Assembly: GCA_019187485.1 (NCBI GenBank)
Contig: JABAQR010000037.1
Coordinates: forward strand, 1-64,000
DNA length: 64,000 nucleotides
Direction of reading: 5' to 3'
Source: Lysobacterales bacterium
GTDB lineage: Bacteria; Pseudomonadota; Gammaproteobacteria; Xanthomonadales; SZUA-5
Shown here: positions 1 to 64,000 of the stretch, in pieces
Layout of the letters: each line of letters begins with the position of its first letter
Numbering within the stretch: position 1 is the first letter of the stretch
The notes under the pieces: model-generated
Seen by the model: the letters and a program-made list of their open reading frames with translations, nothing else
Told to the model about the DNA's origin: nothing
Database searches by the model: none
Translations under genes and position numbers: made by a program

Positions 1-217
1 CTGCCACACGGTGGCCGCCACGCGCAGCCCGCCCGGCGCGCCGCGCCCGGCCGGCGACGGCCTGGTGTCGGTCGCGAGCGCACTGGGCCACCACCGCCTG
101 CCGCAGCGCACGCTGGCCTTCCCGCCGGAACACCAGTTGCTGGTGCCCGAATGCAACCACTTCGATCTGCTCGCACGCGCCGAGGTGCGCGAACAACTAG
201 CGCTCTGGCTGGCCTGA
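1..217 (+). CDS. Alpha/beta hydrolase, C-terminal fragment
   Basis: Only the last 71 codons are inside the window; the reading frame is open from base 2 and stops at 215-217. The visible part carries GDGLVSVASALG, which resembles the acid-residue turn of lipase-like alpha/beta hydrolases, followed by ECNHFDLL, which fits the catalytic-histidine loop near the C-terminus. The nucleophile elbow lies outside the window, so the substrate cannot be judged. The gene is convergent with trmJ and the two stop regions overlap by 21 bases. A GTG at base 11 is internal to the frame and is probably not the start. Confidence 0.6.
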   Translation, partial: CHTVAATRSPPGAPRPAGDGLVSVASALGHHRLPQRTLAFPPEHQLLVPECNHFDLLARAEVREQLALWLA

Positions 218-919
218 GTCCCTGCCGAGGCGGGCCAGGATGCCGTGCAGCATCTGCAGCTCGCCGCGCTCCGGTCGCGCGCGCTGCAGCAGCCGGCGCA
301 GCTTTTCCAGCGCCAGCGCGCGGTTCTTGTTGGCATACCAGCCGGCCGCGTCGAGCGCAGCGTCGAGTGCCGCCAGCAGCGCTTCGGCCTGCGCCGGCGA
401 GGCCAGCGGCCGCGGTGGCGGCCGTGCCGCGTCGAGCGCCGCCAGCCGCAGCTCCCAGCACAGCAGTTGCACGGCGGCGGCGAGGTTCAGCGATCGGCAA
501 TCCGGATCGCTCGGAATCTCGACGCGCACGCTGCACAGATCCAGGTCGGCGTTTGCGAGCCCGGCATCCTCGCCGCCGAAGACCAGCGCCACCTCGCCTG
601 CGACGGCGAGCAGCTCCTGCGCGGCCTCGCGCGGCCACAGCCGTCGCAACGGCACCCGCCGTTCGCGCGCGCTGACTCCGAACACCGCCGCACAGCCGGC
701 CACCGCGACCTCCAGCCGGCTGGCGACGCGCGCGCTGTCGAGCACCTCGATCGCGTTCGCCGCCAGCCGGCTCGCGCTCGCGTGCGGGAAGGCGCGCGGG
801 CGCACCAGGCGCAGGTCGCTCAGGCCCATGGTGCGCAGCGCGCGCGCGGCGGCGCCGATGTTGGCGGGTTCGGCGGCGTCGCAGAGCACGATGCGCACGC
901 GTGCAAGGTCGAGGCTCAT
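197..919 (-). CDS. trmJ: tRNA (cytidine/uridine-32-2'-O-)methyltransferase TrmJ
   Basis: A 240-residue SPOUT-class (TrmH-like) RNA methyltransferase. TrmJ methylates the ribose of position 32 in the anticodon loop of several tRNAs using S-adenosylmethionine. Diagnostic segments are PANIGAAARALRTMGL near the N-terminus, VFGGEDAGL in the middle and IPSDPDCRSLNLAAAVQLL, the three conserved motifs that build the knotted SAM site. The C-terminal 70 residues are the helical extension expected for TrmJ rather than TrmL (which is about 155 residues). The gene stands alone on the minus strand; its 3' end overlaps the end of the hydrolase gene, and about 120 bases separate its start from dps, which is divergent. 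Confidence 0.9.
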   Translation of the reverse strand: MSLDLARVRIVLCDAAEPANIGAAARALRTMGLSDLRLVRPRAFPHASASRLAANAIEVLDSARVASRLEVAVAGCAAVFGVSARERRVPLRRLWPREAAQELLAVAGEVALVFGGEDAGLANADLDLCSVRVEIPSDPDCRSLNLAAAVQLLCWELRLAALDAARPPPRPLASPAQAEALLAALDAALDAAGWYANKNRALALEKLRRLLQRARPERGELQMLHGILARLGRDSGQPER

Positions 920-1038
920 GTCGGGCTCCGGGTCTCAGCGCCCGATCATGCCCTGCACGCGGCCATGACCGCGCTCAACGTGAAATTCGCCGGCGCGCCC
1001 CAAACTCCGGCATACCGCAACGCAGCGAGGTCCCGACC

Positions 1039-1536
1039 ATGGGCAAGAAGCACAAATCCGCCGAGACGCAGATGGACATCGGCATCGCCGGCAGCGACCG
1101 CCGCAAGATCGCGCAGGGACTGTCGGCGCTGCTCGCCGACAGCTACACCCTGTACCTGATGACCCACAACTTCCACTGGAATGTGACCGGGCCGCAGTTC
1201 AACAGCCTGCACGCGATGTTCATGACCCAGTACACCGAGCAGTGGACTGCGCTCGACCAGATCGCCGAACGCATCCGCGCGCTCGGCTTCCCGGCACCGG
1301 GCACCTACCGGGAGTTCGTCGCGCTCGCCTCGATCCAGGAGGTCGAGGGCGTGCCGAAGGCGAACGACATGGTGCGCCACCTGATCGGCGCCCACGAGGC
1401 CACCGCGCGCACCGCGCGCTCGCTGTTCGCCACCGTCAACGCCGCCAACGACCAGCCGACCGCCGACCTGCTGACGCAGCGCCTCGAAGTCCACGAGAAG
1501 ACCGCGTGGATGCTGCGCAGCCTGCTCGAGGAGTGA
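1039..1536 (+). CDS. dps: Dps-family DNA-protection ferritin-like protein
   Basis: A 165-residue Dps protein, a 12-mer mini-ferritin that oxidises ferrous iron with peroxide and protects DNA in starvation or oxidative stress. The ferroxidase ligands sit at the family spacing: H46 in HNFHWNVTG, H58, D73 and E77 (intervals 12, 15 and 4, as in E. coli Dps). The N-terminus MGKKHKSAE is lysine-rich, as in members that bind DNA directly. I chose the ATG at 1039 because the frame upstream reads non-conserved sequence overlapping the trmJ start and because GCGAGG lies about 8 bases before it. It is monocistronic. Confidence 0.92.
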   Translation: MGKKHKSAETQMDIGIAGSDRRKIAQGLSALLADSYTLYLMTHNFHWNVTGPQFNSLHAMFMTQYTEQWTALDQIAERIRALGFPAPGTYREFVALASIQEVEGVPKANDMVRHLIGAHEATARTARSLFATVNAANDQPTADLLTQRLEVHEKTAWMLRSLLEE

Positions 1537-1891
1537 GCTTCGCACCGGGGCGGCTCGACCCGCGAGGGATGAAACGAGGTCGCTCCGCCCAAGGGTGGAG
1601 CAGCGTTGGACGCAAAGGACGCAAAGGGGAAAGGAAAGGACGCGAAGGACCACTTGAGTGCTTGCAGGTCATGTTGGCCGCGCCGCGGACTGCGTGACCC
1701 GCGGGCCTCTTCGTCCCGTAGTCCGCTTTGCGGACAACCTGGCCTGTGCCGTTGCGTCGCGCAGCCGGTCGGCTGAGCCGGCATCTTCCATGCACAGGGT
1801 CGGCCGCGCGGCTGAAGCGCCGTTGCCATTCGCTGACATCCGTGCGCGCGCACGGGCTTACACTGGCCGCTTCGCCGTCGTGGAACGACCC
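1537..1891. other. Intergenic region dps to cytochrome gene
   Basis: 355 bases without a convincing gene. It holds a GACGCAAAGG-type short repeat at 1609-1650 and, just before the next start, a perfect 16-base GC-rich palindrome at 1840-1855 (CCGTGCGC and its complement) followed by TACACT at 1859-1864, which could be a -10 element. No good -35 is found at 16-18 bases, so I do not claim a promoter. The short plus-strand frame at 1728-1994 here overlaps the real gene and has no support. Confidence 0.5.
1609..1650. repeat. Short purine-rich tandem repeat (GACGCAAAG unit)
   Basis: Units of the type GACGCAAAG occur at 1609, 1618 and, changed to GACGCGAAG, near 1639, with GGGAAAGGAAAG between them. 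It lies in a non-coding gap. Runs like this are common as dispersed intergenic repeats in high-GC proteobacteria; function unknown. It belongs to a wider pattern of short intergenic repeats in this window (30466-30492, 36482-36656). Confidence 0.5.
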
Positions 1892-4800
1892 ATGCTGCGT
1901 GCCTTGCCGCTGTTGCTGCTGCCGGCGCTGGCGTCGGCGCAGGACCTGCCCTTCGTCAATTTCGAGAACCACCCGGTGCACGCGCTCGACCTGAGCCCGG
2001 ACCGGCGGCTGCTGGCGGTCGCGCACACCGCCGACGCGCGCGTGCAACTGATCGACGTCTCGCAGGACGAGCCGGTGCCGGTCGGGCATGTGGTGGTCGG
2101 CTACGACCCGGTGGCGGTGCGCTTCCGCAGCGATGGCGAGCTGTGGGTGGTCAACCACGTCTCCGATTCGGTCAGCGTCGTCGACGTCGCCGCGCGCCGC
2201 GTGCGCGCGACCCTGCGCACCGCGGACGAGCCCTTCGACCTGGTGTTCGCCGCCGGCAAGGCCTTCGTCTCCTGCTCGCAGGCCAATCAGTTGCTGGTCT
2301 ACGACGTGGCCAATCTGGCCGCGGCGCCGGCCGTCGTCCCGATCCGCGGCGAGGATCCGCGCGCGCTCGCGGTCAGTCCGGATGGACGCACGGTGTACGC
2401 GGCGATCTTCGAATCCGGCAATGCCACCACGATTCTGTCGGGCGGCCTCAACAACGGCGTCGCCAACCTCTTCAACGTCGTCAACGACGCGCGCGGCCCT
2501 TACGCCGGCGTCAACCCGCCGCCGAATGCCGGCAGCGCCTTCGACCCGCCGATCGCGGCCGGCGCGACGCCGCCGCGCGTGGGCCTGATCGTGCGCCGCA
2601 ACGAACAAGGCCGCTGGCGCGACGACAACACCGGCGACTGGACCGAGTTCGTCTCCGGCAGCCTCGCGAACGCCTCCGGCCGGCGCGCCGGCTGGACCCT
2701 CCTCGACCACGACCTCGTGGCGATCGACACGAACACGCTGCAGCCGCGCTACACGACCGGGCTGATGAATATCGGCATGGCGCTCGCGGTGAATCCCGCC
2801 AGCGGCGCCGCGACCCTGGTCGGCACCGAGGCGCGCAACGAGATCCGCTTCGAACCCAAGGTCAACGGCACCTTCGTGCGCGTGCACCTGGCGCGCGTCG
2901 ACGCCGATGGCAGCAAGGCGATCGTCGACCTCAACCCGCACCTGTCCTACACCCAGCACACGCTGCCACAGGCGCAGCGCGATGCCAGCCTCGGCGACCC
3001 GCGCGCGATCGTCTGGCGCAGCGACGGCGCGCGCGGCTGGGTCGCCGGCATGGGCTCGGACAACGTCATCGCAATCGACGCGAACGGCGCGCGCGTCGGT
3101 GCACCGATCGCCGTCGGCCAGGGCCCGGTCGGCCTCGCGCTCGACGAGGCGCGCGCCCGCCTGTACGTGTGGAATCACTTCGAGGCCTCGCTGTCGGTGA
3201 TCGACACCGCCGCCGCGCGCGAGCTCTCGCGCAGCGCGCTGTTCAACCCGCTGCCGGCGGCGATCCGCGCCGGCCGGCCCTTCCTCTACGACACCCACCG
3301 CAGCAGCGGCCTCGGCCAGGTCTCCTGCGCGTCCTGCCACATCGACGCGCGCATGGACCGGCTCGCCTGGGACCTCGGCGACCCGAGCGCGCCGGTGCAG
3401 CGCTTCGACCAGAACTGCATCACCGTGATCGGCTCGCCGCGCTGCGAGGACTGGCACGCGATGAAGGGCCCGATGACCACCCAGACGCTGCAGGACATCA
3501 TCGGCCACGAACCGCACCACTGGCGCGGCGACCGCCTCGGCATCGAGGCCTTCAACCCCGCCTTCGAGAGCCTGCTCGGCGACGATGCGCAACTGACCGG
3601 CGCCGAGATGCAGGCCTTCGAGGACTTCCTGGCGACCATCCACTTCCCGCCGAACCCGTACCGCAACCTCGACAACTCGCTGCCGGCGAACCTGCCGTTG
3701 CCGGGCCACTACACCAGCGGCAGGTTCCAGATGGCGGGCATCCCGCTGCCGGATGGCAACGCCCAGCGCGGGCTCACGCTGTACACCACCGGCCTGCTCG
3801 ACGGCCCGCTGCACTGCGCCTCCTGCCACACGCTGCCGACCGGGATGGCGGTCAACGGTCCGCTGATGCTCGGCGCGCTGAACTTCTCGGTCGGCGGCAG
3901 CGTGATGGCGCCGGGGCCGCTCGGCGAGAACCACCTCGGCATCGTCAGCACCGATGGCTCCACCAATGTCTCGATCAAGGTGCCGCAGTTGCGCAACCAG
4001 CACGAGAAGGTCGGTTTCGAGATGACCCAGGTCGAGAACCTCGCCGGCTTCGGCTTCCTGCACGACGGTTCGGTCGACTCGCTGTCGCGCTTCTTCAGCG
4101 CGCGCGTCTTCAGCGTGCGCAGCGACCAGGACGTGGCCGACCTGATCGCGATGCAGCTCGCCTTCGCCGGCTCCGACTTCGGCAACGTCAACCCGAACCT
4201 CGGCGCGCCGCCGCCGCTGTCGAAGGATGCGCACGCGGCGGTCGGCCAGCAGGAGACGCTGACCACGGCCGGCAGTGAGCGCGCCGGCCAGTTGCTGGCG
4301 CTCGCGCGCGGAACGAAAGTGGACCTCGTCGCGCATCAGGGCACGAGCGGCTGGGTGTTCGAGGCCGCCAGCGACCGCTTCCTGGCGGCCGACGGCAGCG
4401 CGCCGCTGACGGTGCCGGAACTACAGGCGCGCATCAGCGCGAGCGCGCCGCTGACGCTGACGATCGTGCCGCGCGGACTCGGCCGGCGGCTCGGCATCGA
4501 CCGCGACGGCGACGGGATCGGCGATGCGCTCGAAGTGCAGCAGGGCTCGAATCCGGCGGACGCCGCGTCGACCACGCTGAAGGCGATCGGCGGGCTCTGG
4601 TACAACCCGGCGCGCAGCGGCCACGGCATCGACCTCGGACACGCCGGTACCGCGATGTTCGCCACCTGGTACACCTACGCCGACGATGGCAGCCCCACCT
4701 GGTACCAGGCGGTGGCGCCGCGCGCGAACCCCTGGGTGGCCGAACTGAAGCGCTACACCTGGAACGGCAGCGCGGCGGTCGGCACCACGGTCGGCGAGCT

Positions 4801-5266
4801 GCGCATGGTGTTCAGCGACGCCAGCCACGCGAGCTTCGAGTGGCGCCTCGGCAGCCGCAGCGGCAGCGAAGCCTTCAGCGCCCAGCTCGGCGAGTACACG
4901 CCTTCGAACCCGAACCGCAACGGCACCTGGTACCACGCCGGTGAGCCCGGCTGGGGCTGGTCGATCTACACCGGCGGCGATACCCGCGTCGGCATCGTCT
5001 ACCACTACGACGCCGGCGGCGCGCCGCGCTGGGTGCTCGGCCAGTCCAGCAATGCCGCCAGCGAGCGCATGCCGATGCAGAGCTTCCGCGGCTTCTGCCC
5101 GGACTGCGCCCACACGCCGCCGACCACCAGCGCGGCGGGATTCGTCGACTTCGCCTTCAGCGGCGCGCGCGCCGGCAGCGCGGCGGTCGAGTTACCCGGC
5201 TGGCAGCGCGGTCCGGTGTCGATCGTGCCGCTGTCGGAGCCGGTGGTGCATCCGCTGCAGTGGTAG
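1892..5266 (+). CDS. Exported beta-propeller/di-heme cytochrome c protein
   Basis: A 1124-residue secreted protein. After a signal peptide (MLRALPLLLLPALASAQ) comes a YVTN-type propeller of about 430 residues (LSPDRRLLAVAH, AVSPDGRTVYAA). Two covalent heme sites follow, CASCH at 479-483 and CASCH at 642-646, within a MauG/cytochrome-c-peroxidase-like region containing GHEPHHWRGDR. A calcium-type loop, DRDGDGIGDALEVQQGSNP, precedes two C-terminal repeats, WYNPARSGHG...TWYTY and WYHAGEPGWGWSIYTG. The likely place is periplasm or cell surface and the likely role is redox or electron transfer; the substrate is unknown. The ATG at 1892 is preferred because it starts the signal peptide; the upstream frame is low-complexity. 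The gene stands alone. Confidence 0.85.
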   Translation: MLRALPLLLLPALASAQDLPFVNFENHPVHALDLSPDRRLLAVAHTADARVQLIDVSQDEPVPVGHVVVGYDPVAVRFRSDGELWVVNHVSDSVSVVDVAARRVRATLRTADEPFDLVFAAGKAFVSCSQANQLLVYDVANLAAAPAVVPIRGEDPRALAVSPDGRTVYAAIFESGNATTILSGGLNNGVANLFNVVNDARGPYAGVNPPPNAGSAFDPPIAAGATPPRVGLIVRRNEQGRWRDDNTGDWTEFVSGSLANASGRRAGWTLLDHDLVAIDTNTLQPRYTTGLMNIGMALAVNPASGAATLVGTEARNEIRFEPKVNGTFVRVHLARVDADGSKAIVDLNPHLSYTQHTLPQAQRDASLGDPRAIVWRSDGARGWVAGMGSDNVIAIDANGARVGAPIAVGQGPVGLALDEARARLYVWNHFEASLSVIDTAAARELSRSALFNPLPAAIRAGRPFLYDTHRSSGLGQVSCASCHIDARMDRLAWDLGDPSAPVQRFDQNCITVIGSPRCEDWHAMKGPMTTQTLQDIIGHEPHHWRGDRLGIEAFNPAFESLLGDDAQLTGAEMQAFEDFLATIHFPPNPYRNLDNSLPANLPLPGHYTSGRFQMAGIPLPDGNAQRGLTLYTTGLLDGPLHCASCHTLPTGMAVNGPLMLGALNFSVGGSVMAPGPLGENHLGIVSTDGSTNVSIKVPQLRNQHEKVGFEMTQVENLAGFGFLHDGSVDSLSRFFSARVFSVRSDQDVADLIAMQLAFAGSDFGNVNPNLGAPPPLSKDAHAAVGQQETLTTAGSERAGQLLALARGTKVDLVAHQGTSGWVFEAASDRFLAADGSAPLTVPELQARISASAPLTLTIVPRGLGRRLGIDRDGDGIGDALEVQQGSNPADAASTTLKAIGGLWYNPARSGHGIDLGHAGTAMFATWYTYADDGSPTWYQAVAPRANPWVAELKRYTWNGSAAVGTTVGELRMVFSDASHASFEWRLGSRSGSEAFSAQLGEYTPSNPNRNGTWYHAGEPGWGWSIYTGGDTRVGIVYHYDAGGAPRWVLGQSSNAASERMPMQSFRGFCPDCAHTPPTTSAAGFVDFAFSGARAGSAAVELPGWQRGPVSIVPLSEPVVHPLQW

Positions 5267-5281
5267 TTTTGCACAAGGAGC

Positions 5282-5301
5282 GGCGGCGCAGGAGCGCCGC
5301 C
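5282..5301. other. Perfect GC hairpin after the cytochrome gene
   Basis: GGCGGCGC (5282-5289), loop AGGA, then GCGCCGCC (5294-5301): an 8-base perfect stem 15 bases after the stop at 5266. No T-tract follows on the plus strand, so it is not a standard intrinsic terminator; it could be an mRNA 3'-end stabiliser. Low confidence in any function. Confidence 0.35.
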
Positions 5302-5422
5302 CTCCAGAAGCTGGCCCGTCCGGAGCCTGCGGGCGTCGGCTATTGAAGGGTCGCCGTCCCGGCGGCCGCCTCCGCTGCTGCAGGCGACCACCATCGAGTG
5401 CATTTTGGCTTAGGCTGTCCCC

Positions 5423-6148
5423 ATGGACGCTCTGCTCGCTCAACTCGCCGCCAGCCTCGACGACGTCGTCCTCAGCACCGCCGAGAAGCACGCGCTGCAG
5501 GCGGACCTGCGCGCGCGGCCGCTGCGGCCGGACCAGCTACGGCAGTTGCGCAACCACGCCTTCGAGCTGGTGCTGGAACGCGTGCGCGAGGCCGCAGGCG
5601 GCGCGGCGATGCCGGCGCTGGTCCAGTGGCTGAGCGACATCGTCAAGCTGCTCGACCAGGCGCTGCATACCGAGCCGGTCGAGACCGAGGTCTGGTTCAG
5701 CCCCGGCGAGGAATGCCGCGATGCGGTCATCAGCCACCTCGAGGGCTGTCGGCGGCATGCCGACCTCTGCGTGTTCACGATTGCCGACGACGAGATCACC
5801 GCAGCGATCCTCGCCGCGCATCGCCGGCGCGTGGCCCTGCGCGTGATCAGCGACGACGACAAGCGCCACGACTCCGGCAGCGACATCGAACGCCTGCGCA
5901 GCGCCGGCGTCGCAATCGCACTCGATGAGAGCGCCGCACACATGCACCACAAGTTCGCCCTCTTCGACGGCCGCTGGCTGCTCAACGGCAGCTTCAACTG
6001 GACCCGCAGCGCGAGCACGGCGAATGAGGAGAACCTGGTCGCGACCAACGACCCGCAACAGCTCAAGGTCTTCGGCGAGCAGTTCGAGGCGCTCTGGGCG
6101 CGGTTCGGGGGCGCGACCGGTCCAGCAGCAACGCGACCACTGTCGTAG
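5423..6148 (+). CDS. Phospholipase D-like (single HKD) protein
   Basis: 241 residues. The C-terminal half is one PLD phosphodiesterase domain: H175, K177 and D182 form the H-x-K-x4-D motif in HHKFALFD, followed by LLNGSFNWTRSA and EENL, the hallmark of the Nuc/mitochondrial cardiolipin-hydrolase branch, which acts as a homodimer on nucleic acid or phospholipid. The N-terminal 85 residues are helical and unassigned. There is no signal peptide, so it is probably cytosolic, unlike periplasmic Nuc. The next gene is convergent, 8 bases away. The substrate cannot be chosen from sequence. Confidence 0.85.
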   Translation: MDALLAQLAASLDDVVLSTAEKHALQADLRARPLRPDQLRQLRNHAFELVLERVREAAGGAAMPALVQWLSDIVKLLDQALHTEPVETEVWFSPGEECRDAVISHLEGCRRHADLCVFTIADDEITAAILAAHRRRVALRVISDDDKRHDSGSDIERLRSAGVAIALDESAAHMHHKFALFDGRWLLNGSFNWTRSASTANEENLVATNDPQQLKVFGEQFEALWARFGGATGPAATRPLS

Positions 6149-6156
6149 GGGCGCCG

Positions 6157-9100
6157 CTACGACGCCACCCTGGCCCGCACCTGGCTGGGGGCCACGCCGT
6201 AGCGGTTCTTGAAGGCGCGGGTGAAGCTGGACAGGCTGTCGAAACCGCTTGCGTAGGCGACCTCCGAGATGTTGCCGGCGTTGCGCTCCAACAGGCCATG
6301 GCCGTGCGCCAGGCGAGTCTCGCGCAGGTAGTCGGAGGGGCTCATGCCGAGCAGTTCCTTGCAGCGCCGGAACAGGTGCGAACGGTCGGCGTGCATGCTG
6401 CGCGCCAGTTCCTCGACGCCGAAGGCCGGATCGTGCAGCTTCGCCGCGATCTGGCGGTCCAGGCGTTGACGCCAGCGGCTGTCGCCGTCCTCGACCGGCT
6501 CCGGCGCCGGTTTCGGGGCGGCCGCCGCGAGGCGGTGCTGCAAGCGTCGTGCGTGGGCGACGATCGCCTCGCAGCGCGCCAGCAGTTCGCTCGAGTCGAA
6601 GGGCTTGGCGAGGTAGTCGTTGGCGCCCGCCTGCAGGCCGGCGACCGCGTGCTCGCTGCCGGCCTTCGCGGTCAGCAGCAGCAGTCCGATCGCGTGGGTG
6701 TCGGCGTGCGCGCGCACCCGCCGGGTCAACTCGACGCCATCGCAGCCCGGCATCATGACGTCGCTGACGATCAGGTCCGGCAGCTCGTCGCAGGCCATCC
6801 GCCAGGCTTGCTCGCCGTTGGCGGCCTCGATCACTTCGAAGCGCTGGCCGAGCAGCTCGTGCACGCGCGCCCGCAGGTCCTCGTGGTCGTCCACCACCAG
6901 CACGCGCTCGCGGCCGCGCGCGGGTGCGGCGGTGTCGGCCGCTGCTGCTGGCGCGGCCTCCTCGGCCAGCGCTTCGGGTTCGGGCACCGCCAATTCCTCG
7001 GCCGCTGCCGCCACCGGCAGTCGCAAGGTGAAGCAACTGCCGACACCGAGTTCGCTCTGCACGCTCACGTCGCCGCCGTGCGCGAGCGCGATCTCGCGCA
7101 CCAGCGAGAGGCCGATGCCGTAGCCGCTCGCAGCCTCGCTGCCCTCGGCCTGGAAGAAGCGGTCGAACACGTGCGGCAGTGCGTCCGGCGCGATGCCGCG
7201 TCCACGGTCGCGCACGTCCACGCGCCAGCACCCGTCTTCGCGCGCCAGCGCCAGCTCGATCCGGGTACCGCGCGGCGAGAACTTGGCGGCATTGCCGAGC
7301 AGGTTGCCGATGCAGCGTTCGACCTGGGCCGGATCGAAGGCCGCCGGCGCTCGCTCCGGCGCGCACTCCAGTTGCAGTTGCTGGCCGTAGCGCTCGAGCA
7401 GCGGCTGACTTTCGGCGGCGATGCGCCGCAGCAGCGAGGCGAGATCGTGCTGGCCGATGCGCAGGGGCAGCCGGCCCTGTTCGAGGCGATTGACGTCGAG
7501 CAGTTCGACGATCAGGTCGAGCACCCGGCGCGCATTGCGCTGCGCCAGTTGCAGGTGCGCGCGCACGCCGTCGGCGAGCCGGCCGCGGGTGCCCTGCAGC
7601 AAATCGTCGAGCGGACCCAGTACCAGCGTCAGCGGGGTGCGGAACTCATGGCCGACGTTGACGAAGAAGCGGGTCTTCATGCGGTCGACCTCGGCCAGGC
7701 GCTCGGCCTGGGCGACCAGTTGCGCGTTGCTGGCGCGCAGCTCCTCGGTGCGCGCGGCGACGGTGGCTTCCAGCTCGCGCTGGCGCACCAGCATCTGCCG
7801 CTGGCGCCGGCGCGCGCCGAGACGCATCGCCAGCCACAGCGCGAGGATGCCGCTGCCCGCGTAGGCGGCCTGCGCCGGCGCGCTGCGGAACCACGGCGGC
7901 GTGGTCGCGATGACGACCGGTGGCATGCGCACTTCCCGCTGCAGCGCGTCGCGCGCCTCGACCTCGAAACGGAACTCGCCATCCGGCAGGTTGGTGTAGA
8001 CGCGCGCCTGCTTCCCGGACAGTGTCCACTCGCTCCAGTCCTCGAAGCCGGCGAGGCGCGAACGGTAGCCGGTGGCGGCGCCGCGACGCAGGAAGGGCAA
8101 GGCGAAATCGATGTGCAGATCGCGCACCGAGGGCGGCAGTGCGGCGAGCGTGGCGAGCTCCAGGGGTGCGCGGGCGCGGGTGTCGAGCACCCGCGTCAGC
8201 AGCGGCGCCGGCGCCGGCGGCGTCGGCCGGTGTGCGGCGAGGTCGAAACGCAGCAGGCCGTTGGCGCGGATCGCCCAGACGATGTCGCCTTCACGCAGGA
8301 AGCCGAAGATGGTCGGGAAGGGATCGACACCGTGCAGCAAGTCGCGGTCGATGCGCCAGCCGTCGCCCGCGCGCCAGAACACGTCGTTGAGGATCGCGCC
8401 GCCACGCACCCACAGGTGGCCCGCTTGGTCCTCGTAGGCGCTGTACAGGCGGTCCTGCTGCAATTCCGGCGGGAGCCCCGGCGGGACGATGAAACGGTCG
8501 CTGGCGGCGTCGTACACGCGCAGGCCCTGCATCGTCGTGAACCACGGCCGGCGCGGCCCGGCGTAGATGCGCACGGTGCCGGCCGGCAGGCCATCGGCGG
8601 CGCCGTAACGGCGCGGCACGCCCGGATCGGCGAGTTCGATGCGCAGCACGCCGTCGACGCGGTCCGCCACCCACAGCGTGTCCACGTCTTCCTCGGCGAT
8701 GCGCATCACCGGGTTCCGCAGCGATCCGATCTCGCTGGCGCGCACGCTGCCGTCGGCGGCGAGGTCGATCTGCAGCAGGCCCTGTGCGTAGCCGGCGTAG
8801 ACGCGCCCCGCCACGAAGCGAGAGGGTTCCAGCAGCGAGATCTGGTTCCACCGTCCGGGAACGTCGTCGACCCGCCAGCCGGCGCCCTCCGGTCGGACCA
8901 CCCGCAGCGAGCCGTGCGTGGCCAGCAGCACGTCCGCACCGAGCGCCGCGACGCCGTAGAGGCCGCGAAACTCCGGCACCGGCGCATCGACCACGCCGCC
9001 GACCGGCGTGTCGCGCAGGCGGAACAGACCGCTGCGTGAGGCCACCCACAGCGCGCCCTGCCAGCGCGCCACCTGGGCCGCACTCGGCAGGCCGTTGCGT

Positions 9101-10116
9101 TCGTCGAACACGCTCAGCGCGCCGCTGATGCCCAGGCGTGCAAAGCTGCGCTCCTGGGCCAGCCAGAGGTCGCCGTTGCGGTCCTGGTGCAGGTCCGAGG
9201 TGCGCCGCTGCACCGGCACGCCGGCGCGCGCGTCCAGGTGGTCGACCAGCGTGCCGTCGCGGCCGAGCAGGTGGATCCCGTCGAGCAAGCCGGCGACCGC
9301 GACTCGGCCGTCGGCGAGCGCGGCGATCGCGTAGAAGGGCCGCGTGGTTTCGCGGCCGTGCAGGCGCTGCAGCGCATCCGACCACGGCAGCAGCGCGCCG
9401 TCGCGATAGCGCAACACCTGACCGTTGTTGTTCAGCAGCAGTGTGCCATCCGCATCCCGTGTGCTGGCGCTGATGCCAACGCCCTCGAGCGCATCGCTGC
9501 CCGTCACCGGCGTCGCCACAAAGTTCGCGTCGAGCCGGCTGAGCACCGCCGGCGCGCCGTGCACCGCCAGCAGATCGCCGTCGACCAGGAAGGTCTCGAC
9601 CAGTTGCTGCATCGGCGCGCAGCGCACCGGCACCGCCGGGTCGTGCGGCACCCATGCGATCCGCGTCGCCGCCGCGTAGACCACGCCGCCGCGCACGGGG
9701 TCGACATGCACGCTCAAGGTCTCGGCGGCGACGTCGCTGCAGTCCGCCGGCAGGCGCGCGAATACGCTGTGCCACTGCAAGGTACCGCCGGCATCGTCCT
9801 GCCAGTAGCCGATGTCGCCATTGAAGCTGGTGTGGATACGCCCTTGGGCGTCGACGTCGAGGTGCTCCATGCCGCCCTTGGCGTCGGGGTGCAGGTGCAA
9901 CTGCCAGCGCGAACCGTCGTAGCGGAACAGGCCGCGCATATTGGCGACCAGCAGGCGGCCGTCGGGTTGCTCGAGGATGTTGGTGCTGACCGAGGCGCCT
10001 TCCATGGCCTGCACGTCGAAGACCTCGACCGGCAGCGCGCCGCGCTCGCTGGCGGCAGCGCCGGCGATCCACAGCGATCCGATGCAGCGGACGACCACGT
10101 TGCGCATGCACGTCAT
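6157..10116 (-). CDS. Hybrid two-component system protein (sensor, receiver and AraC regulator in one)
   Basis: 1319 residues with the full HTCS order: N-terminal signal/membrane segment, about 14 periplasmic propeller blades (repeats like DGRLLVANMRGLFRYDG), a Y_Y_Y domain near 640-740, a membrane helix near 750, a histidine kinase with the H-box FFVNVGHEFRTPLTL, an ATPase domain (DRGRGIAP, GYGIGLSLVREI), a receiver with phospho-acceptor in DLIVSDVMMPG, and a C-terminal AraC HTH (VEELARSMHADRSHLFRRCK). Such proteins sense an extracytoplasmic ligand and bind DNA directly; they are best known from Bacteroidetes glycan loci. It lies 100 bases downstream of the CSLREA gene at 10217 in the same direction, so those genes may be its targets. 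An ATG at 10107 is an alternative start. Confidence 0.92.
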   Translation of the reverse strand: MTCMRNVVVRCIGSLWIAGAAASERGALPVEVFDVQAMEGASVSTNILEQPDGRLLVANMRGLFRYDGSRWQLHLHPDAKGGMEHLDVDAQGRIHTSFNGDIGYWQDDAGGTLQWHSVFARLPADCSDVAAETLSVHVDPVRGGVVYAAATRIAWVPHDPAVPVRCAPMQQLVETFLVDGDLLAVHGAPAVLSRLDANFVATPVTGSDALEGVGISASTRDADGTLLLNNNGQVLRYRDGALLPWSDALQRLHGRETTRPFYAIAALADGRVAVAGLLDGIHLLGRDGTLVDHLDARAGVPVQRRTSDLHQDRNGDLWLAQERSFARLGISGALSVFDERNGLPSAAQVARWQGALWVASRSGLFRLRDTPVGGVVDAPVPEFRGLYGVAALGADVLLATHGSLRVVRPEGAGWRVDDVPGRWNQISLLEPSRFVAGRVYAGYAQGLLQIDLAADGSVRASEIGSLRNPVMRIAEEDVDTLWVADRVDGVLRIELADPGVPRRYGAADGLPAGTVRIYAGPRRPWFTTMQGLRVYDAASDRFIVPPGLPPELQQDRLYSAYEDQAGHLWVRGGAILNDVFWRAGDGWRIDRDLLHGVDPFPTIFGFLREGDIVWAIRANGLLRFDLAAHRPTPPAPAPLLTRVLDTRARAPLELATLAALPPSVRDLHIDFALPFLRRGAATGYRSRLAGFEDWSEWTLSGKQARVYTNLPDGEFRFEVEARDALQREVRMPPVVIATTPPWFRSAPAQAAYAGSGILALWLAMRLGARRRQRQMLVRQRELEATVAARTEELRASNAQLVAQAERLAEVDRMKTRFFVNVGHEFRTPLTLVLGPLDDLLQGTRGRLADGVRAHLQLAQRNARRVLDLIVELLDVNRLEQGRLPLRIGQHDLASLLRRIAAESQPLLERYGQQLQLECAPERAPAAFDPAQVERCIGNLLGNAAKFSPRGTRIELALAREDGCWRVDVRDRGRGIAPDALPHVFDRFFQAEGSEAASGYGIGLSLVREIALAHGGDVSVQSELGVGSCFTLRLPVAAAAEELAVPEPEALAEEAAPAAAADTAAPARGRERVLVVDDHEDLRARVHELLGQRFEVIEAANGEQAWRMACDELPDLIVSDVMMPGCDGVELTRRVRAHADTHAIGLLLLTAKAGSEHAVAGLQAGANDYLAKPFDSSELLARCEAIVAHARRLQHRLAAAAPKPAPEPVEDGDSRWRQRLDRQIAAKLHDPAFGVEELARSMHADRSHLFRRCKELLGMSPSDYLRETRLAHGHGLLERNAGNISEVAYASGFDSLSSFTRAFKNRYGVAPSQVRARVAS

Positions 10117-10216
10117 CCGTGTCGTGGGCGATCGAAATTACAGAAGCGATGCCGGATCTGGAAGATTCGCGCGAGTGGGGGCGCGTGCGCCGCGACCCGA
10201 ACGCCCGCTCCATGCA

Positions 10217-13200
10217 CTACTCGAAGCCATCCGCGAACAGGTTCTGCGGGAGCGGCGCGACCAGGCAGTTGGAGATTTCGCTGGTCGATCCGTCCGGCGA
10301 AGTCGCGGTCGCGGTGACAAAGCCCGCCAGCGGCGGCGCGTCGAAATCGATACTGAAGTTCTCCGAGGTGCTGCTGAGGGGCACTTGGACCGAGCTCAGG
10401 GGGAGGTCGCCGCGGCGACCGCCGAGGATGCCACCGGTGTCGCTGCACAACTGGCTGCGATGGAAGGTCAGGCGGTACAGCACCGGCGTGACGATGCCGG
10501 CCGGCACGTCGAGCACGCCGTTGATCGTGAAGCCGGTTGCGTCGGCCGATGCGTCGGTCAGCAGCGGCGTGTTCTGGCCGTCGTTGGCGCCAGTGTCGAC
10601 ATCGTTGACGTCGTTCGGGTTGATCCCGTTCGGGGTGCCGGTGTCGGTGAGGTCGATCGCGGTGGCGCCGGTCTGGCCGCGGAAGCGGTTGCCGAACAGG
10701 CTGTTGCGGTCGCTGCCGGTGCCCGATACCAGGATCGACACGCTGCCGCCGGTGAAGTCGTTGCGCAGGGTCCCGCCGATGGCGACGTCGCTGACGTCGA
10801 TGAGTTCCACGCTGCGGTCGTTCGAAGCCGCCTGCTGACGGTCCGGGGAGAGTCCGAACAAGTTGAGGGTCGCCGTGCTGCCGCCGGCGGCGCTGCCGAA
10901 AATGCGCACACCCGCTTGCGCGTAGTTGCCGATCACGTTGCGGTCTGCCAGCGCGTTGCCGCCAAGCTGCAGCACCGTGTTGCTGGCGAGAATGCCGACG
11001 CTGCCGCCGATTCCGCCGCCATCGGCGCGGAATCCGATCCAGTTGCCGCGCACGCGCAGGGTGCCGTTCGCGCTGCAATTGCCGGCGTCGTTGACCCGGG
11101 TGGCGATGGTCGCGCTGCTGCCGCCGTGGATCGCAAGGCCGCGCACTTCGACCTGGCCGCTCGTGCAGGTGCGCAGCGCATGGCTGAGGCCGGTCGCCGC
11201 GAGTTCGATCTTGAGCACCGCGTTGGAATCCAGACCGTCCGCATTCGGCACCGCGCCGAGCTGGGTGTAGCCATCGATGCTGGTCGCGCCGGTGATCGGC
11301 GGCAGCGTAGCGGCGAGGCCGATCAGGTGCGGGCCGTCGCCCGGAATCGCGAAGCGAATGTTGTCGGCACCGGCCTGGGCGTTTGCCAACTGGATCGCCT
11401 CGCGCAACGTGCAGGTGTTGGCATCGCCGCTCTGCGTGCAGCCGCCATCGGTGCTGGTGCTGTCGGCAGCGCTGTCGACCGCAATGCCGGGCGGCGGATC
11501 GCTGGCCGCGATGCACGCGCCCATCTCGCTGGTGCCATCGGCGCGCGTGACCGTCGCGGTGATCTGCTCGAACTGCACCAGGTCAACGTCGCTCAGGACG
11601 GCGACGTCGAAGGCGTTGCCGGCCATCCCGAAGCTGCCGAGGTAGATCGTGCCGGGGCCGTGGCCATTCGGGTGGCACTGGTCGGACGCGTACACCGCAA
11701 CCGTCGAGGGCTCGAAGCCGATGACCGGGGAATCGAAGCTGCCGACCACGCGCACGCCGCTGTCGGTGCGCTCGGCAAGGGTCAGCACCGGGAAGTTCTG
11801 CAGGCCATTCGGGCCACTGTCGCCGTCGCCGGGATCATTCGGTGTCAGCCCGTCGAGACCCAGGTCGATCGGAATCAGGTTGCTGAGCCCGAAGTTGTTC
11901 GCTGCGAGCACGTTGCCGATTCCGGCGCTGGCGAGCAACTGGATGTGCGCCGAGTTGAAGCGGAAATGGTTGGGCGCGGCATCGCTGCCGATCACGACGC
12001 CGGCCGCGCCGGCGGCCAGCTGCACGCCCTGGCCGTTGGCGCGGTCCAGGGTACCGCTGCGGTCGCTGCCGATCAGGTTGCCGAGCACGCTGCTGCCGCT
12101 GATCCCTGCGCCGGCGAAGTTGATCGCGGTGCCGTTGTCCGCGATCACATTGCGGTCAGCCGGCGCCTCGCCGCCGACGCGCAGGCGCACGCCGTCGCTG
12201 TTGACCGCGCGGGTGTTTCCGGCGGCGGTCGTGCCATCGGCGGCGAGGCCGATGAAGTTGCCGGCGATGACGCTGTCGACGCCGTTGCAGCCATTGAAGG
12301 CATTCGTGAAGCGCGTGACCGAGAGCCCGCGCACCACGATCGCGCTCGCGCACAGGTTGAAACCGGTCGCGTTGGCGCCGGCGTTGACGCCGTCGATGCG
12401 GATGCGCGGCACCGCATTGCTGACGGTCGCATCGCTGTTGGCGACGCTGCCGGGCTGCGTGTAGCCATCGATGGTCACGCCGCGCGTCACCGGGGGCAGC
12501 GGCGAGACTGGCTGGATCAGGATCTCGCTGCTGCCGCTCAGCGGCGGCACCGCGAAGTGGATGCTGCGCAAGCCGGTGCCGCTGAAGTTGTTGGAATCCA
12601 GGATCGCCTCGCGCAGCGTGCAGTGCGTGGCGCTGCAGGAACCATCGGCGGTGTCGCCGGTGTTGTTGACCACCAGTGGCGACGGGTCCAGCGGGAAGCA
12701 GGCGGAGAACTCGCTGGTGCCGACGCCGGTGCGCGTGGCCGTCATCGTGATCACGGTGCCGGCCGGCAGCGCATCGGTGGTCGACTGGGTGTAGCTGAAG
12801 GATTCGCTGGTCGAAGAGAAGGTGCGCGTCTGCACGCCGAGGATGCGCTCGCCGTCGCCGTGGCCGCCGGCGTGGCACTGCGCGCTGGCGTAGGCGCGCA
12901 AATGGTAGGAGATGCTGCCCGGGTGGCCGACATCGAGGCTGCCGGACAGCGCCACACCTCCCGGCACGCGCTGCGCGTTGGTGAGCACCGGGAAGTTCTG
13001 CAGATCGTTGGCGCCGATGTCGAGGTCGTTGGCGTCGTTGGCGGTGATGCCGTCGCTGCCGAGGTCGATGCCGAGAGTGTCGCTGGCGCCGATGCGGTTG
13101 CCGGCGAAGCTGATGTTGCGCGCGCTGCCGCGCACGACGATGCCCTTCCCGTAGTGGCGGATCGTGTTCGCCAGCGCGCTGCCGAGCGTCAGCGCGGTGG

Positions 13201-13972
13201 CGTCGACCACATCGATGGCGGTGCCACCGCCCAGATCACCGCTGCCGTTCTTGCCCATGCCGAACAAGTTGCCGTCGATGCTGGAGCCGTCGGCACCGGT
13301 GCCGTTGAGGATCACGCTGCCACCGAAGAAGGCGTTGGTACCGGCGATCACGTTGCGATCGGCCAGGTTCGCGCTGCCGACCGCGACCAGCGTGCGCGCG
13401 ATCAGATTGGTGGCGTTGCCCTGCGCGGAGTTGCCGGTGCTTGGCAGTCCGAGGAAATTGCCATGCACCTGCGTGTTGCCGGCGGTGCATGCGGCGCTGC
13501 TGTTGCTGAAGCCGACCGCGACGCCGCGGTTGAAGCGGGTGATGGCAAGGCCGCGAATGCTGACGTCGGCGGCGCACACCGCGAGTCCGACGCCGCTGCC
13601 GCCCGCGCTGGTGCCATCGAGGCGCACGCGCAGCACAGCATTGCTGAATTCGGAATCGTCGTTGACGCGGGTGCCGCTCTGCGAATAGCCGTTGATGGTC
13701 AGCGGCGCCGTGATGTTCGGCAGCGAGGTTGCCGGCTGGATCAAGAGTTCGCCGCGCGGCGGAGTCGTGATCGCGAAGTTGATGGTGTCGGCCGTCGGCG
13801 TCGCGTTCGCGGCGTTGATCGCCTGGCGCAATGTGCAGGTACTGCTGCAGGTGCTCCCGGCGGTGTCCGCGACGCTGGTGACGATGAAGGTGGCGGCCGG
13901 CAGCGTGGCGGGCAGCAGGCCGATGGCGCAGGCCAGCAGCGGCAGCAGGTGAGTGCGGGAAACTCGAATCAC
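10217..13972 (-). CDS. Exported CSLREA/right-handed beta-helix protein, DGFE tail (copy 1)
   Basis: 1251 residues. After a signal peptide (LLPLLACAIGLLPATLPAA) come three modules, each opening with a CSLREA-type motif (CTLRQAINAAN, CTLREAILDSN, CTLREAIQLAN), then GYxQ and a parallel beta-helix (DRNVIAGT, VIGNLIG types), and closing with an acidic, calcium-site-like turn (DLDIGANDLQNFPVL). The protein ends LFADGFE. The start is GTG at 13972: GGAGA sits 7 bases before it, and the GTG overlaps the TGA of the preceding gene (GTGA). The role is probably a secreted or surface protein; ligand unknown. It is a paralogue of the gene at 14420-18202, with the small gene at 13969 between them. Confidence 0.88.
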   Translation of the reverse strand: MIRVSRTHLLPLLACAIGLLPATLPAATFIVTSVADTAGSTCSSTCTLRQAINAANATPTADTINFAITTPPRGELLIQPATSLPNITAPLTINGYSQSGTRVNDDSEFSNAVLRVRLDGTSAGGSGVGLAVCAADVSIRGLAITRFNRGVAVGFSNSSAACTAGNTQVHGNFLGLPSTGNSAQGNATNLIARTLVAVGSANLADRNVIAGTNAFFGGSVILNGTGADGSSIDGNLFGMGKNGSGDLGGGTAIDVVDATALTLGSALANTIRHYGKGIVVRGSARNISFAGNRIGASDTLGIDLGSDGITANDANDLDIGANDLQNFPVLTNAQRVPGGVALSGSLDVGHPGSISYHLRAYASAQCHAGGHGDGERILGVQTRTFSSTSESFSYTQSTTDALPAGTVITMTATRTGVGTSEFSACFPLDPSPLVVNNTGDTADGSCSATHCTLREAILDSNNFSGTGLRSIHFAVPPLSGSSEILIQPVSPLPPVTRGVTIDGYTQPGSVANSDATVSNAVPRIRIDGVNAGANATGFNLCASAIVVRGLSVTRFTNAFNGCNGVDSVIAGNFIGLAADGTTAAGNTRAVNSDGVRLRVGGEAPADRNVIADNGTAINFAGAGISGSSVLGNLIGSDRSGTLDRANGQGVQLAAGAAGVVIGSDAAPNHFRFNSAHIQLLASAGIGNVLAANNFGLSNLIPIDLGLDGLTPNDPGDGDSGPNGLQNFPVLTLAERTDSGVRVVGSFDSPVIGFEPSTVAVYASDQCHPNGHGPGTIYLGSFGMAGNAFDVAVLSDVDLVQFEQITATVTRADGTSEMGACIAASDPPPGIAVDSAADSTSTDGGCTQSGDANTCTLREAIQLANAQAGADNIRFAIPGDGPHLIGLAATLPPITGATSIDGYTQLGAVPNADGLDSNAVLKIELAATGLSHALRTCTSGQVEVRGLAIHGGSSATIATRVNDAGNCSANGTLRVRGNWIGFRADGGGIGGSVGILASNTVLQLGGNALADRNVIGNYAQAGVRIFGSAAGGSTATLNLFGLSPDRQQAASNDRSVELIDVSDVAIGGTLRNDFTGGSVSILVSGTGSDRNSLFGNRFRGQTGATAIDLTDTGTPNGINPNDVNDVDTGANDGQNTPLLTDASADATGFTINGVLDVPAGIVTPVLYRLTFHRSQLCSDTGGILGGRRGDLPLSSVQVPLSSTSENFSIDFDAPPLAGFVTATATSPDGSTSEISNCLVAPLPQNLFADGFE

Positions 13973-14358
13973 AGCAGGTCTCCAGAAGTTGCGGAGGAAG
14001 GAGCGTCGGATGCGCAGGGGCGCTGCGGTGCCTGTGGCAGTTCGCGCAGGCAGGCTTCCAGGGTGTGTTTCAGGCGCGTGGCGGTGGTTGGCATGGCCGC
14101 GTGCCAGTAGCCGGGTGCGAGGCAGGTCAGAGCTTCGCTGCCGTCGATGGCGCCGAGCCACAACGTCGGCCGCAAGACCGTTCCCGAAGGCTCGCAATCG
14201 ACTACCCACAGGTCGGCAACGCGGACGTTGCCTGCGCGCCCGACGCGCGCCTGCGGCCAGTGGCGCGCGAGTTCGCCGATCAGGTAGGCGGCGAGCTCGG
14301 CGTCGACATCCAGCGCGATGCGCGGCGGCAGGCGTGTGAGCGGAGCGGAGCGAGGCAT
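13969..14358 (-). CDS. Small receiver-like protein of unknown function
   Basis: 129 residues without a signal peptide. The ATG at 14358 has AGGA five bases upstream; an in-frame ATG at 14403 lacks a ribosome site. The stop (13971-13969) overlaps the GTG start of the downstream CSLREA gene, so the two are translationally coupled, which supports a real gene. By eye the chain alternates like a degraded response-regulator receiver: IALDVDAELAAYLIGEL (strand, helix), ADLWVVDCEPSG (possible phospho-acceptor D), PTLWLGAID, then GYWHAAMPT where a receiver would have its Lys-Pro. That reading is inference, and the conserved lysine is missing. I do not recognise a named family. Confidence 0.65.
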   Translation of the reverse strand: MPRSAPLTRLPPRIALDVDAELAAYLIGELARHWPQARVGRAGNVRVADLWVVDCEPSGTVLRPTLWLGAIDGSEALTCLAPGYWHAAMPTTATRLKHTLEACLRELPQAPQRPCASDAPSSATSGDLL

Positions 14359-14419
14359 CGGATTCCTGCTGGTTGGCGCGCGACGGGTGGCTGGTACGGG
14401 CATGGCCGGCGGCCGGCGG

Positions 14420-17400
14420 CTACTCGAAGCCGTCTGCATGGAGGTTGTCTGGCCGCGGCGCGGCCAGGCAGTTGCCGAACTCGCTGGTCGAGCCCGCCGG
14501 CGAGGTCGCGGTGGCGGTGATGAAGCCGGCTTCGGGTGCCACCGCCAGGGTCACGCTGAAGCTCTCGGCGCTGCTGCTGAAGCCGCGCAGCAGCGAACCG
14601 AGGTAGACCTCACCCTCGCGGCCGGTACCGGCGCTGTCGTTGCAACTGGCGCTGCGGTAGAAGGTCAGGCGGTAGTCCACCGGGCTGGCGATGCCGCTCG
14701 GCACGTCCAGGGTACCGGTCAGCGTGATGCTGTCGCTGGTGGCGCTGCCGGCCTGCAGCACCGGCGTGTTCTGGCCTTCGTTGGCGCCGCTGTCGGCGTC
14801 GTTGAGATCATTCGGCGTGATCCCGTCCGGGCCCGCGCCCGCGGCGAGGTCGATGGCGGTGCTGCCGGTGTGCAGCGCGAAGCGGTTCGCGTGCAGGCGA
14901 TTGCCGTCGGCGCCGGCGCCGGTCACCAGGATCGCGACCGCCGAGCCGAAGAAGCGGTTGGCGAGCGCGCCCTCGCCGCCGACCGTGCAGTTGGAGGCGT
15001 CGACGAGGTCGATGTCGCGCGCGTTCGGGTGGTTGAGGCCGTCGCCGTCGCGGCCGAACAGGTTGTTCTGCACCTGGCTGCCGCCGGCGGTGGCGCCAAA
15101 GATGCGCACCGCGGTGCCGGTGGCGCGTGCGAACAGGTTGCGGTCGGCTGCGGCGGGGCCGCCGGCGGTCAGTGCGCCGCCGCCGGCCTGGATCGCGGTC
15201 GCCACCGCGGAGGATGCGCCGGACGCGCGGATCCCGAACTGATTGCCGCGCACGCGCAGGGTGCCGTTGAGCGCGCAGTTGCCGGTGTCGTTGACGCGGC
15301 TGGCGATCATCGGCCCGGTGCCGGCGAAGAAGGCGATGCCGCTGACCTCGACCGCTTCGCTGGTGCAGATGCGCAAGCCGTTGGCGAGCCCGGCGGCATT
15401 GAGTTCGATGCGCAGCACCGCATCGAAGCCGTCCTCGCCGGCGGCGTTCGGTGTGGCGCCGTCCTCGCTGTACCCATCGATGGTCAGGCCACCGGTGATG
15501 ACCGGCAGCAAGGCAACCGGGTTGATCAGGTGCGGGCCGTTGCCGGGGATCTGGAAGCGGATGCGGTCGGAACCGGACTGGCTGTTCGCCAGCAGGATCG
15601 CCTCGCGCAGCGTGCACGGGTTGGCGTCGGCGACGATGTCGCAGCCGCCGTCGACGGTCAGCGAATCGGCGTTGCTGTCGACCGCGATGCCGACCGGCGG
15701 ATCGGTCGCCTGCAGGCAGGCCGAGAACTCGCTGCTGCCGTCGGTGTGGGTGGTGATGGCGGTGATGAAGGGCAGGGCGACGAGATCGGCGTCGGTCGCG
15801 AGGATCACGTCGAAGGCTTCGCCGACACTGGCGCTGCCCAGCAGTTGCTGGCCTTCGCCGTTGCCGCTGGGGTGGCAGGTGGCGCTGGCGTGGAAGTGCA
15901 GCGTCAGGCTGCCGGCGGCCGGCGTGCCCGGAACATCGACCGTGCCCACCAGGCGCGCGCCGGCGACATTGCGCTCGGCCAGCGTCAGCAGCGGGAAGTT
16001 CATGCGTCCGTTCGGGCCGCTGTCGGCGTCGCCGGGGTCGTTCGGCGTGACCCCGTCGGCGCCGAGGTCGATCGCCAGCACGCTGGAATCGGCGTAGAGG
16101 TTGTCGCCGAACTGCACCTCGCGCGCGCCATCGGTGACCGCGATCGCGCGGCCGTTGAAGCGGAAGCGGTTGGGCGCGTCGGCGGAGCCGATGAACACCC
16201 TGACGCTGTCATCCACCACCGACACCGCAGTGCCGATAGCGCGATTCAGGCCTCCGCTCTTGTCGCTGCCGAACAGGTTGCCGAGGACCTCGCGGCGGAT
16301 CGAGGAAAAGGCCGACGCCGAGTTCATCTCGACACCGGTGGTGCCGCCGGCGAAGACATTGCGATCGCCGATCGCCTGGCCACCGATCGTCAGCGGCGAG
16401 CCGCCGGTGCCGTCGAACACGATGTGGCGTGCGTTGGCGCCGGGCGTCGCACCGTCGGTGCGCAGGCCGAAGAAGTTGCCGGCGACGGTGCCGCCGGAAC
16501 TGTTGTCGCAACCGGCGCGCTTGAAGCCGATGCCCTCCTCGAAGCCGGTGAAGGCGAGTCCACGGATGAGCACCTGGGAGGCGCAGACGTCGAATCCGAC
16601 CGGCGCACTGGCGCTGCCGGCGAGCCGGATGCGCGGGATCGCGTTGCTGAACTCGGGATCGGTGTTGACCAGCGAACCCGGCTGCGAGTAGCCGTCGATC
16701 AGGAATCCGCGCAGGATCCGCGGCAGCGGCGTCGCCGGCGCGATCACGATCTCGCTGCTGCCGGTCAGCGGCGGAATCGCGAAGTTGATGAACTGCTGGC
16801 CGGCGCCATTGAAGGTGTTGGCGCTGTTGATCGCCTCGCGCAGCGAACAGTGGGTGGCGTTGCAGACGCCGTCGTCGACGTCGTCGGCGCTGTTGACCAG
16901 CAGCGGCGGCGGATCGAGCGCAAAGCAGGCCGAGAACTCGCTGTTGCCGGCGGCGGCGTTGCTGCTGCGCACGATCGCGGTGATCACAGTGCCGGTCGGC
17001 AGCGGGTCGCTGGTGACCACGTTGCCGGTGAAGAAGTCATTGGGACTGCTGACTTCGCGCTGGAACTCGCCGAGGAAGCGTTCACCCTCGCCGTTGCCGC
17101 TGGCATCGCAGGCCGGTGAGGCGTACAGCTCGAAGAAGTAGGACTCGGTGCTGGTGTGGCCGACGTCGAGGGTGCCGCTGGCGCTGATGCCGTCTTCGTT
17201 CCGGGAAGCGCCGTTGATGACCGGGAAGTTCTGCAACTGGTTCGGGCCGTTGTCGAGGTCGTTCAGATCGTTCGGGGTGACCCCGAGCGTGCCGAGGTCG
17301 ACGCCGAGCCCGTCGTTGTCGTGGATCGCGTTCTGCGACACGCGCGTGTTGACGCCGCCGTTGATGTGCACGCCGGTGCCGTTGAAGCGGATCGTGTTGC

Positions 17401-18202
17401 GGAAGATGAAGGCGTTGTTGTAGCTGTCGTTGACGCGCACGCCGGCAGCGGCATTGCCGAAATCCTGCGAACCGCCGCGGTCGGTGCCGATCAGGTTGCC
17501 GATGACGTCGCTCAAGCCGCTGAAAGTGCCGCGCAGCTCGATGCCGAAGACGCCGTTGGCGGAGATGACGTTGCGGTCGGCTGCCGCGCTGCTGCCGATG
17601 TCGACCACCGAGGCGGCCACGCGGATGCCGGTCCCGGTGTTGCCCGCGCTTGCGGTGCCGCTGTTGGCCAGCCCAATGAAGTTGCCGTGCAACTGCACAT
17701 TGCTGACCGCACCGGTGCAGGGCGAGTCGCCGACGATGATGCCGTGCTGGGCAAAGCGCGTGACCGCGATGCCGCGCACGCTGCTGTTGCTGGCGCAGAT
17801 GGCGAGGCCGTGCGGGGCGCTGCTTCCCACGGCAGCACCGTCGATGCGGATGCGCACCGTCGCATTGCTGACCGTGGTGCTGTCGTTCAGGCACGAACCG
17901 GGCTGCGAGTAACCGTTGATCGTCAGCGGCTGGGTGACCGGTGGCAGGTTGCTCAGCGGCTGGATCAGGATGTCGCCACGCGGCGGGAAGGTGTCGATGT
18001 CGAAGTTGATGGTGTCGGTGGCGCTGGTGGCGTTGGCGGCGGTGATTGCCTGGCGCAGCGTGCACACCGAACCGCAGCCGCTGCCAGCGGTGTCGGCGCG
18101 GCTGGTGACCACGAAGGTGGCCGCGCGCAGCGGGCCGGCGCAGAGCAGCAGGAGGCCGGCGAGTGCCGGCAGGCGGCGGATGAGAGCGGCGATGAGGTGC
18201 AC
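14420..18202 (-). CDS. Exported CSLREA/right-handed beta-helix protein, DGFE tail (copy 2)
   Basis: 1260 residues with the same architecture as copy 1: signal peptide (LPALAGLLLLCAGPLRA), then three modules headed by CTLRQAITAAN, CSLREAINSAN and CTLREAILLAN, each with beta-helix repeats (DRNVISANG, VIGNLIGTDRGG) and an acidic closing turn (DLDNGPNQLQNFPVI, DADSGPNGRMNFPLL, DADSGANEGQNTP). The C-terminus is LHADGFE. The start is GTG at 18202 with GGAG 7 bases upstream, matching the context of copy 1. It is the first gene of a co-directional set (this gene, the small receiver-like gene, copy 1, HTCS). Upstream lies a divergent promoter region with an inverted repeat. Function unknown beyond being exported. 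Confidence 0.88.
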   Translation of the reverse strand: MHLIAALIRRLPALAGLLLLCAGPLRAATFVVTSRADTAGSGCGSVCTLRQAITAANATSATDTINFDIDTFPPRGDILIQPLSNLPPVTQPLTINGYSQPGSCLNDSTTVSNATVRIRIDGAAVGSSAPHGLAICASNSSVRGIAVTRFAQHGIIVGDSPCTGAVSNVQLHGNFIGLANSGTASAGNTGTGIRVAASVVDIGSSAAADRNVISANGVFGIELRGTFSGLSDVIGNLIGTDRGGSQDFGNAAAGVRVNDSYNNAFIFRNTIRFNGTGVHINGGVNTRVSQNAIHDNDGLGVDLGTLGVTPNDLNDLDNGPNQLQNFPVINGASRNEDGISASGTLDVGHTSTESYFFELYASPACDASGNGEGERFLGEFQREVSSPNDFFTGNVVTSDPLPTGTVITAIVRSSNAAAGNSEFSACFALDPPPLLVNSADDVDDGVCNATHCSLREAINSANTFNGAGQQFINFAIPPLTGSSEIVIAPATPLPRILRGFLIDGYSQPGSLVNTDPEFSNAIPRIRLAGSASAPVGFDVCASQVLIRGLAFTGFEEGIGFKRAGCDNSSGGTVAGNFFGLRTDGATPGANARHIVFDGTGGSPLTIGGQAIGDRNVFAGGTTGVEMNSASAFSSIRREVLGNLFGSDKSGGLNRAIGTAVSVVDDSVRVFIGSADAPNRFRFNGRAIAVTDGAREVQFGDNLYADSSVLAIDLGADGVTPNDPGDADSGPNGRMNFPLLTLAERNVAGARLVGTVDVPGTPAAGSLTLHFHASATCHPSGNGEGQQLLGSASVGEAFDVILATDADLVALPFITAITTHTDGSSEFSACLQATDPPVGIAVDSNADSLTVDGGCDIVADANPCTLREAILLANSQSGSDRIRFQIPGNGPHLINPVALLPVITGGLTIDGYSEDGATPNAAGEDGFDAVLRIELNAAGLANGLRICTSEAVEVSGIAFFAGTGPMIASRVNDTGNCALNGTLRVRGNQFGIRASGASSAVATAIQAGGGALTAGGPAAADRNLFARATGTAVRIFGATAGGSQVQNNLFGRDGDGLNHPNARDIDLVDASNCTVGGEGALANRFFGSAVAILVTGAGADGNRLHANRFALHTGSTAIDLAAGAGPDGITPNDLNDADSGANEGQNTPVLQAGSATSDSITLTGTLDVPSGIASPVDYRLTFYRSASCNDSAGTGREGEVYLGSLLRGFSSSAESFSVTLAVAPEAGFITATATSPAGSTSEFGNCLAAPRPDNLHADGFE

Positions 18203-18277
18203 GACGGGTCTCCGGGATCGCGGTGGCCGCAGTCTCGGCGTGCGCCAAAAACCTCGTTTGACCCCAGGTTGCCAGCG

Positions 18278-18297
18278 CTTGACATGGCGTTGTCAAG
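18278..18297. promoter_or_regulatory. Inverted repeat in divergent promoter region
   Basis: CTTGACA, six bases, TGTCAAG: perfect 7-base arms between the divergent genes at 18202 (minus) and 18447 (plus). Because the arm contains TTGACA, each strand carries a consensus-like -35 here, but I find no convincing -10 at 16-18 bases on either strand (AAGTAC at 18302-18307 on plus is weak). It may be an operator or a factor-dependent promoter element; the regulator is unknown. Confidence 0.4.
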
Positions 18298-18446
18298 TTA
18301 CAAGTACCTGTTTTTACGGATATCGACCAGCTCCGTTCGATTCTCGCGCGCACCACTTGCGGCCCCTGCGCGCACGGCCGGAATCTGCGCTTGCGCGGCT
18401 TTCACGCCGCTGCAATGCTCCGCCCTCGACCGGACCCACCCCGCCG

Positions 18447-19604
18447 ATGGCCATCGCCTCCCTGCAGTTCCCGCCGCCGATCCGCCGCCGCCTGACGGTG
18501 GCGCCGCGCGACTACGAGCGCCGCGACCGCGCGGTCGAGCTGTTCGAAGCCGGCGAACTCCTCGCGGCGGTGCACGAGACCCTGGGCTACCTGCTGCCGG
18601 CATTGTCACCGCACGACCTCGCGCAGGGCCCGCTGTGCTTCGTGCAGGGCACGGCGCGCGTGCGCCTGCGCCTGGAGGACGGCCGCCTGGTGGTTTCGAG
18701 CGCGCTGATGGCGATGCGCGAGGGCGCCCAGGCCACCGCGGTGCTGCGCTACGCGCTGACGCGGCTGTCGGCCACCGGCCAGTTGTTCCAGCCGCGGCTG
18801 CAGGAAGGCGTGCTGTCGCTGGAGTTTGGCGACCGCCTGTCGTTGCTGCACCCCTTGAAGCTGATCGAGGTGCTGCAGCGCCTGCCGACCGAATCCGACA
18901 ATCACGACGGCTGGCTGCAGCAGCGCTTCGGCGTCGATGCGGCCGATCGCGAGCCGCTGGCCGCGCTCGAGGAGGCCGAGCTGGCGCTCGCGCTCGAGAT
19001 CTGGCGCGCGCACTGGGAAGCGGTCGACCGGCTGCTGCTGGAGTCGCGCCGGCGGCGCTCGGTACGTTTCCTGGACTCTCTGGGTTCCTGGGCCGCCAAC
19101 CAGGTCCGCTACGCGCTGCCGCTGCACGGCAGTGTGCGCGCCACTCTCAACGAAGCGGCCGACGAGTTCACCGACAAGGACGAGAACCCCAACCGACGCG
19201 ACACCGCGCTGTCCAGGTGCTGCCGCGAGATGCGCCAGGTGGGTGAGGAGGAGTTGCGCCGTTGCCTCGGCCACGCCAGCTATGCGATCAACCCACTGCA
19301 CGAGGGCACGCCCTCGCTGCTGAGTTCGGTGCTCGGCGGCCAGCGCCTGCAGACCAGCGGCGAGTTGCGCGCGGCCGGCCGCTACCTGGAGTCCGCGCTG
19401 GAACTGGTCGCCGACTACCTCTACCTGCTGGCCGACCACAGTTGGCCGGAGACCATCGACCACAAGCTGCAGGCGGCGCTCGCCGAAGTGTCCGGCAGGC
19501 CCTGGCGGGAGGTCGCGGCGACGTTGTGGAGTCACGCAAATCAAATCGCGCGCCAGTTCGGAAGCAGCGCCGGCGGGGACGAAGAGGACAACGATGGCAA
19601 CTGA
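18447..19604 (+). CDS. YbjN/CesT-like domain protein, partner of the downstream protease
   Basis: 385 residues, cytosolic, no known catalytic motif. Residues about 25-160 show the strand-rich fold order of CesT/YbjN-like chaperone domains (VRLRLEDGRLVVSSALMAM, then LSLEFGDRLSLLHP, then a helix ending DNHDGWLQQRFG). The last helix parallels DAVDNLLIQQYG in the next protein. Residues 170-380 are mostly helical and contain ETIDHKLQAALAE near the end; I do not recognise them. The ATG at 18447 starts just after a purine-poor leader. The 3' end overlaps the protease start by 11 bases, so the two are made together. The fold reading is inference; a profile search would settle it. Confidence 0.75.
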   Translation: MAIASLQFPPPIRRRLTVAPRDYERRDRAVELFEAGELLAAVHETLGYLLPALSPHDLAQGPLCFVQGTARVRLRLEDGRLVVSSALMAMREGAQATAVLRYALTRLSATGQLFQPRLQEGVLSLEFGDRLSLLHPLKLIEVLQRLPTESDNHDGWLQQRFGVDAADREPLAALEEAELALALEIWRAHWEAVDRLLLESRRRRSVRFLDSLGSWAANQVRYALPLHGSVRATLNEAADEFTDKDENPNRRDTALSRCCREMRQVGEEELRRCLGHASYAINPLHEGTPSLLSSVLGGQRLQTSGELRAAGRYLESALELVADYLYLLADHSWPETIDHKLQAALAEVSGRPWREVAATLWSHANQIARQFGSSAGGDEEDNDGN

Positions 19605-20727
19605 CGCCACCCACCCGCTCGAGGACATCGAGCGTCTGGGCGTCTATCAGGTCTACACCGGCACCGGCACCGGCAGCGGCTTCCTGATCGACGCCACCCA
19701 TCTGCTGACCAACTGTCATGTGGTCCAGCCCTACCGCGAGGTCGCGGTGGAGATGCGCGACAAGACCCGCATCGTCGGCCGCGTGCGCCGCGTGCACCCG
19801 CACCGCGACCTCGCCATCCTGGAACTGGCGCGCCCGGTCGACGGCGAGGTGCTGGCGCTCTCCGATGGCGCCCACTTGAAGCCCAAGCAGCCGGTGCACA
19901 TCCTCGGCTTTCCGGTCGGTCTGCCGCTGTCGCTGACCGAGGGCGTGATCTCGCATGTACGCCAGTTGCTGGACGAGCAGTTCTTCCTGCAGACCGATGC
20001 CGCGATCAACCCCGGCAACTCCGGCGGACCGATGCTGGACGACCAGCGCCGCATCATCGCCGTCACCACCTGCAAGCTGAACGCGGCCGAGTCGGTGGGC
20101 TTCGGCATCCCGATCGCCGACGTGCGCCAGTTCGTCGAGGCGTTCCACGCCCAGGTGGTGCCCTTCGGCGTGCACTGCCCGACCTGCGACGAACTGATCG
20201 ACCGCGCCGTGCGCTACTGCCCGAGCTGCGGCGCCGACCTCGAAACCCACCACGATTTCGGCGACTACTTCGAGGCGCCCGAGCTGCATCCGCTGACGGT
20301 CTTCGTCGAGCGCGCACTGGCCGAATCGGAGATCGATCCGGTGCTCGCGCGCCACGGCAGCCACAACTGGAGCTTTCATGTCGGCAGCGCGCCGATCAAG
20401 ATCTGGTGCTGCTGCTCGGAGCACCTGAACTTCTCCTCGCCGATGGCGCAGACGCCGAACAAGGGTCTGGATGAGCTGTTCGGTTTCCTGCTGTCCGCCG
20501 AACACGCGCCCTACGGCTTCGATCTGGTCGGCAGCACCGTGCGTCTGAACCTGGTGGTGCACATCTCCGACGTGTTCGCGCCGGACGAGCACGCGCATCT
20601 GGTCGAACGCGTGCGCAAATTCGTCCACAAGGCCGATGCGGTCGACAACCTGTTGATCCAACAATACGGCTGTCAGCCGGCACCCGAGACCCAGACCGAA
20701 CAATTGAAGAGCGAGCACGGCGCCTGA
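19594..20727 (+). CDS. Cytosolic trypsin-like serine protease with zinc ribbon and YbjN/CesT-like tail
   Basis: 377 residues. A trypsin/DegP-type domain spans 1-185 with the triad H42 (TNCHVV), D72 (HRDLAILEL) and S143 (NPGNSGGPM). Instead of a PDZ domain it has a four-cysteine zinc ribbon (C195, C198, C209, C212: CPTC...CPSC), then a C-terminal domain of about 120 residues that looks YbjN/CesT-like (FLLSAEHAPYGFDLV, VRLNLVVHISDVF, DNLLIQQYG). There is no signal peptide or membrane helix, so unlike DegP/DegQ it should act in the cytosol. It is translationally coupled to the upstream gene, which appears to share the C-terminal domain. Substrate unknown; a regulated stress or conflict protease is a guess. 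Confidence 0.88.
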   Translation: MATDATHPLEDIERLGVYQVYTGTGTGSGFLIDATHLLTNCHVVQPYREVAVEMRDKTRIVGRVRRVHPHRDLAILELARPVDGEVLALSDGAHLKPKQPVHILGFPVGLPLSLTEGVISHVRQLLDEQFFLQTDAAINPGNSGGPMLDDQRRIIAVTTCKLNAAESVGFGIPIADVRQFVEAFHAQVVPFGVHCPTCDELIDRAVRYCPSCGADLETHHDFGDYFEAPELHPLTVFVERALAESEIDPVLARHGSHNWSFHVGSAPIKIWCCCSEHLNFSSPMAQTPNKGLDELFGFLLSAEHAPYGFDLVGSTVRLNLVVHISDVFAPDEHAHLVERVRKFVHKADAVDNLLIQQYGCQPAPETQTEQLKSEHGA

Positions 20728-20740
20728 GCGCCACGCAGAA

Positions 20741-23041
20741 TCACTCGAAACCGTCGGTGAACAGATCGTCGTTGGCGCTCTCGAAGCCGTTGCCGAACAC
20801 CGCCTGCGGCGGGCCGCCAGCGACGCAGTTGTAGCAGACCAGCGCAAAGTCCTGGCGCGGACTGACCGCGGCATGCGGGCTCAGCGCGTCGGCGGCGATG
20901 GTCGCGGCGAGCACGCGCAGCTCGAAGCTCGCGCCGGAGTGCTGCGCCGGCGACAGGAACACGCCCTCGAGGTTGTTGCGCGCGTCGGCGCTGCCGCCGC
21001 TCGCCGAAAAACCGCTGGTGGCATCGATGACGTTGCCGCGGTAGGTGGCCCCGGCAGTGACGCTGAGGTCGAGGTCGTTGGTCCACGACGGCGTGGTGCC
21101 GCCGCTGCCGGGGCCGGGCGCGTCGGTCCAGGCGAGCATGATGCGCACCGGCTCGGCGGGGTCGTCGGCCTGCAACTGCACCGTGTACTCGTTGCCGCTG
21201 GCGGTGAACACCGTGTCCTGGTCGTGCAGCCAAACCTCGACGCCGGGGTTGATGACCGCATCGAGGTTGATGCGGCCCCAGCCGGCGAGGCGGTTCGGGC
21301 GCTGCGGGATCACGCGGCCATCGGCGTCGAGGCGGCCGATCAGGTTGTCGGCGGCAGCGGTGAAGACCGCCTTGACCAGCGCCGGACTCGGATCCTCGCC
21401 GTGCACATCGCGATGCCGCTGCCAGTACAGCGCGCTGGCGCCGGAGACCACCGGTGAGGCCATGCTGGTGCCGCACATGCTGCCGAAGGAGGTGTCGCTG
21501 GTGGCGGTCAGGCTGTCGGTGGAGCAGCCGGGGGCGACGATGTGCGGCACCGTGCGCCCGTCGCAGGCCGGCCCGTGCGCGCTGTTGGAGGAGACGTCGA
21601 ACATCGCGGCGCCGGGCTGGCTGCTGCCGCTCAGCATGCGCGTGGAGCCCACCGAGAACAGGTTCTTGGCCTCGTCCGGGGAGCCGAGCGAACTCGGCGC
21701 GCAGGGGCCGGTGTTGCGGTCGCCATTGCCGTTCATGACCGACCACACGGTCAACACCGGCTGGTTGCCGGCGACGGTGGAATCGGCATCGCGCGCGATC
21801 AGGTCGACCTGCATGGTCGGAATGTCGTAGCCCTGCGGCGTGCTGGTCGGGCCCCAGGAGTTGTTGGCGAGCTGCGCGCCGCTGCTGGCGGCGTCGCGGT
21901 AGATCGAGATCATGCCGTTGGCGACCATGCCGCCGGGGCCGCCGGCGCTCAGGAATGGGTTGTAGCGCAACTGGATCACGCTCGCGCCCGGGGCCACGCC
22001 CTGGCCGCGCAGGAAGCCGCCGGCGTCGAGGATTCCGGAGCTGCCGCGCCCGGCCACGGCGCCCGCGACGTGGGTGCCGTGCGCGTTGTTGCTGGCGGTG
22101 CAGGCGCCGTTGGAGCCGACGCAGGGCACCACCGCGGCGGCGATGTCGACGTGCGTGGTGCGGATGCCGCCGTCGACGATGGCCACGCGGACCCCGGCGC
22201 CGTTGACGCCGGTCGGGGTCAGCCAGTTCAGGTAGCCGGGCTGGATCACGAACCCCGCGTCGTAGCCGCCGACGATCGACTGGTGGGTCATCTCGCTGCG
22301 CTCGCCGCCACTGCGCTCGATGCGCTGCAGCGTGTAGACGCCCGGAATCTGCGCGGCGGCGAGGAAGGCGGCGCCGGCGAGGTCGAGCTCGACCAGCGTC
22401 AGTTCGTCGATGAAATCGCTGCGCTGCACGAGCGTGCCCCCGGCCGTCGCCAGCGCCTGCAGCACCGGGTCGGCGCGTGCGCGGTCGACCAGACCCATCG
22501 CGCGCACCGGCGCCGGCTCGAGGCCGCGGCTCTGCGGCGGCACCCGCTGCGCCGGCAGCAGGGGCCCGGTCCAGCGCACCGCGGCGCTGCGCGACTGCAG
22601 CGTCGCCAGTTGTTCCGCGTCGGCCCAGACGATGTAGCTGAAGGGTGCGAGGTAACGCACCGCGCGCACGCCCGCGGCCTGCAGCTCGGCAAGGTCTTCG
22701 GGACGCGGCGGACCGTACAGTTGCACCAGGCGGAAGTCCGCGCCGCCGTGGCTGGCCGGCTGCAACCAGGGGTTGCCACCGGCGACGACGCCCTGCAGCG
22801 GGTCCACGCGCGCGCCATCGATCGACAGCGCGTGGGCGTCGACGACGCGCTGGGCGCGCGCATGCGTGGCCAGCTCCGGGGCATCCTGCTCGGGCAACCA
22901 GACGAAGCCGCCGTAGTCGATCGCGCTCGCCGGCAGGCGCGCGCGCAGCGCGGCGTCGGGGCGGTCGATGCGCAGCCAGGTGTCGGCGTACGCGTGGCCG
23001 CCGAGCAGCAGCGCGAGCGGGAGCAGGGAGCGACGGAACAT
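20741..23041 (-). CDS. Secreted subtilisin-like (S8) serine protease with DGFE tail
   Basis: 766 residues. A signal peptide (MFRRSLLPLALLLGGHAYA) is followed by a propeptide-like region of about 250 residues and the S8 domain with D290 (AIVDGG), H321 (NNAHGTHVAG), oxyanion N394 (ANNSWG) and S526 (GTSMASPVVSG). A jelly-roll-like region follows (RIMLAWTDAPG, WTNDLDLSV). The C-terminus doubles the tail motif: VFGNGFE and then LFTDGFE. The ATG at 23041 is chosen because it begins the signal peptide; the 49 upstream codons are arginine-rich and not conserved in look. It is convergent with the cytosolic protease, only 13 bases away, and probably degrades extracellular protein. Confidence 0.9.
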   Translation of the reverse strand: MFRRSLLPLALLLGGHAYADTWLRIDRPDAALRARLPASAIDYGGFVWLPEQDAPELATHARAQRVVDAHALSIDGARVDPLQGVVAGGNPWLQPASHGGADFRLVQLYGPPRPEDLAELQAAGVRAVRYLAPFSYIVWADAEQLATLQSRSAAVRWTGPLLPAQRVPPQSRGLEPAPVRAMGLVDRARADPVLQALATAGGTLVQRSDFIDELTLVELDLAGAAFLAAAQIPGVYTLQRIERSGGERSEMTHQSIVGGYDAGFVIQPGYLNWLTPTGVNGAGVRVAIVDGGIRTTHVDIAAAVVPCVGSNGACTASNNAHGTHVAGAVAGRGSSGILDAGGFLRGQGVAPGASVIQLRYNPFLSAGGPGGMVANGMISIYRDAASSGAQLANNSWGPTSTPQGYDIPTMQVDLIARDADSTVAGNQPVLTVWSVMNGNGDRNTGPCAPSSLGSPDEAKNLFSVGSTRMLSGSSQPGAAMFDVSSNSAHGPACDGRTVPHIVAPGCSTDSLTATSDTSFGSMCGTSMASPVVSGASALYWQRHRDVHGEDPSPALVKAVFTAAADNLIGRLDADGRVIPQRPNRLAGWGRINLDAVINPGVEVWLHDQDTVFTASGNEYTVQLQADDPAEPVRIMLAWTDAPGPGSGGTTPSWTNDLDLSVTAGATYRGNVIDATSGFSASGGSADARNNLEGVFLSPAQHSGASFELRVLAATIAADALSPHAAVSPRQDFALVCYNCVAGGPPQAVFGNGFESANDDLFTDGFE

Positions 23042-23199
23042 CGGCGGACTCGCAACCGGAAAGCGCGCGAGCATAGCCGCTGCGGGACTTTCGCGACTCG
23101 TCCGGCCGGCGGTTCGGGCCTGTCGTCGGCGCACCCGTCCCGATTCGGCCTTGCCCGGACCGATATGCCGTGGCCTGCGCGGGCGCACGATCCGCGCGC

Positions 23200-25296
23200 T
23201 CAGCGCCCCTCGCGCGCCGCCCGGCGTCGCGTGTACATGTCGGCGTCCGCACGCGCCAGCGTGTCGGGCAGACGCTCGTCGCCCTCGCGTTCGGCGTGTC
23301 CGAGCGAGTAGCGGCAGGGCGCCGCGTCCATGTCGGCCTTGAGGCGGCCGATCAGCGCCTGGGCAGCGGCGCTGTCGCCATCCGCGAGCAGCAGCAGGAA
23401 CTCGTCGCCGCCGCTACGGATCACCGCGTCCTCGGGACGCATCTGGTTCTCGAGGTAACGCGTCATCGCCACCAGCACGCGGTCGCCTTCGTCGTGACCG
23501 CGGCTGTCGTTGATCTGCTTGAACTGGTCGAGGTCGACATTGACCACCGCCCAGCGGCGCGTGCCGATGCGCCGCTCGAACTCGCCGATCCCGCGGCGGT
23601 TCCAGGCGCCGGTGAGCGCGTCGTGCAGGCTCGCGTCGCGCAGCGCCTCGGCCTCGCGGCGCTGTTCGGTGATGTCCACCGCGTGGCCGATCGCATAACC
23701 GCCGTTGTCCGACAGTCGCCCGGAGTACTGCCACTGGCGCTCGTCGCCATCGCTGCGGCGCACCACCAGCGTCGCCTCCTCACTGCGTTGCTGCGCGAGG
23801 CGCTGCAGCGAAGCCTCGAATTCGCGCCGTGAGGCGTCCGCGAGGTACTCGGCGAGCGCGCGGCCCACCAGGTTCTCCGGCAAGGCCCCAAGCGCCTCGG
23901 CGGTGGCGAGGTTGACCATCACCAGCCGCCCTTCGAGGTCGTGCAGAAAAACCATGCCCCTGGACAGGCGCAGCAGATCCGTGGCTCGCGCCTCGCTCTC
24001 GCGACGCTCCGCCAGCAGGCGCTGCAAGCGGCGGGTGGTGCGTCGCTGATGCACGAAGAACACCGCCAGCACCGCCACCAGCAGCAGCGCACAGGCGGTG
24101 AGCCAGATCGACAGCCGGTTGCTTCGGGCCAGCGACTGCGCGCGCTCATGGGCGAGCGCGGACTCGCTCTCCAGGCGCACCACCTCGAGTTCCTGTTGCG
24201 CGTATTTGTAACGCGCCTCGTAGTCGTCGGCGGCCTTGGCGCGGTCGGTCTGCGCGATCTCGCGTTCCAGGCTCAGGAAACGCTGCGCGAGCTCGCGCCA
24301 GATCGCCGGATTCGCCTCGTCTTCGATCAGGCGATCGAGCAGTTGTCGGGTCACGCGCAGCTCGTCGCGGTCGAGGCCGAGCGCGCGGAAGGCCGCTGCC
24401 GCCGCCTGCAGGCGCTTGCGTGCGCCGGGGCGGTCGCCGGCATCGAGCGCGGCGAGGCCCAGCACTTCCTCGCCGAGGCCGCCGAGCTGGCTGTTCTGCA
24501 ACTGGCGGCCGAGCTCGAGCACACGCTCGCCGGCGCGCACCTGCTCGACGACGTCGCCGGCGAGGCGCGCGACGCGCGCGGTCTCCAGTTCGATCTCGGC
24601 GTGCAGCTTGGGATCGACCACCGTGGACGCGACCTGACGCGCGTCCGCCAGCGACTGGCGCGCCTGCGCGAGCTGCCCCAGGCGGGTCTGCGCGCGCGCC
24701 TGGTTGCGCAACAGACGAGTGCGCACCAGCGGCGCCGGCAACTGGTCGAGGGCATCCAGTCCGAGGCCCGCGTAACGCAGTCCGGACTCGTGTTTGCCGA
24801 TGAACTCGCTGAGCGAGGAGTAGGCGAGAAAGACGTCCGCCGCCAGCTCCGCATTCGGGCTGCGCGCCAACAGCATTTGCGCACTGGCGAGCAACTGCTC
24901 GCCGCGGGTGTAGTCCTGCAAGGCAATGTGACCGCGCGCCTCGATGATCAGACCGCGCACCTGCAACACCGGGTCACCGGCGCGTTCGGCGGCGGCCGAC
25001 GCCGTGGCGCCGGTGGCGCGCTGGCAGTTCCAGTCCGCCATCACCCGGCAGGCGTTCGCGTGCGCGAGTTCCAGCAGCGCCAGCGTGCGCGGGTCGCCGG
25101 CGGCCGCGGCGCGCTCGGCCGGCAGTCTGGCCAGCACGCCCTCGGGATCGGTCAGCGCCAGCGTTTCGAGCGGATGGCGCGGCAGCGTGTCCGGCGGTGG
25201 CGCATCGCCGGCACTGGCGAACGCGAGACCCGCGCACGCCATCCACACGCCCACAAGCAGGCAGCGCAACAGCGAAGGATGGCGGCGCGCGGACAT
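23200..25296 (-). CDS. Membrane diguanylate cyclase with TPR sensor and PAS domain
   Basis: 698 residues. Order: signal/anchor (CLLVGVWMACAGLAFAS), about 300 residues of periplasmic tetratricopeptide-like helices, a coiled segment, a membrane helix (SIWLTACALLLVAVLAVFFV) near 395-415, a PAS domain (GMVFLHDLEGRLVMVNLATAE) and a GGDEF domain with intact active motif RSGGDEF and LDQFKQINDSRGHDEGD. It should make cyclic di-GMP from GTP in response to a periplasmic or redox/ligand cue. No EAL domain is present. The ATG at 25296 is preferred over a TTG 12 bases upstream. It is a single gene, divergent from the YciI-like gene. Confidence 0.92.
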   Translation of the reverse strand: MSARRHPSLLRCLLVGVWMACAGLAFASAGDAPPPDTLPRHPLETLALTDPEGVLARLPAERAAAAGDPRTLALLELAHANACRVMADWNCQRATGATASAAAERAGDPVLQVRGLIIEARGHIALQDYTRGEQLLASAQMLLARSPNAELAADVFLAYSSLSEFIGKHESGLRYAGLGLDALDQLPAPLVRTRLLRNQARAQTRLGQLAQARQSLADARQVASTVVDPKLHAEIELETARVARLAGDVVEQVRAGERVLELGRQLQNSQLGGLGEEVLGLAALDAGDRPGARKRLQAAAAAFRALGLDRDELRVTRQLLDRLIEDEANPAIWRELAQRFLSLEREIAQTDRAKAADDYEARYKYAQQELEVVRLESESALAHERAQSLARSNRLSIWLTACALLLVAVLAVFFVHQRRTTRRLQRLLAERRESEARATDLLRLSRGMVFLHDLEGRLVMVNLATAEALGALPENLVGRALAEYLADASRREFEASLQRLAQQRSEEATLVVRRSDGDERQWQYSGRLSDNGGYAIGHAVDITEQRREAEALRDASLHDALTGAWNRRGIGEFERRIGTRRWAVVNVDLDQFKQINDSRGHDEGDRVLVAMTRYLENQMRPEDAVIRSGGDEFLLLLADGDSAAAQALIGRLKADMDAAPCRYSLGHAEREGDERLPDTLARADADMYTRRRAAREGR

Positions 25297-25529
25297 CGGG
25301 GCAGGCAAATCGGTCGGCCGGACGGGGGGATTCTACCCAAGTGCACGGACGCCTCCCGGGTCACACCGCAAACGACTGCATCCAAAGCCGCGAGCATTGT
25401 CCGTGCCGGCCACCGCCTCGCCGGCCTCTGCGAGTCGGGAAGGCGAGGCTCGCCGTACCCGCGTCGCGCCGGGTATCGTCGGCCATCCGGGGGCGGTCGA
25501 ACGCCGGCCCGCCGAGAGGATGATCGCGC

Positions 25530-25832
25530 ATGCACTACCTGCTGGTTTACGAGCTTTCCCGCGACTACCTCGCGCGCCGTGGCGAGTTCCGCGACACGCA
25601 CCTGGCGCTGGCCTGGGCGGCGGTCGAACGCGGTGAGCTGCTGCTCGGCGGCGCGCTCGCCGAACCCGCCGACCGAGCCCTGCTGCTGTTCCAGGGCGAG
25701 ACGCCGGCCGCGGCCGAGGCCTTCGCCGCGGCCGATCCCTACGTCGCGCACGGCCTCGTCGAACGCTGGAGTGTGCGCCCGTGGACCACCGTCGTTGGCA
25801 CCGGCGCGGCCACGCCGGTGCGACCGGGCTGA
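25530..25832 (+). CDS. YciI-like protein
   Basis: 100 residues. MHYLLVYELSRDYLARRGEFRDTHLALA matches the ferredoxin-like YCII fold: a first strand, the Asp/His-containing helix (RDTHLALAWAA), then GELLLGGALAEPADRALLLF and a final WSVRPWTTVVG strand. Family members are small dimers, some with dehydrochlorinase-like or lactone-processing activity, but most have no known reaction. AGAGGATG lies upstream of the ATG. It is convergent with the exported protein gene at 25872, and no neighbour suggests a substrate. Confidence 0.8.
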   Translation: MHYLLVYELSRDYLARRGEFRDTHLALAWAAVERGELLLGGALAEPADRALLLFQGETPAAAEAFAAADPYVAHGLVERWSVRPWTTVVGTGAATPVRPG

Positions 25833-25871
25833 CGGTCGCAGTTCCGGACGGCCCGGTTCGCCACGGAGCCC

Positions 25872-26843
25872 TCAGTCCGGCGCGCTGCGTCCCGGCATTT
25901 CCGCATTCTCGGCCGGGCTTGCAACCGGCGGCGGATCGAGCCCGAAGGACGCTGGCGGGGCTTCATCCTCGCGGCCGCGGAAGTTCTGCACATGTGCGGC
26001 GTCCATCCACATGCCCTCGTGCAGCGCCAGTTCCTCGTCGAACACCAGCGGCACCTCGAGTACCCGCAACGACCAGCGCAGGGTCATGCGCTCGGCGTCT
26101 CCGGCGACCTTCTCGATGCGCACGCTGCGCAGCGCGGCCTCGGCGTCCAGTCCGTACAGTCCGGCGATCTGCCTGGCCGAGCGCAGCGCGCGCGCGCCGA
26201 GTTCGAGGCGCAGCTCGGGGCCGGTCAACGACAGTTCCAGCGGGTGCGCAACGCCACTCGCCAGGATCCACTCGCGCGCGTGCCCGAGCACCGCCTCGAA
26301 GCGCTTGCGATCACCGAAGTCGGTGCGTGCGAGCCAGCCGGCCAGAGCGAACTGCAACTCCAGCATCTGCGCGCGCTCGGCGACACCCAAATTCTGATCC
26401 TCGGCGATCGCCTGGCCCATCATCGCCAGGCCAGCCTGCACGCCGGCGAGCGCCTGCGGTAGTTGCTGCTGCCACAGCGGGTACAGCTCGGTGCTGGCGC
26501 GGGCGACCCCGTCGGGCCCGGCGAGTGTGGTCCACAGGCGCAACAGGCGCTTGTCATTCTCACTGTGCGGGCCTTCGGCGATCTTCGCCGCCACGACATC
26601 CGCCTCATTGGCGCCCTCGGAAAGGAAAGCGCGCAGCATCTCCTCGTCCTGTGCGCCGAGGATCCGTGCAAGGTCGTTTGCGCGCAGGCCCTTGAGGATC
26701 GCCAGACGCTGTTCCAGCGGATCGACGATGCGCGCGGCGACCACGGAGGCCTCCGGCGGGGCTTCGGCAGCCGCCGGTGCGGCGGCCGACAGCAGGATCA
26801 GCGAGCCCGTCAGCAATCCCGTCAACATCCACGATCTGCGCAT
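25872..26843 (-). CDS. Exported protein of unknown function
   Basis: 323 residues. A clear signal peptide (WMLTGLLTGSLILLSAAAPAAA) is followed by helical sequence (DPLEQRLAILKGLRANDLARIL, WQQQLPQALAGVQAGLAMM) and a C-terminal strand-rich part (LELSLTGPELRLELGARALR, RIEKVAGDAERMTLRWSLRVL). No catalytic motif is recognisable. The ATG at 26843 has GGGGAGC six bases upstream and opens the signal peptide; the upstream open frame is not coding in character. It is probably periplasmic. The gene stands alone; queF follows upstream in the same direction after 216 bases. Confidence 0.7.
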   Translation of the reverse strand: MRRSWMLTGLLTGSLILLSAAAPAAAEAPPEASVVAARIVDPLEQRLAILKGLRANDLARILGAQDEEMLRAFLSEGANEADVVAAKIAEGPHSENDKRLLRLWTTLAGPDGVARASTELYPLWQQQLPQALAGVQAGLAMMGQAIAEDQNLGVAERAQMLELQFALAGWLARTDFGDRKRFEAVLGHAREWILASGVAHPLELSLTGPELRLELGARALRSARQIAGLYGLDAEAALRSVRIEKVAGDAERMTLRWSLRVLEVPLVFDEELALHEGMWMDAAHVQNFRGREDEAPPASFGLDPPPVASPAENAEMPGRSAPD

Positions 26844-27059
26844 ACGCTCCCCGCGGTGAGTGGTACAGGCGAACAGCCTGCGCCTCCCATGTGACCATCG
26901 GATACGTATTGCGGGGCTGAATCGGGAAAAGCGGGGGCAAGAGGCAGGGATTGATGGGACGACGTTGCGCTGCCTTCGGGTGTGTTCGTGGGTTGGAACT
27001 GCGCGCGCGGCGGTCATCGTGCGCGTGTCTACCGTGAGCGGGCTCGAAGGCCGGCGAGA

Positions 27060-27887
27060 TCACTGTCGCCAGTGCCTTTTTTGCACCGGCGACGGGTGGC
27101 CCGGGGTGGCGCGCCAGGGGTTGATGTCCAGACCGCCGCGGCGGGTGTAGCGGGCTTCGACCAGCAAGGTCCGCGGTGCGCAGCGCGCGGCGAGGTCGAG
27201 GAAGATCCGTTCGACGCACTGTTCGTGGAACTCACGCAGTTCGCGGAAGGACAGCAGGTAGCGCAACAGACCGGCGCGGTCGATCGCAGGACCGTGGTAA
27301 TCGACAAGGACACTCGCCCAGTCCGGTTGACCGGTCACCGGACAGTTCGAGCGCAGCAGATGCGAATGCAGGCGCTCGACGACGATGCGTCCACGCTCGC
27401 CATGCAAGGCATCGGCGGCGACGCTCTCGGCCGCATCGAAACGGCAGTCGACCGCGTCGATGCACACGCCCGGTAGTTCCTGCGGCGCCAGACGCGACCA
27501 CTCGGATGGTTCGAGCAGCTCGACCGCGACTGCGGCGCCGGCCGCTCGCATCAGGTCCGCGGCGATCCGCTCGCGCACCGCGGCGAGGCCATCCAGACGC
27601 TCGCGCACGTAGCTGTTGAGGTAGAGCTTGAAGCTCTTCGACTCGACCAGGCAAGGCGTCTGTGCCGGCAGCTCCGCGCGCAGCACCGCCATCCGTGGCC
27701 TGCCATCGGGATCCAGCCAGCCGAGCTCCCAGCCGGTCCAGCGATCCCCGCCGGCGCCCGACCAGGGTCCGGTCAGGCCGAGTGCTGCGCGCCCGGGCGC
27801 ACGCGGGATCGGCGTCAGGATCTGCGGGGAGTAGCACGGCTGGTGCTCGACGGCGCGGCCGAGCAGGGTGTCGACGGGCAGGGTCAT
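27060..27887 (-). CDS. queF: NADPH-dependent 7-cyano-7-deazaguanine reductase QueF (long form)
   Basis: 275 residues, the length of the two-domain (YqcD-unlike, type II) QueF. It reduces preQ0 to preQ1 in queuosine synthesis, using NADPH. Visible signatures are the QueF motif ESKSFKLYLNSY, the catalytic-cysteine segment LRSNCPVTGQPDWA, and the C-terminal EARYTRRGGLDINPW. The ATG at 27887 gives the conserved N-terminus TLPVDTLLGR; the longer frame upstream is not conserved in character. No other queuosine gene is in the window. Confidence 0.93.
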   Translation of the reverse strand: MTLPVDTLLGRAVEHQPCYSPQILTPIPRAPGRAALGLTGPWSGAGGDRWTGWELGWLDPDGRPRMAVLRAELPAQTPCLVESKSFKLYLNSYVRERLDGLAAVRERIAADLMRAAGAAVAVELLEPSEWSRLAPQELPGVCIDAVDCRFDAAESVAADALHGERGRIVVERLHSHLLRSNCPVTGQPDWASVLVDYHGPAIDRAGLLRYLLSFRELREFHEQCVERIFLDLAARCAPRTLLVEARYTRRGGLDINPWRATPGHPSPVQKRHWRQ

Positions 27888-27971
27888 GCGCGAATGGTGC
27901 TGGCGAGAGGCACCATTCTGGAGCAGCGATGCATGCATCGCGACTGCCACGGGCCTCCGTGCGAACCGGGC

Positions 27972-28541
27972 TCAGCTCAAATCCTCGGGTCTGTCGATGT
28001 CGAAGGCCAGCGCCGGCGCGTCGAGGATTGCGCAGTCGCTCGCCCGCAACAGCATGCGCGCACCGACATCACCGTCGAGTCCCGCCAGTCGCGCGCGCCA
28101 CCCGGGTGGAAACAACGCCGGCGTGCCGACGATGCCGGCATAGCCACTGGCCACCGGTCGCCGTGGATCGCAACGCCAGCGCGCGACCAGCGCCCGCAGA
28201 TGCGCGGCGTCCAGCGCCGGTTGGTCGACGCCGAGCGCCAGCAGACCACAGTCGGCAGGCGCTGACTGCACGAGTGCGGCGAGACTCGCGCCCATGCCGC
28301 GGGTCCAGTCGGGCACTTCGATCACCCGCAACGGCAGGTCCGCGATGAGCGCGTGGCATTCGTCCGCAGCCGCCCCGAGCGCGACCAGCAGCTCGCGCGG
28401 CGCGCTCGCGAGTGCCGCCAGCGCCATTCGCCGCAGCAGCGGAAGGCCATCGATGTGGATTCGTTGCTTGGCCTGCCCGAGTCGACGCGAGCCACCCGCC
28501 GCGAGCAGCAACGCGACGTGCGTAGGGCCGGCCTCAACCAC
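27972..28541 (-). CDS. MobA/MocA-like nucleotidyltransferase
   Basis: 189 residues of the NTP_transf_3 fold. LLAAGGSRRLGQAKQ is the nucleotide-binding loop with its lysine; RGMGASLAALVQ and GVDQPALDAAHLRAL (metal-binding Asp) follow, then IDRPEDL at the end. Relatives attach CMP or GMP to molybdopterin. GTG at 28541 overlaps the last codons of the XdhC-family gene by 8 bases, so the two are translationally coupled; together they suggest maturation of a molybdenum hydroxylase such as xanthine or CO dehydrogenase, whose structural genes are not in this window. MocA rather than MobA is likely given the partner. Confidence 0.85.
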   Translation of the reverse strand: MVEAGPTHVALLLAAGGSRRLGQAKQRIHIDGLPLLRRMALAALASAPRELLVALGAAADECHALIADLPLRVIEVPDWTRGMGASLAALVQSAPADCGLLALGVDQPALDAAHLRALVARWRCDPRRPVASGYAGIVGTPALFPPGWRARLAGLDGDVGARMLLRASDCAILDAPALAFDIDRPEDLS

Positions 28542-29448
28542 GCGCGAAGACCTGGGTCAGTCGCGCCAGCATCGCCAGCGCGACCGCCTCCGGACCGTGC
28601 GCGCCGAGCGCGAGACCGACCGGTGCTTCGAGTCTGCCGTCGAGGCGCGCGCGCGCGGGGGCGGCAAGTTCGGCCAGCAGCTCGTCGCGCCGTGACGGCG
28701 GACCGAGCAGGCCGATGAAGCCGAGCGAAGAGTCCGCCAGTGCAGCGAGGCAACACCGATCCTCGTCGTACAGGTGCGAGGCGCAGATCGCGGCGTCGTA
28801 CCGCGCAAGCCTCAGACTGTCGACGACCGCCGCCGGACGCGCCGCGATGCAGTTCCGGGCAGCCGCCAGACGGGCGTCCGCCAGATAGCGCGCGCGGTGC
28901 TCGACCACGTCGACGCGCCAGCCCAGCGTGCCGGCCAGTGTCAGCAGCGGCGGCGCCTCGGGCCCGCCACCCAGCAGCAGCAGTCGCGGCGGCGGTGCGA
29001 TCGCCACCCGACCGGCGGCCGCCGTTTCGTGGCATTCCAGCGCATCCGCATCCACCCACAACCAGCGATGTGCGTCATCGGCCGCCGCAAGCGCAGTCAG
29101 CAGCGGATGGTGGGCGTCACCAGGCCACAGCAGGAGATCCGTGGTGCCGCGACAACCACTTTGCGAACCGAACCAGCGGTCGTCGTCGCCACGGGTGTCG
29201 TAGCTGCGCCGGAGTGCGCTCCCAACGGCCAGTACCGCGTGTGCGTCGGCGACCAGCGCGACCTCCAGGCAACCGCCGCTGATACAGCCGGCAGCGAGAC
29301 CCGTCTCATCGATCAGCGCGAGCGCGCCGGGCTTGCGGTAGCTCGACCCCCGGGTCGCCACCACCAGCGCCGCCACCGCCGGCCGCGGTCGCGCACGCCA
29401 GTCGTCCAGCAGATGCAACAGGGTGTGATGGCGGGGATAGCGGTGCAC
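28534..29448 (-). CDS. XdhC/CoxI-family molybdenum cofactor insertion protein
   Basis: About 304 residues. XdhC-family chaperones bind sulfurated molybdenum cofactor and deliver it to hydroxylases. Signatures: ATRGSSYRKPGALALI and GCISGGCLE in the N-terminal domain, and a Rossmann-like second domain (RLLLLGGGPEAPPLLTLAGTLGWRVDVVEHR, ASHLYDEDRCCLAAL, IGLLGPPSRR). The start is uncertain: GTG at 29448 matches the usual family beginning (TLLHLLDDWRAR), while an ATG at 29577 would add 43 residues with no family look. I see no strong ribosome site for either. It is coupled to the nucleotidyltransferase. Confidence 0.82.
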   Translation of the reverse strand: MHRYPRHHTLLHLLDDWRARPRPAVAALVVATRGSSYRKPGALALIDETGLAAGCISGGCLEVALVADAHAVLAVGSALRRSYDTRGDDDRWFGSQSGCRGTTDLLLWPGDAHHPLLTALAAADDAHRWLWVDADALECHETAAAGRVAIAPPPRLLLLGGGPEAPPLLTLAGTLGWRVDVVEHRARYLADARLAAARNCIAARPAAVVDSLRLARYDAAICASHLYDEDRCCLAALADSSLGFIGLLGPPSRRDELLAELAAPARARLDGRLEAPVGLALGAHGPEAVALAMLARLTQVFARG

Positions 29449-29704
29449 GACGACGGGTCCGGCCAGGGGCGCTTGCAGCGCAAGCAGCCGCTGCGACGGC
29501 TGAGCCGACGAGCATAGTGCCGGTCCGGATGACGCGCACCGGCATACTGCCGAATGTTCTGCCGGAAGATGGAACATCGTGTGGAGCAGGCCTTGCGGAG
29601 GCGCGGCCCTGCGGCCCACGGAGGCCCATCCTGGACTCGCCAGCCCACGTCCTCCATGGCCGGCGTTTCATCCCTTGTGCGAGTCGGGAGCCTCGGTGAG
29701 CAAC

Positions 29705-30451
29705 TCACACGGCGTAGCCCGAATGGATCGCGACAATGCCGCCCAGCAGATTGCGCACCGACACGCGCTCCAGACCGGCCTCGCGCATCAGCCCGGCGAG
29801 CCGCTCCTGGTTCGGATGCTTGCGGATGGACTCGGCGAGGTAACGATAGCTGGCCTCGTCTTTCGCCACCACCCGCCCGAGCAGCGGCAGCACGCTGAAG
29901 GAATACAGATCGTACAAGGGCTTCAGGACCGGCTGGCGCACTTCCGAGAACTCCAGCACCAGCGCACGCCCACCGGGGCGCAGCACACGCCGCATTTCGG
30001 CCAGCGCGGCGGACTGGTCGGTGACGTTGCGCAGCCCGAAGGCAATCGTCGCGACGTCGAAACTGCGATCGGGAAAGGGCAGCGCCTGCGCGTTGAGGCG
30101 CGCACAGCCGACCCGTGCGCCATGCCCTTCGTCGAGGATGCGGTCGCGTCCGCGCTCGAGCATCCGCGCATTGATGTCGGACAGCACCACCAGGCCCGCG
30201 TCGCCTACCCGCGGCGCCAGCAGAGCGGCGATGTCGCCGGTGCCGCCGGCGAGGTCGAGCACGCGATCACCTGCGCGCACCCCGGCGGTGGCGACGAAGT
30301 GGCGCTTCCACAGTCGGTGCAGACCGAGCGACATCAGGTCGTTCATGAGGTCGTAGCGGCTCGCCACCGAACTGAACACGGCGCCGACGAGACCCTGCTT
30401 GTCCGTGATCGGGACGTCGCGGTAGCCGAAATGGGTAGTGGGCTTTTCCAT
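29705..30451 (-). CDS. ubiE: UbiE/MenG quinone C-methyltransferase
   Basis: 248 residues. It methylates the quinone ring with SAM in ubiquinone (and menaquinone) synthesis. Motifs: HFGYRDVPITDKQGLVGAVF, YDLMNDLMSLGLHRLWK (the UbiE signature), the SAM loop LDLAGGTGDIA, FGLRNVTD and the second UbiE signature region LVLEFS. The ATG at 30451 gives the conserved N-terminus EKPTTHFGY, but no Shine-Dalgarno precedes it; on this strand the sequence is CCTCCTCCC. Upstream is an ACGAGGGC-type repeat that translates as a short low-complexity extension. It lies near the oxidase genes, fitting a respiratory role. Confidence 0.93.
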   Translation of the reverse strand: MEKPTTHFGYRDVPITDKQGLVGAVFSSVASRYDLMNDLMSLGLHRLWKRHFVATAGVRAGDRVLDLAGGTGDIAALLAPRVGDAGLVVLSDINARMLERGRDRILDEGHGARVGCARLNAQALPFPDRSFDVATIAFGLRNVTDQSAALAEMRRVLRPGGRALVLEFSEVRQPVLKPLYDLYSFSVLPLLGRVVAKDEASYRYLAESIRKHPNQERLAGLMREAGLERVSVRNLLGGIVAIHSGYAV

Positions 30452-30465
30452 GGGAGGAGGATATG

Positions 30466-30492
30466 GCACGAGGGCATGGGGGCACGAGGGCA
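30466..30492. repeat. ACGAGGGC-type short repeat upstream of ubiE
   Basis: GGCACGAGGGCA occurs twice with ATGGGG-like spacing, immediately upstream of ubiE. The same unit occurs in both orientations around the ctaB start (36482-36656). Non-coding; function unknown. Confidence 0.55.
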
Positions 30493-30607
30493 AGCCGGAT
30501 GTACCGGAGTGCTGGTTCCTGGATTCCGTCCGGAAGGCGCACGCAATCGCGACGAGTGGTTGCTGGAGGAGTCGCGCCCTTCCGCGAGTTTCTCCGTGCC
30601 CCGTGCC

Positions 30608-31012
30608 TTACGCCCATCCCCACCAGCGCAACCAGCCCAGCGGGTGATGCGCGCGGGCGATGCCGAACATCAGCAGGTAGGTCGCCAGCGCGGCGAGGTA
30701 CCAACCCAGGCGCGCACGCTGCGTGCGCGCGCGGCGCAAGGCCTGCACGCCGAGGACCACATAGACGACCAGCAGCAGCACCTTCAGCGTCAGCCAGTCG
30801 TGCGTGATCGGGTACGCATGCAGTGTCGTCATCAGCAGGAAGGCGGCGGCCAGCAGTGCGGTGTCGATGCCGTAGCTCAGATAGCGCACACCGGCGTGAT
30901 TGGCCAGCGGTTGCCCGGCAAGCGCCAGCAGCCCGCGCAGCGCGAACAGGCCGCCGCTGACGAGCACCAGCCCGATATGGATGGACTTGACCTGAGGATA
31001 GATCTCGAGCAT
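30608..31012 (-). CDS. SirB2-like four-helix membrane protein
   Basis: 134 residues with four predicted membrane helices: VKSIHIGLVLVSGGLFALRG, a second containing YLSYGIDTALLAAAFLLMT, WLTLKVLLLVVYVVLGVQAL, and YLAALATYLLMFGIARAHHP. The pattern, including the first-helix KSIHIG and the C-terminal RxHHP, matches the SirB2/YchQ family, first linked to invasion-gene expression in Salmonella but of unknown biochemistry. The ATG at 31012 starts the first conserved segment; the longer upstream frame covers an intergenic palindrome and is rejected. Confidence 0.75.
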   Translation of the reverse strand: MLEIYPQVKSIHIGLVLVSGGLFALRGLLALAGQPLANHAGVRYLSYGIDTALLAAAFLLMTTLHAYPITHDWLTLKVLLLVVYVVLGVQALRRARTQRARLGWYLAALATYLLMFGIARAHHPLGWLRWWGWA

Positions 31013-31391
31013 GGGGAAACCGCCGGTGGGCAAACCGTATGGCGGCGCCGCGGAAGCGCCACCGGTCCGCGGAGAATGCTCCGCCGAAAAGCCTGGCCGG
31101 GGAATGATCCGCGTCAGACCCGTGTTCGTCGCGCTCGCGCCCGCACGATATGGAGGCGATTGCCCGATACCGGCTTCCCGCAGATCGGATCCGATCTGCG
31201 AGGGATGCTCCACCGACCATCGCCGGCCCATCCGCAAATCGAGTACGCAAGCGCTCGATTTGGCGAATCGCTTCTCCCTGGCTCATCCGAACCCAACGAC
31301 TTACTGCCGATCCATGCACGCCATGGCCCTCTCTGGCATGCGCCCCCTGCGATGTGCGACGCTCCACCCCGGACAACCAGGAGCCCGTCGC
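31013..31391. other. Divergent intergenic region with palindrome
   Basis: 379 bases between divergent genes (SirB2-like, minus; DUF4893-like, plus). The one clear structure is the perfect 22-base palindrome at 31179-31200. The plus-strand frame open across this region has no start context and no conserved character until 31392. I see no convincing sigma-70 promoter. Confidence 0.5.
31179..31200. promoter_or_regulatory. Perfect 22-base palindrome
   Basis: CGCAGATCGGA followed directly by its exact complement TCCGATCTGCG, with a BamHI-like GGATCC centre and no loop. It is in a divergent intergenic region, 167 bases from the SirB2-like start and 192 from the DUF4893-like start. It is long enough to be a dimer operator or a cruciform; no regulator gene is adjacent. 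Confidence 0.45.
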
Positions 31392-31988
31392 ATGCGACTT
31401 CCAGCCGTTGCACTCGCCTTGCTGCTCCCCGCCATCGCCCATACGGCCGACGAGGACGGCTGGCGTGCGGTCATGCACGACACGCACGAACCGATGATCG
31501 ATCACGCCGTCGAGCGCGCGACAAGCGCACTCGACGGACTCGCCGACGACACCTATGGCCGCTCCGATCAGACGCTCGCACGCGCACTGCTGGCAGCCGA
31601 GCCGAAGGCGGTCGAATACGAAGCGTTGCTCGGCGACTGGCGCTGCCGTTCGCTGCAGGTGGAACCGAACGGACTGTTCGTCTATCCCGCCTTCCACTGC
31701 ACGATCGCGCTGACCGAAGACGGCGTACTGATCTTCACCAAGATCAGCGGCTCGCAGCGCCGCCACGGCCAGCTGTACCCGCATGCTGCGGGGGGGTGGG
31801 TCTTCCTCGGCGGACGGTCGGTCAACGACGACCCCTATCGATCCTATCCATTCGATTCCGAAGACACCGGAAGCGATGGTTTTGCCAACGCCAGCGTCGG
31901 CCGCGTCGAACTGCTCAAGGATGGCCGCGTGCGCATGATCCTGGATGCCGACGGCGAACGCGCGGAGTTGTACGAGCTGAAGCGGTAG
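31392..31988 (+). CDS. DUF4893-like exported protein
   Basis: 198 residues. Signal peptide LPAVALALLLPAIAHTA, then GDWRCRSLQ, YPAFHCTIAL, FTKISGSQRRHGQLY and the closing ILDADGERAELYELKR. The order GDWRCR - FHC - GSQR - GxLY - ELxR fits the DUF4893 family as I know it; the family has no known reaction. Two cysteines (in WRCR and FHC) could form a disulfide. The ATG at 31392 has AGGAG about nine bases upstream and opens the signal peptide. Probably periplasmic. Confidence 0.7.
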   Translation: MRLPAVALALLLPAIAHTADEDGWRAVMHDTHEPMIDHAVERATSALDGLADDTYGRSDQTLARALLAAEPKAVEYEALLGDWRCRSLQVEPNGLFVYPAFHCTIALTEDGVLIFTKISGSQRRHGQLYPHAAGGWVFLGGRSVNDDPYRSYPFDSEDTGSDGFANASVGRVELLKDGRVRMILDADGERAELYELKR

Positions 31989-32164
31989 GGCGCACGCCGG
32001 GCGGTTTTCGGGCCAACGCCACGCCTGCGCGTCGTCGGGATCGCCTGAGTTTCCCGCCGTGGGCGGCCCCGACCCGTGAGGGGCGGGTGAAGCTGCTGCG
32101 GCTGTTTTCATCCGGCCGGACTTGCCCCGGCCTCGGGTGGAAGCGAGCCTTTCCCCACCCCGCT

Positions 32165-32569
32165 TCACCCATACAGCATTCCGTACACGCCCAGCCCCGA
32201 CAGGCACACGTACAGCCACAATGGCCAGGTGTAGCGCACCCACGCACGATGGCGCTGCTCGCGGCGCTGCCAGCCCAGCCAGGCGCTGCGCGCGATCAGC
32301 GGCAGCGAGAGCGCTGCCAACAGAACGTGACTGATCAGCAAGGCGTAGTAAAGCCGCCGCCACTCGCCACCGTAGCGGAAGATCGGCGCGGCCGCGTGAT
32401 AGGCGAGGTAGGAGACCAGGAAGACCGCCGACGTCGCCAGCGCGGCCAGCATCAACGCACGGTGACGGGCGACCTGCCGGCGCGCGATCGCCAAGCGCGC
32501 GGCGACCAGCAGCGCGGCGATCAGCGCGTTCAGCGCGGCGTTCAGATGCGGCAGGTCGGCGTAGTCCAT
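32165..32569 (-). CDS. DUF420-family membrane protein (oxidase assembly, CtaM-like)
   Basis: 134 residues and four membrane helices. HLNAALNALIAALLVAARL, HRALMLAALATSAVFLVSYL, YHAAAPIFRYGGEWRRLYYA, and a last helix WPLWLYVCLSGLGVYGML match the DUF420 pattern (R-H-x-x-L-M first; S-Y-L-x-Y-H; R-x-x-Y). In Bacillus the DUF420 protein CtaM is needed for heme-A-containing oxidases. It follows ctaA on the same strand after 118 bases, consistent with a role in maturation of the heme-copper enzyme encoded divergently. Histidines in helices 2 and 3 could bind heme or copper. Confidence 0.8.
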   Translation of the reverse strand: MDYADLPHLNAALNALIAALLVAARLAIARRQVARHRALMLAALATSAVFLVSYLAYHAAAPIFRYGGEWRRLYYALLISHVLLAALSLPLIARSAWLGWQRREQRHRAWVRYTWPLWLYVCLSGLGVYGMLYG

Positions 32570-32687
32570 GTATCGACCCCTTCGCGGGCGGGTCGCCGCC
32601 TCGCCATGATCGCCATTGAGCGCCTCCTGGCGGCGGCGGTACCGTCGCAAGCCCCGTGCGGAACGGGAGCCGTCTGCGCGCGCGGCG

Positions 32688-33749
32688 TCAGGCGCGCGCT
32701 CCCGGTCGTCCACGACCGAGCCACCACAGCACCGCGCTGAGCAGCAGCACCGCACCGCCCTGGTGCAGAGTACCGAGCCATACCGGCACGTGCAGCAGCA
32801 GAGTGCTGATGCCGAGCACGACCTGCAACAGCACCGCGGCCAGCAATCCGTGCTGCGCGCTCCGCAGCACGCGATCTACCGTGCGCCTTCCGCGCCACCA
32901 CATCACGAGCACGCAGCCGAACAGCGTCAGCGCCAGCAGACGGTGGACGAACTGCACCGCGACCGGGTTCTCGAACAGGTTCAGCCAGGACGGATCGAAT
33001 GCGTCGAGTCCGGGCGGTATCCAGTGTCCGCCCATGGTCGGGAAAGTGTTGAACATGTGGCCGGCACGCAGGCCGGCGACGAAGGCGCCCCACAGGATGG
33101 TCGTCGCGGCCAGCGCCAGCAGCCACCAGCCCGCGCGCGGGCGCACGGGCGCATCAGCGGGCGCCGGCGCGAGCGTGCGCACCGCCAGCCAGAACATGCA
33201 GGCATAGATCGCCAACGCCAGCGACAGGTGCGCGGCAAGCCGGTAGTGCGAAACCCGCGGGATGTCGACCAGACCGCTGCGGACCATGAACCAGCCCATC
33301 CAGCCCTGCAAGGCGCCCAGCGCAAGCACGCCAATCAGCGGCCGTTTCAGCCGCGTCGGGATCGCGCCGCGCAGCCAGAACCAGGCCAGCGGCAGCGCGA
33401 ATACGAAACCCAGCAGGCGCGCGAGCAGGCGGTGCCCGTACTCGTACCAGAAGATCAGTTGGAAGTCACCGAGTGTCATTCCCTGGTTCACCTTCAGGTA
33501 CTGCGGACTCTGTCGGTACTTGTCGAACTCCGCCTGCCAGGCGGCCTCGTCCAGTGGCGGCAGCACGCCGGTCACCGGTCGCCAATCCACAATCGACAGG
33601 CCCGACTCGGTCAGCCGGGTCGCCCCACCGAGCATCACCAGCGCCCACAGCACGGCGCAGCAGGCGAGCAACCAGATCCCGATCGCGCGTTCGCGCGTGC
33701 GAGCGGCCGAATGGCCATCGACCGTCGTCGTCATCGTCATCGCATGCAT
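32688..33749 (-). CDS. ctaA: Heme A synthase (CtaA/COX15 type)
   Basis: 353 residues with eight membrane helices. It oxidises the heme O methyl group to formyl, giving heme A. Conserved heme-binding histidine segments: YEYGHRLLARLLGF, SHYRLAAHLSLAL, AGHMFNTFPTMGGHW, VQFVHRLLALTL and LGTLHQGGAVLLL. The N-terminal MLGGATRLTESGLSI is typical of the COX15/proteobacterial branch. The ATG at 33749 has GGAG eight bases upstream; ATGs at 33745, 33740 and 33734 lie nearby, the first out of frame. It is divergent from the oxidase genes, with a shared FNR/DNR-like palindrome between. Confidence 0.92.
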   Translation of the reverse strand: MHAMTMTTTVDGHSAARTRERAIGIWLLACCAVLWALVMLGGATRLTESGLSIVDWRPVTGVLPPLDEAAWQAEFDKYRQSPQYLKVNQGMTLGDFQLIFWYEYGHRLLARLLGFVFALPLAWFWLRGAIPTRLKRPLIGVLALGALQGWMGWFMVRSGLVDIPRVSHYRLAAHLSLALAIYACMFWLAVRTLAPAPADAPVRPRAGWWLLALAATTILWGAFVAGLRAGHMFNTFPTMGGHWIPPGLDAFDPSWLNLFENPVAVQFVHRLLALTLFGCVLVMWWRGRRTVDRVLRSAQHGLLAAVLLQVVLGISTLLLHVPVWLGTLHQGGAVLLLSAVLWWLGRGRPGARA

Positions 33750-33836
33750 CCGGAAGTCTCCATGGCGCCGCCGGATACCAGCATCGGGGCGAGCGGGCAA
33801 GCGGTCCTGCGTGAATGCCGGTCACCTGCAAGGCGG

Positions 33837-33850
33837 TTGACTCGCGTCAA
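33837..33850. promoter_or_regulatory. FNR/DNR-like palindrome between ctaA and the heme-copper enzyme genes
   Basis: TTGAC, four bases, GTCAA: arms and spacing match the FNR/ANR/DNR consensus (TTGAT-N4-ATCAA) with one change per half. Its centre is 68 bases before the small gene's ATG at 33912. CAAATA at 33875-33880 is a possible -10 roughly where a class-II FNR promoter (site centre near -41) would place it. DNR/NNR regulators answer to NO and FNR/ANR to low oxygen, which would fit an NO- or O2-reducing enzyme. The match is by eye, not by a scored matrix. Confidence 0.45.
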
Positions 33851-33911
33851 TTACAGCTCGGTGGCCGCGGGCGACAAATAGACCGCCCGTCTCAAGCAGG
33901 AAACAACAGCC

Positions 33912-34064
33912 ATGAGTGAACACCCGCAGGACGAAAAAGTGCCCTGGATACAGCAATTGCTGGACAACCCCTTCCTGCTGCTGTTCCTGGGCGTCATGGT
34001 GCCGATGGTGGTGTACACGCTCTGGGGCGTGATCGACATCCTGACCATCCCGGCAGCCAAGTGA
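33912..34064 (+). CDS. One-helix small membrane peptide, oxidase-associated
   Basis: 50 residues: a polar N-terminus (MSEHPQDEKVPWIQQLLDNP), one membrane helix (FLLLFLGVMVPMVVYTLWGV) and a short tail. GCAGGAAAC lies about eight bases upstream of the ATG. It is the first gene of the rightward heme-copper set and resembles in size and place the one-helix accessory subunits of B-family and cbb3 oxidases (subunit IIa, CcoQ), though no sequence signature proves this. Too short for routine ORF cut-offs, so easily missed. Confidence 0.7.
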   Translation: MSEHPQDEKVPWIQQLLDNPFLLLFLGVMVPMVVYTLWGVIDILTIPAAK

Positions 34065-34228
34065 ATGCACTCGCGGGAGACCAGCGGCGCGATCGCCCGC
34101 TGCGGGCCCGTCCGCGGCTTCCCCGACCCGGCGGCGGCGCTTATCCACCCGCCTGACACGATGGCGCCGAAGGCCCGCCTCGATACCGGATCCCTCGCAC
34201 CCACCTCGCTCGATCAAGGATTCTCGCC

Positions 34229-34768
34229 ATGAGTGCCATCCTGCCCCCGGCCGAACGGCTGTGGTGGAAACACCCGCTGGACCGCGTCGAAGGGACGTGG
34301 ATCGCCATCGCCTTCGTCTGGTGCATGGTGATGTTCTTCATGATGGTCTACTGGCACGTCTACGGCCGCCAGAACCTCTCCACCGAGACCTACAAGACCA
34401 CGCCGGAACAGTTCTCGGCGAAGGCCCAGGCGATGGTCGACGCCTACACGGTGCGCACCGAAACCAGCATGCAGACGCCGGTGGTGGCGCCGCCGGCCGG
34501 CAGCGACATCTACATGATCGCGCGACTGTGGAACTTCTGGCCGATCCTGGAACTGGAGAAGGACCAGACCTACCGCCTGCACCTGACCAGCATGGACTAC
34601 AACCACGGCTTCTCGTTGCAGCCCGCCAACATCAACATCCAGGTGGTGCCCGGTTACGAGCATGTGGTGACGGTGACGCCGAACCAGAGTGGCACCTACT
34701 CGGTGGTGTGCAATGAATTCTGCGGGATCGGCCATCACATGATGGTCGGTCGCATCTACGTGAAGTGA
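34229..34768 (+). CDS. CuA-type heme-copper enzyme subunit II
   Basis: 179 residues. One membrane helix (WIAIAFVWCMVMFFMMVYW, about 24-43), then a periplasmic cupredoxin domain with a complete CuA site: H126 (DYNHGFS), C161, C165, H169 and M172 (CNEFCGIGHHMM, spacing 3-3-2). The short one-helix form is that of B-family (ba3-like) oxidases and of CuA-containing NO reductases such as the sNOR small subunit. The ATG at 34229 has AAGGA upstream. Eleven bases separate its stop from the subunit I start, so they are co-translated. It passes electrons, probably from a c-type cytochrome or cupredoxin, to subunit I. Confidence 0.9.
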   Translation: MSAILPPAERLWWKHPLDRVEGTWIAIAFVWCMVMFFMMVYWHVYGRQNLSTETYKTTPEQFSAKAQAMVDAYTVRTETSMQTPVVAPPAGSDIYMIARLWNFWPILELEKDQTYRLHLTSMDYNHGFSLQPANINIQVVPGYEHVVTVTPNQSGTYSVVCNEFCGIGHHMMVGRIYVK

Positions 34769-34779
34769 CGGAGACAGCC

Positions 34780-36474
34780 ATGGCAAGCATCTATCGCACC
34801 TGCCCGCGCTCCGGGCTGCAATTCGAATCGAACGCCGAGAAACTGATGATCGCCAACGCGGTCGCGGCGGTGGTGTTCCTGCTGATCGGCGGCATCCTCG
34901 CGATCGGCGTGGTCCTGACCCGCTGGCCGGCGGTGCACTGGCTGGAGGCGGACACCTTCTACAAGGTGCTGACCGCGCACGGCATCGACATGCTGATCTT
35001 CTGGATCATCTTCTTCGAGATCGCGGTGTTGTACTTCTGCTCGTCGACGCTGCTGCGCTGTCGCCTCGCCACACCGAAGATCGCGTGGCTGGCCTTCGCG
35101 CTGATGGTGATCGGCGCGGTGGTCAACAACATCGCGGTCTACCAGGGCGGATCCTCGGTGATGATGACCAGCTATGTGCCGATGATGGCGGCGCCGTCCT
35201 TCTACCTCGGCCTGATCCTGTTCGCGGTCGGCGCACTGATCGGCTGCTTCGTATTCTTCGGTACGCTGGTGGTGGCCAAACGCGACAAGACCTACCAGGG
35301 TTCGGTGCCGCTGGTCACCTTCGGCGCGATCACCGCCTGCATCATCGCGGTGTTCACGATCGTTTCCGGCGCGATCATCCTGATCCCGACCTTCCTGAAG
35401 TCGGTCGGAGTGATCGAACACGTCGACGCACTCGTCTACCGCACCATCTGGTGGGCCTTCGGCCACTCCTCGCAGCAGATCAACGTCGCCGCGCACATCT
35501 CCATCTGGTACGCGGTGGCGGCGATCGCCTTCGGCGCCAAGCCGATGTCCGAACGCGTCTCACGCGGCGCCTTCCTGCTGTACATCCTGTTCCTGCAGCT
35601 CGCTTCCGCCCACCATCTGCTCGCCGATCCCGGCATGAGCACCGAGTGGAAGGTCGTCAACACCAGCTACTTCATGTACTTCGCGGTACTCGCCTCGATG
35701 ATCCATGGATTGACCATCCCGGGCGCGATGGAAGTCGCGCAACGGCAGAAGGGCTACGACAAAGGCCTGTTCGAGTGGCTGCGTCGCGCCCCCTGGGGCA
35801 ACCCGGTGTTTGCCGGCGTGTTCATCTCCCTGATCGGCTTCGGCTTCCTGGGCGGCATCTCGGGCGTGATGATGGGTACCGAGCAGCTCAACATGATCAT
35901 CCACAACACGATCTACGTACCGGGGCATTTCCACGCCACGGTGGTGGTCGGCACCACCTTGTCCTTCATGGCGCTGACCTTCTATCTGATCCCGGTGCTG
36001 TTCCGTCGCGAGATGATCAATCCGAAGCTGGCGCAATGGCAGCCCTGGCTGTTCGGCCTGTCGATGTACTTCTTCTGCCTGGTCATGATGGGCGCCGGTA
36101 CCCTCGGCGTCTCCCGCCGCCACTGGGACATGGCCTTTGCCGGCAATGCGCTGGCCTACGAGTGGCCGGGCGCCGCGTACCTGATGATGGGCCTGGTCGG
36201 TATCGCCGGCCTTGGCGCGATCATCGGCGGCGCGATCTACATCTGGATCACGGTGGGCTCGCTGCTGTGGGGCAAGCGCCTGGACGCCGGCCGCGAGAGC
36301 CGCGAGCCGACACCGATCCCGCCGACCGCACCCACGCTGGCGGTACAGAGCTACGGCTCGCTCGGCTTCGCGGCTCCCGGCACCTTCGTGCTCGCGATCA
36401 TCTTCCTGGTCTCCTTCGTCCTCTACTACTTCATCAACTGGAAGTATCTGTCGACGCTGTGGGGACTGAGCTGA
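34780..36474 (+). CDS. Heme-copper enzyme subunit I lacking the active-site tyrosine (NO-reductase-like?)
   Basis: 564 residues, about 13 helices. Heme and CuB ligands are complete: H67 (low-spin heme), H229 (CuB), H278-H279 (CuB pair, ASAHHLLADPG) and H383/H385 (GHFHAT). But H229 is followed by SSQQ, so glutamine Q233 stands where oxygen reductases of families A and B have the cross-linked tyrosine. Known B-related NO reductases (sNOR and relatives) lack this tyrosine, and the order small subunit, large subunit, SCO protein resembles the described norS-norY-senC set. It may therefore reduce NO rather than O2; this is inference. The start is ATG 34780 with GGAG six bases upstream. Confidence 0.9.
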   Translation: MASIYRTCPRSGLQFESNAEKLMIANAVAAVVFLLIGGILAIGVVLTRWPAVHWLEADTFYKVLTAHGIDMLIFWIIFFEIAVLYFCSSTLLRCRLATPKIAWLAFALMVIGAVVNNIAVYQGGSSVMMTSYVPMMAAPSFYLGLILFAVGALIGCFVFFGTLVVAKRDKTYQGSVPLVTFGAITACIIAVFTIVSGAIILIPTFLKSVGVIEHVDALVYRTIWWAFGHSSQQINVAAHISIWYAVAAIAFGAKPMSERVSRGAFLLYILFLQLASAHHLLADPGMSTEWKVVNTSYFMYFAVLASMIHGLTIPGAMEVAQRQKGYDKGLFEWLRRAPWGNPVFAGVFISLIGFGFLGGISGVMMGTEQLNMIIHNTIYVPGHFHATVVVGTTLSFMALTFYLIPVLFRREMINPKLAQWQPWLFGLSMYFFCLVMMGAGTLGVSRRHWDMAFAGNALAYEWPGAAYLMMGLVGIAGLGAIIGGAIYIWITVGSLLWGKRLDAGRESREPTPIPPTAPTLAVQSYGSLGFAAPGTFVLAIIFLVSFVLYYFINWKYLSTLWGLS

Positions 36475-36481
36475 GGTACCA

Positions 36482-36656
36482 CGAGGGCACGAGGGCACGG
36501 GAAGAGCGTGCACCGGCGGCTGGGGAGTCTTGCGCATGAAACCGGGTATGCAATTGCGATTCGAGTCGGAGGCACCGGAACCCCTACTCGCGTGCCCTCG
36601 TGCCCTCGCGCCCTCGTGCTCTCCGGCTTCAATTGCCTTCGTGCCCTCGTGCCCTC
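36482..36656. repeat. Inverted ACGAGGGC-type repeats flanking the ctaB start
   Basis: The 17-base arm CGAGGGCACGAGGGCAC at 36482-36498 is exactly complementary to 36592-36608, and its 16-base core again to 36641-36656. In mRNA either pairing would place the ctaB ribosome site (GGGGAG, about 36522-36527) and ATG (36536) inside the loop. The second and third copies are read as coding sequence in ctaB. The same unit occurs upstream of ubiE (30466-30492). Confidence 0.65.
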
Positions 36657-37540
36657 AGGTTGCCGCCACCCGTCGTCCCTTCGAACGCACCCTGCTGGTG
36701 CTCTCGCTGTTCAAACTGCGCATCGGGGTGCTGATCACACTGACCGCGCTGGTCGGTTACGTGGCCACACCGGGACACGCGGCGAGCGCCGCGCAAGTAC
36801 TCGCGCTGACCTTGGCAACCCTTGTTTCCTCCTGCGCTGCGGGCGCCTTCAACCAGTGGTTCGAACGCGACTCCGACCGCCGCATGGCGCGCACGCGCGG
36901 GCGCGCCTTCGCCAGCGGCGCGCTGCCGGCGCACCCCGCCTGGCCCGCCCTCTTTGCGGCGATGCTGCTGCTCTCCACCGCCGCCGCGGCCGTCTCGGTG
37001 AGTCTGCTGGCGGCGGCTTTCGTCTTCGCGGGCGCGGTCACCTACGCCCTGATCTACACGGTCTGGCTGAAGCGCCGCACCGCGTGGAACATCGTCATCG
37101 GCGGTGCCGCCGGCAGCTTCGCCGCGCTCGCCGGCGCGGCCGCCTCGGATCCCTTGCTGCCGCCGATGGCGTGGGCGTTGGCGCTGGTGCTGCTGCTGTG
37201 GACGCCACCGCATTTCTGGAGTCTGGCGATCGCCGGCGCGGCCGACTACGCCGCCGCCGGCGTACCGATGCTGCCGAACGTGATCGGCGCCGAACGCACC
37301 GCGCGCGTCGTGCACGCGAGTACGCTGGCGCTGGTGGCTTCCTCGCTGTTGCCTCTGCTGGCCGGCGCCGGGGTGGTCTACCTGATCGCCGTCATCGCCG
37401 GCGGCGGCTGGTTCCTGTGGCGCTCCTGGCTGCTCAAGCTCGCGCCCTCGCGCGACCGTGCGATCAAATGCTTCCTCGCCTCGCTGCTGCAACTCTGCCT
37501 GGTGCTCGGCGGGCTCTGTCTCGATGTGATCGTGGGTTAG
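36536..37540 (+). CDS. ctaB: Protoheme IX farnesyltransferase (heme O synthase) with repeat-encoded N-terminus
   Basis: 334 residues, nine membrane helices; a UbiA-superfamily enzyme that farnesylates heme B to heme O. Asp-rich motif 1 is NQWFERDSDRRMARTRGR, with loop-2 sequence YTVWLKRRTAWNIVIGG, and TPPHFWSLAI is typical of CyoE/CtaB. The conserved protein starts near FERTLLVLSLFKLR; the 45 or so residues before that are encoded partly by the ACGAGGGC repeats (ACPRALAPSCSP). ATG 36536 has a strong GGGGAG eight bases upstream, so the extension may be translated; GTG 36641 is a weaker alternative. With ctaA it supplies heme A for the heme-copper enzyme. Confidence 0.88.
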   Translation: MKPGMQLRFESEAPEPLLACPRALAPSCSPASIAFVPSCPQVAATRRPFERTLLVLSLFKLRIGVLITLTALVGYVATPGHAASAAQVLALTLATLVSSCAAGAFNQWFERDSDRRMARTRGRAFASGALPAHPAWPALFAAMLLLSTAAAAVSVSLLAAAFVFAGAVTYALIYTVWLKRRTAWNIVIGGAAGSFAALAGAAASDPLLPPMAWALALVLLLWTPPHFWSLAIAGAADYAAAGVPMLPNVIGAERTARVVHASTLALVASSLLPLLAGAGVVYLIAVIAGGGWFLWRSWLLKLAPSRDRAIKCFLASLLQLCLVLGGLCLDVIVG

Positions 37541-37543
37541 CCC

Positions 37544-38341
37544 ATGCCTGCGCCCCGATTCGCGGTTCTGCTGGCGCTGTGCGGATTGTCCACGCCGGCG
37601 CCCGCCGGATTGGATGCGGAGGCGGCGGCTACTGCGAGCCGCACCGCGATCGGCAGCACGCCGCCGGATTTCCGTCTGCGCGAGCGCGACGGGCAGGCCC
37701 TCGCGCTGAGCGCGTTTCGCGGCAAGCCGCTGCTGGTCAACTTCATCTACACCGGCTGCCACACGGTCTGCCCGACCAGTTCGCGCGCGCTGAAGCGCGC
37801 GGTCAACGCGATGCGCGAGCGTTTCGGGCCGAACCAGTTCAACGTCGCCAGCATCGGATTCGACCAGCCGCAGGACTCGCCGCTCGCGCTGCGCGACTTC
37901 GCCGCGCGCCAGCGCATCGACGATCCCAACTGGGCCTTCCTGAGCCCGCGCCGGGAAGACGTGCCGGCGCTTGCGCGGGCCTACGGGTTCTCGTACGCGG
38001 CCTCGCCGATGGGCTACGACCACACGCTCCAGGTATCGATCCTCGACGCGCAGGGCCGGATCCTCACACAGGTGCTCGGCGACGACTACCCGCCGGATGC
38101 GATCGGCGAGCCGCTGAAGCGACTGCTCGCGGGCAGCCTCGTCGAGGGCGATGCCGGCAGCTTCTCCGACCTGTGGGACAAGATCCGCATCCTGTGTTCG
38201 GTCTACGACCCCGCGACCGGGAAATACCGCAACGACTGGGGCCTCGCGCTCGAGATCGCCGGCGGCCTCAGCTTCCTCGGATTCATGCTGGCGATGGTCA
38301 TCGGCGAATGGCGCGCACGGCGGGCGCTGCGGCCGGGATGA
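37544..38341 (+). CDS. SCO1/SenC copper chaperone with C-terminal membrane anchor
   Basis: 265 residues. Signal peptide, then a thioredoxin-like SCO domain with the copper ligands C72 and C76 (GCHTVCP) and distal H160 (YDHTLQV). A C-terminal helix (IAGGLSFLGFMLAMVIGEW) anchors it, unlike most SCO proteins, which are anchored N-terminally. SCO proteins deliver copper to the CuA centre of subunit II. Its ATG is four bases after the ctaB stop. In the described sNOR clusters a senC gene follows the two subunits, which fits the reading of this set. Confidence 0.9.
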   Translation: MPAPRFAVLLALCGLSTPAPAGLDAEAAATASRTAIGSTPPDFRLRERDGQALALSAFRGKPLLVNFIYTGCHTVCPTSSRALKRAVNAMRERFGPNQFNVASIGFDQPQDSPLALRDFAARQRIDDPNWAFLSPRREDVPALARAYGFSYAASPMGYDHTLQVSILDAQGRILTQVLGDDYPPDAIGEPLKRLLAGSLVEGDAGSFSDLWDKIRILCSVYDPATGKYRNDWGLALEIAGGLSFLGFMLAMVIGEWRARRALRPG

Positions 38342-38592
38342 CAAACGGTGGGTGGTCCGTGACGAGTGGCGAGCCTCGTGCCAAGTTCGCCCGCCCGCGA
38401 GCATAGGCACGCCGCCGCAACGGTCGCTTCGGGATACCTTGGGCGCGCGTCGGGGTCGATGGTGCGACAGGATTTTCTCCGGCGCGCATTGCTTCCGACG
38501 TTTCTCGGCCCGACCGGAGCAGATCGCTTGATCCCGCACGGACTGGACCCCGCGGTCACCCATCTGTCACCCGTCACTCACCACGTCCCGGC

Positions 38593-40041
38593 ATGAGCTG
38601 GCGTTCCTTCGAACACGCACTCGACCGCTGGTTTCCGGCAGGCACCAACCCGCTGCGTCACCTCGGCGCACTCGCCTGTCTGGCGCTCGCGCTGCTGCTG
38701 ACCACGGGTGCCTGGTTGTTCGCGGTCTACGACAGCTCGGTCGCCGGCGCACATCCTTCGGTTTCGGCGCTCGCCGCACAGCCGTTGGCCGGGGGTCTGG
38801 TGCGCGGACTGCATCGCTACGCCGGCGACGCCCTGCTGATCTTCGTCTGGCTGCATCTGCTGCGCGAGTGGGCCCTGGGCCGCCATCGCCTGTTCCGGCG
38901 CGCGACTTGGTGGACCGGGCTGCCGTTGCTGCCCTTCCTCTACATCGTCGCGATCGGCGGTTTCTGGCTGGCCTGGGATCGGCTGGCGCAGTACGCCGCG
39001 ATCGCGAGTGCGCAGTGGCTGGACACGCTGCCGCTGGTGGGCGGCGGCTTCGCGCGCCAGTTCGACCTGGAGGTCCCGGATCGCCTGTTCTCGCTGCTGT
39101 TGTTCGTGCACACGGGGGTGGCGCTGCTGGTGGTGTTCGCGCTGTGGTTCCACCTGCAGCGGCTGGCGCGGCCGGCGCTGTGGCCGCCGCGCGCGCTCGC
39201 GCTGGGCACGCTCGGCGTGCTGCTGGCGCTGGCGCTGCTGTGGCCGGTGCGCAGCGGTCCGCCAGCCGAACTCGGCAGTGCGCCGCTCATTGCCTCCTTC
39301 GACTGGTGGCTGCTGCATCTGCTGCCGCTCGCGGACGCGACGCCCACGCTCGCCTGGCTGGCGGTCGTCGCGATGCTGGCGCTGCTCGCGCTTGCGCCCC
39401 TGTGGCCGCGCGCACCGGCCGCGTCCGCCGCGGTGGTCGATGCCGAGAATTGCAACGGCTGCGGCCGTTGCGTGGACGACTGTCCCTATGTCGCGGTGAG
39501 TCTGGTCACGCGCACCGGCGGTGATGCGCTTGCGGTGGTCGACGCCGATCTCTGCGCCGCCTGCGGGCTGTGTGCAGGCGCCTGTCCAAGCGCGACCCCT
39601 TTTCGCAGCAACACGCGCTTGATCAGCGGCATCGACCTGCCGGGCTCCACGGTGGATGCGCTGCGTCTGCGCCTGCGCGCGCAGCTCGCCGCGCGACCGG
39701 CGGCGGTGGTGGTGTACGCCTGCGAACGCGGTGCCGGACCGAGCACCGATGTCGCCGGCGTCGACTGCGTCTGGCTGCCCCTCGCCTGCGTCGGCCAGTT
39801 GCCTCCGGCCTTCGTCGACTACGCACTGCGCCAGGGTGCGACCGGCGTCGTCGTCGCCGCCTGCGAGGCCTGCGAGTTCCGCCTCGGCGAGCGTTACGCG
39901 CGCGAGCGCCTCGCCGGCCTGCGCGAGCCGCGACTGCGGGCGCGCGTACCGACGCAACGCTGGCGCATCGTGCGCGCGGCGGAGGGTGAGGAGCGGCAAT
40001 TGACCGAAGTCATCGACGGCTTGCGGCGCGCTCGTGGATAG
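38593..40041 (+). CDS. Cytochrome b fused to two 4Fe-4S clusters and an MvhD-like domain
   Basis: 482 residues. Helices of a bc-type cytochrome b come first, with two bis-histidine heme pairs: H74/H88 and H173/H187. A segment PAELGS...DWWLLHLLPL corresponds to the region around the PEWY motif. Then a two-cluster ferredoxin: C287, C290, C293, C297 and C321, C324, C327, C331. The last 110 residues (VVYACERG, PLACVGQLPPAFVDYAL, AACEACEFRLGERY) resemble the MvhD/FlpD electron-transfer subunit, with C377, C399, C424 and C427 as 2Fe-2S candidates. It should link a cytosolic iron-sulfur donor to membrane hemes. First gene of a four-gene overlapping operon. I know of no characterised protein with this order. 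Confidence 0.85.
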   Translation: MSWRSFEHALDRWFPAGTNPLRHLGALACLALALLLTTGAWLFAVYDSSVAGAHPSVSALAAQPLAGGLVRGLHRYAGDALLIFVWLHLLREWALGRHRLFRRATWWTGLPLLPFLYIVAIGGFWLAWDRLAQYAAIASAQWLDTLPLVGGGFARQFDLEVPDRLFSLLLFVHTGVALLVVFALWFHLQRLARPALWPPRALALGTLGVLLALALLWPVRSGPPAELGSAPLIASFDWWLLHLLPLADATPTLAWLAVVAMLALLALAPLWPRAPAASAAVVDAENCNGCGRCVDDCPYVAVSLVTRTGGDALAVVDADLCAACGLCAGACPSATPFRSNTRLISGIDLPGSTVDALRLRLRAQLAARPAAVVVYACERGAGPSTDVAGVDCVWLPLACVGQLPPAFVDYALRQGATGVVVAACEACEFRLGERYARERLAGLREPRLRARVPTQRWRIVRAAEGEERQLTEVIDGLRRARG

Positions 40042-40552
40042 TCCACGCATGTACTCGTGGCGCGCACTCATTGGTCAGACGCTGCTGTATGCGGCCTTCG
40101 CGGCGGCGATCGGGATCGGCTCGTGGTGGCCACCCTACCAGCACCTCGCGCCCGGGCGCGCGCTGGTCAAACTGAGCATGGTCCATCACGGCGAGCGCTT
40201 GGGCGAATGCGTCGCGCTGACTCCCGAGGAACTGGCGCAACTGCCGCCGAACATGCGCGCGCCGACCCGCTGCCCACGTGAGCGTGCACCGGTCACGGTC
40301 GAGGTGGACATCGACGGGGCCCCCGCGATCCGTCGCAGCGCGCAGCCCTCCGGACTCGCGCGCGATGGCGCGGCGGTGCTCCACGAACGCCTGGAAGTGG
40401 CCGCCGGCGCGCACCGCATCGGCGTGCGCATGCGCGACCGCGCCGGCGAGGAGGGTTTCGGCTACAGCCTAGACACCGACGTGACGCTCGCCCCGGCCGA
40501 GATTCTGGTGGTCGACTTCGATGCGGAGACGCGGAGGATCGTGTTGCGATGA
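40034..40552 (+). CDS. One-helix periplasmic protein of the cytochrome b operon
   Basis: 172 residues: one N-terminal helix (ALIGQTLLYAAFAAAIGIGSWW) and a strand-rich periplasmic domain with conserved-looking C56 and C80 (GECVALTPEEL, TRCPRERAPVTVEVDIDG) and a beta-rich end (HRIGVRMRDRAGEEGFGYSL). No heme or copper motif is seen. GTG 40034 overlaps the upstream stop by 8 bases; ATG 40049 is an alternative. Its own stop overlaps the next ATG as ATGA. The tight coupling says it belongs to the same complex, perhaps as an assembly or docking subunit. Confidence 0.7.
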   Translation: MDSPRMYSWRALIGQTLLYAAFAAAIGIGSWWPPYQHLAPGRALVKLSMVHHGERLGECVALTPEELAQLPPNMRAPTRCPRERAPVTVEVDIDGAPAIRRSAQPSGLARDGAAVLHERLEVAAGAHRIGVRMRDRAGEEGFGYSLDTDVTLAPAEILVVDFDAETRRIVLR

Positions 40553-41994
40553 GAACGGGATCCGAATCGGTTTTCCCGCCCGCGTTGGGTCCCGGGTCGC
40601 TGTGGTCGCATGCACCGGTCCATCGCTCGCAGGCCGCATCCGGCGTCGAATTCCTGCTGGTGGTGCCGCAGGACGCGCGCCGGGCGCTGGCGCGCGCCTG
40701 GTTGTGGCTGGGCCTGCTCGCACTGATCGGTTCCGGTGTCTACTCGCTGCTGTTGGTGCTGGCACGCACGCCCGGCGTGAACGCCTGGCTGCCGGTGGCC
40801 GATTTCTTCCGGGTCGCGCTGGTGGTGCACGTCGACCTTTCGGTGCTGGTCTGGTTCGTCGCCCTCGCCGGCCTGCTGTGGACACTGGCCGGCCGCGCCC
40901 TCGCGCTGCCGCTGCTGCGCGCGGCGATCGCGTTGTGCGGTGCGGGCGCCCTCGGCATGCTGTTGGCGCCCTGGTCGGGCAGCGCCACGCCAGTGATGGC
41001 CAACTACATTCCGGTACTGGACGGGCCGGTATTTCTCGGTGGCCTGCTGCTGTTCGGACTCGGCGCGTGCGCACTGGTCGCGCAGGCGTTGTGGGCGGCG
41101 CCGCGCATCGGTCCGGTCGTCGATGGCGCGGGTGCGTTGCATTTCGGGCTCAACGCCGCGGCAGTGTCGGCCGCAGTCGCGCTCGGCGCTTTCTTCGCCT
41201 CATGGTGGCTGACGCCGCGGGTGGCGGATGCGCGCACTTTCTATGAGCTGCTGTTCTGGGGCGGAGGGCACGCGCTGCAATTTGCCTGGACGCTGCTGAT
41301 GCTGGTCGGCTGGTTGTGGCTGGCGGCGGCGATCGGCGCGCGTGTGCCCTTGTCGCCGCGGGTTGCGCTGTTGCTGTTCGCGCTGGCGCTGGCGGCGGTG
41401 TTCGCGACGCCGGTGGCCTACCTGGCACACCCGGTTGAATCGGTCGAGCATCGTGCCTTGCACACATGGGCCATGCGCATCGGCGGTGGTCTCGCGATCG
41501 CGCCGGTGGCGCTGGCCGTGGTGCAAGCCCTGCTGCGCCGCCGCGCGGCGAGCGACGCGATCCAGGCGCCGCTGCACGCAGCGCTGCTCTCTTCGATGCT
41601 GCTGTTCGCCGCCGGCGGCGTGATCGGAGTCTTCATCGCCGGCAGCAATGTGCGCATTCCCGCGCACTACCACGGCTGCATCGTCGGCGTGACGCTGGCG
41701 CTGATGGGACTGGTTTATCTGCTGCTGCCGCGACTGGGCTGGCGCGCACCGCAGGGCGCGCTGGCGCGCTGGCAGCCGTGGGTGTACGGAATCGGCCAGT
41801 TGTTGCATATCGTCGGTCTGGTGTGGTCCGGCGGCTACGGCGTGCAGCGCAAGATCGCCGGCACGGAGCAGGTGCTGCGCAGCGGCGCCGAGGTCGCCGG
41901 CATGGGTGTGATGGGGCTGGGCGGCCTGCTCGCGATCATCGGCGGACTGCTGTTCGTGCTGGTGGTCTGGCGATCGATGCGCAACGACTCATGA
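40549..41994 (+). CDS. Lone, divergent heme-copper oxidase subunit I homologue
   Basis: 481 residues, about 12 helices, NorB/CcoN superfamily by pattern. H94 (VVHVDLSVLVWF) fits the low-spin heme ligand of helix II, H241 (GGGHALQFAWTL) the CuB histidine of helix VI, and H373/H375 (PAHYHGCIVG) the two heme histidines of helix X. The CuB pair of helix VII is not adjacent: H301 and H305 (VEHRALHTW) are the only candidates. No tyrosine or NorB-type glutamates are seen near H241. There is no CuA or cytochrome c subunit beside it; instead it sits between two cytochrome b fusions. It may use a quinone or flavin-fed heme b donor to reduce NO, O2 or another ligand. Function unknown. Confidence 0.8.
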   Translation: MRTGSESVFPPALGPGSLWSHAPVHRSQAASGVEFLLVVPQDARRALARAWLWLGLLALIGSGVYSLLLVLARTPGVNAWLPVADFFRVALVVHVDLSVLVWFVALAGLLWTLAGRALALPLLRAAIALCGAGALGMLLAPWSGSATPVMANYIPVLDGPVFLGGLLLFGLGACALVAQALWAAPRIGPVVDGAGALHFGLNAAAVSAAVALGAFFASWWLTPRVADARTFYELLFWGGGHALQFAWTLLMLVGWLWLAAAIGARVPLSPRVALLLFALALAAVFATPVAYLAHPVESVEHRALHTWAMRIGGGLAIAPVALAVVQALLRRRAASDAIQAPLHAALLSSMLLFAAGGVIGVFIAGSNVRIPAHYHGCIVGVTLALMGLVYLLLPRLGWRAPQGALARWQPWVYGIGQLLHIVGLVWSGGYGVQRKIAGTEQVLRSGAEVAGMGVMGLGGLLAIIGGLLFVLVVWRSMRNDS

Positions 41995-43919
41995 GCGGCC
42001 CACTGCAACGTGCGCTGCGCGCGGCCTTCCTGCGGATCGAGGGGGCGTTCAACCATGCCTTCGGCGAGCGCCTGAACCCGTGGTATCACTTGGGCTCATT
42101 GGGCTGGTGGTTGTACTGGATCGTCGCCGTCAGCGGCCTGTACCTGTACGCCTTCTTCGACACCAGCGTCGCCGGTGCCCACGCCTCGGCGCAAGGACTG
42201 ACCGATTCCTGGATTGGCGGCCCATTGCGCAGCCTGCACCGCTACGCCGCCGACGGCCTGCTGGTGGTGCTGGTGGTGCACGCCTGGCGCCACTACGCCC
42301 ACGATCGTCTGCGCGGCTTCCGTGCCTACTCCTGGTGGACCGGCGTGATCCTGTTCGGACTGGCCTATGCCGCCGGCGTCAATGGCTACATGCTGCCCTG
42401 GGACCGGCTCGCGCAATTCGTCACCGTCGCCGGCTTCGAATGGCTGGACTGGCTGCCGATGTTCGGGGGCGTGCTCGGACGCAACACCATCGACGCCGCC
42501 AGCGTCACCGACCGGCTGTTCTCGCTGCTGGTGTTCATCCACATCGGTGTGCCCCTGCTCGCGCTGCTGTTGCTGTGGGCGCACGTGCAGCGAGTACCGA
42601 AGGCGCGCACCCAGCCGCCACGCGCACTCGCCGCCGCCTCGCTGGCTTCGTTGCTGGCGCTTTCGCTGGTCCTGCCGGTGGCCAGCCAAGGAGGTCCGGC
42701 GGAACTCGGCAGCGAACCGATGCGTCTGGCGCTGGACTGGTTCTATCTCGGCCCATTCCCGCTGCTGTACCGGATCGGTGCAGGGCCGCTGTGGGCACTG
42801 GTGATCGGACTGACGCTGCTGTTGCTGGTGCTGCCCTGGCTGCGACGGCCGGCGTCGGGGCAACAGCGTTTCCAGGTCGTCCTGCATGCGAGTGCGGTCC
42901 CGGGGGCGACCAGGGACGCGCGCGCGGCGGCCACGCGGCACCTGCTGGCGCGGCCGGGCGAGACCTTGCTCGATGCTGGACTGCGCGCCGGCCTGGCGCT
43001 GCCCTACGACTGCCGCAATGGCGGTTGCCGCGTGTGCGTGGCCACGCTGCTGAACGGGCGCGTCGATCCCGGTCCTTTCCAGGAGGCGGCGCTGGACGCG
43101 GGAGCGCGCGCGCGCGGCGAGGTGTTGATGTGCTGCGCCTGTGCGCTGGAGGACGTCGAACTGGACGTGCCGGTGCCCGATCTGGGCGCGAGCCAGACGC
43201 AGGCCCCACGCGAACGTGTGGCGCGCGTGGCGCGCTTGGAGCGCCTCGCCGAGACCGTGATGCAGGTCGAACTGGAGCTCCTGGATGGTGCGCCCATCGA
43301 CTACGCGGCCGGCCAGTACCTGGAGATTCTGCTCGCCGACGGCGCGCGTCGCGCCTACTCTTTCGCCAGTGCGCCGGGTTCCGGTCCGTTGATCGAGCTG
43401 CACATTCGGCGGCAACCGGGCGGTCTCTACAGCACCCATGTGTTCGAGCGCATGCAGGTAGGCGAGCGCGTGCGCCTGCTCGCACCGCTCGGTCATTTCA
43501 CCCTGCACGCGGGCACGCGACCGATCCTGATGGTCGCTGGCGCGACCGGCTTCGCACCGGTCAAGAGCCTGATCGAGGACGCCTTCGCCCGTGGTGTGAA
43601 GCGACAGATCGCGCTCTACTGGGGCGTGCGCCATCCGCGCGACTTCTATCTGCCCGAACTGCTGTCGCGCTGGCAGCGCGAGCGCCCGAACTTCAGCGTG
43701 GTGCAGGTGGTGTCCGAGCCGGAATCCGCACCGGAGTGGCAAGGGCGCACCGGCCTCGTGCACGAGGCGCTGCTGGAGGACTATCCGCAGTTGGCGGCCT
43801 GCGAGGTCTACGCCTGCGGTTCGATGCAGATGGTGCAGCAGATCCTGCCGGTGCTGCGCGCGCACGGCCTGCCCGAGGACGCCTGTTACAGCGATGCCTT
43901 CGTCGCCGCCTCAGGCTGA
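41991..43919 (+). CDS. Cytochrome b fused to 2Fe-2S ferredoxin and FAD/NAD reductase
   Basis: 642 residues. Cytochrome b module with H83/H97 and H184/H198; it shares TSVAGAH, WDRLAQ and DRLFSLLVFIH with the first gene, so the two modules are paralogous. LDWFYLGPFPLLYR matches the PEWYFL region. A plant-type ferredoxin follows (C341, C346, C349 and C381/C382: YDCRNGGCRVC), then a ferredoxin reductase: RAYSFASAP for FAD, GHFTL, and LMVAGATGFAP for NAD(P)H. It could carry electrons from NAD(P)H to membrane hemes in one chain. ATG overlaps the previous stop (ATGA). Its end overlaps the convergent kinase gene by 9 bases. Confidence 0.88.
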   Translation: MSGPLQRALRAAFLRIEGAFNHAFGERLNPWYHLGSLGWWLYWIVAVSGLYLYAFFDTSVAGAHASAQGLTDSWIGGPLRSLHRYAADGLLVVLVVHAWRHYAHDRLRGFRAYSWWTGVILFGLAYAAGVNGYMLPWDRLAQFVTVAGFEWLDWLPMFGGVLGRNTIDAASVTDRLFSLLVFIHIGVPLLALLLLWAHVQRVPKARTQPPRALAAASLASLLALSLVLPVASQGGPAELGSEPMRLALDWFYLGPFPLLYRIGAGPLWALVIGLTLLLLVLPWLRRPASGQQRFQVVLHASAVPGATRDARAAATRHLLARPGETLLDAGLRAGLALPYDCRNGGCRVCVATLLNGRVDPGPFQEAALDAGARARGEVLMCCACALEDVELDVPVPDLGASQTQAPRERVARVARLERLAETVMQVELELLDGAPIDYAAGQYLEILLADGARRAYSFASAPGSGPLIELHIRRQPGGLYSTHVFERMQVGERVRLLAPLGHFTLHAGTRPILMVAGATGFAPVKSLIEDAFARGVKRQIALYWGVRHPRDFYLPELLSRWQRERPNFSVVQVVSEPESAPEWQGRTGLVHEALLEDYPQLAACEVYACGSMQMVQQILPVLRAHGLPEDACYSDAFVAASG

Positions 43920-45593
43920 GGCGCCGCCGCGCGCGAGGTCGCGCTGCGGTACCGCCAACTGGATCCGGAAGCAACTGCCACCGCCGGGCACGTTGACGTA
44001 TTCGATGCTGCCCTGGTTGGCACCGAGCAACTGCTTGCAGATGTACAGGCCGAGTCCGGTGCCATCGGCGCGGGTGGTGAAAAAGGGTTCGAACAACTGA
44101 CGTTGGTGCGGCGCCGGAATGCCGGGTCCGCGGTCGATGATTTCGATCAACGCGCCCTGGGTGGGATTGGCCTGACGGATGCGCAGCGTGATGTCGGCCG
44201 GCTGATCCGGCTGACGACCGTAGCGAATCGCGTTGCGCAGGAGGTTCCACACCGCCTGCGTCAGTTGCGAGGGATCCACCAGCGCGCGCGCCTCGCGGTT
44301 CTCGACCACCAGCTTCAACTGGTCCTGGCCAAGCGGCTGCGCCTGCCGGAAGTCGTGGATCAGCCCGTGTCCCCACTGCGCGAGGTTCACACACTCCTGG
44401 CGCGAGCGCTCGCGACGCGAAAGTTGCAGCACATTCTCGACGATGCCATTCACGCGTCCGCAGTGGTTCATGATGATCTCGATCAGGCGCCGGTCCGCGT
44501 CCGGCATCTGTTCCGATTCGTTCAGCAGTTGCGCGGCGTGACTGATGGCCGCCAGTGGGTTGCGCACCTCGTGCGCGATGCTCGCCGAGAGCCGCCCCAG
44601 GGAGGCCAGCGTCAACTCCTCGGCGCGCCGATAGACCATGCTCTCGTCCTCGAGAAAGCACAGCGTCGCCGCGTCGTCCTCGCCGCCGAGGCGCGTGAAG
44701 CGCGGCACCACCGCGGGCACGCCCTGCGCGATCTGGATCGGCACGTTGTTGTGCTTGCCGGTGGTGAGCCAGTAGCGCCAGCGGTCGTACAGATCCGGCG
44801 AAAGCCTGCGCACCTCGGCCTCGGTGTGCGCAGGCGTGCCCAGCAGGTACCAGCCGGATTCGTTGAAGCGACGCACATGGCCGTCGCCGTCGAGCACCAG
44901 GATGCCGGTGCGCATACGCTGGATGATCAGCTCGTTGATCTGCGCGAGGTTGGCGATGTCGACGCCCTGGCGTTCGACCAGCTCCTGGCTTTCGCGCGTC
45001 AGTCGCGCCAGCCAGTAGAAAATCGCCACGGTCAGGAAGAAAGCGGTGCCAAGCAATGCCGCCTGGGCGAGATTGCGCCCGCTCGCGTGCTCCAGGCCGA
45101 GCGAATAGAAGGACTCCGACAGCAGGGTCACGCTGGCGATTGCTGCGGCCAGCAAGGCCAATCGCGCCGGCAGCAGCAGCGCCGCCATCGCCACCGTGAT
45201 CAGCAGCAGCACCCCGACCCCGCTGGACAGACCACCGAACACGAACAACAGCATGCCGCCCATCAACAGATCGCAGCCGACGCCGATCAGGGTCAGCGCG
45301 GTCACGCCCAAGCGCCGCGACTCGCTCGCCGCGAACACCGCCGAAGCGGCCAGCGCGTACACGACCACCGCGATCTGGCCGGCGACCAGCAGACCGCCGC
45401 CGATCTCGAAGTAGCGCGGCCCGAGGCCCGACAGCAGCAGCAGCGAGAACACCGCCGCGACCAGTACGCGATAGAGGTTGAACAGGCGCAGCTCGTACCA
45501 GCGCAGTGCCTCGGGCGGCGCCGGCGCAGCACCGCGACGAGAGCCGATCACGCGCATCGAACGCGCATTCGCGGGCTGCGGGGAATCGCTCAT
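43911..45593 (-). CDS. PilS-like membrane histidine kinase
   Basis: 560 residues. Six N-terminal helices (LFNLYRVLVAAVFSLLLLSG first), a PAS-like linker (TGILVLDGDGHVRRFNESG), HisKA H-box LSASIAHEVRNPLAAISHA, and an ATPase domain (NLLRNAIRYG, DRGPGIP, GTGLGLYICKQLLG). This is the layout of PilS, which with PilR controls pilin synthesis; no pilR or other response regulator is in the window on its 3' side, so the partner is unknown. ATG 45593 is chosen for position; an upstream extension has no support. Its 3' end overlaps the redox operon convergently. Confidence 0.88.
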   Translation of the reverse strand: MSDSPQPANARSMRVIGSRRGAAPAPPEALRWYELRLFNLYRVLVAAVFSLLLLSGLGPRYFEIGGGLLVAGQIAVVVYALAASAVFAASESRRLGVTALTLIGVGCDLLMGGMLLFVFGGLSSGVGVLLLITVAMAALLLPARLALLAAAIASVTLLSESFYSLGLEHASGRNLAQAALLGTAFFLTVAIFYWLARLTRESQELVERQGVDIANLAQINELIIQRMRTGILVLDGDGHVRRFNESGWYLLGTPAHTEAEVRRLSPDLYDRWRYWLTTGKHNNVPIQIAQGVPAVVPRFTRLGGEDDAATLCFLEDESMVYRRAEELTLASLGRLSASIAHEVRNPLAAISHAAQLLNESEQMPDADRRLIEIIMNHCGRVNGIVENVLQLSRRERSRQECVNLAQWGHGLIHDFRQAQPLGQDQLKLVVENREARALVDPSQLTQAVWNLLRNAIRYGRQPDQPADITLRIRQANPTQGALIEIIDRGPGIPAPHQRQLFEPFFTTRADGTGLGLYICKQLLGANQGSIEYVNVPGGGSCFRIQLAVPQRDLARGGASA

Positions 45594-45695
45594 CGCGGAC
45601 TCAACTCCACCGGTGTTTGTGCGGTCGCGCGTGCATGCTGGCACAGGTCGCGACGGATGCGACGAACGTGCACGCAATTAGTGCGCGAACAGTAC

Positions 45696-45724
45696 TTGGC
45701 GCGGACCAGTCCTTTCATCACAAT
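45696..45724 (+). promoter_or_regulatory. Candidate sigma-70 promoter of sucCD
   Basis: TTGGCG (45696-45701), 17 bases, CACAAT (45719-45724), 60 bases before the sucC ATG. Four of six matches in each box. A GGAG ribosome site lies near 45775. The match is by eye. Confidence 0.4.
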
Positions 45725-45783
45725 ACGCGCCAATTTGCGCAGGGCCGGCGCCTGGTCCGCGCGGCTTTCGATCAGGAGACAGG

Positions 45784-46950
<1,167 letters not shown>

Positions 46951-46974
46951 TCACAGGGACGTCGAGGAGCAAAC

Positions 46975-48297
46975 ATGGCTGTTTTGGTCAACAAGAAGAC
47001 GCGGGTGATCTGCCAGGGCTTCACCGGCACGCAGGGCACCTTCCACTCCGAGCAGGCGCTCGACTACGGCACCAAGCTGGTCGGTGGCGTGACGCCGGGC
47101 AAGGCCGGCAAGGATCACATCGGTCTGCCGGTGTTCAACACCGTGCAGGACGCGGTCGAGGAGACCGGCGCCGAGGCGAGCATGATCTTCGTGCCACCGC
47201 CCTTTGCGGCCGATGCGATCCTCGAAGCCGCGGACGCCGGCATCAAGGTGATCGTCGCGATCACCGAGGGCATCCCGGTGCTCGACATGCTACGCGTCAA
47301 GCACGTGCTCGAAAGCTGCTATCCGGGGACCAGCCTGATCGGTCCCAACTGTCCGGGCATCATCACCCCGGGCGAATGCAAGATCGGCATCATGCCGGGC
47401 TTCATCCACAAGCCCGGCAAGGTCGGCATCGTGTCGCGCTCCGGCACGCTGACCTACGAAGCCGTGTACCAGACGACCAAGGTCGGCCTGGGTCAGAGCA
47501 CCTGCATCGGCATCGGTGGCGATCCGATCCAGGGCATGAACTTCGTCGACTGCCTGCGTCTGTTCCAGGACGATCCGCAGACCGAGGCCATCATCATGGT
47601 CGGCGAGATCGGTGGCAGTGCCGAAGAAGAAGCCGCGGAGTTCATCGCGGAATACGTGACCAAACCCGTGGTCGCCTACATTGCCGGCGTGGCTGCGCCG
47701 GCGGGCAAACGCATGGGCCACGCCGGCGCCATCATCGCCGGCGGCAAGGGCACGGCAGCAGCCAAGTTCGAAGCGCTGGACCGCGCCGGAGTGACGACGG
47801 TGCGTTCCCCCACGGAACTGGGAGAAGCGGTTCAGAAGCGCCTTTCCGGCGCCAAACCAAAATCGTCATCCACGAAGGGGAGTGCCATCATGAAAACCGA
47901 GACTGTGACACAAGACGTGCCGGCCGCGCCGGCGGCTCCGGCGAAGAAGCCGGCGGCGAAGAAGGCGGCTGCGAAGCCCGCCGCGAAGAAGGCTGCGCCG
48001 ACGAAGAAGGCTGCTCCGGCGAAAGCTGCACCGACCAAGAAGGCCGCACCTGCGAAGAAGGCTGCACCGGCCAAGGCGGCTCCCGCCAAGAAGGCCGCAC
48101 CCGCGAAGAAGGCTGCACCGGCCAAAGCGGCTCCCGCCAAGAAGGCCGCACCCGCGAAGAAGGCTGCACCGGCCAAAGCGGCTCCCGCCAAGAAGGCCGC
48201 TCCGGCCAAGGCGACTGCGGCCAAGAAAGCGGCTCCGGCGAAGGCCGCTCCGGCCAAGAAGGCTGCACCGGCCAAGAAGGCCGCCGCGAAGAAGTGA
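46975..48297 (+). CDS. sucD: Succinyl-CoA synthetase alpha subunit fused to a histone-H1-like tail
   Basis: 440 residues. The first 290 or so are a normal Suc[41 protein letters not shown], the phospho-histidine segment [10 protein letters not shown] and the usual end [15 protein letters not shown]. The frame then continues without a stop through [15 protein letters not shown] into [11 protein letters not shown] and about 120 residues of Lys/Ala/Pro repeats (PAKKAAPAK) like AlgP and bacterial H1-like proteins. SucD is normally about 290 residues. A Shine-Dalgarno just before M306 suggests the tail was, or is, a separate gene (listed separately). Either a true fusion or loss of the sucD stop. 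Confidence 0.93.
47890..48297 (+). CDS. Histone-H1-like Lys/Ala/Pro-rich protein from an internal start in sucD
   Basis: 135 residues in the same frame as sucD, starting at an ATG with AGGGGAG about eight bases upstream. The sequence is [17 protein letters not shown] then PAKKAAPAK-type repeats, highly basic, typical of proteins that bind DNA non-specifically (AlgP, HctB and H1-like proteins). If translation begins here the cell makes a free H1-like protein as well as the SucD fusion. Confidence reflects doubt about separate expression, not about the sequence. Confidence 0.5.
48010..48213 (+). repeat. 51-base tandem repeats in the H1-like tail
   Basis: Four units of 51 bases starting at 48010, 48061, 48112 and 48163, each encoding 17 residues of the [17 protein letters not shown] type. 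Units two to four are nearly identical in bases, which points to recent expansion by slippage or recombination, so copy number may vary between strains. Confidence 0.75.
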
Positions 48298-48350
48298 TCC
48301 AGGCCCAGCCTGCGCCGGGAGACGGTCCTCCGGCGCCACGGAACGGATTC

Positions 48351-48382
48351 GGGGCGGCGGCCAACGCCGCCCCCTTTTGTTT
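48351..48382 (+). terminator. Rho-independent terminator after sucD/H1
   Basis: GGGGCGGCG, loop GCCAA, CGCCGCCCC: a nine-base perfect GC stem followed by CTTTTGTTT. It lies 53 bases after the stop at 48297 and 31 bases before nadE, separating the two transcripts. Confidence 0.8.
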
Positions 48383-48413
48383 GCGGGAGACGCATTCGGC
48401 GTAGCCCGCAGGG

Positions 48414-50036
48414 ATGCCACCCGTGCATCGCATCGCCCTCGTCCAAGACGATTTCCCGGTCGGTGCGGTCGCCGCCAACCTGCGCCGACTGAAGGATTTG
48501 CGCCAGCAGGCGACCGGACTGGGCGCACGCCTGCTGCTCACCCCGGAGCTCGCACTCTCGGGCTATCCACCCGAGGATTTGCTGTATCGCCCCGGTTTCC
48601 AGGCGCGCATCGACGGTGCGCTCGCCGACCTCGCCGACGACGCGGGCGACTGCGACCTGCTGGTCGGCCATCCCGCGCGCGTGGACGGTCGTCTCTACAA
48701 CTGCGCCAGTTTCATCGCCACGGGCGCGGTGCGCGCGCTCGCCCGCAAGCAGCGTCTGCCCAATTACACGGTCTTCGACGAAAAGCGCTATTTCGCCGAG
48801 AGCCTGGGCGCCACCGTAGTCGACCACCGCGGCCTGCGCGTCGGCGTACTGATCTGCGAGGACGCCTGGTTTCCAGAACCGGCGGCCGCCGCGCGCGCCC
48901 AGGGCGCGCAGATCCTGCTGGTGCTGAATGCCTCACCCTACCACCAGGGCAAGCGTGCCGAGCGCGCGGCCGTACTTGGAGCGCGCGCGCTCGAGTGTGG
49001 CCTGCCGCTGGTCTATTGCAACCTCGTCGGCGGCCAGGACGATCTGATCTTCGACGGCCAGAGCATGCTGTTCGGAGCCGACGGTGCGCTGCTCGGCTGC
49101 GCGCCGGCTTTTTGCGATCACCTGCTGCTGGTGGATATCGAGCCTGGCGAGCCGACACGGTTGCACGCCGTGGACTGGCCGGCGTCGCGCCATGAGCCGC
49201 CAGAGGCCGAGGTCTACCGCGCGCTGGTCCGTGCCACTGCCGACTATGTACGCAAGAATGGCTTCCGTGAGGTGCTGCTCGGGCTCTCCGGCGGCATTGA
49301 TTCGGCGCTGACCCTGGCGATCGCGGTCGACGCGCTCGGCGCGGACGCCGTGACCGCGGTGCGCCTGCCATCGCGCTACACCAGTGCCCTCAGCAACGAC
49401 GAGGCCGCAACGCAGGCGCGCGCGCAGGGCGTGCGCATCGAGACCCTGCCGATCGAGGGTCCCTGCCAGGCCTTCCTGGATACGCTCGCGCCGCTCTTCA
49501 CCGGGCGCGCGCCGGACATCACCGAAGAGAACCTGCAGTCGCGCTGTCGCGGCGTGCTGCTGATGGCGCTGTCGAACAAGTTTGGCGGCCTCGTGCTCTC
49601 GACCGGCAACAAGAGCGAGATGGCGGTCGGCTACGCGACCATCTACGGCGACATGTGCGGCGGCTTCGCGCCGCTCAAGGACGTCTACAAGACCCAGGTC
49701 TATGCGCTCGCGCGCTGGCGCAACTCGCTCGATCCCGCGATTCCGTCGGCGGTCATCGAACGCGCACCCTCGGCCGAGCTGCGGGAAAACCAGACCGACC
49801 AGGATTCGCTGCCGCCCTACCCGGAACTCGACGACATCCTGTGCCGTTTCATCGAGCACGACCAACCGCGTGCAGCCATCGTCGCCGCCGGCCATGACGC
49901 CGCCACCGTTGCGCGGGTCACGGGCCTCGTGTTGCGCAACGAGTACAAGCGTCGCCAGTCCGCTCCCGGCCCACGGGTGACCGCCCGCAGCTTCGGTCGC
50001 GACCGCAGGTTTCCGATCAGTTCGGGGTATCGCTGA
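48414..50036 (+). CDS. nadE: Glutamine-dependent NAD+ synthetase
   Basis: 540 residues. The N-terminal nitrilase-type glutaminase has the triad E45 (LTPELALSGYPPEDL), K112 (ARKQRLPNY) and C148 (LICEDAWF). The C-terminal NAD synthetase has the PP-loop GLSGGIDSALTLAIA and STGNKSEMAVGYAT, with RRQSAPGPRVTARSFGRDRR at the end. It amidates nicotinic acid adenine dinucleotide with glutamine-derived ammonia and ATP. The length is typical of the proteobacterial two-domain enzyme. It follows the sucD terminator and has its own short leader. Confidence 0.95.
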   Translation: MPPVHRIALVQDDFPVGAVAANLRRLKDLRQQATGLGARLLLTPELALSGYPPEDLLYRPGFQARIDGALADLADDAGDCDLLVGHPARVDGRLYNCASFIATGAVRALARKQRLPNYTVFDEKRYFAESLGATVVDHRGLRVGVLICEDAWFPEPAAAARAQGAQILLVLNASPYHQGKRAERAAVLGARALECGLPLVYCNLVGGQDDLIFDGQSMLFGADGALLGCAPAFCDHLLLVDIEPGEPTRLHAVDWPASRHEPPEAEVYRALVRATADYVRKNGFREVLLGLSGGIDSALTLAIAVDALGADAVTAVRLPSRYTSALSNDEAATQARAQGVRIETLPIEGPCQAFLDTLAPLFTGRAPDITEENLQSRCRGVLLMALSNKFGGLVLSTGNKSEMAVGYATIYGDMCGGFAPLKDVYKTQVYALARWRNSLDPAIPSAVIERAPSAELRENQTDQDSLPPYPELDDILCRFIEHDQPRAAIVAAGHDAATVARVTGLVLRNEYKRRQSAPGPRVTARSFGRDRRFPISSGYR

Positions 50037-50279
50037 GGCGCCTGGTAAGTGGTAAGTGGAAGTCGGCCCGAGAAACCTGTCCGGACCGCGTGCGTCCTTG
50101 CCGCCACCTGAACGCTGGATCGACGCCATGTGCACCCGCAGCGCCTCGCTCCGTTCCCTGTTCGACAACGCGACAACGCCACCCGCGTCCCGGTGCGCCG
50201 CCAGATTGCGCAATGGGTCAGCGTGGCCTTCTCCCACCGGCGCTACACTGCACCCCAATCCAGGAGCCGCGGAATCGCC

Positions 50280-52364
50280 ATGGCACAGCGTAGCAAGGTC
50301 GGTCACTACGAGATCGTCGCAGAACTTGGTCGCGGCGGCATGGGCGTGGTCTACAAGGGTCACGAGGCCTCGCTGCAACGCCATGTGGCGATCAAGATGC
50401 TTTCGGAGGCGCTGGCCGACGACCCGCTGGTGGTCGAGCGCTTCTTCCGCGAAGCACGCAGCATGGCCCAGCTCAACGATCCGCACATCGTGCAAATCTA
50501 CTTCGTCGGCGAAGATGGCGGCCAGCCTTATTTCGCGATGGAGTTCGTCGAGGGCGAATCCCTCAGCCAGCGCATGAAGCGCGAGCAGCGCCTGGAGCCT
50601 TTCGAGGCCGCACGCATCCTGCTGCAGGTCGCGCAGGGTTTGGCGCTCGCGCATGATCGCGGCGTGGTCCATCGCGACATCAAACCCGCCAACCTGCTGA
50701 TCACCCGGCGCGGCGTGGTCAAGGTGGCCGATTTCGGCATCGCGCTCGCCAGTTCGGACTTCAACAAGAAGCTCACCGGTACCGGCCAGTTCGTCGGTAC
50801 GCCAGGCTATCTGTCGCCCGAGGTTTGCCTGGGCAAGCCGGTCGACCAGCGCTCGGACATCTTTGCGCTCGGCATCGTGTTCTTCGAGATGCTGACCGGA
50901 CAGACGCCGTTCAAGGACGAGTCGCCGCTGGGCATGATGCTGGAGGTGGTGCAGGCCGAGATCCCGGACGTGCGCCGGATCAACGCCGAAGTCGACGCAC
51001 GGCTGTCCGAGATCTTGAAGCGGATGGTCGCGAAGGATCCGGCCGAGCGCTATCCGGACTGCCACCGGCTGATCGCCGATCTGGTGGCGATCGGGGTCAA
51101 CGCCGCGACGCCGATCACGCCGGTGCGGCCGCAACCGGTCGCGGCGCCGATGGAAACGCAGGTGGCACCCACCCCACCCGAGCTGCGCCGTCCGCCGATG
51201 CCGGCGGCGGGGATGCCTGCTGCTGCACCGGTGTCGGGCCATGCGCCGATGCCTTCTGGCGCGCAGGTGGTGGAGGCTGCTCCCGCGTCGACGCCATTGC
51301 CGCAACGACCCGCCGTGGTCAGCACACGGCGCTCCTCGGCGCTGCCGTGGGCCGCCGCCGTGCTCGCACTGATCGGCAGTGGCGCCGGTGCCGCCTGGTA
51401 CTTCCAGCACGATCGAGCACCCGCCGAGCCGCCCGCGACGCTGGCGAGCGCGTCGGTCGTGAGTGCGCCGGCAGCCGCGCCCGCACAACCCCCCGCCGCG
51501 ATCGCCCCGGAGACTCCGGCGCCCGTCCGCGTCGCCAGCGTGCCAGAACCCGCCAGCGCCGACGTGGACCCGATGCCTGCCGCCACCGTGGCCGGTGCCG
51601 CCAGCGCCGGCGTGGCGGGCAACGCGCCAGCCTCGGTACCACCGCAGTCGGACGTGCCGGACTCGGGCCGTGTCGCTCACACCGATTCTGGCGCGGCCGA
51701 AGCCGGGCCGCTGGCCGCCGAGGCCGTCCCGCCTTCCGCATCCGGCCAGGCACCACGGGCGAGCGCGCCGCGGGTCGAGGCATCGCCGCAATCTGCGACC
51801 ATCGGTGCGCGCCTGGCGGAAATGCGCGAGCGCCGTGAACGTCGTGAAGCGCATCTCCAGAACCCGCCGCCGCGCCCGTCATACGCCAAGGCGGTTCCCG
51901 CACCGGTCACACCGACGCACGCGGGCCCGCCACGCGTGCTGGTAGTCGGCTACGGCGACCCGGCGGTTGCCGGCAGCGCCGAACTTGCCATCGAAGAGCG
52001 CCTTGGCGAGCTGGGCCTGGACATCGTCGACGAGGATTTTCACCCGGCGCTGGCAGGCGTCGAGGACCGTGCGGCCGACCTGATGCGGGTGGCAGCGACC
52101 GCCGGCAACCACGTCGAGTACATCGTGGTGGTCCGCGTGGTGCCGATGGGCGAGCAGTTGCTGACCTTCTACGGTGAGTCGATGACCCAGTACACCGCGC
52201 GCGTGGAAGTCGGCGCCTACGACATGCGCGCGCGCCGCAAGATTGGGCCGGGTTGGAGCGGACAGGTCAGCTTCACCCATCTCAACGCCGATCCAAACAC
52301 GCGCCAGGCGATCGCGCCGATGCTGGCGCGGCTGGCCCAGGGGATCGGGCGTGGGCGCGGCTGA
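50280..52364 (+). CDS. Membrane Ser/Thr protein kinase with periplasmic C-terminal domain
   Basis: 694 residues. Hanks-type kinase: glycine loop LGRGGMGVVYKG (17-28), K39, HRDIKPANL with D133, DFG 151-153, GTPGYLSPE. After an Ala/Pro-rich linker is one membrane helix (LPWAAAVLALIGSGAGAAWYF), a long low-complexity Ala/Pro stretch and a 150-residue C-terminal domain (PRVLVVGYGDPAVAGSAEL, YIVVVRVVPMGEQLLTFY, ARVEVGAYDMRARRKIGPGW) of unknown kind that would face the periplasm. The start is the ATG at 50280, where the conserved domain begins; the upstream frame is not kinase-like. No phosphatase gene is adjacent; targets unknown. Confidence 0.9.
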   Translation: MAQRSKVGHYEIVAELGRGGMGVVYKGHEASLQRHVAIKMLSEALADDPLVVERFFREARSMAQLNDPHIVQIYFVGEDGGQPYFAMEFVEGESLSQRMKREQRLEPFEAARILLQVAQGLALAHDRGVVHRDIKPANLLITRRGVVKVADFGIALASSDFNKKLTGTGQFVGTPGYLSPEVCLGKPVDQRSDIFALGIVFFEMLTGQTPFKDESPLGMMLEVVQAEIPDVRRINAEVDARLSEILKRMVAKDPAERYPDCHRLIADLVAIGVNAATPITPVRPQPVAAPMETQVAPTPPELRRPPMPAAGMPAAAPVSGHAPMPSGAQVVEAAPASTPLPQRPAVVSTRRSSALPWAAAVLALIGSGAGAAWYFQHDRAPAEPPATLASASVVSAPAAAPAQPPAAIAPETPAPVRVASVPEPASADVDPMPAATVAGAASAGVAGNAPASVPPQSDVPDSGRVAHTDSGAAEAGPLAAEAVPPSASGQAPRASAPRVEASPQSATIGARLAEMRERRERREAHLQNPPPRPSYAKAVPAPVTPTHAGPPRVLVVGYGDPAVAGSAELAIEERLGELGLDIVDEDFHPALAGVEDRAADLMRVAATAGNHVEYIVVVRVVPMGEQLLTFYGESMTQYTARVEVGAYDMRARRKIGPGWSGQVSFTHLNADPNTRQAIAPMLARLAQGIGRGRG

Positions 52365-52452
52365 GGAATCGGGGGGAGTCGCGCCACGGCGAGTATCTCT
52401 ACCGCATCCCGGGGCCGATCGAGCGCCGGCCTTTCACTGCGCCTCATCCCCG

Positions 52453-53964
52453 TCAGGGACGTGGGCCGGGTCCGGGCCGGACATCCCACCGTAGCTTCAG
52501 ATATTCGCGTGCGGCCGAGGAGCCAAGCGCGCCGGCCATGAACACGAGGCCCGCGAAGAGTGCGCATCCGACGAAAATAGTGCCGCGCCCATCCATCGCC
52601 GGCCACAGCCACCGCAGCCCGTACGCGCACAGCAGCATTGGCAGCGTCGGCGCGAGCACATCCCGCAACAGCCAGGCCATAGCCAGCCCCGGCAGCAGGC
52701 TGCGATGTACGATGGGTACCCATCCGGTCAGCAGCAGCGCATTCAGAATCAGCCAGGCCCAGGCCGCTCCCGGTGCCCCTGCGACCGCGGTGGCGTAGAC
52801 AGTGGCGGGCACCAGCAGTAGCAGGGAAAACCCGCTGCCCATCAGGTGCAGCCGCAGTCGGCCCTTCGCGTATTGCAGGTAATAGGCGAAGGCCGCGAGC
52901 GCGAGCAGCCAGTTCCCGAGCGCATACGGCCCGAGGATCGGCGCGGCCGCGCGCGCCAGCGCTTCATCGCCTGACCAGGCCCACAGCAACTCGCGACCGA
53001 AGAGTGCGATGGTGATCGCCAACGAACCAGCCGAAACCGTGGTCAGTTGTGTCGCCCGACGGTAGAGCAGCTGCAATTGCGTGGATTCCCGCGCAGCCTC
53101 CAGCCTCGCCATCCGCGGCAGCACCGTGCTGCCGAGCGGAGCCGCCACGCTGAGCACCGCGGATGCAGCCAGCACGGCGACCATGAAGTGCCCGTACTCG
53201 GCCAGCGACAGCAGCGACGACAGCAGCAGCTTGTCCGTGTTGGTCGACGCGATCCACACCAGCGATGCGAAAGCAATGCCGGCGGAAAAACGCAGGACCG
53301 GCAGCACGCTGGCGAAGGCAGCACGCAGCCCTCGCTGCGGTGGCAGCAGTCTGTAGGCGAAGGTCGCCAGGCAAAGCAGCTCGATGGCCGCAACCAGGCC
53401 CTGCCAGGCGAAGAACGTGGCCGGCGACACGCCGCCCAGCCACAGCACCGGGATCACCAGGACGAAGCGCAGCGTCGCGATCACCGCATTGAAGCCATTC
53501 AGCCACACCAGCCGTTCCGATCCGACGATCACGCCACGGTAGAGCGCGGCACACACCCGCAAGGCGGCGATCAAGGCCATGATTCGGATGGATCCGGCGA
53601 TCTGGTCAACGGCCAATGCCTGCGCCTGCAGCCAGTGGAAGGCGAGCGTCTCGGCCGCCAGCGCGAGAAGTACGCCCGCGAGCGTCGCGGTAAGCAGAAA
53701 CAGCCATTCCAGGGTGCGCAGCAACTGCCGGAAAGGCCGGGCCGCAAGCGCACCGGCCCGGAAGCGTGCGGATTCGCGTGCGACCGCCGGCGACATGCCG
53801 GCATCGATGAGGCTGAACCAGGCCTGCAACATCGTGTGGAAGCCGATCAGGCCATAAGCCTCGGCGCCCATCAGGTCGAGGTAGACGGGAATGAACAGGA
53901 CGCCGACCAGGGCGACGTAGGTCTGTCCGAGGTAGCTCGCCAGCAGATTGTGCCGTAGCGACAT
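52453..53964 (-). CDS. Wzx-type polysaccharide flippase (MATE/MOP superfamily)
   Basis: 503 residues, about 12-14 helices. The N-terminal ASYLGQTYVALVGVLFIPVYLDLMGAEAYGLIGF resembles O-antigen/EPS flippases, as do ESARFRAG and the repeated pattern of polar loops. It probably moves lipid-linked oligosaccharide across the inner membrane. It is divergent from the DegT-type aminotransferase and begins the glycan island. Substrate unknown; assignment by helix pattern and context, not a motif. Confidence 0.85.
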   Translation of the reverse strand: MSLRHNLLASYLGQTYVALVGVLFIPVYLDLMGAEAYGLIGFHTMLQAWFSLIDAGMSPAVARESARFRAGALAARPFRQLLRTLEWLFLLTATLAGVLLALAAETLAFHWLQAQALAVDQIAGSIRIMALIAALRVCAALYRGVIVGSERLVWLNGFNAVIATLRFVLVIPVLWLGGVSPATFFAWQGLVAAIELLCLATFAYRLLPPQRGLRAAFASVLPVLRFSAGIAFASLVWIASTNTDKLLLSSLLSLAEYGHFMVAVLAASAVLSVAAPLGSTVLPRMARLEAARESTQLQLLYRRATQLTTVSAGSLAITIALFGRELLWAWSGDEALARAAAPILGPYALGNWLLALAAFAYYLQYAKGRLRLHLMGSGFSLLLLVPATVYATAVAGAPGAAWAWLILNALLLTGWVPIVHRSLLPGLAMAWLLRDVLAPTLPMLLCAYGLRWLWPAMDGRGTIFVGCALFAGLVFMAGALGSSAAREYLKLRWDVRPGPGPRP

Positions 53965-54377
53965 AGGTGCGATCCGTACGCGGGCGAGGGTTCAGCCCGG
54001 CCGCGAGGTCGCGCAACCCGGGAGCATGCTCGAAGCCGGGAGAGGGCGCCGTTGATCGATCCGGCCGCACGCTTGCAGAGACTCCGCGAGCGCCCGGTAC
54101 GCGAGTCCGGGAAGGCACGCTGCCCGGAGACGAAGGATGCAAGACCGCAAGCGCAGCATCGCAAGCCGCATCGTCGATCTCCGGCGAGAAGTCAGGCCAC
54201 GGCAAGGCGGCGGTGCCGGGATTCTTGGCCAGAGGCGGGCGCAAGGCCAGCCCTGCCGGTGCTTGTCCGCAGCAGGCCATCCATGCACCGCGGTCCACTG
54301 AGGATCGCGGGGTAGTATCGATTCCGACACGGTGTGCCGAGAATCGGCGAAGGGCTCGGACGAACCATGGGAAGAGC
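53965..54377. other. Divergent intergenic region flippase/aminotransferase
   Basis: 413 bases between divergent starts. A TAGTAT at 54313-54318 could be a -10 for the aminotransferase, but no -35 is found at 16-18 bases. The open frame that runs through it in phase with the aminotransferase has no start context and no family likeness. Nothing else is recognisable. Confidence 0.5.
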
Positions 54378-55541
54378 ATGAAGAGCATCCGCACGGCATC
54401 CGACCTCGCCATCCACGGCGCACCGCCGGCATTCGCGGAAATCGTCCATGTGGGCCGCCCGAACATGGGCAGCCGGGCCCGCTTCGGGGAACTCGTCGCC
54501 CGCATTTTCGAGAATCGCTGGGTCACCAATCATGGACCGTACGTACTCGAACTGGAGGAACGGCTGGCCGAGCGGATGGGCGTACGTCACTGCGTGTGCA
54601 TCTGCAACGGTACGCTCGCACTCGAGATCGCGATCCGCGCGGTCGGTCTCAGCGGGGAGGTGATCGTCCCCTCCTACACCTTCATCGCCACCGCCCACGC
54701 GCTCAGCTGGCAGGGCATCACCCCGGTGTTCGCCGACATCGATCCGGTCACCCACAATCTCGATCCGGCGGCCGTGCGCAGAATGATCACACCCCGCACC
54801 AGCGGCATCATCGGCGTGCATCTGTGGGGGCGGCCGGCGCCGCACGCGGAACTCGCGGAGATCGCCCGCGAGCATCGCCTGCAACTGATCTACGACGCCG
54901 CGCACGCCTTCGGCGGCAGTCTCGACGGTATTCGGATCGGCGGGCTCGGGCGTTGCGAAGTCTTCAGTTTCCACGCCACCAAGGTCTACAACACCTTCGA
55001 GGGCGGCGCAGTCGCCACCAACGACGACGAACTGGCGCAGACCGTGCGGCTGATGCGCAACTTCGGTTTTTCGGGCTATGACAACGTGATTTACCCCGGC
55101 ACCAACGGCAAGATGACCGAGATCTGCGCGGCCATGGGCCTGGTCAACCTGGAATGCCTGCCGCAGTTCGTCGCGGCGAACCGCGCGAACCACCAGCGCT
55201 ACCAGCGGGCCTTCGACGGAATCGCGCAACTGGCGCTGCTGGACTACGACCCGGCGCACTCGCCGAACTACCAATACATCGTGATCGAGCTGCTGCCCGG
55301 CTACGCCACGCCTCGCGACCAGGTGGTGGCCGCGCTGAACGCCGAGAACATCCTCGCGCGCAAGTATTTCTGGCCAGGCTGCCACCGGATGCAGCCCTAC
55401 CGCGGCTTGTACCCGCACGCCGGCCTGATGCTCCCGCACACGCAGGCACTCGCCGATCGCGTGATCGTGCTGCCGAATGGGCCCGAACTGCCCGAAGCCT
55501 GCATCGGGACGATCGCCGACATCGTCCGCCTGCTGGCCTGA
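54378..55541 (+). CDS. DegT/DnrJ/EryC1-family sugar aminotransferase
   Basis: 387 residues. PLP-dependent transamination of a nucleotide keto-sugar. Motifs: the N-terminal MGSRARFGELV...NRWVTNHGPYVLELEERL, CNGTLALEIAIRA, VIVPSYTFIATAHAL, the PLP-ring segment YDAAHAFGG with D173, and K202 in FHATKVYNTFEGGAV as Schiff-base lysine. GAAGAGC lies just before the ATG at 54378. It heads the rightward glycan genes and would make an amino sugar such as 4-amino-4,6-dideoxyhexose for the surface polymer; the exact sugar is not predictable. Confidence 0.92.
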   Translation: MKSIRTASDLAIHGAPPAFAEIVHVGRPNMGSRARFGELVARIFENRWVTNHGPYVLELEERLAERMGVRHCVCICNGTLALEIAIRAVGLSGEVIVPSYTFIATAHALSWQGITPVFADIDPVTHNLDPAAVRRMITPRTSGIIGVHLWGRPAPHAELAEIAREHRLQLIYDAAHAFGGSLDGIRIGGLGRCEVFSFHATKVYNTFEGGAVATNDDELAQTVRLMRNFGFSGYDNVIYPGTNGKMTEICAAMGLVNLECLPQFVAANRANHQRYQRAFDGIAQLALLDYDPAHSPNYQYIVIELLPGYATPRDQVVAALNAENILARKYFWPGCHRMQPYRGLYPHAGLMLPHTQALADRVIVLPNGPELPEACIGTIADIVRLLA

Positions 55542-55551
55542 GCGCTGCCAG

Positions 55552-56553
55552 GTGCAGCCCACCGATCCTATCGAAACCAGCGATCCGGCACGGCTGCCGC
55601 GCGCACCGGTGCTGAGCGTGTTGCTGCTCGCATACAACCACGAGGACTACCTGGCGGCGGCGATCGACAGCGTGCTCCAGCAAGTGCCCGGGATGTCCTT
55701 GGAACTGCTGATCGGCGAGGACGGCTCGCGCGACCGCAGCCTGGAGATTGCGCAGCGCTATCAGCGCGCGCATCCGCAGCGCATCCGCCTGATCGCGTCC
55801 ACGCACAACGTCGGTGCATTTCGTAACCACCGGCGTTTGGTCCGCGCGGCGCGCGGGCGCTGGATCGCACATCTGGATGGCGACGATTACTGGTTGCCGG
55901 GCAAACTCGAACGGCAGATGCGGCACTTGCACCAGCACCCGGACTGCGTCGCGGTGTACGCGAACGCGCGGGTCATCGACCGGACGGGACGGGAGATCGG
56001 GCTGTTCAACGATCTCGGAACCCGCGATCTGGATCTCGCCACCCTGCTGCGCCACGGCAACTGCCTCAACACCAGCTCGATGGTGGTCCGGCGCGAGGTG
56101 TTGGAAGAACTGGTGGCGGATGGCTCGTCCTTCATCGATTACCGCATCCATCTGCACGCGGCGACCCATGGTCCGCTGCATCAGATCGGAGAGCCGCTCT
56201 GCGTCTACCGTCACCAGTCGGCGACCTCGATGGTGCACACCGCCAACGATCACGTGCGGGAGTTGTACTTCGACGCGATCACGGCGATCCCGGCGGATCG
56301 CGTCGACCCGGCGGATCTCGCACGGGGACTGGCGGATTTCCTGCGCAGGGTGGTGTTGCGGGCGCTGCGGCTGCGTCGCCCCGGCTTGCTCAGGCAGTGG
56401 TGGCCACGCGTGCGCGCGCACGCGCCGGTGGACGCGACCGAACTGCTGGGGCTGACGGCGGTCGCCTGCCTGCGCGCGGGGTGTGGAATGCTCACCGAGC
56501 ACGCGCGGCGCCTGCTCGACCATCGGGCGCCACGCATTCTCTATCGTCGTTGA
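55552..56553 (+). CDS. Family-2 glycosyltransferase
   Basis: 333 residues. GT-A fold: LSVLLLAYNHEDYLAAAIDSVLQQ, GEDGSRDRSLEIAQRY (UDP-binding Asp), AHLDGDDYWLPGKL (the DxD-type metal site), and NTSSMVVRREVLEEL. The C-terminus has basic helices (LRRVVLRALRLRRPGLLRQ). The start is uncertain: GTG 55552, ten bases after the aminotransferase stop, is preferred; no strong ribosome site is seen. It shares the transcript with the aminotransferase and the methyltransferase. Confidence 0.85.
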   Translation: MQPTDPIETSDPARLPRAPVLSVLLLAYNHEDYLAAAIDSVLQQVPGMSLELLIGEDGSRDRSLEIAQRYQRAHPQRIRLIASTHNVGAFRNHRRLVRAARGRWIAHLDGDDYWLPGKLERQMRHLHQHPDCVAVYANARVIDRTGREIGLFNDLGTRDLDLATLLRHGNCLNTSSMVVRREVLEELVADGSSFIDYRIHLHAATHGPLHQIGEPLCVYRHQSATSMVHTANDHVRELYFDAITAIPADRVDPADLARGLADFLRRVVLRALRLRRPGLLRQWWPRVRAHAPVDATELLGLTAVACLRAGCGMLTEHARRLLDHRAPRILYRR

Positions 56554-56581
56554 ACCTCCCGCCTGCACCCGAGGACCGCCG

Positions 56582-57349
56582 ATGTCGTCGCTGAAGATCA
56601 TCCGCTACGGACTGGCCGGCTGGATTCCCGGCGGTCGGCTGCGCTGCGTGATCTGCGGGCACGCGGTGCATCGCTTCATGCCCTATCGAAACGGGCGGGC
56701 AAGCATTTCCCCCTTGCTGGACACGCTGGACGTCATCGGCAGCGACGTCGAGAACTTCGAGTGCCCGCGTTGCGGATGCCACGACCGTGAGCGCCATCTG
56801 CTGCTGTACCTGCGGGCGAGCGGCATCCTGACCCAGTTGCGGGGCGCACACGTGCTGCATTTCGCCCCGGAGAAACACCTGTCGCGCGTGATCCTTGCGG
56901 CCGCTCCGTCCAGCCACCTGTGTGTGGACCTGCATCCCTCGCGGCCCGGCATCGAGCGCATGGATCTCATGGCGACCGGGCTGCCGACGGCGTCGGTGGA
57001 TCTGCTGCTCGCCAACCACGTGCTCGAGCATGTGGACGACGACCTGCGCGCGCTGGATGAAATCGCCCGCCTGCTCAGCCCCGGCGGTCGCGCGATCCTG
57101 CAGACGCCCTACAGCCGGACGCTCGCACACACCTGGAGCGACCCCGGAATCGCAAGCCCGGCGCAGCGCCTGCAAGCCTATGGCCAGGAAGATCATGTAC
57201 GCCTGTACGGGCGCGACATCTTCGAGCGCTTCGCCTCACGCGGTCTGACGGCCCAGATCGGCACCCACGCCGAACTCCTGCCGGACCACGATCCGCGCCG
57301 CAATGGCGTCAATCCGCGCGAACCCTTCTTCCTGTACCGGCGCGGCTGA
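56582..57349 (+). CDS. SAM-dependent methyltransferase with N-terminal zinc-finger-like cysteines
   Basis: 255 residues. CVICGHAVHRF and FECPRCGCHDRERHLLLYL give two CxxC pairs that could bind zinc. The class-I methyltransferase core follows: HFAPEKHLSRVI, CVDLHPSRPGIERMDLMATGLP, LLLANHVLEHVDDDLRAL (motif 4, as in type-11 enzymes) and LLSPGGRAILQTPY. GAGGACC precedes the ATG. It is in the glycan operon, so O- or N-methylation of a sugar is likely. It ends base-to-base against the convergent glycosyltransferase. Confidence 0.85.
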   Translation: MSSLKIIRYGLAGWIPGGRLRCVICGHAVHRFMPYRNGRASISPLLDTLDVIGSDVENFECPRCGCHDRERHLLLYLRASGILTQLRGAHVLHFAPEKHLSRVILAAAPSSHLCVDLHPSRPGIERMDLMATGLPTASVDLLLANHVLEHVDDDLRALDEIARLLSPGGRAILQTPYSRTLAHTWSDPGIASPAQRLQAYGQEDHVRLYGRDIFERFASRGLTAQIGTHAELLPDHDPRRNGVNPREPFFLYRRG

Positions 57350-58360
57350 TCAACGCAGGCGCGGCCAACCGTGCCGGCGCAGCATCTGCAGTTTGCGCGA
57401 GTGGCGCACGAAAGGCGCGAAATACCGGCGCAGCGAAACCGCACGCATCGCCTGGGTCGTCCGCCGGCGAGCGCGGATCTCGCCCAGACGACCGAGCACA
57501 TGCCACAACGCCGGCCCGTAGATCCGCCGCCACGCCTGCGTCGAGCGGCCGGCCACGCATACGAGCAGGCCCTCGACCGCGAGCAGCAGCACTTGCGCCA
57601 CGAACAACAGCCAGGCGACTCCGGTCGGCGTGCACTCCAGCGCGGCCGCCATGCGGTTGCGTTCGCTCAGGTAGCGTCGCCGGTAGCGACTGACCAGGCG
57701 CCCCTCGCACAGACGGCTGCCGCCGAAACTGGCGCCTTGACGATGCCGGTAGCTACCGCCGCCCACGCAACGGACGGGGACGCCGCGCAGGCGCGCGCGA
57801 CAGCAGTAATGGAGATCCTCGGCCAGCGATTCCATCCACGCCGGCAGCCCGCCAAGCCGCTGCCAGAGCGCGCGCGGTGTGAACAGGCAGGCCCCGGCCA
57901 CGTAGGCCACGTCGACGCGCGCGGGATCGAGGTTCGGCACCGGCGTGTGCAGGGGATCGAGCAGGCAGCCGCGGTCGACCAGCTCGCCGGATTCCCAGTC
58001 GTATTGGGGCAATGTCAGCACGCAGTCGCCGAGTGCGCGCGCGGCCGACAGCAGCGTCGCGATCGCGCCCGGTCCAAGTGCCGCATCGTTGTTCAGCAGC
58101 AGCACGTACTCGCCGCGCGCGCGCTCGACCATGCGGTTGTTGGCGATGCAGAAGCCGACGTTCCCGGTGCTGGCGATCCTCTGCACCCGCGGATAGCGGC
58201 TGCGCAGCAGTTCCAGCGAACGGTCGGTGGAGGCATCGTCGTGGACCAGCACTTCCAGCTCGAAGTCCCCCTGCTGCGAGCACACCGAATCGAGGCAGTC
58301 TTGCAGCAGGCGCTCGCCGTTGTAGTTGGCGATGCAGATGGAGACGACCGGATGCGTCAT
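57350..58360 (-). CDS. Family-2 glycosyltransferase (rhamnosyltransferase-like)
   Basis: 336 residues. VSICIANYNGERLLQDCLDSV, HDDASTDRSLELLRSRYP, GNVGFCIANNRMVERARGEYVLLLNNDA (the N-N-D nucleotide/metal site of the WsaF/rhamnosyl branch), and GACLFTPRALWQRLGG. A C-terminal hydrophobic helix (WLLFVAQVLLLAVEGLLVCV) could anchor it. ATG 58360 fits the domain start. It is co-directional with the next gene (58445), 84 bases apart. Confidence 0.88.
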   Translation of the reverse strand: MTHPVVSICIANYNGERLLQDCLDSVCSQQGDFELEVLVHDDASTDRSLELLRSRYPRVQRIASTGNVGFCIANNRMVERARGEYVLLLNNDAALGPGAIATLLSAARALGDCVLTLPQYDWESGELVDRGCLLDPLHTPVPNLDPARVDVAYVAGACLFTPRALWQRLGGLPAWMESLAEDLHYCCRARLRGVPVRCVGGGSYRHRQGASFGGSRLCEGRLVSRYRRRYLSERNRMAAALECTPTGVAWLLFVAQVLLLAVEGLLVCVAGRSTQAWRRIYGPALWHVLGRLGEIRARRRTTQAMRAVSLRRYFAPFVRHSRKLQMLRRHGWPRLR

Positions 58361-58444
58361 GCAGCGGCTTTGCGCTGCCGGTCGCGGCTGCGAGTCAGGC
58401 TCCTGCCGGGCGACAGGCGCCGGCCGGCGCGCGTTCCTGCGATG

Positions 58445-59305
58445 TCAGTCGCGGGAGCGGGCATAGGTCATCGCGGTGATCTGCTCGGCCACCAGACCGA
58501 TCATGAAAACCAGCACCGAAACCGTCAGCATCACCGTTCCCATGTTCGTGAAACGGCCGGTCGTGGAGTAGGTGTACGCATAGTAGCCCAGGCCGCCGAG
58601 CAGGAAACCCAGCGCCGTCGGCGCGAACAGCTTGAGCGGCGAATACAGGGTGGCGATCTTGAAGATGATCAGCAGGAATCGCAGGCCATCGCGCAGCGGA
58701 CGGATGTGGCTGCGTCCGATCCTCGGCGCCACCGGCACCGGCACGTAGGCGACCGCGTAGGCGCTGCGCAGGAAGGCCATCGTGATGGTTGTGGGATAGC
58801 TGAATCCGTTGGGCAGCAGGTGCAGGAACTCGCGGAACTGTGGCGCGCGCACCGCGCGGAAGCCCGAAGTGAGATCCTGGATCCGGAACGCCGTCATCCA
58901 GCTGGCGATGCGGTTGTAGAGGCCGTTGGCGAGGCTGCGTCCCGCGCTCGCCTGCCCGGCGCGGTCGCGTGCGCCGACCGCCATGTCATAGCCCTCGTCG
59001 AGCTTGCACAGCAAGCGCGGGATCAGGGCCGGATCGTGCTGTCCATCGGCATCCATCAGCACCAGGATCTGACCGCTGGCGGCACGCGCGCCGCGCTTGA
59101 TGGCGGCGCCGTTGCCCATCGAATAGGGCACGCGCACGACCTGCGCGCCGGCATCGCGGGCCACCGCAGCGGTGTCGTCCCGCGAGCCGTCGTCGACCAC
59201 GATCAGCTCGGCCTCCGGCAGGAGTGCGCGCACGCGCGGCAGCAGCCCGCGCAGAGCGAGCGCTTCGTTCTTGGCCGGCATCACGATCGAAATCGAAGGC
59301 GTCAT
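58445..59305 (-). CDS. DPM1-like family-2 glycosyltransferase with two C-terminal helices
   Basis: 286 residues. [71 protein letters not shown] (DxD), and DLTSGFRA are typical of polyprenyl-phosphate sugar transferases. Two C-terminal helices (LFAPTALGFLLGGLGYYAY, MLTVSVLVFMIGLVAEQ) fit a membrane polyprenyl-P-sugar synthase. The ATG at 59305 is the domain start; the upstream open frame is not conserved. Probably supplies a lipid-linked sugar to the GT-C proteins beside it. Confidence 0.88.
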   Translation of the reverse strand: MTPSISIVMPAKNEALALRGLLPRVRALLPEAELIVVDDGSRDDTAAVARDAGAQVVRVPYSMGNGAAIKRGARAASGQILVLMDADGQHDPALIPRLLCKLDEGYDMAVGARDRAGQASAGRSLANGLYNRIASWMTAFRIQDLTSGFRAVRAPQFREFLHLLPNGFSYPTTITMAFLRSAYAVAYVPVPVAPRIGRSHIRPLRDGLRFLLIIFKIATLYSPLKLFAPTALGFLLGGLGYYAYTYSTTGRFTNMGTVMLTVSVLVFMIGLVAEQITAMTYARSRD

Positions 59306-59571
59306 GGGCGGGAAGGAAGCGCGCGGATCCGGACGGATCCACCCTCGGCCGGGCAGTCCGCAGCACGGGTCCGGGCCCGGCTCCGCCGGACCGATGCCCT
59401 GTTCGCTCGATGTCCCAGCCTGTCGGGCATGGCCGGCGTTCCGCATTTCCTGGGTCGGGATTGCACGGCGAAAGTTCGCTCCCTCGGGCGAATTGCCCTC
59501 TGTCCCATCTTCGAGTATCAGTCTGGCACCGCGAACGTCCGGGCTGGACGGCCCATCGCGAAGGAAATGCC

Positions 59572-61467
59572 ATGACTCATGCCGCGACCCTGCGTCGGGC
59601 ACGCCTCGCGATCCTCGGCACCACCGTACTCTACGCCGCGGCGCACCTCGCGTGGTATGGCGGCACCCCGTTGGGCGGCTTTCCGGTGCTTGACGGACGC
59701 GAGATGCTGGAGCTGGCGCGCGCCATCGCGAGCGGGGAGCTTGCGCGGGAGCCCTTCTACCGTGCGCCGCTGTACCCGGCGCTGCTGGCGATCTTCATCC
59801 GGCTCGGCGTGCCCGACGGCCTCCTGCCGGACGCCGCGCGACTCCTGAACCTCGTCGCGCATCTTAGTTCCTGCCTGCTGGTGTTCGAACTCGCGCGCAG
59901 GACCTGGGCCGACCTGCGCGCGGGACTGCTGGCCGGCCTGCTGTACGCCTGCTACCCCGTCGCCCTGCACTTCGCCGGCGACCCGTTGGACATCACGCTG
60001 GCCACGGCGCTGGCCTTGGCGGCGACCCTGTGCGCCTGGAACAGTGCATGCAGCCTGTCTGCGGCCCAGGCCTGGGCCGCGGCATCGCTGTACGCGCTGG
60101 CCGCGCTGGCGCGCCCGAACTTCCTGATGTGCATCCCCGCCCTGCTGCTGTGGCTCGCCTGGATCGGATCGCACGAACGGGGTGCGTGGCGGCTGCTGCC
60201 GGCAGCCGCGACCGGGGCCATGTGCGTGCTTCTGGTCATGGGCGGTGTCAACCGGGCGGTCGGCGGCGAGTTCAGATGGTTGCCCTGGCAGGGCAGCCAC
60301 GGCCTGTGGGATGCCAATGGTCCGGGCGCCAACGGACTGTTCTATTCGCACAGTGTGGCAATCCCAGATCTGGCCCCGGGAAGCAATCCGGCCCGCGCCG
60401 AGGCCGAAATCCTGTACTGCCGCGACCGCCCCTGCTCCGGTCCGATCGACATCGACGAATTCTCGGCTTACTGGAGCGGACGCATGCGCGAACACGCCAT
60501 GACGCATCCACGGGAAGTGCTCGGCATCCTCGCCGGCAAGGTCTGGTATCTCGTCAACAACTACGAGCAGTACAACAACAAGACCTACTGGTTCCACAAG
60601 GCGCGCGCACCCTGGCTGCGCTGGAATCCGTTGTGCTGGGCCCTGCTGCTGGCGCTGGCGGCCGGCGCTTTGTGGCTGCCGATGCAGGCGCGCGCGCGCG
60701 CGCTGCTGCTGCTGGTGATCGGCGCTTACGCCACGAGCCTGCTGTTGTATTTCGTCAGCGCGCGCTTCCGCCTGCCGCTGGCACCGCTGCTGTGCGTGCT
60801 TTCGGGAGGCTGGATGCCGCTTCTGGCGCGCTGGCGGAATGCCCCGTCGATGGCTGTCCGGCGCCTGTCGGGGGCGCTGGCCACCGCCGCCGCCGTGGCC
60901 CTGGTCGCCGGCATTCCGGCGCCCACGCATCTGCGGGAGGGCACGGTCGTGGAGGATTGGGTGCTGCTCGCCAGCGCTTCGCTCCACGCGGGCGACTGGC
61001 GCGCCGCGGAGGACTGGGCGCGCAAGGTGATCGCCCGCACCCCTCGGCGCACCGCCGCGGAAGCGCTGATCTGCGCCGCACGCCTGCACGCGTGGGAGGA
61101 TGCGCCGACCGCGGATCGGCCGCCCCGTGTCTGGCTGGAGGAATCGCTCTCCTGGTGCGCAGCCTCGGCCCGGGGCTCCCACCGCGCCGCCTACAACTCG
61201 GCCTTCTTCCTGGCGGGCCTGTGCCGGCACGCCGAGGCCCACCGGGTGTGGCTCGGCCTGCGCGACTCCAGACTGATCGGCGAACTCGCGCGCAATGCGC
61301 TCGCCGCGACCGTGGGCACGCCCCTGGATGCCGGCGACAAGGTCGACGGACTGCTGCGCATCCGGCAATCGGAAGGCGAGATCCAAAAACCGGGTCTGCT
61401 GTCGCTCTGGCGCGCGGTCCAGGGCAACGACTGCGCGAACGTCGTCCCCGGATCCCGATCGGGATGA
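59572..61467 (+). CDS. GT-C-type membrane glycosyltransferase-like protein
   Basis: 631 residues: about 10 membrane helices in the first 430 residues, then a soluble helical C-terminus (DWVLLASASLHAGDWRAAEDWARKV, TPR-like). The first extracytoplasmic loop LDGREMLELARAIASGELAREPFYRAPLYP contains the acidic residue typical of GT39/GT83 (PMT/ArnT-like) enzymes using lipid-phosphate sugars. ATG 59572 has AAGGAA upstream. It is divergent from the DPM1-like gene, a likely donor-supplying partner. Acceptor unknown. Confidence 0.82.
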   Translation: MTHAATLRRARLAILGTTVLYAAAHLAWYGGTPLGGFPVLDGREMLELARAIASGELAREPFYRAPLYPALLAIFIRLGVPDGLLPDAARLLNLVAHLSSCLLVFELARRTWADLRAGLLAGLLYACYPVALHFAGDPLDITLATALALAATLCAWNSACSLSAAQAWAAASLYALAALARPNFLMCIPALLLWLAWIGSHERGAWRLLPAAATGAMCVLLVMGGVNRAVGGEFRWLPWQGSHGLWDANGPGANGLFYSHSVAIPDLAPGSNPARAEAEILYCRDRPCSGPIDIDEFSAYWSGRMREHAMTHPREVLGILAGKVWYLVNNYEQYNNKTYWFHKARAPWLRWNPLCWALLLALAAGALWLPMQARARALLLLVIGAYATSLLLYFVSARFRLPLAPLLCVLSGGWMPLLARWRNAPSMAVRRLSGALATAAAVALVAGIPAPTHLREGTVVEDWVLLASASLHAGDWRAAEDWARKVIARTPRRTAAEALICAARLHAWEDAPTADRPPRVWLEESLSWCAASARGSHRAAYNSAFFLAGLCRHAEAHRVWLGLRDSRLIGELARNALAATVGTPLDAGDKVDGLLRIRQSEGEIQKPGLLSLWRAVQGNDCANVVPGSRSG

Positions 61468-61515
61468 ACCGATCCGACTGCCGCCGCCGGATCCCGGACT
61501 CCGGATGGCGCGACT

Positions 61516-63441
61516 TCAGGGCTTGCGCGGCGTCCGTGCCGCTTCCTCGGCTGCGTCCAGACGCGCCTGCAGGCGCAAGATGAGCGACCGCTGGCTGCCA
61601 AGCACGTCCAGCCCGCGCAAGGCGGCGAGATCCTCCCGGGCCGCCGACAGGCGTCCGGCATCCACCAGCATCCGTCCACGGTTGAAATGGATCGATGCAT
61701 GGCCGGGCGCCTTGACCAGCGCGCGAGCATAGGCGTCGAGCGCGGCATCCAGATCGCCGAAGTGGCCGTAGACGAGTTCGGCGTACGCCGCGTACAGGCT
61801 CACATCCACCTGCGGATGCGCCAGCGTGAGTTCCATCAGCTCGCGCAGTCTGGGGTAATCGGCTGCACAGGCTCCATCCCGCATGCACTGGAAGATCGAG
61901 ACCAGGCTGTTGACGTCGCTGATGCGCGGCGCGTTGTTGCGGGCACTGGCCATCATTTCTACCCAAGGCGGTTCCATCGGCTCACGACGCCGCGCATGCA
62001 GGATCATGAGCGTCGCGTCGAACAACAGGCCCGCGCCGGGCAGCTCGCGATGAGCCTCCAGTTGCGCGATCGCGCGATCGGCGAACTCGCCATGCAGATC
62101 CGGCCCGGCGCCCATGAGCAAGGTATGGGCATAGTTGAACTGCGCATCGATCGAATCGGGACGCTTGGCGGCCTCGCTGGCCGCAAGCCGCAACGGATGG
62201 CTCCATTCGATCGCCCGCAAGTGCGTGGTCGCGGCGTAGAAGCCGGCGAGCGGGACGATCACCAGCGCCAGTGTGCGCGCACGCAGGCGCGTGGACTCCA
62301 GCAAGGCGAACGCCGCGAGCAGCAGACCGAAACTGGCGAAGTAGTTGCGGTGCTCGAAGGCAAGCATCAGCGGAATCACGGTGGCGGTCAGCGCGTGCCC
62401 CGCGAAGTACCACAAAATGCCGAGCGAGAGCAGCGGCGCGCGCCGGCGTGCCGCGACCGCGGCGAACAACGAGGCGCCGATGCCGGCCACCGCCGGCAAT
62501 GTGCTCCAGGGCGACAGCCAGCCCCGCGAAGGTGCGATGTCGTCGTGGTACAGGGTGAGTTCGCTGAGATTGGGCAGCAGCGTCCAGCGGACGTAGAGCC
62601 ACAGCACGCGCGCCTGGGTGAACAGCCGCTCGATGGAGTCGTAGTTGCGCGAATAGGAGCGCTCGGTGCCAATCCAGCTCGACAACCAGTACAGCCCGGC
62701 GAGCAGGGGCAGCAGCAGGCAGGCCAGGAGCGCGTGGACCATGGGACGGCTGCAACTGCCATCCCTCCGCCGCAGTCCGGCGAATGCGAATTCCGCGCAG
62801 GCCACATACAAGGGCAGAAGCACGGCGGATTCCTTGACCAGCAATCCGACTCCGGTGAACCCCAGGATCGCGAGCGGCAGGCGTACGCCGATGTCTTCGC
62901 CCTGCCAATCGCGCAGACGCAGGCGCAGGTAGACGATCAATCCAAACAGCACGAAGGTGTTGGAAAGCGATTCCAGGCGCTGACCGATGTACTGGGCGCC
63001 AGTGAGATTGATCGGCAGGATCAGCCACAGAGCGGCCAGTGCGATCGCCGCCTGCTCCTCCCCCACCAGCAACGGGCGCGCCTGGACCGTGGCCCGCAGT
63101 TGCAACAGGCCGAGGGCGACGCGCCACACGAGCAATCCGTTGAGCAGGTGGATCGCCAGATTGACCAGCTTGTAGCCGAAAGGATGCAAGCCGTGCACAT
63201 AGTGGTTGGCGGCGAAGCTGAGCATGCCCAACCAGCGACCCTGGTGTGCGGCGGGGAAACCGTTCGCGGCCGCCGCCCATTCGCCGAGGTCGAGCGAGCG
63301 CACATGGATCGCCGGGTTCTCGACGATGAACACGAAATCGTCGTAGATGAAGCCACCGCTCAGTGCCGGCCAGTAGATCAGCAGGGCCGCCGCCAGCATC
63401 GCCAACAGCCACGGCAAGGTGCGATGTCGCGGTTCCGGCAT
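61516..63441 (-). CDS. GT-C-like membrane protein with C-terminal TPR repeats
   Basis: 641 residues. About 11 helices from [22 protein letters not shown]; the first loop [17 protein letters not shown] has the D-D-F pair seen in TMTC/PMT-like proteins. [25 protein letters not shown] matches the Tmtc/YfhO-like segment seen in bacterial O-mannosyl-like enzymes. The C-terminal third carries TPR-like helices ([30 protein letters not shown]). ATG 63441 is preferred; the longer frame is arginine-rich. This architecture, membrane glycosyltransferase plus TPR, is common in proteobacteria but biochemically poorly known. Confidence 0.82.
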
Positions 63442-63589
63442 GTTCTCGGCTGTTGGCCCCGTTCGCGGCAGGATACCGCCCGCATCCATGCCCTGCGGCG
63501 AGTGCGCACGCAGGGATCTCGGGGCGGTCCGGTGTAGTCTGCGGCCACCCAGGTTCCGCCTGCGCGACCGACCGGAAGCAAGCGCCTGC

Positions 63590-64000
63590 ATGAAACTCGT
63601 CATCCAGGTCCCCTGCTACAACGAAGCCGCCGCCCTGCCGACCACGCTGGCGCAGTTGCCGCGCGAGGTGCCCGGCTGCGACCTGGTCGAATGGCTGGTG
63701 ATCGACGATGGATCGCGCGACGACACCGCGGCGGTGGCGCGTGCCCTGGGCGTCGACCATGTGGTCCGGCACCAGAGCAACCGCGGGCTCGCGGCGGCCT
63801 TCATGACCGGACTCGAGGCGGCGATCGCCCTCGGCGCCGACATCGTGCTCAACACCGACGCGGACAATCAGTACGACGCGCGCGACATTCCCTTGCTGGT
63901 TGCGCCCATCGTCCGCGGCGAAGCCGATCTGGTCGTCGGCGCCCGCCCGATCGCCAGCACCGCGCATTTTTCGTGGCTGAAGAAAAAGCTGCAACGGCTC
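63590..64000 (+). CDS. Family-2 glycosyltransferase, 3'-truncated by window end
   Basis: 137 codons visible, no stop before the window edge. [59 protein letters not shown] and [16 protein letters not shown] (DxD) match the DPM1/WcaA-like polyprenyl-phosphate sugar transferase branch. ATG 63590 is clear; AGCGCCTGC upstream is a poor ribosome site. Divergent from the TPR-bearing GT-C gene, 148 bases away. Too short for the ORF list because it is unterminated. Confidence 0.88.

Follow-up and report, generated by a model that had tools for sequence, protein, structure and literature searches.

HTCS regulators have been described for glycan use in Bacteroides (PMC3878776, PMC3404733), and the predicted HTCS motifs presented in PMC3878776 are direct repeats that lie 21 bp apart on average. 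In a Bacteroides PUL, the AraC-type HTCS lies beside SusC/SusD and glycoside hydrolases or lyases. The Lysobacterales locus analyzed here is alike in the domain string of its regulator, in its predicted operators formed by ~21-bp direct repeats, and in the position of the regulator beside its putative targets, but differs in its host order and in these targets, which are predicted to be giant secreted beta-helix, Ig or NHL proteins. Moreover, profile searches of seven proteins of the window (the whole stretch of 64,000 nucleotides that was analyzed) gave no match to SusC/SusD, glycoside hydrolase or lyase families, which agrees with the absence of glycoside hydrolases noted in the first-pass annotation. 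CSLREA (TIGR04214) proteins are also known, such as the Acinetobacter one that PMC9245377 places among the proteins reduced in the supernatant of a T2SS mutant. With this protein, the giants of the window share the CSLREA domain and a signal-peptide-like start, but they add three CSLREA units per protein, a C-terminal [FH]xDGFE motif and an operon that includes an HTCS gene.

The locus comprises four minus-strand genes in one co-directional block (window positions 6157–18202) and a candidate operator ahead of them:

18258..18292, minus strand: candidate HTCS operator, two exact copies of CAAC-N5-GTCAA with a period of 21 bp
14420..18202, minus strand: CSLREA-A, 1260 aa, GTG start, three TIGR04214 stretches, signal-peptide-like start
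13969..14403, minus strand: SMALL, 144 aa, or fewer if it starts at 14358, recognized by gene order and homologues in G004/G007
10217..13972, minus strand: CSLREA-B, 1251 aa, GTG start, three TIGR04214 stretches, start overlapping the SMALL stop
6157..10116, minus strand: HTCS, 1319 aa, last gene of the block, domain string from Reg_prop/Y_Y_Y to AraC HTH

This layout confirms the four-gene block of the first-pass annotation, with one correction. The start of CSLREA-B in the ORF list (14209) is too far upstream, and the GTG at 13972 is the likely start, since it overlaps the SMALL stop (GTGA) and yields a signal-peptide-like opening. The divergent arrangement proposed above the block was likewise found, as the genes above 18202 are on the plus strand, and at the other end the next gene downstream of HTCS (5423–6148, plus strand) converges on the block.

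Both giants carry TIGR04214 in three stretches above the cut-off (E = 8.8e-19 for CSLREA-A and 2.3e-18 for CSLREA-B), with three CSLREA units of ~400 aa each, and end in ...NLHADGFE (CSLREA-A) and ...NLFADGFE (CSLREA-B). Their earlier designation as beta-helix proteins is supported by the predicted structure of unit 1 of CSLREA-A, a right-handed parallel beta-helix with a beta-sandwich (pLDDT 82.5). The structure matches of this model were beta-helix proteins with Z of about 18–25 (top Z 24.7), while a Foldseek search by itself yielded just 2 matches at E≤0.001. The fold is common to beta-helix polysaccharide lyases, epimerases, phage tailspikes and the adhesin PfbA, from which the CSLREA unit differs by an identity of only 8–21%, by its extra beta-sandwich and by having no identified active site. 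The proposed duplication of the giants held only in part: the two CSLREA proteins are paralogous, but the pair is old, since CSLREA-B is nearer the sister-genus (G007/G004) CSLREA protein (58%) than CSLREA-A (52%), and these identities led us to reject a recent event. The CSLREA proteins are probably exported to or beyond the cell surface, with a glycan-binding, glycan-processing or adhesive function.

In the HTCS, the profile search identified Reg_prop (22.9 bits against a cut-off of 20.4), a sub-threshold Y_Y_Y (22 bits, below the cut-off of 26.6) and, all above cut-off in the same chain, HisKA, HATPase_c, the Response_reg receiver and the AraC HTH. His823 and Asp1119 were invariant in an alignment of four sequences, and a hydrophobic stretch, judged by eye, lies ahead of HisKA. 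Horizontal transfer of this regulator from Bacteroidetes, for which the first reading had suggested looking, is not favoured, because 24 of the 299 order genomes contain a relative at E≤1e-120 and the best 3 of 44 genome-contig matches belong to Proteobacteria, two carrying the name Lysobacterales.

The block is more than a chance arrangement, since the order CSLREA–SMALL–HTCS is kept in two genomes of another genus (G004 and G007), whose SMALL counterparts are 54–57% identical to that of the window. A remote SMALL homologue (E = 6.1e-6) also lies just upstream of HTCS in G005. Two observations count against an autoregulated operon of this kind: no CSLREA gene adjoins the nearest full-length relative of the HTCS (G022, 54%), and G011 carries a CSLREA homologue without HTCS neighbour or site.

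Upstream of CSLREA-A, we identified a perfect direct repeat, which ends 55 nt before the GTG and whose exact 21-bp period, seen at 18258–18292 and at the predicted sites of relatives, matches the HTCS-type spacing. Only strict forms of this pattern discriminate, since at 3 mismatches the reversed control exceeded the real pattern in match count, and matches were counted at ≤2 mismatches or in strict forms only. At ≤2 mismatches, 18258–18292 is the only site in its own genome, and 30 shuffled 64-kb controls gave 0 matches. At this threshold, 7 of the 12 sites in 11 genomes adjoin CSLREA or HTCS. Indeed, the specified bases are identical upstream of the CSLREA gene in G000, G004 and G007, sites with 1 mismatch precede the second CSLREA genes of G007 and G004, and sites with 2 mismatches occur in G008, separating a CSLREA gene from the N-terminus of a divergent HTCS, and upstream of the G022 HTCS. 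At the other five sites (two each in G011 and G007, one in G002), the target shows no homology to CSLREA or HTCS proteins. The first-pass proposal that the HTCS regulates its neighbours thus gains sequence-based support from the conserved repeat, which precedes this operon as well as other CSLREA/HTCS genes, and most likely the HTCS activates its own operon through the candidate operator.

Across 398 genomes of the order, the strict operator form gave 31 matches compared with 1 for the reversed control, many of the sites coming from one family (f10) and not being independent; sites beside HTCSs were found in several families. A tighter form had 16 matches in the 398 genomes and 0 in 369 genomes of the class. 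At 16 of 30 inspected order-wide loci, an HTCS or giant/CSLREA homologue was present ≤1.5 kb away, and the other 14 had no match to the HTCS or giant queries. Six of 20 held-out HTCS loci had a site (L122, L119, L189, L187, L120 and L117; scores 13.9–46.4), each exceeding the highest-scoring of three shuffles of its own locus by 14 bits or more. The best sites of L120 and L116 precede another large ORF instead of the tagged HTCS neighbour. A further conserved pair, L228 and L229, which adjoins other sequence and no HTCS, was dropped as unrelated. Order-wide, the predicted targets are large proteins of secreted or surface type with different folds, including Ig/NHL-type giants. Related HTCSs of the Lysobacterales most likely often control giant secreted proteins.

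Based on gene order, domains and the conservation, placement and recurrence of the operator, we consider it probable that the locus is an autoregulated operon, in which the HTCS would switch on the giants, SMALL and itself via the repeat. The HTCS would span the inner membrane, sense a ligand through its periplasmic sensor domain and phosphorylate the receiver within the same chain, after which the AraC-type domain would bind as a dimer to the two direct repeats 21 bp apart upstream of CSLREA-A. The ligand may be one that the giants release or bind, as the first-pass annotation proposed, and the fold they share with polysaccharide lyases and epimerases would permit this. Bound HTCS would then switch on CSLREA-A, SMALL, CSLREA-B and HTCS, and the exported beta-helix proteins would probably work on the cell surface or outside the cell. 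More speculatively, SMALL may assist the HTCS as a receiver-like partner. Elsewhere in the order, this HTCS clade and operator type would control further giant secreted proteins.

Alternatively, the block could be a PUL-like glycan-utilization unit, with the CSLREA beta-helices as proteins that cleave or bind a polysaccharide and the HTCS as sensor of the released oligosaccharide. Alginate lyases, mannuronan epimerases and rhamnogalacturonan lyases were among the beta-helix matches, with many lyases and epimerases near Z 20, and glycan sensing by HTCSs is described for Bacteroides (PMC3404733, PMC3878776). We nevertheless regard this as rather unlikely, given that the block has no glycoside hydrolase, lyase or SusC/D family match, that adhesins and tailspikes share the fold in the structure comparison, and that Ig/NHL-type giants are other targets of the operator.

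It is also conceivable, if unlikely, that the HTCS monitors envelope or secretion state, not a nutrient, and that the giant surface proteins it induces serve in attachment or biofilm, with a receiver-like SMALL modulating the phosphorelay. The different folds of the large surface-type targets fit this explanation, as does the position of SMALL directly before HTCS in two further genera and, leaving CSLREA-B out of account, likewise in the window. SMALL is alike to single-domain response regulators in a weak profile similarity (hhalign score 30.4 against receivers, compared with ≤16.2 in 30 column shuffles; probability 17–27% with three sequences and 26–55% with a fourth added) and perhaps in an Asp at the end of its putative third strand, conserved in 4 of 4 sequences of a remote alignment. 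However, it lacks the acidic pair and conserved Lys of receivers, matches no Pfam or NCBIfam family including Response_reg, and has a low-confidence fold in single-sequence prediction (pLDDT 50.1), and we rejected its assignment as a response regulator.

The repeat might instead serve another AraC-type regulator, in cis or in trans, with the HTCS carried along as a passenger that has a separate promoter and acts on other targets. Other AraC-type proteins are present in the genome, 14 of the 20 held-out HTCS loci have no clear site, some HTCSs lack a giant neighbour, and a 100-bp gap (10117–10216), which could hold a separate promoter, precedes the HTCS. We judge this quite improbable, as the site also tracks HTCS genes (upstream of it in G022, within the divergent HTCS/CSLREA pair of G008, and beside HTCSs in several families) and its period fits the HTCS motifs published in PMC3878776. 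Finally, chance adjacency of functionally unlinked genes, to which the separate occurrence of CSLREA and HTCS genes in relatives might point, is highly improbable, since gene order is conserved across genera despite ~50% divergent proteins and the shared operator already disfavours it.

We therefore retain the autoregulated operon as the preferred reading. Searches of the open-licence literature listed no work on CSLREA or giant proteins under the control of an HTCS, and such a circuit for giant surface proteins seems not to have been described previously. More tentatively, and with somewhat less than even confidence, the Lysobacterales may possess a dedicated HTCS circuit for giants, with one clade, a single type of 21-bp direct-repeat operator (two copies of GCAACC-N4-G-N-CA(A/T)) and targets whose folds are unrelated (CSLREA beta-helix, Ig/NHL/choice-of-anchor giants, FGE-like), often with a short FxDxF(E/G) end tag and, in one family, a receiver-like small partner. 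If true, the HTCS family would extend from glycan use to surface-protein control, and HTCSs would be surface-protein switches and not only glycan-use switches. The conserved operator offers a concrete 35-bp site and predicts regulons for proteins annotated only by their repeat domains.

The genome that holds the window (3.83 Mb in 81 contigs, 99.5% complete) carries the four consecutive minus-strand genes that the first-pass annotation had described as a directional block, and this observation proved right:

14420-18202, minus strand: CSLREA-A, first gene, giant (large secreted-type) CSLREA protein
13969-14403, minus strand: SMALL, second gene, 144-residue protein
10217-13972, minus strand: CSLREA-B, third gene, giant CSLREA protein
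6157-10116, minus strand: HTCS, fourth and last gene, hybrid two-component regulator with a complete domain string

CSLREA-A and SMALL are spaced by 16 bp (61 bp with a later SMALL start), SMALL and CSLREA-B overlap by 4 bases (GTGA), and 100 bp separate CSLREA-B from HTCS. The block is bordered by a divergent region at its start and a convergent gene at its end. Divergent from it, 19594-20727 (plus strand) encodes a Trypsin-like/HtrA-type protease with a zinc ribbon, adjoining a gene of unknown family.

The order CSLREA-SMALL-HTCS recurs in two Lysobacterales relatives of the same family, G007 and G004, there with a single CSLREA gene. The G007 CSLREA protein is 58% identical to CSLREA-B and 51% to CSLREA-A, so that the window's pair is either older than the split or has been exchanged. 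Counting its own genome, sequence search found SMALL in 3 of 61 relatives and profile search in 4 of 398 genomes of the order Lysobacterales. G005 has a remote SMALL homologue (E 6.1e-6) directly upstream of an HTCS. The product of the gene preceding this homologue (L081:3-662, plus strand) has an end that we take to resemble a phage-tail-fibre-type intramolecular chaperone, which would make it a surface protein of another kind at the corresponding place. Among 299 genomes of the order, relatives of P0003 (E<=1e-60) occurred in 5 and of the HTCS (E<=1e-120) in 24.

When the upstream region of CSLREA-A was aligned with its counterparts in G007 and G004 (350-bp stretches that are apparently identical between these two genomes), a conserved block emerged in which CAAC-N5-GTCAA occurs twice with a period of 21 bp. 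This candidate operator (18258-18292, minus strand) ends 55 nt before CSLREA-A. Scanning eight loci identified sites without mismatch in the window, G007 and G004, and sites with two mismatches and the same 21-bp period 5' of the G022 HTCS and the G008 CSLREA gene. On the side of the G008 site opposite the CSLREA gene lies a divergent HTCS N-terminus, which probably forms a single gene with the C643 contig's HTCS, broken apart during assembly. Across 11 genomes we found 12 sites with up to two mismatches, seven of them upstream of CSLREA or HTCS genes, including a second CSLREA gene in both G007 and G004; the window's site was the only one in its own genome, and none appeared in 30 shuffles of the window. 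At three mismatches the reversed control outnumbered the operator pattern, and this level therefore carries no weight. A one-mismatch operator at L219:1501-1535 (G007:C29), with a divergent receiver domain and an unidentified protein downstream, is a possible further regulon member.

Order-wide, the strict pattern CAACNNNNNGNCAW-N7-CAACNNNNNGNCAW gave 31 matches in 27 of 398 genomes, versus one for the reversed pattern. A locus could be assigned for 30 matches, and in 16 of these an HTCS, a CSLREA protein or a giant was matched within 1.5 kb. Sixteen of the 31 carried CAACC in both halves; 15 of them had a locus, 12 of which belong to the 16 just mentioned, and this tight pattern was absent from 369 genomes of the class. 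The strict sites with a near target start lie roughly 35-65 nt before it. A weight matrix was built from 17 sites, some of which are not independent of each other. Applied to 20 held-out HTCS loci, it gave scores of 13.9 to 46.4 in six, every one of them exceeding the best of three same-locus shuffles by 14 bits or more; the other 14 loci had no clear site. In L120 and L116, the best-scoring places precede another large ORF.

An AraC-type domain makes contact with two consecutive major grooves, and copies 21 bp apart would place two AraC-type monomers on one helix face. For Bacteroides, every predicted HTCS motif is a direct repeat, with a distance that averages 21 bp (PMC3878776). The operator described here shares this direct-repeat geometry and lies beside HTCS genes, and binding by the HTCS is therefore the most economical prediction. 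The operator's place before the target start is compatible with activation, and the HTCS, as the last gene of the block, would also amplify its own expression. The proposal that the HTCS governs its neighbours gains support from an independent cis-element.

Regarding the putative cargo, CSLREA-A and CSLREA-B each contain three CSLREA (TIGR04214) matches and three repeats of ~400 residues (mean column identity 51% over an alignment of 12 such repeats, taken from two relatives as well as the window). The AlphaFold2 model from this alignment (pLDDT 82.5) shows a long strand stack followed by a beta-sandwich. VIA-align matched it to parallel beta-helices, the best of them with Z 24.7 over 323 residues at an rmsd of 5.2, and alginate lyases, epimerases and tailspikes reached Z of about 18-22; Foldseek E-values taken alone were weak. 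Both proteins end in [FH]ADGFE, and an S8 protease (20741-23188) ends likewise in FTDGFE. In the own genome, [FHL]xDGFE plus stop occurs at 14 places (10217-10231, 14420-14434, 20741-20755 and 11 others), and its reversed form at none. The inspected frames with this end resemble secreted proteins of unrelated kinds, and the end could represent an export or sorting tag that has not been described. Downstream of the strict operator in L250, a presumably FGE-like protein carries an FSDRFE stretch near its N-terminus, behind a signal-peptide-like start, and presumably FGE-like proteins near the operator in L242, L243, L244, L246 and L249 have a stretch of this kind; the tag may thus work from either end.

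SMALL might be linked to the regulator itself. Its four-sequence profile reached a score of 30.4 when aligned with receivers from the same genomes; 30 column shuffles yielded 16.2 at most. All four sequences have the Asp closing the putative third strand; the acidic pair and lysine of receivers are not shared in this way, and confidence in the single-sequence model is low. We regard a degenerate receiver contacting the HTCS as a lead, not a finding.

Elsewhere in the order, HTCSs often adjoin giant secreted proteins, whose domains include choice-of-anchor Q and D, Big_9, NHL, DUF11, FG-GAP and Calx-beta; several end in IFxDxF-type tags. By eye, 12 of 29 HTCS genes have an end-tagged or CSLREA protein within 1.3 kb and four more an untagged neighbour of at least 1300 residues, which are lower bounds, as several remaining genes lie on short contigs (the 29 leave out three loci, L075, L081 and L071 as a row of its own, owing to short contigs or to merging with G008). 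The C-terminal tag was found in 13 of 300 ORFs of at least 250 residues from 28 loci, a list that includes spurious frames. The G007 HTCS (L084:5564-9973, minus strand) has a long repetitive insert at the kinase/receiver junction that is absent from the window's HTCS. Between genera, the sensor part is less conserved than the kinase-AraC part, and the HTCS ligand may therefore differ between genera. The pattern of HTCS, operator and giant extends across the order; its parts are of known kinds, and the joining of an HTCS and a 21-bp operator with giant secreted proteins as cargo seems to be undescribed in the open-licence papers that were searched.

Follow-up and report, generated by a model that had tools for sequence, protein, structure and literature searches.

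The window is a 64,000-nucleotide stretch from a Lysobacterales bacterium. An earlier note had described four genes in it, at 38593-43919, as an operon of two cytochrome b (cyt b) fusions around a heme-copper subunit I. The open reading frames and their domains proved real and their order is conserved, but the unit had been cut too short. The four genes are almost certainly the distal half of a conserved operon of nine genes that occurs in denitrifying bacteria. Directly before them on the same strand lie an FNR-type box and genes for a membrane peptide, a CuA-bearing subunit II, another subunit I (HCO1), CtaB and Sco. We refer to the subunit I described in the earlier note as HCO2.

32688..33800, - strand: CtaA heme A synthase, divergent from the operon; several relatives have a homologue in the same divergent arrangement
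33837..33850, + strand: FNR/DNR-type box TTGACTCGCGTCAA, exact match, 62 bases before the operon's first gene
33912..34064, + strand: 50-aa one-helix membrane peptide, likely the small subunit of a B-type enzyme (IIa-like); tblastn
34229..34768, + strand: CuA-bearing subunit II (cupredoxin); PF00116, invariant CuA ligands
34765..36474, + strand: HCO1, B-family heme-copper subunit I, predicted NO-reductase type; PF00115, 220 bits
36530..37540, + strand: CtaB/CyoE heme O synthase; aligned with relatives, present in 51/55 loci
37544..38341, + strand: Sco/SenC copper chaperone; PF02630, 55/55 loci
38593..40041, + strand: cyt b-FlpD; Pfam, invariant His and Cys
40034..40552 (start perhaps 40049), + strand: one-helix periplasmic beta-sandwich protein; no Pfam match, AF2 model
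40549..41994, + strand: HCO2, heme-copper-fold paralogue without the TM7 CuB histidines; COX1/PF00115, AF2 fold match
41991..43919, + strand: cyt b-FNR; Pfam, BenC/MmoC-like reductase

Conservation and control of the operon

Conservation was assessed in 55 long loci picked by similarity to HCO2. The CuA subunit, HCO1, Sco, the one-helix periplasmic protein and HCO2 were each present in 55/55, a figure inflated by this sampling, and CtaB, cyt b-FlpD and cyt b-FNR in 50-53. A comparison of gene order across genomes, as the earlier note had proposed, gave an identical eight-gene order in 39 of the 55, so the layout is not due to chance. The gene for the 50-aa peptide is unannotated; a tblastn match to it was found directly upstream of the CuA gene in 90/91 loci. 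Further operon members were sought by clustering of open reading frames, where antisense frames of the GC-rich DNA swamped the signal.

As called, the four distal genes overlap by 8, 4 and 4 bases. This agrees with the earlier note, but the 8-base overlap depends on a GTG start at 40034. Relatives in the alignment begin close to the ATG at 40049, and with that start the two genes would be 7 bases apart. The true start of CtaB is probably about 55 codons into the called gene, since relatives align from residue 57 onward.

Within 200 bases of the first gene, the box was found exactly in 28 of 91 relatives and with at most one mismatch in 59, compared with 0.9% and 3.1% of control 200-base stretches. 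An FNR/DNR-type regulator would probably induce the operon when O2 is low and/or NO is present.

HCO1 and NirS-type denitrification

The earlier note had regarded HCO2 as a lone subunit I without a CuA partner. This did not hold, because a CuA subunit II and HCO1 lie upstream and are conserved with it. The residues C161, C165, H169, M172 and H126 of the CuA subunit were invariant in 85/85 sequences. All heme and CuB histidines of HCO1 (H72, H234, H283, H284, H388 and H390) were kept in 88/88 sequences (H72 in the 86/86 that have letters there), and Q237 and Q238 were invariant. The nearest solved structures were B-family oxidases, including Thermus ba3 as a sequence relative. When aligned to ba3, all 88 sequences carried Gln at the position of the cross-linked Tyr of O2 reductases. 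Since all metal ligands are kept while Gln replaces Tyr, the site appears to be of the NO-reductase type, and HCO1 probably reduces NO. The earlier suggestion of an NO or O2 reductase thus stands with NO as the better guess, but the site is HCO1 and not the subunit at which it had pointed.

We compared HCO1 with the described B-family NO reductases. In Table A4 of PMC8756737 the Tyr position is listed as Y in O2 reductases and as Q in eNOR, the B-family-derived enzyme with Gln for Tyr (Hemp & Gennis 2008), which has been reported in Gallionellaceae and Zetaproteobacteria (PMC10734462, PMC8114936). By its Gln residue HCO1 is eNOR-like, and it also resembles eNOR in its B-family lineage, in the cupredoxin subunit II encoded upstream and in co-occurrence with nirS in Proteobacteria. 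eNOR is said to have a conserved proton channel; at the ba3 channel positions compared, HCO1 keeps Y248 and S309 and has I/V for Y244 and H for T312. The sNOR cluster norSY-senC-orf1 of ammonia oxidisers (PMC4940428) shares the order CuA subunit, B-type subunit I and SenC/Sco, but no cyt b modules are described for it and orf1 was not identified here. With Asn at its active-site residue, against Gln in 88/88 HCO1 sequences, assignment of HCO1 to sNOR was ruled out. The qCuA-NOR (bNOR) of Bacillus azotoformans likewise combines a one-helix peptide, a CuA subunit, a B-type subunit I and SenC, and in B. bataviensis ctaB adjoins the bNOR genes (PMC3475470). It differs in having Asn at the Tyr position and menaquinol or cytochrome c as donor, and in lacking any cyt b fused to an NAD(P)H or Fe-S module.

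In a survey of 274 sampled Gammaproteobacteria, cyt b-FlpD was found in 24 genomes, of which 23 also encoded HCO1 (the 24th genome is 77% complete). PF02239, which covers cd1 NirS together with NirF/NirN, was present in 21/24 of these genomes versus 33/250 of the others (p=5e-14), and NirK in 0/24. Beside the cluster itself, nir genes were found in 27 of 130 loci, with NirJ above its curated cut-off. About ten near-complete genomes, this one included, have HCO1 and PF02239 without cNOR or qNOR, and all of them already have aa3 and/or cbb3 oxidases. The present genome carries its own nirS (locus L280), and searches of it for NirK, NosZ, cNOR and qNOR gave no match. Many Burkholderiales with the operon carry other NO reductases too. 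HCO1, the CuA subunit and the small subunit would form a B-family, CuA-containing NO reductase of NirS-type denitrifiers, with CtaB and Sco building the enzyme.

The cytochrome b fusions, the one-helix protein and HCO2

In cyt b-FlpD, Pfam domains were found for cytochrome b (aa 22-270), two [4Fe-4S] clusters (280-333) and FlpD/MvhD (372-476). The four heme histidines (H74/H88/H173/H187), the eight [4Fe-4S] cysteines and the [2Fe-2S] cysteines of the FlpD domain (C377, C399, C424 and C427) were invariant in 18 sequences. Residues 277-477 match the MvhD-like C-terminal region of HdrA2 (569-764), but cyt b-FlpD is fused to cytochrome b and lacks the HdrA flavin part, hydrogenase and HdrBC. The earlier idea of a bifurcating or confurcating module was abandoned, as no flavoprotein capable of bifurcation, such as HdrA, NfnAB or Etf, is encoded and an FlpD domain alone does not bifurcate. 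In cyt b-FNR, cytochrome b is followed by Fer2, FAD and NAD domains; H83/H97/H184/H198 were invariant and the CxxxxCxxC...C, FAD and NAD motifs conserved. Its C-terminal half resembles the ferredoxin-FAD-NADH reductases of the BenC/MmoC type, although here the reductase is fused to cytochrome b and does not serve an oxygenase.

The histidine pairs 14 apart that the earlier note had seen were thus confirmed as invariant in both cyt b modules. The WDRLAQ string shared by the two is also present, but we take it to fall where cyt b/b6 proteins in general have their 'LPWDQ' motif, so that it indicates a common family, not a special link. Both modules have the four heme-b histidines of cytochrome bc1/b6f, but neither Rieske nor PF00032 (the cyt b C-terminal domain with the Qo site) matched any of the operon proteins tested. 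Elsewhere cyt b is fused to a CysJ-like diflavin reductase, which brings to three the unrelated cytoplasmic donor modules found on it, and in two loci (L016 and L137) cyt b-FlpD is fused to the periplasmic one-helix protein. It is likely, as we infer from the domains, that electrons pass from the cytoplasm to cyt b. A path from NAD(P)H or Fe-S donors to the membrane had been proposed in the earlier note with HCO2 as its reductive site; the domains agree with such a path, for which the diflavin fusion and the NirS link are further support, while the site does not stand.

The one-helix protein has two invariant cysteines (C59 and C80) and a confident beta-sandwich model (AF2 pLDDT 94); it matched no Pfam family and a fold search gave no significant match. 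HCO2 matched COX1 (PF00115) weakly but above the cut-off (51 bits). A PDB search with the single sequence gave 0 matches and one with a profile only chance matches, and the best Foldseek match of its model (pLDDT 90) was T. thermophilus ba3 (E 1e-7, TM 0.72). The HCO2 sequences form one clade next to HCO1. The low-spin heme pair and the high-spin heme histidine were retained (H94 in 108/109; H373 and H375 in 109/109), as were TM6 H241 (109/109) and H420, and E233, Q244 and Y291 are conserved. The CuB histidine pair of TM7 was entirely absent in 108 of 109 relatives and half lost in the last, and the cross-linked Tyr of ba3 is also missing. A normal CuB cannot form on these ligands, and HCO2 as catalyst, the earlier reading, was rejected since two of the three CuB ligands are missing family-wide. 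Most likely HCO2 carries two hemes, with H241 perhaps making the second one bis-His, and would act as an electron-transfer or assembly partner.

Four genomes keep HCO1 and cyt b-FlpD without HCO2, and in others HCO2 occurs on its own next to aa3 oxidase, CtaA, CtaB, Sco or RpoH; its tie to the NO reductase is therefore not a strict one. Because it also adjoins ordinary aa3 loci, its function bears on oxidase biology generally, and as a widespread heme-copper-fold family with hemes but without CuB it offers a natural test of a copper-free fold. An apparent cyt b/HCO2 module without HCO1 in two genomes (G196 and G306) was discarded, as HCO1 sits 14 kb away on the same contig. Our literature search, which did not cover Murali et al. 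(PNAS 2024), found no account of the cyt b-FlpD and cyt b-FNR fusions, of a CuB-less subunit I, or of these and the one-helix protein with eNOR.

Proposed electron supply to the probable NO reductase

We favour, somewhat above even, a denitrification NO-reductase operon with its own cytoplasmic electron input. The cyt b fusions would be the input modules, fed by NAD(P)H through FAD and [2Fe-2S] or by a ferredoxin-like donor through FlpD and two [4Fe-4S] clusters. Donors would reduce the heme b nearer the cytoplasm, and electrons would cross by way of both b hemes to the membrane's periplasmic half, where the HCO1 complex would receive them directly or via the one-helix protein and/or HCO2. NO reduction would then be driven by NAD(P)H or ferredoxin, by-passing quinol and cytochrome bc1. 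That the HCO1 complex is the final acceptor of cyt b we put at slightly below even, as the contact between them is inferred and a CuA enzyme could obtain its electrons from ordinary cytochrome c. The full scheme, a respiratory NO reductase fed directly from the cytoplasm through a transmembrane cyt b with exchangeable donor domains, and HCO2 as a former oxidase subunit turned diheme electron carrier, is offered tentatively and is more likely wrong than right. To our knowledge, the donor of known NO reductases is cytochrome c or quinol. Annotation often overlooks alternative NO reductases, whose donors are poorly known; in the NirS-type genomes without cNOR or qNOR, an NO-reductase-type enzyme would bring its own candidate NAD(P)H/Fe-S supply.

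It is possible, though improbable, that cyt b-FlpD, the one-helix protein and HCO2 instead supply the periplasm with reducing equivalents for the maturation of HCO1 and not for turnover, keeping the thiols and copper of Sco and CuA reduced or supporting heme O/A synthesis by CtaB and CtaA. Their genes lie between those for Sco, CtaB and CtaA or next to them (elsewhere CtaA adjoins cyt b-FlpD or HCO2), the periplasmic protein has its cysteine pair, and lone HCO2 beside oxidase and assembly genes would suit a general maturation factor. However, two or three different heavy input modules look like too many for assembly, Sco normally relies on thioredoxin-like proteins, and the link to CtaA is loose, with CtaA within reach in 6/55 long loci.

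Slightly less probably, the fusions are NAD(P)H/ferredoxin:quinone oxidoreductases, or work in reverse from quinol, and are simply co-regulated with the NO reductase. Two-heme cyt b/b6 proteins often bind quinone, and one genome (G121) has a lone cyt b-FNR distant from any oxidase, but cyt b-FlpD is paired with HCO1 in nearly every genome that has it and can be fused to a periplasmic domain, both of which speak for a specific partner.

We consider it unlikely that HCO1 is a low-O2 terminal oxidase and the operon a microaerobic one. An FNR box would suit this too, and a role as high-affinity oxidase has been argued for the B-type 'sNOR' of Nitrosomonas europaea (PMC6967387), but the invariant Gln, the strong NirS link and the NirS genomes that have aa3 and/or cbb3 and lack other NO reductases argue against it. 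The earlier reading of HCO2 as an NO- or O2-reducing site with a rebuilt metal centre could draw on its strictly kept high-spin heme ligand and TM6 His and on E233, Q244 and Y291, but is very improbable given the loss at TM7, the lack of a subunit of its own and its occurrence beside complete oxidases.

The proposal is testable in cultured hosts of the operon, which include Castellaniella defragrans DSM 12141, Comamonas granuli, Simplicispira spp. and an Acidovorax sp.

Gene content and conservation of the operon

The four ORFs described in the earlier note were all present in the window, and Pfam searches confirmed the domains claimed for them. Upstream, on the same strand, we found genes for a CuA subunit II, a second heme-copper subunit I (HCO1), CtaB and Sco, so the view of a lone subunit I lacking CuA had to be given up. 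A 50-aa membrane peptide, probably missed by automatic annotation, is conserved 5' of the CuA gene in 90/91 loci. An FNR-type box was found within 200 bases upstream of this peptide, as an exact match in 28/91 loci and with at most one mismatch in 59/91; the corresponding figures for control stretches were 0.9% and 3.1%.

Features in the window
33837-33850, FNR-type box, exact match
33912-34064 (+), conserved 50-aa membrane peptide
34765-36474 (+), HCO1
38593-40041 (+), cyt b-FlpD: cytochrome b, two [4Fe-4S] and FlpD (Pfam)
40034-40552 (+), ORF 2: unknown one-helix protein
40549-41994 (+), HCO2, the heme-copper subunit I homologue of the earlier note: COX1 (Pfam)
41991-43919 (+), cyt b-FNR: cytochrome b, Fer2, FAD and NAD (Pfam)

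The 8-base overlap first reported between genes 1 and 2 holds with the GTG start at 40034. Alignment of relatives makes ATG at 40049 the more likely start of gene 2, and the overlap may therefore be a 7-base gap.

The same cluster was found in four relatives of the same order. A scan of bacterial genomes with HCO2 as query gave more than 500 relatives, of which the best 80, chiefly from Burkholderiales and Lysobacterales, were retained; gene content was counted at the 55 of these loci with enough flanking DNA. All 55 contained the CuA subunit, HCO1, Sco, the one-helix protein and HCO2, while cyt b-FNR was present in 53, CtaB in 51 and cyt b-FlpD in 50. The check on gene order proposed earlier was positive, with the window's exact order recurring in 39/55 loci. 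As loci were picked by nearness to HCO2, this conservation holds for that neighbourhood of the tree, not for all relatives.

HCO1 and its association with denitrification genes

By its sequence, HCO1 belongs to the B-family lineage. Among solved structures, ba3 and the Aquifex oxidase come closest, and HCO1 clustered with both in a tree, against A, C and cNOR/qNOR (known NO reductases). Its heme and CuB histidines are all invariant, as are the CuA ligands of the partner subunit. The Tyr of O2 reductases that is cross-linked to a CuB histidine is replaced by Gln in 88/88 HCO1 proteins. The residue at this position is Tyr in O2 reductases, Asn in sNOR, Gln in eNOR and Asp in gNOR (PMC8756737). 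HCO1 is therefore of NOR type on sequence grounds and eNOR-like as judged by that single residue. It probably belongs to a known family or is closely related to one. eNOR has been reported from Gallionellaceae and Zetaproteobacteria.

Among 274 Gammaproteobacteria sampled evenly across families, 24 encoded cyt b-FlpD; HCO1 was found in 23 of these, the 24th genome being 77% complete. PF02239, which covers the cd1 nitrite reductase NirS and also NirF and NirN, was present in 21/24 versus 33/250 of the others (Fisher p = 5e-14). NirK was found in 0/24, which was not significant. Genes for nirS or heme d1 biosynthesis were in reach of the cluster at 27/130 loci, and NirJ near the cluster scored above the curated cut-off.

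Ten near-complete genomes (G000, G121, G196, G205, G252, G257, G265, G297, G303 and G306) had HCO1 and PF02239 and no cNOR/qNOR, so that HCO1 is their only heme-copper candidate for NO removal. The NirS sequence itself was inspected for the window's genome and for some of the others; in G257 and G303 it is divergent. The window's genome encodes nirS, aa3 and cbb3 oxidases, HCO1 and HCO2; searches of it found no NirK, NosZ, cNOR or qNOR. No nirF/nirN was found there either, nirS (L280:6702-8396 (-), on a different contig from the window, C15; 68% identical to a relative) being the only PF02239 match. In many Burkholderiales, HCO1 occurs alongside other NO reductases.

HCO2, a CuB-less paralogue

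Structure prediction gave HCO2 a heme-copper fold (AF2 pLDDT 90), for which Thermus ba3 was the best match at a TM-score of 0.72. It forms a single clade (100/100) on a long stem adjoining HCO1, in a tree whose sample left other B-type NOR families outside. HCO2 retains the TM6 histidine and the ligands of its two hemes; the TM7 His pair of CuB is absent, in effect throughout. We hypothesise that H241 coordinates the second heme as its sixth ligand. HCO2 was not found in four genomes (G150, G205, G252, G266) where HCO1, Sco, cyt b-FlpD and the one-helix protein are all retained. Elsewhere it occurs without cytochrome b modules, adjoining genes for aa3 oxidase, CtaA, CtaB or Sco, or an ORF that we take to be RpoH. 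The earlier note had inferred a possible NO- or O2-reducing heme-copper site of the four-gene system here; we rejected this, since the TM7 His pair is gone, four HCO1 genomes lack the protein and it stands beside other oxidases. HCO2 is therefore most likely an accessory protein associating with heme-copper enzymes.

Such solitary relatives of HCO2, next to aa3 oxidase, ctaA or ctaB genes or a putative rpoH, are not part of any NO-reductase cluster, and many lie on the opposite strand (L140, L141, L142, L143, L147, L148, L150, L151). At L094:420-10044, a complete A-type cytochrome c oxidase with its HPxVY Tyr, along with Sco and CtaB, lies directly upstream of cyt b-FlpD and HCO2, and a CtaA-like gene comes after them.

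Cytochrome b modules and possible electron path

The four heme-b histidines known from cyt b/b6 occur in both cytochrome b modules and do not vary among relatives. In cyt b-FlpD the same is true of the eight cysteines for [4Fe-4S] clusters and of the four in FlpD. In a cluster of this type (G195; L135:3675-6212 (-)), a third version of cytochrome b is fused to flavodoxin, FAD and NAD domains resembling CysJ-type diflavin reductases. One membrane module is thus joined to three or more unrelated electron-donor modules on the cytoplasmic side. Clusters with a single module also occur, either cyt b-FNR (L053, L064, L079, L080, L085, L088, L096) or cyt b-FlpD (L063, L095 and others). We found no description of cytochrome b fusions with exchangeable donors, or of a CuB-less paralogue, in a literature search outside which most subscription papers fell; a 2024 PNAS study of NOR diversity may show such operons.

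The one-helix protein has two invariant cysteines and was modelled with high confidence as a beta-sandwich, for which a fold search gave no significant match. At L016 and L137 it is fused to cyt b-FlpD, which fits a helix running from the cytoplasmic Fe-S domain to a periplasmic one.

The cytoplasm is most simply taken as the source of the cytochrome b electrons. These would pass from NAD(P)H or ferredoxin through Fe-S/flavin and heme b to the periplasmic side, and on to HCO1, perhaps via HCO2 or the one-helix protein. The substrate would be NO, and the operon may be induced by low O2/NO. The main rival is a role in maturation, in which the modules would supply the reducing power needed to assemble CuA, CuB or heme.

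Two neighbourhoods showed further features. In Herbaspirillum sp. (L063:15207-19196), the cluster is followed by genes resembling those for cbb3 oxidase parts and HemN, and upstream of it is a gene for a putative FIST-domain sensor. In the window, a succinyl-CoA ligase alpha-like ORF at 46975-48297 (+) has no stop before a long Lys/Ala/Pro-rich, histone-H1-like tail, which may be a genuine fusion or may come from reading through into a neighbouring gene.
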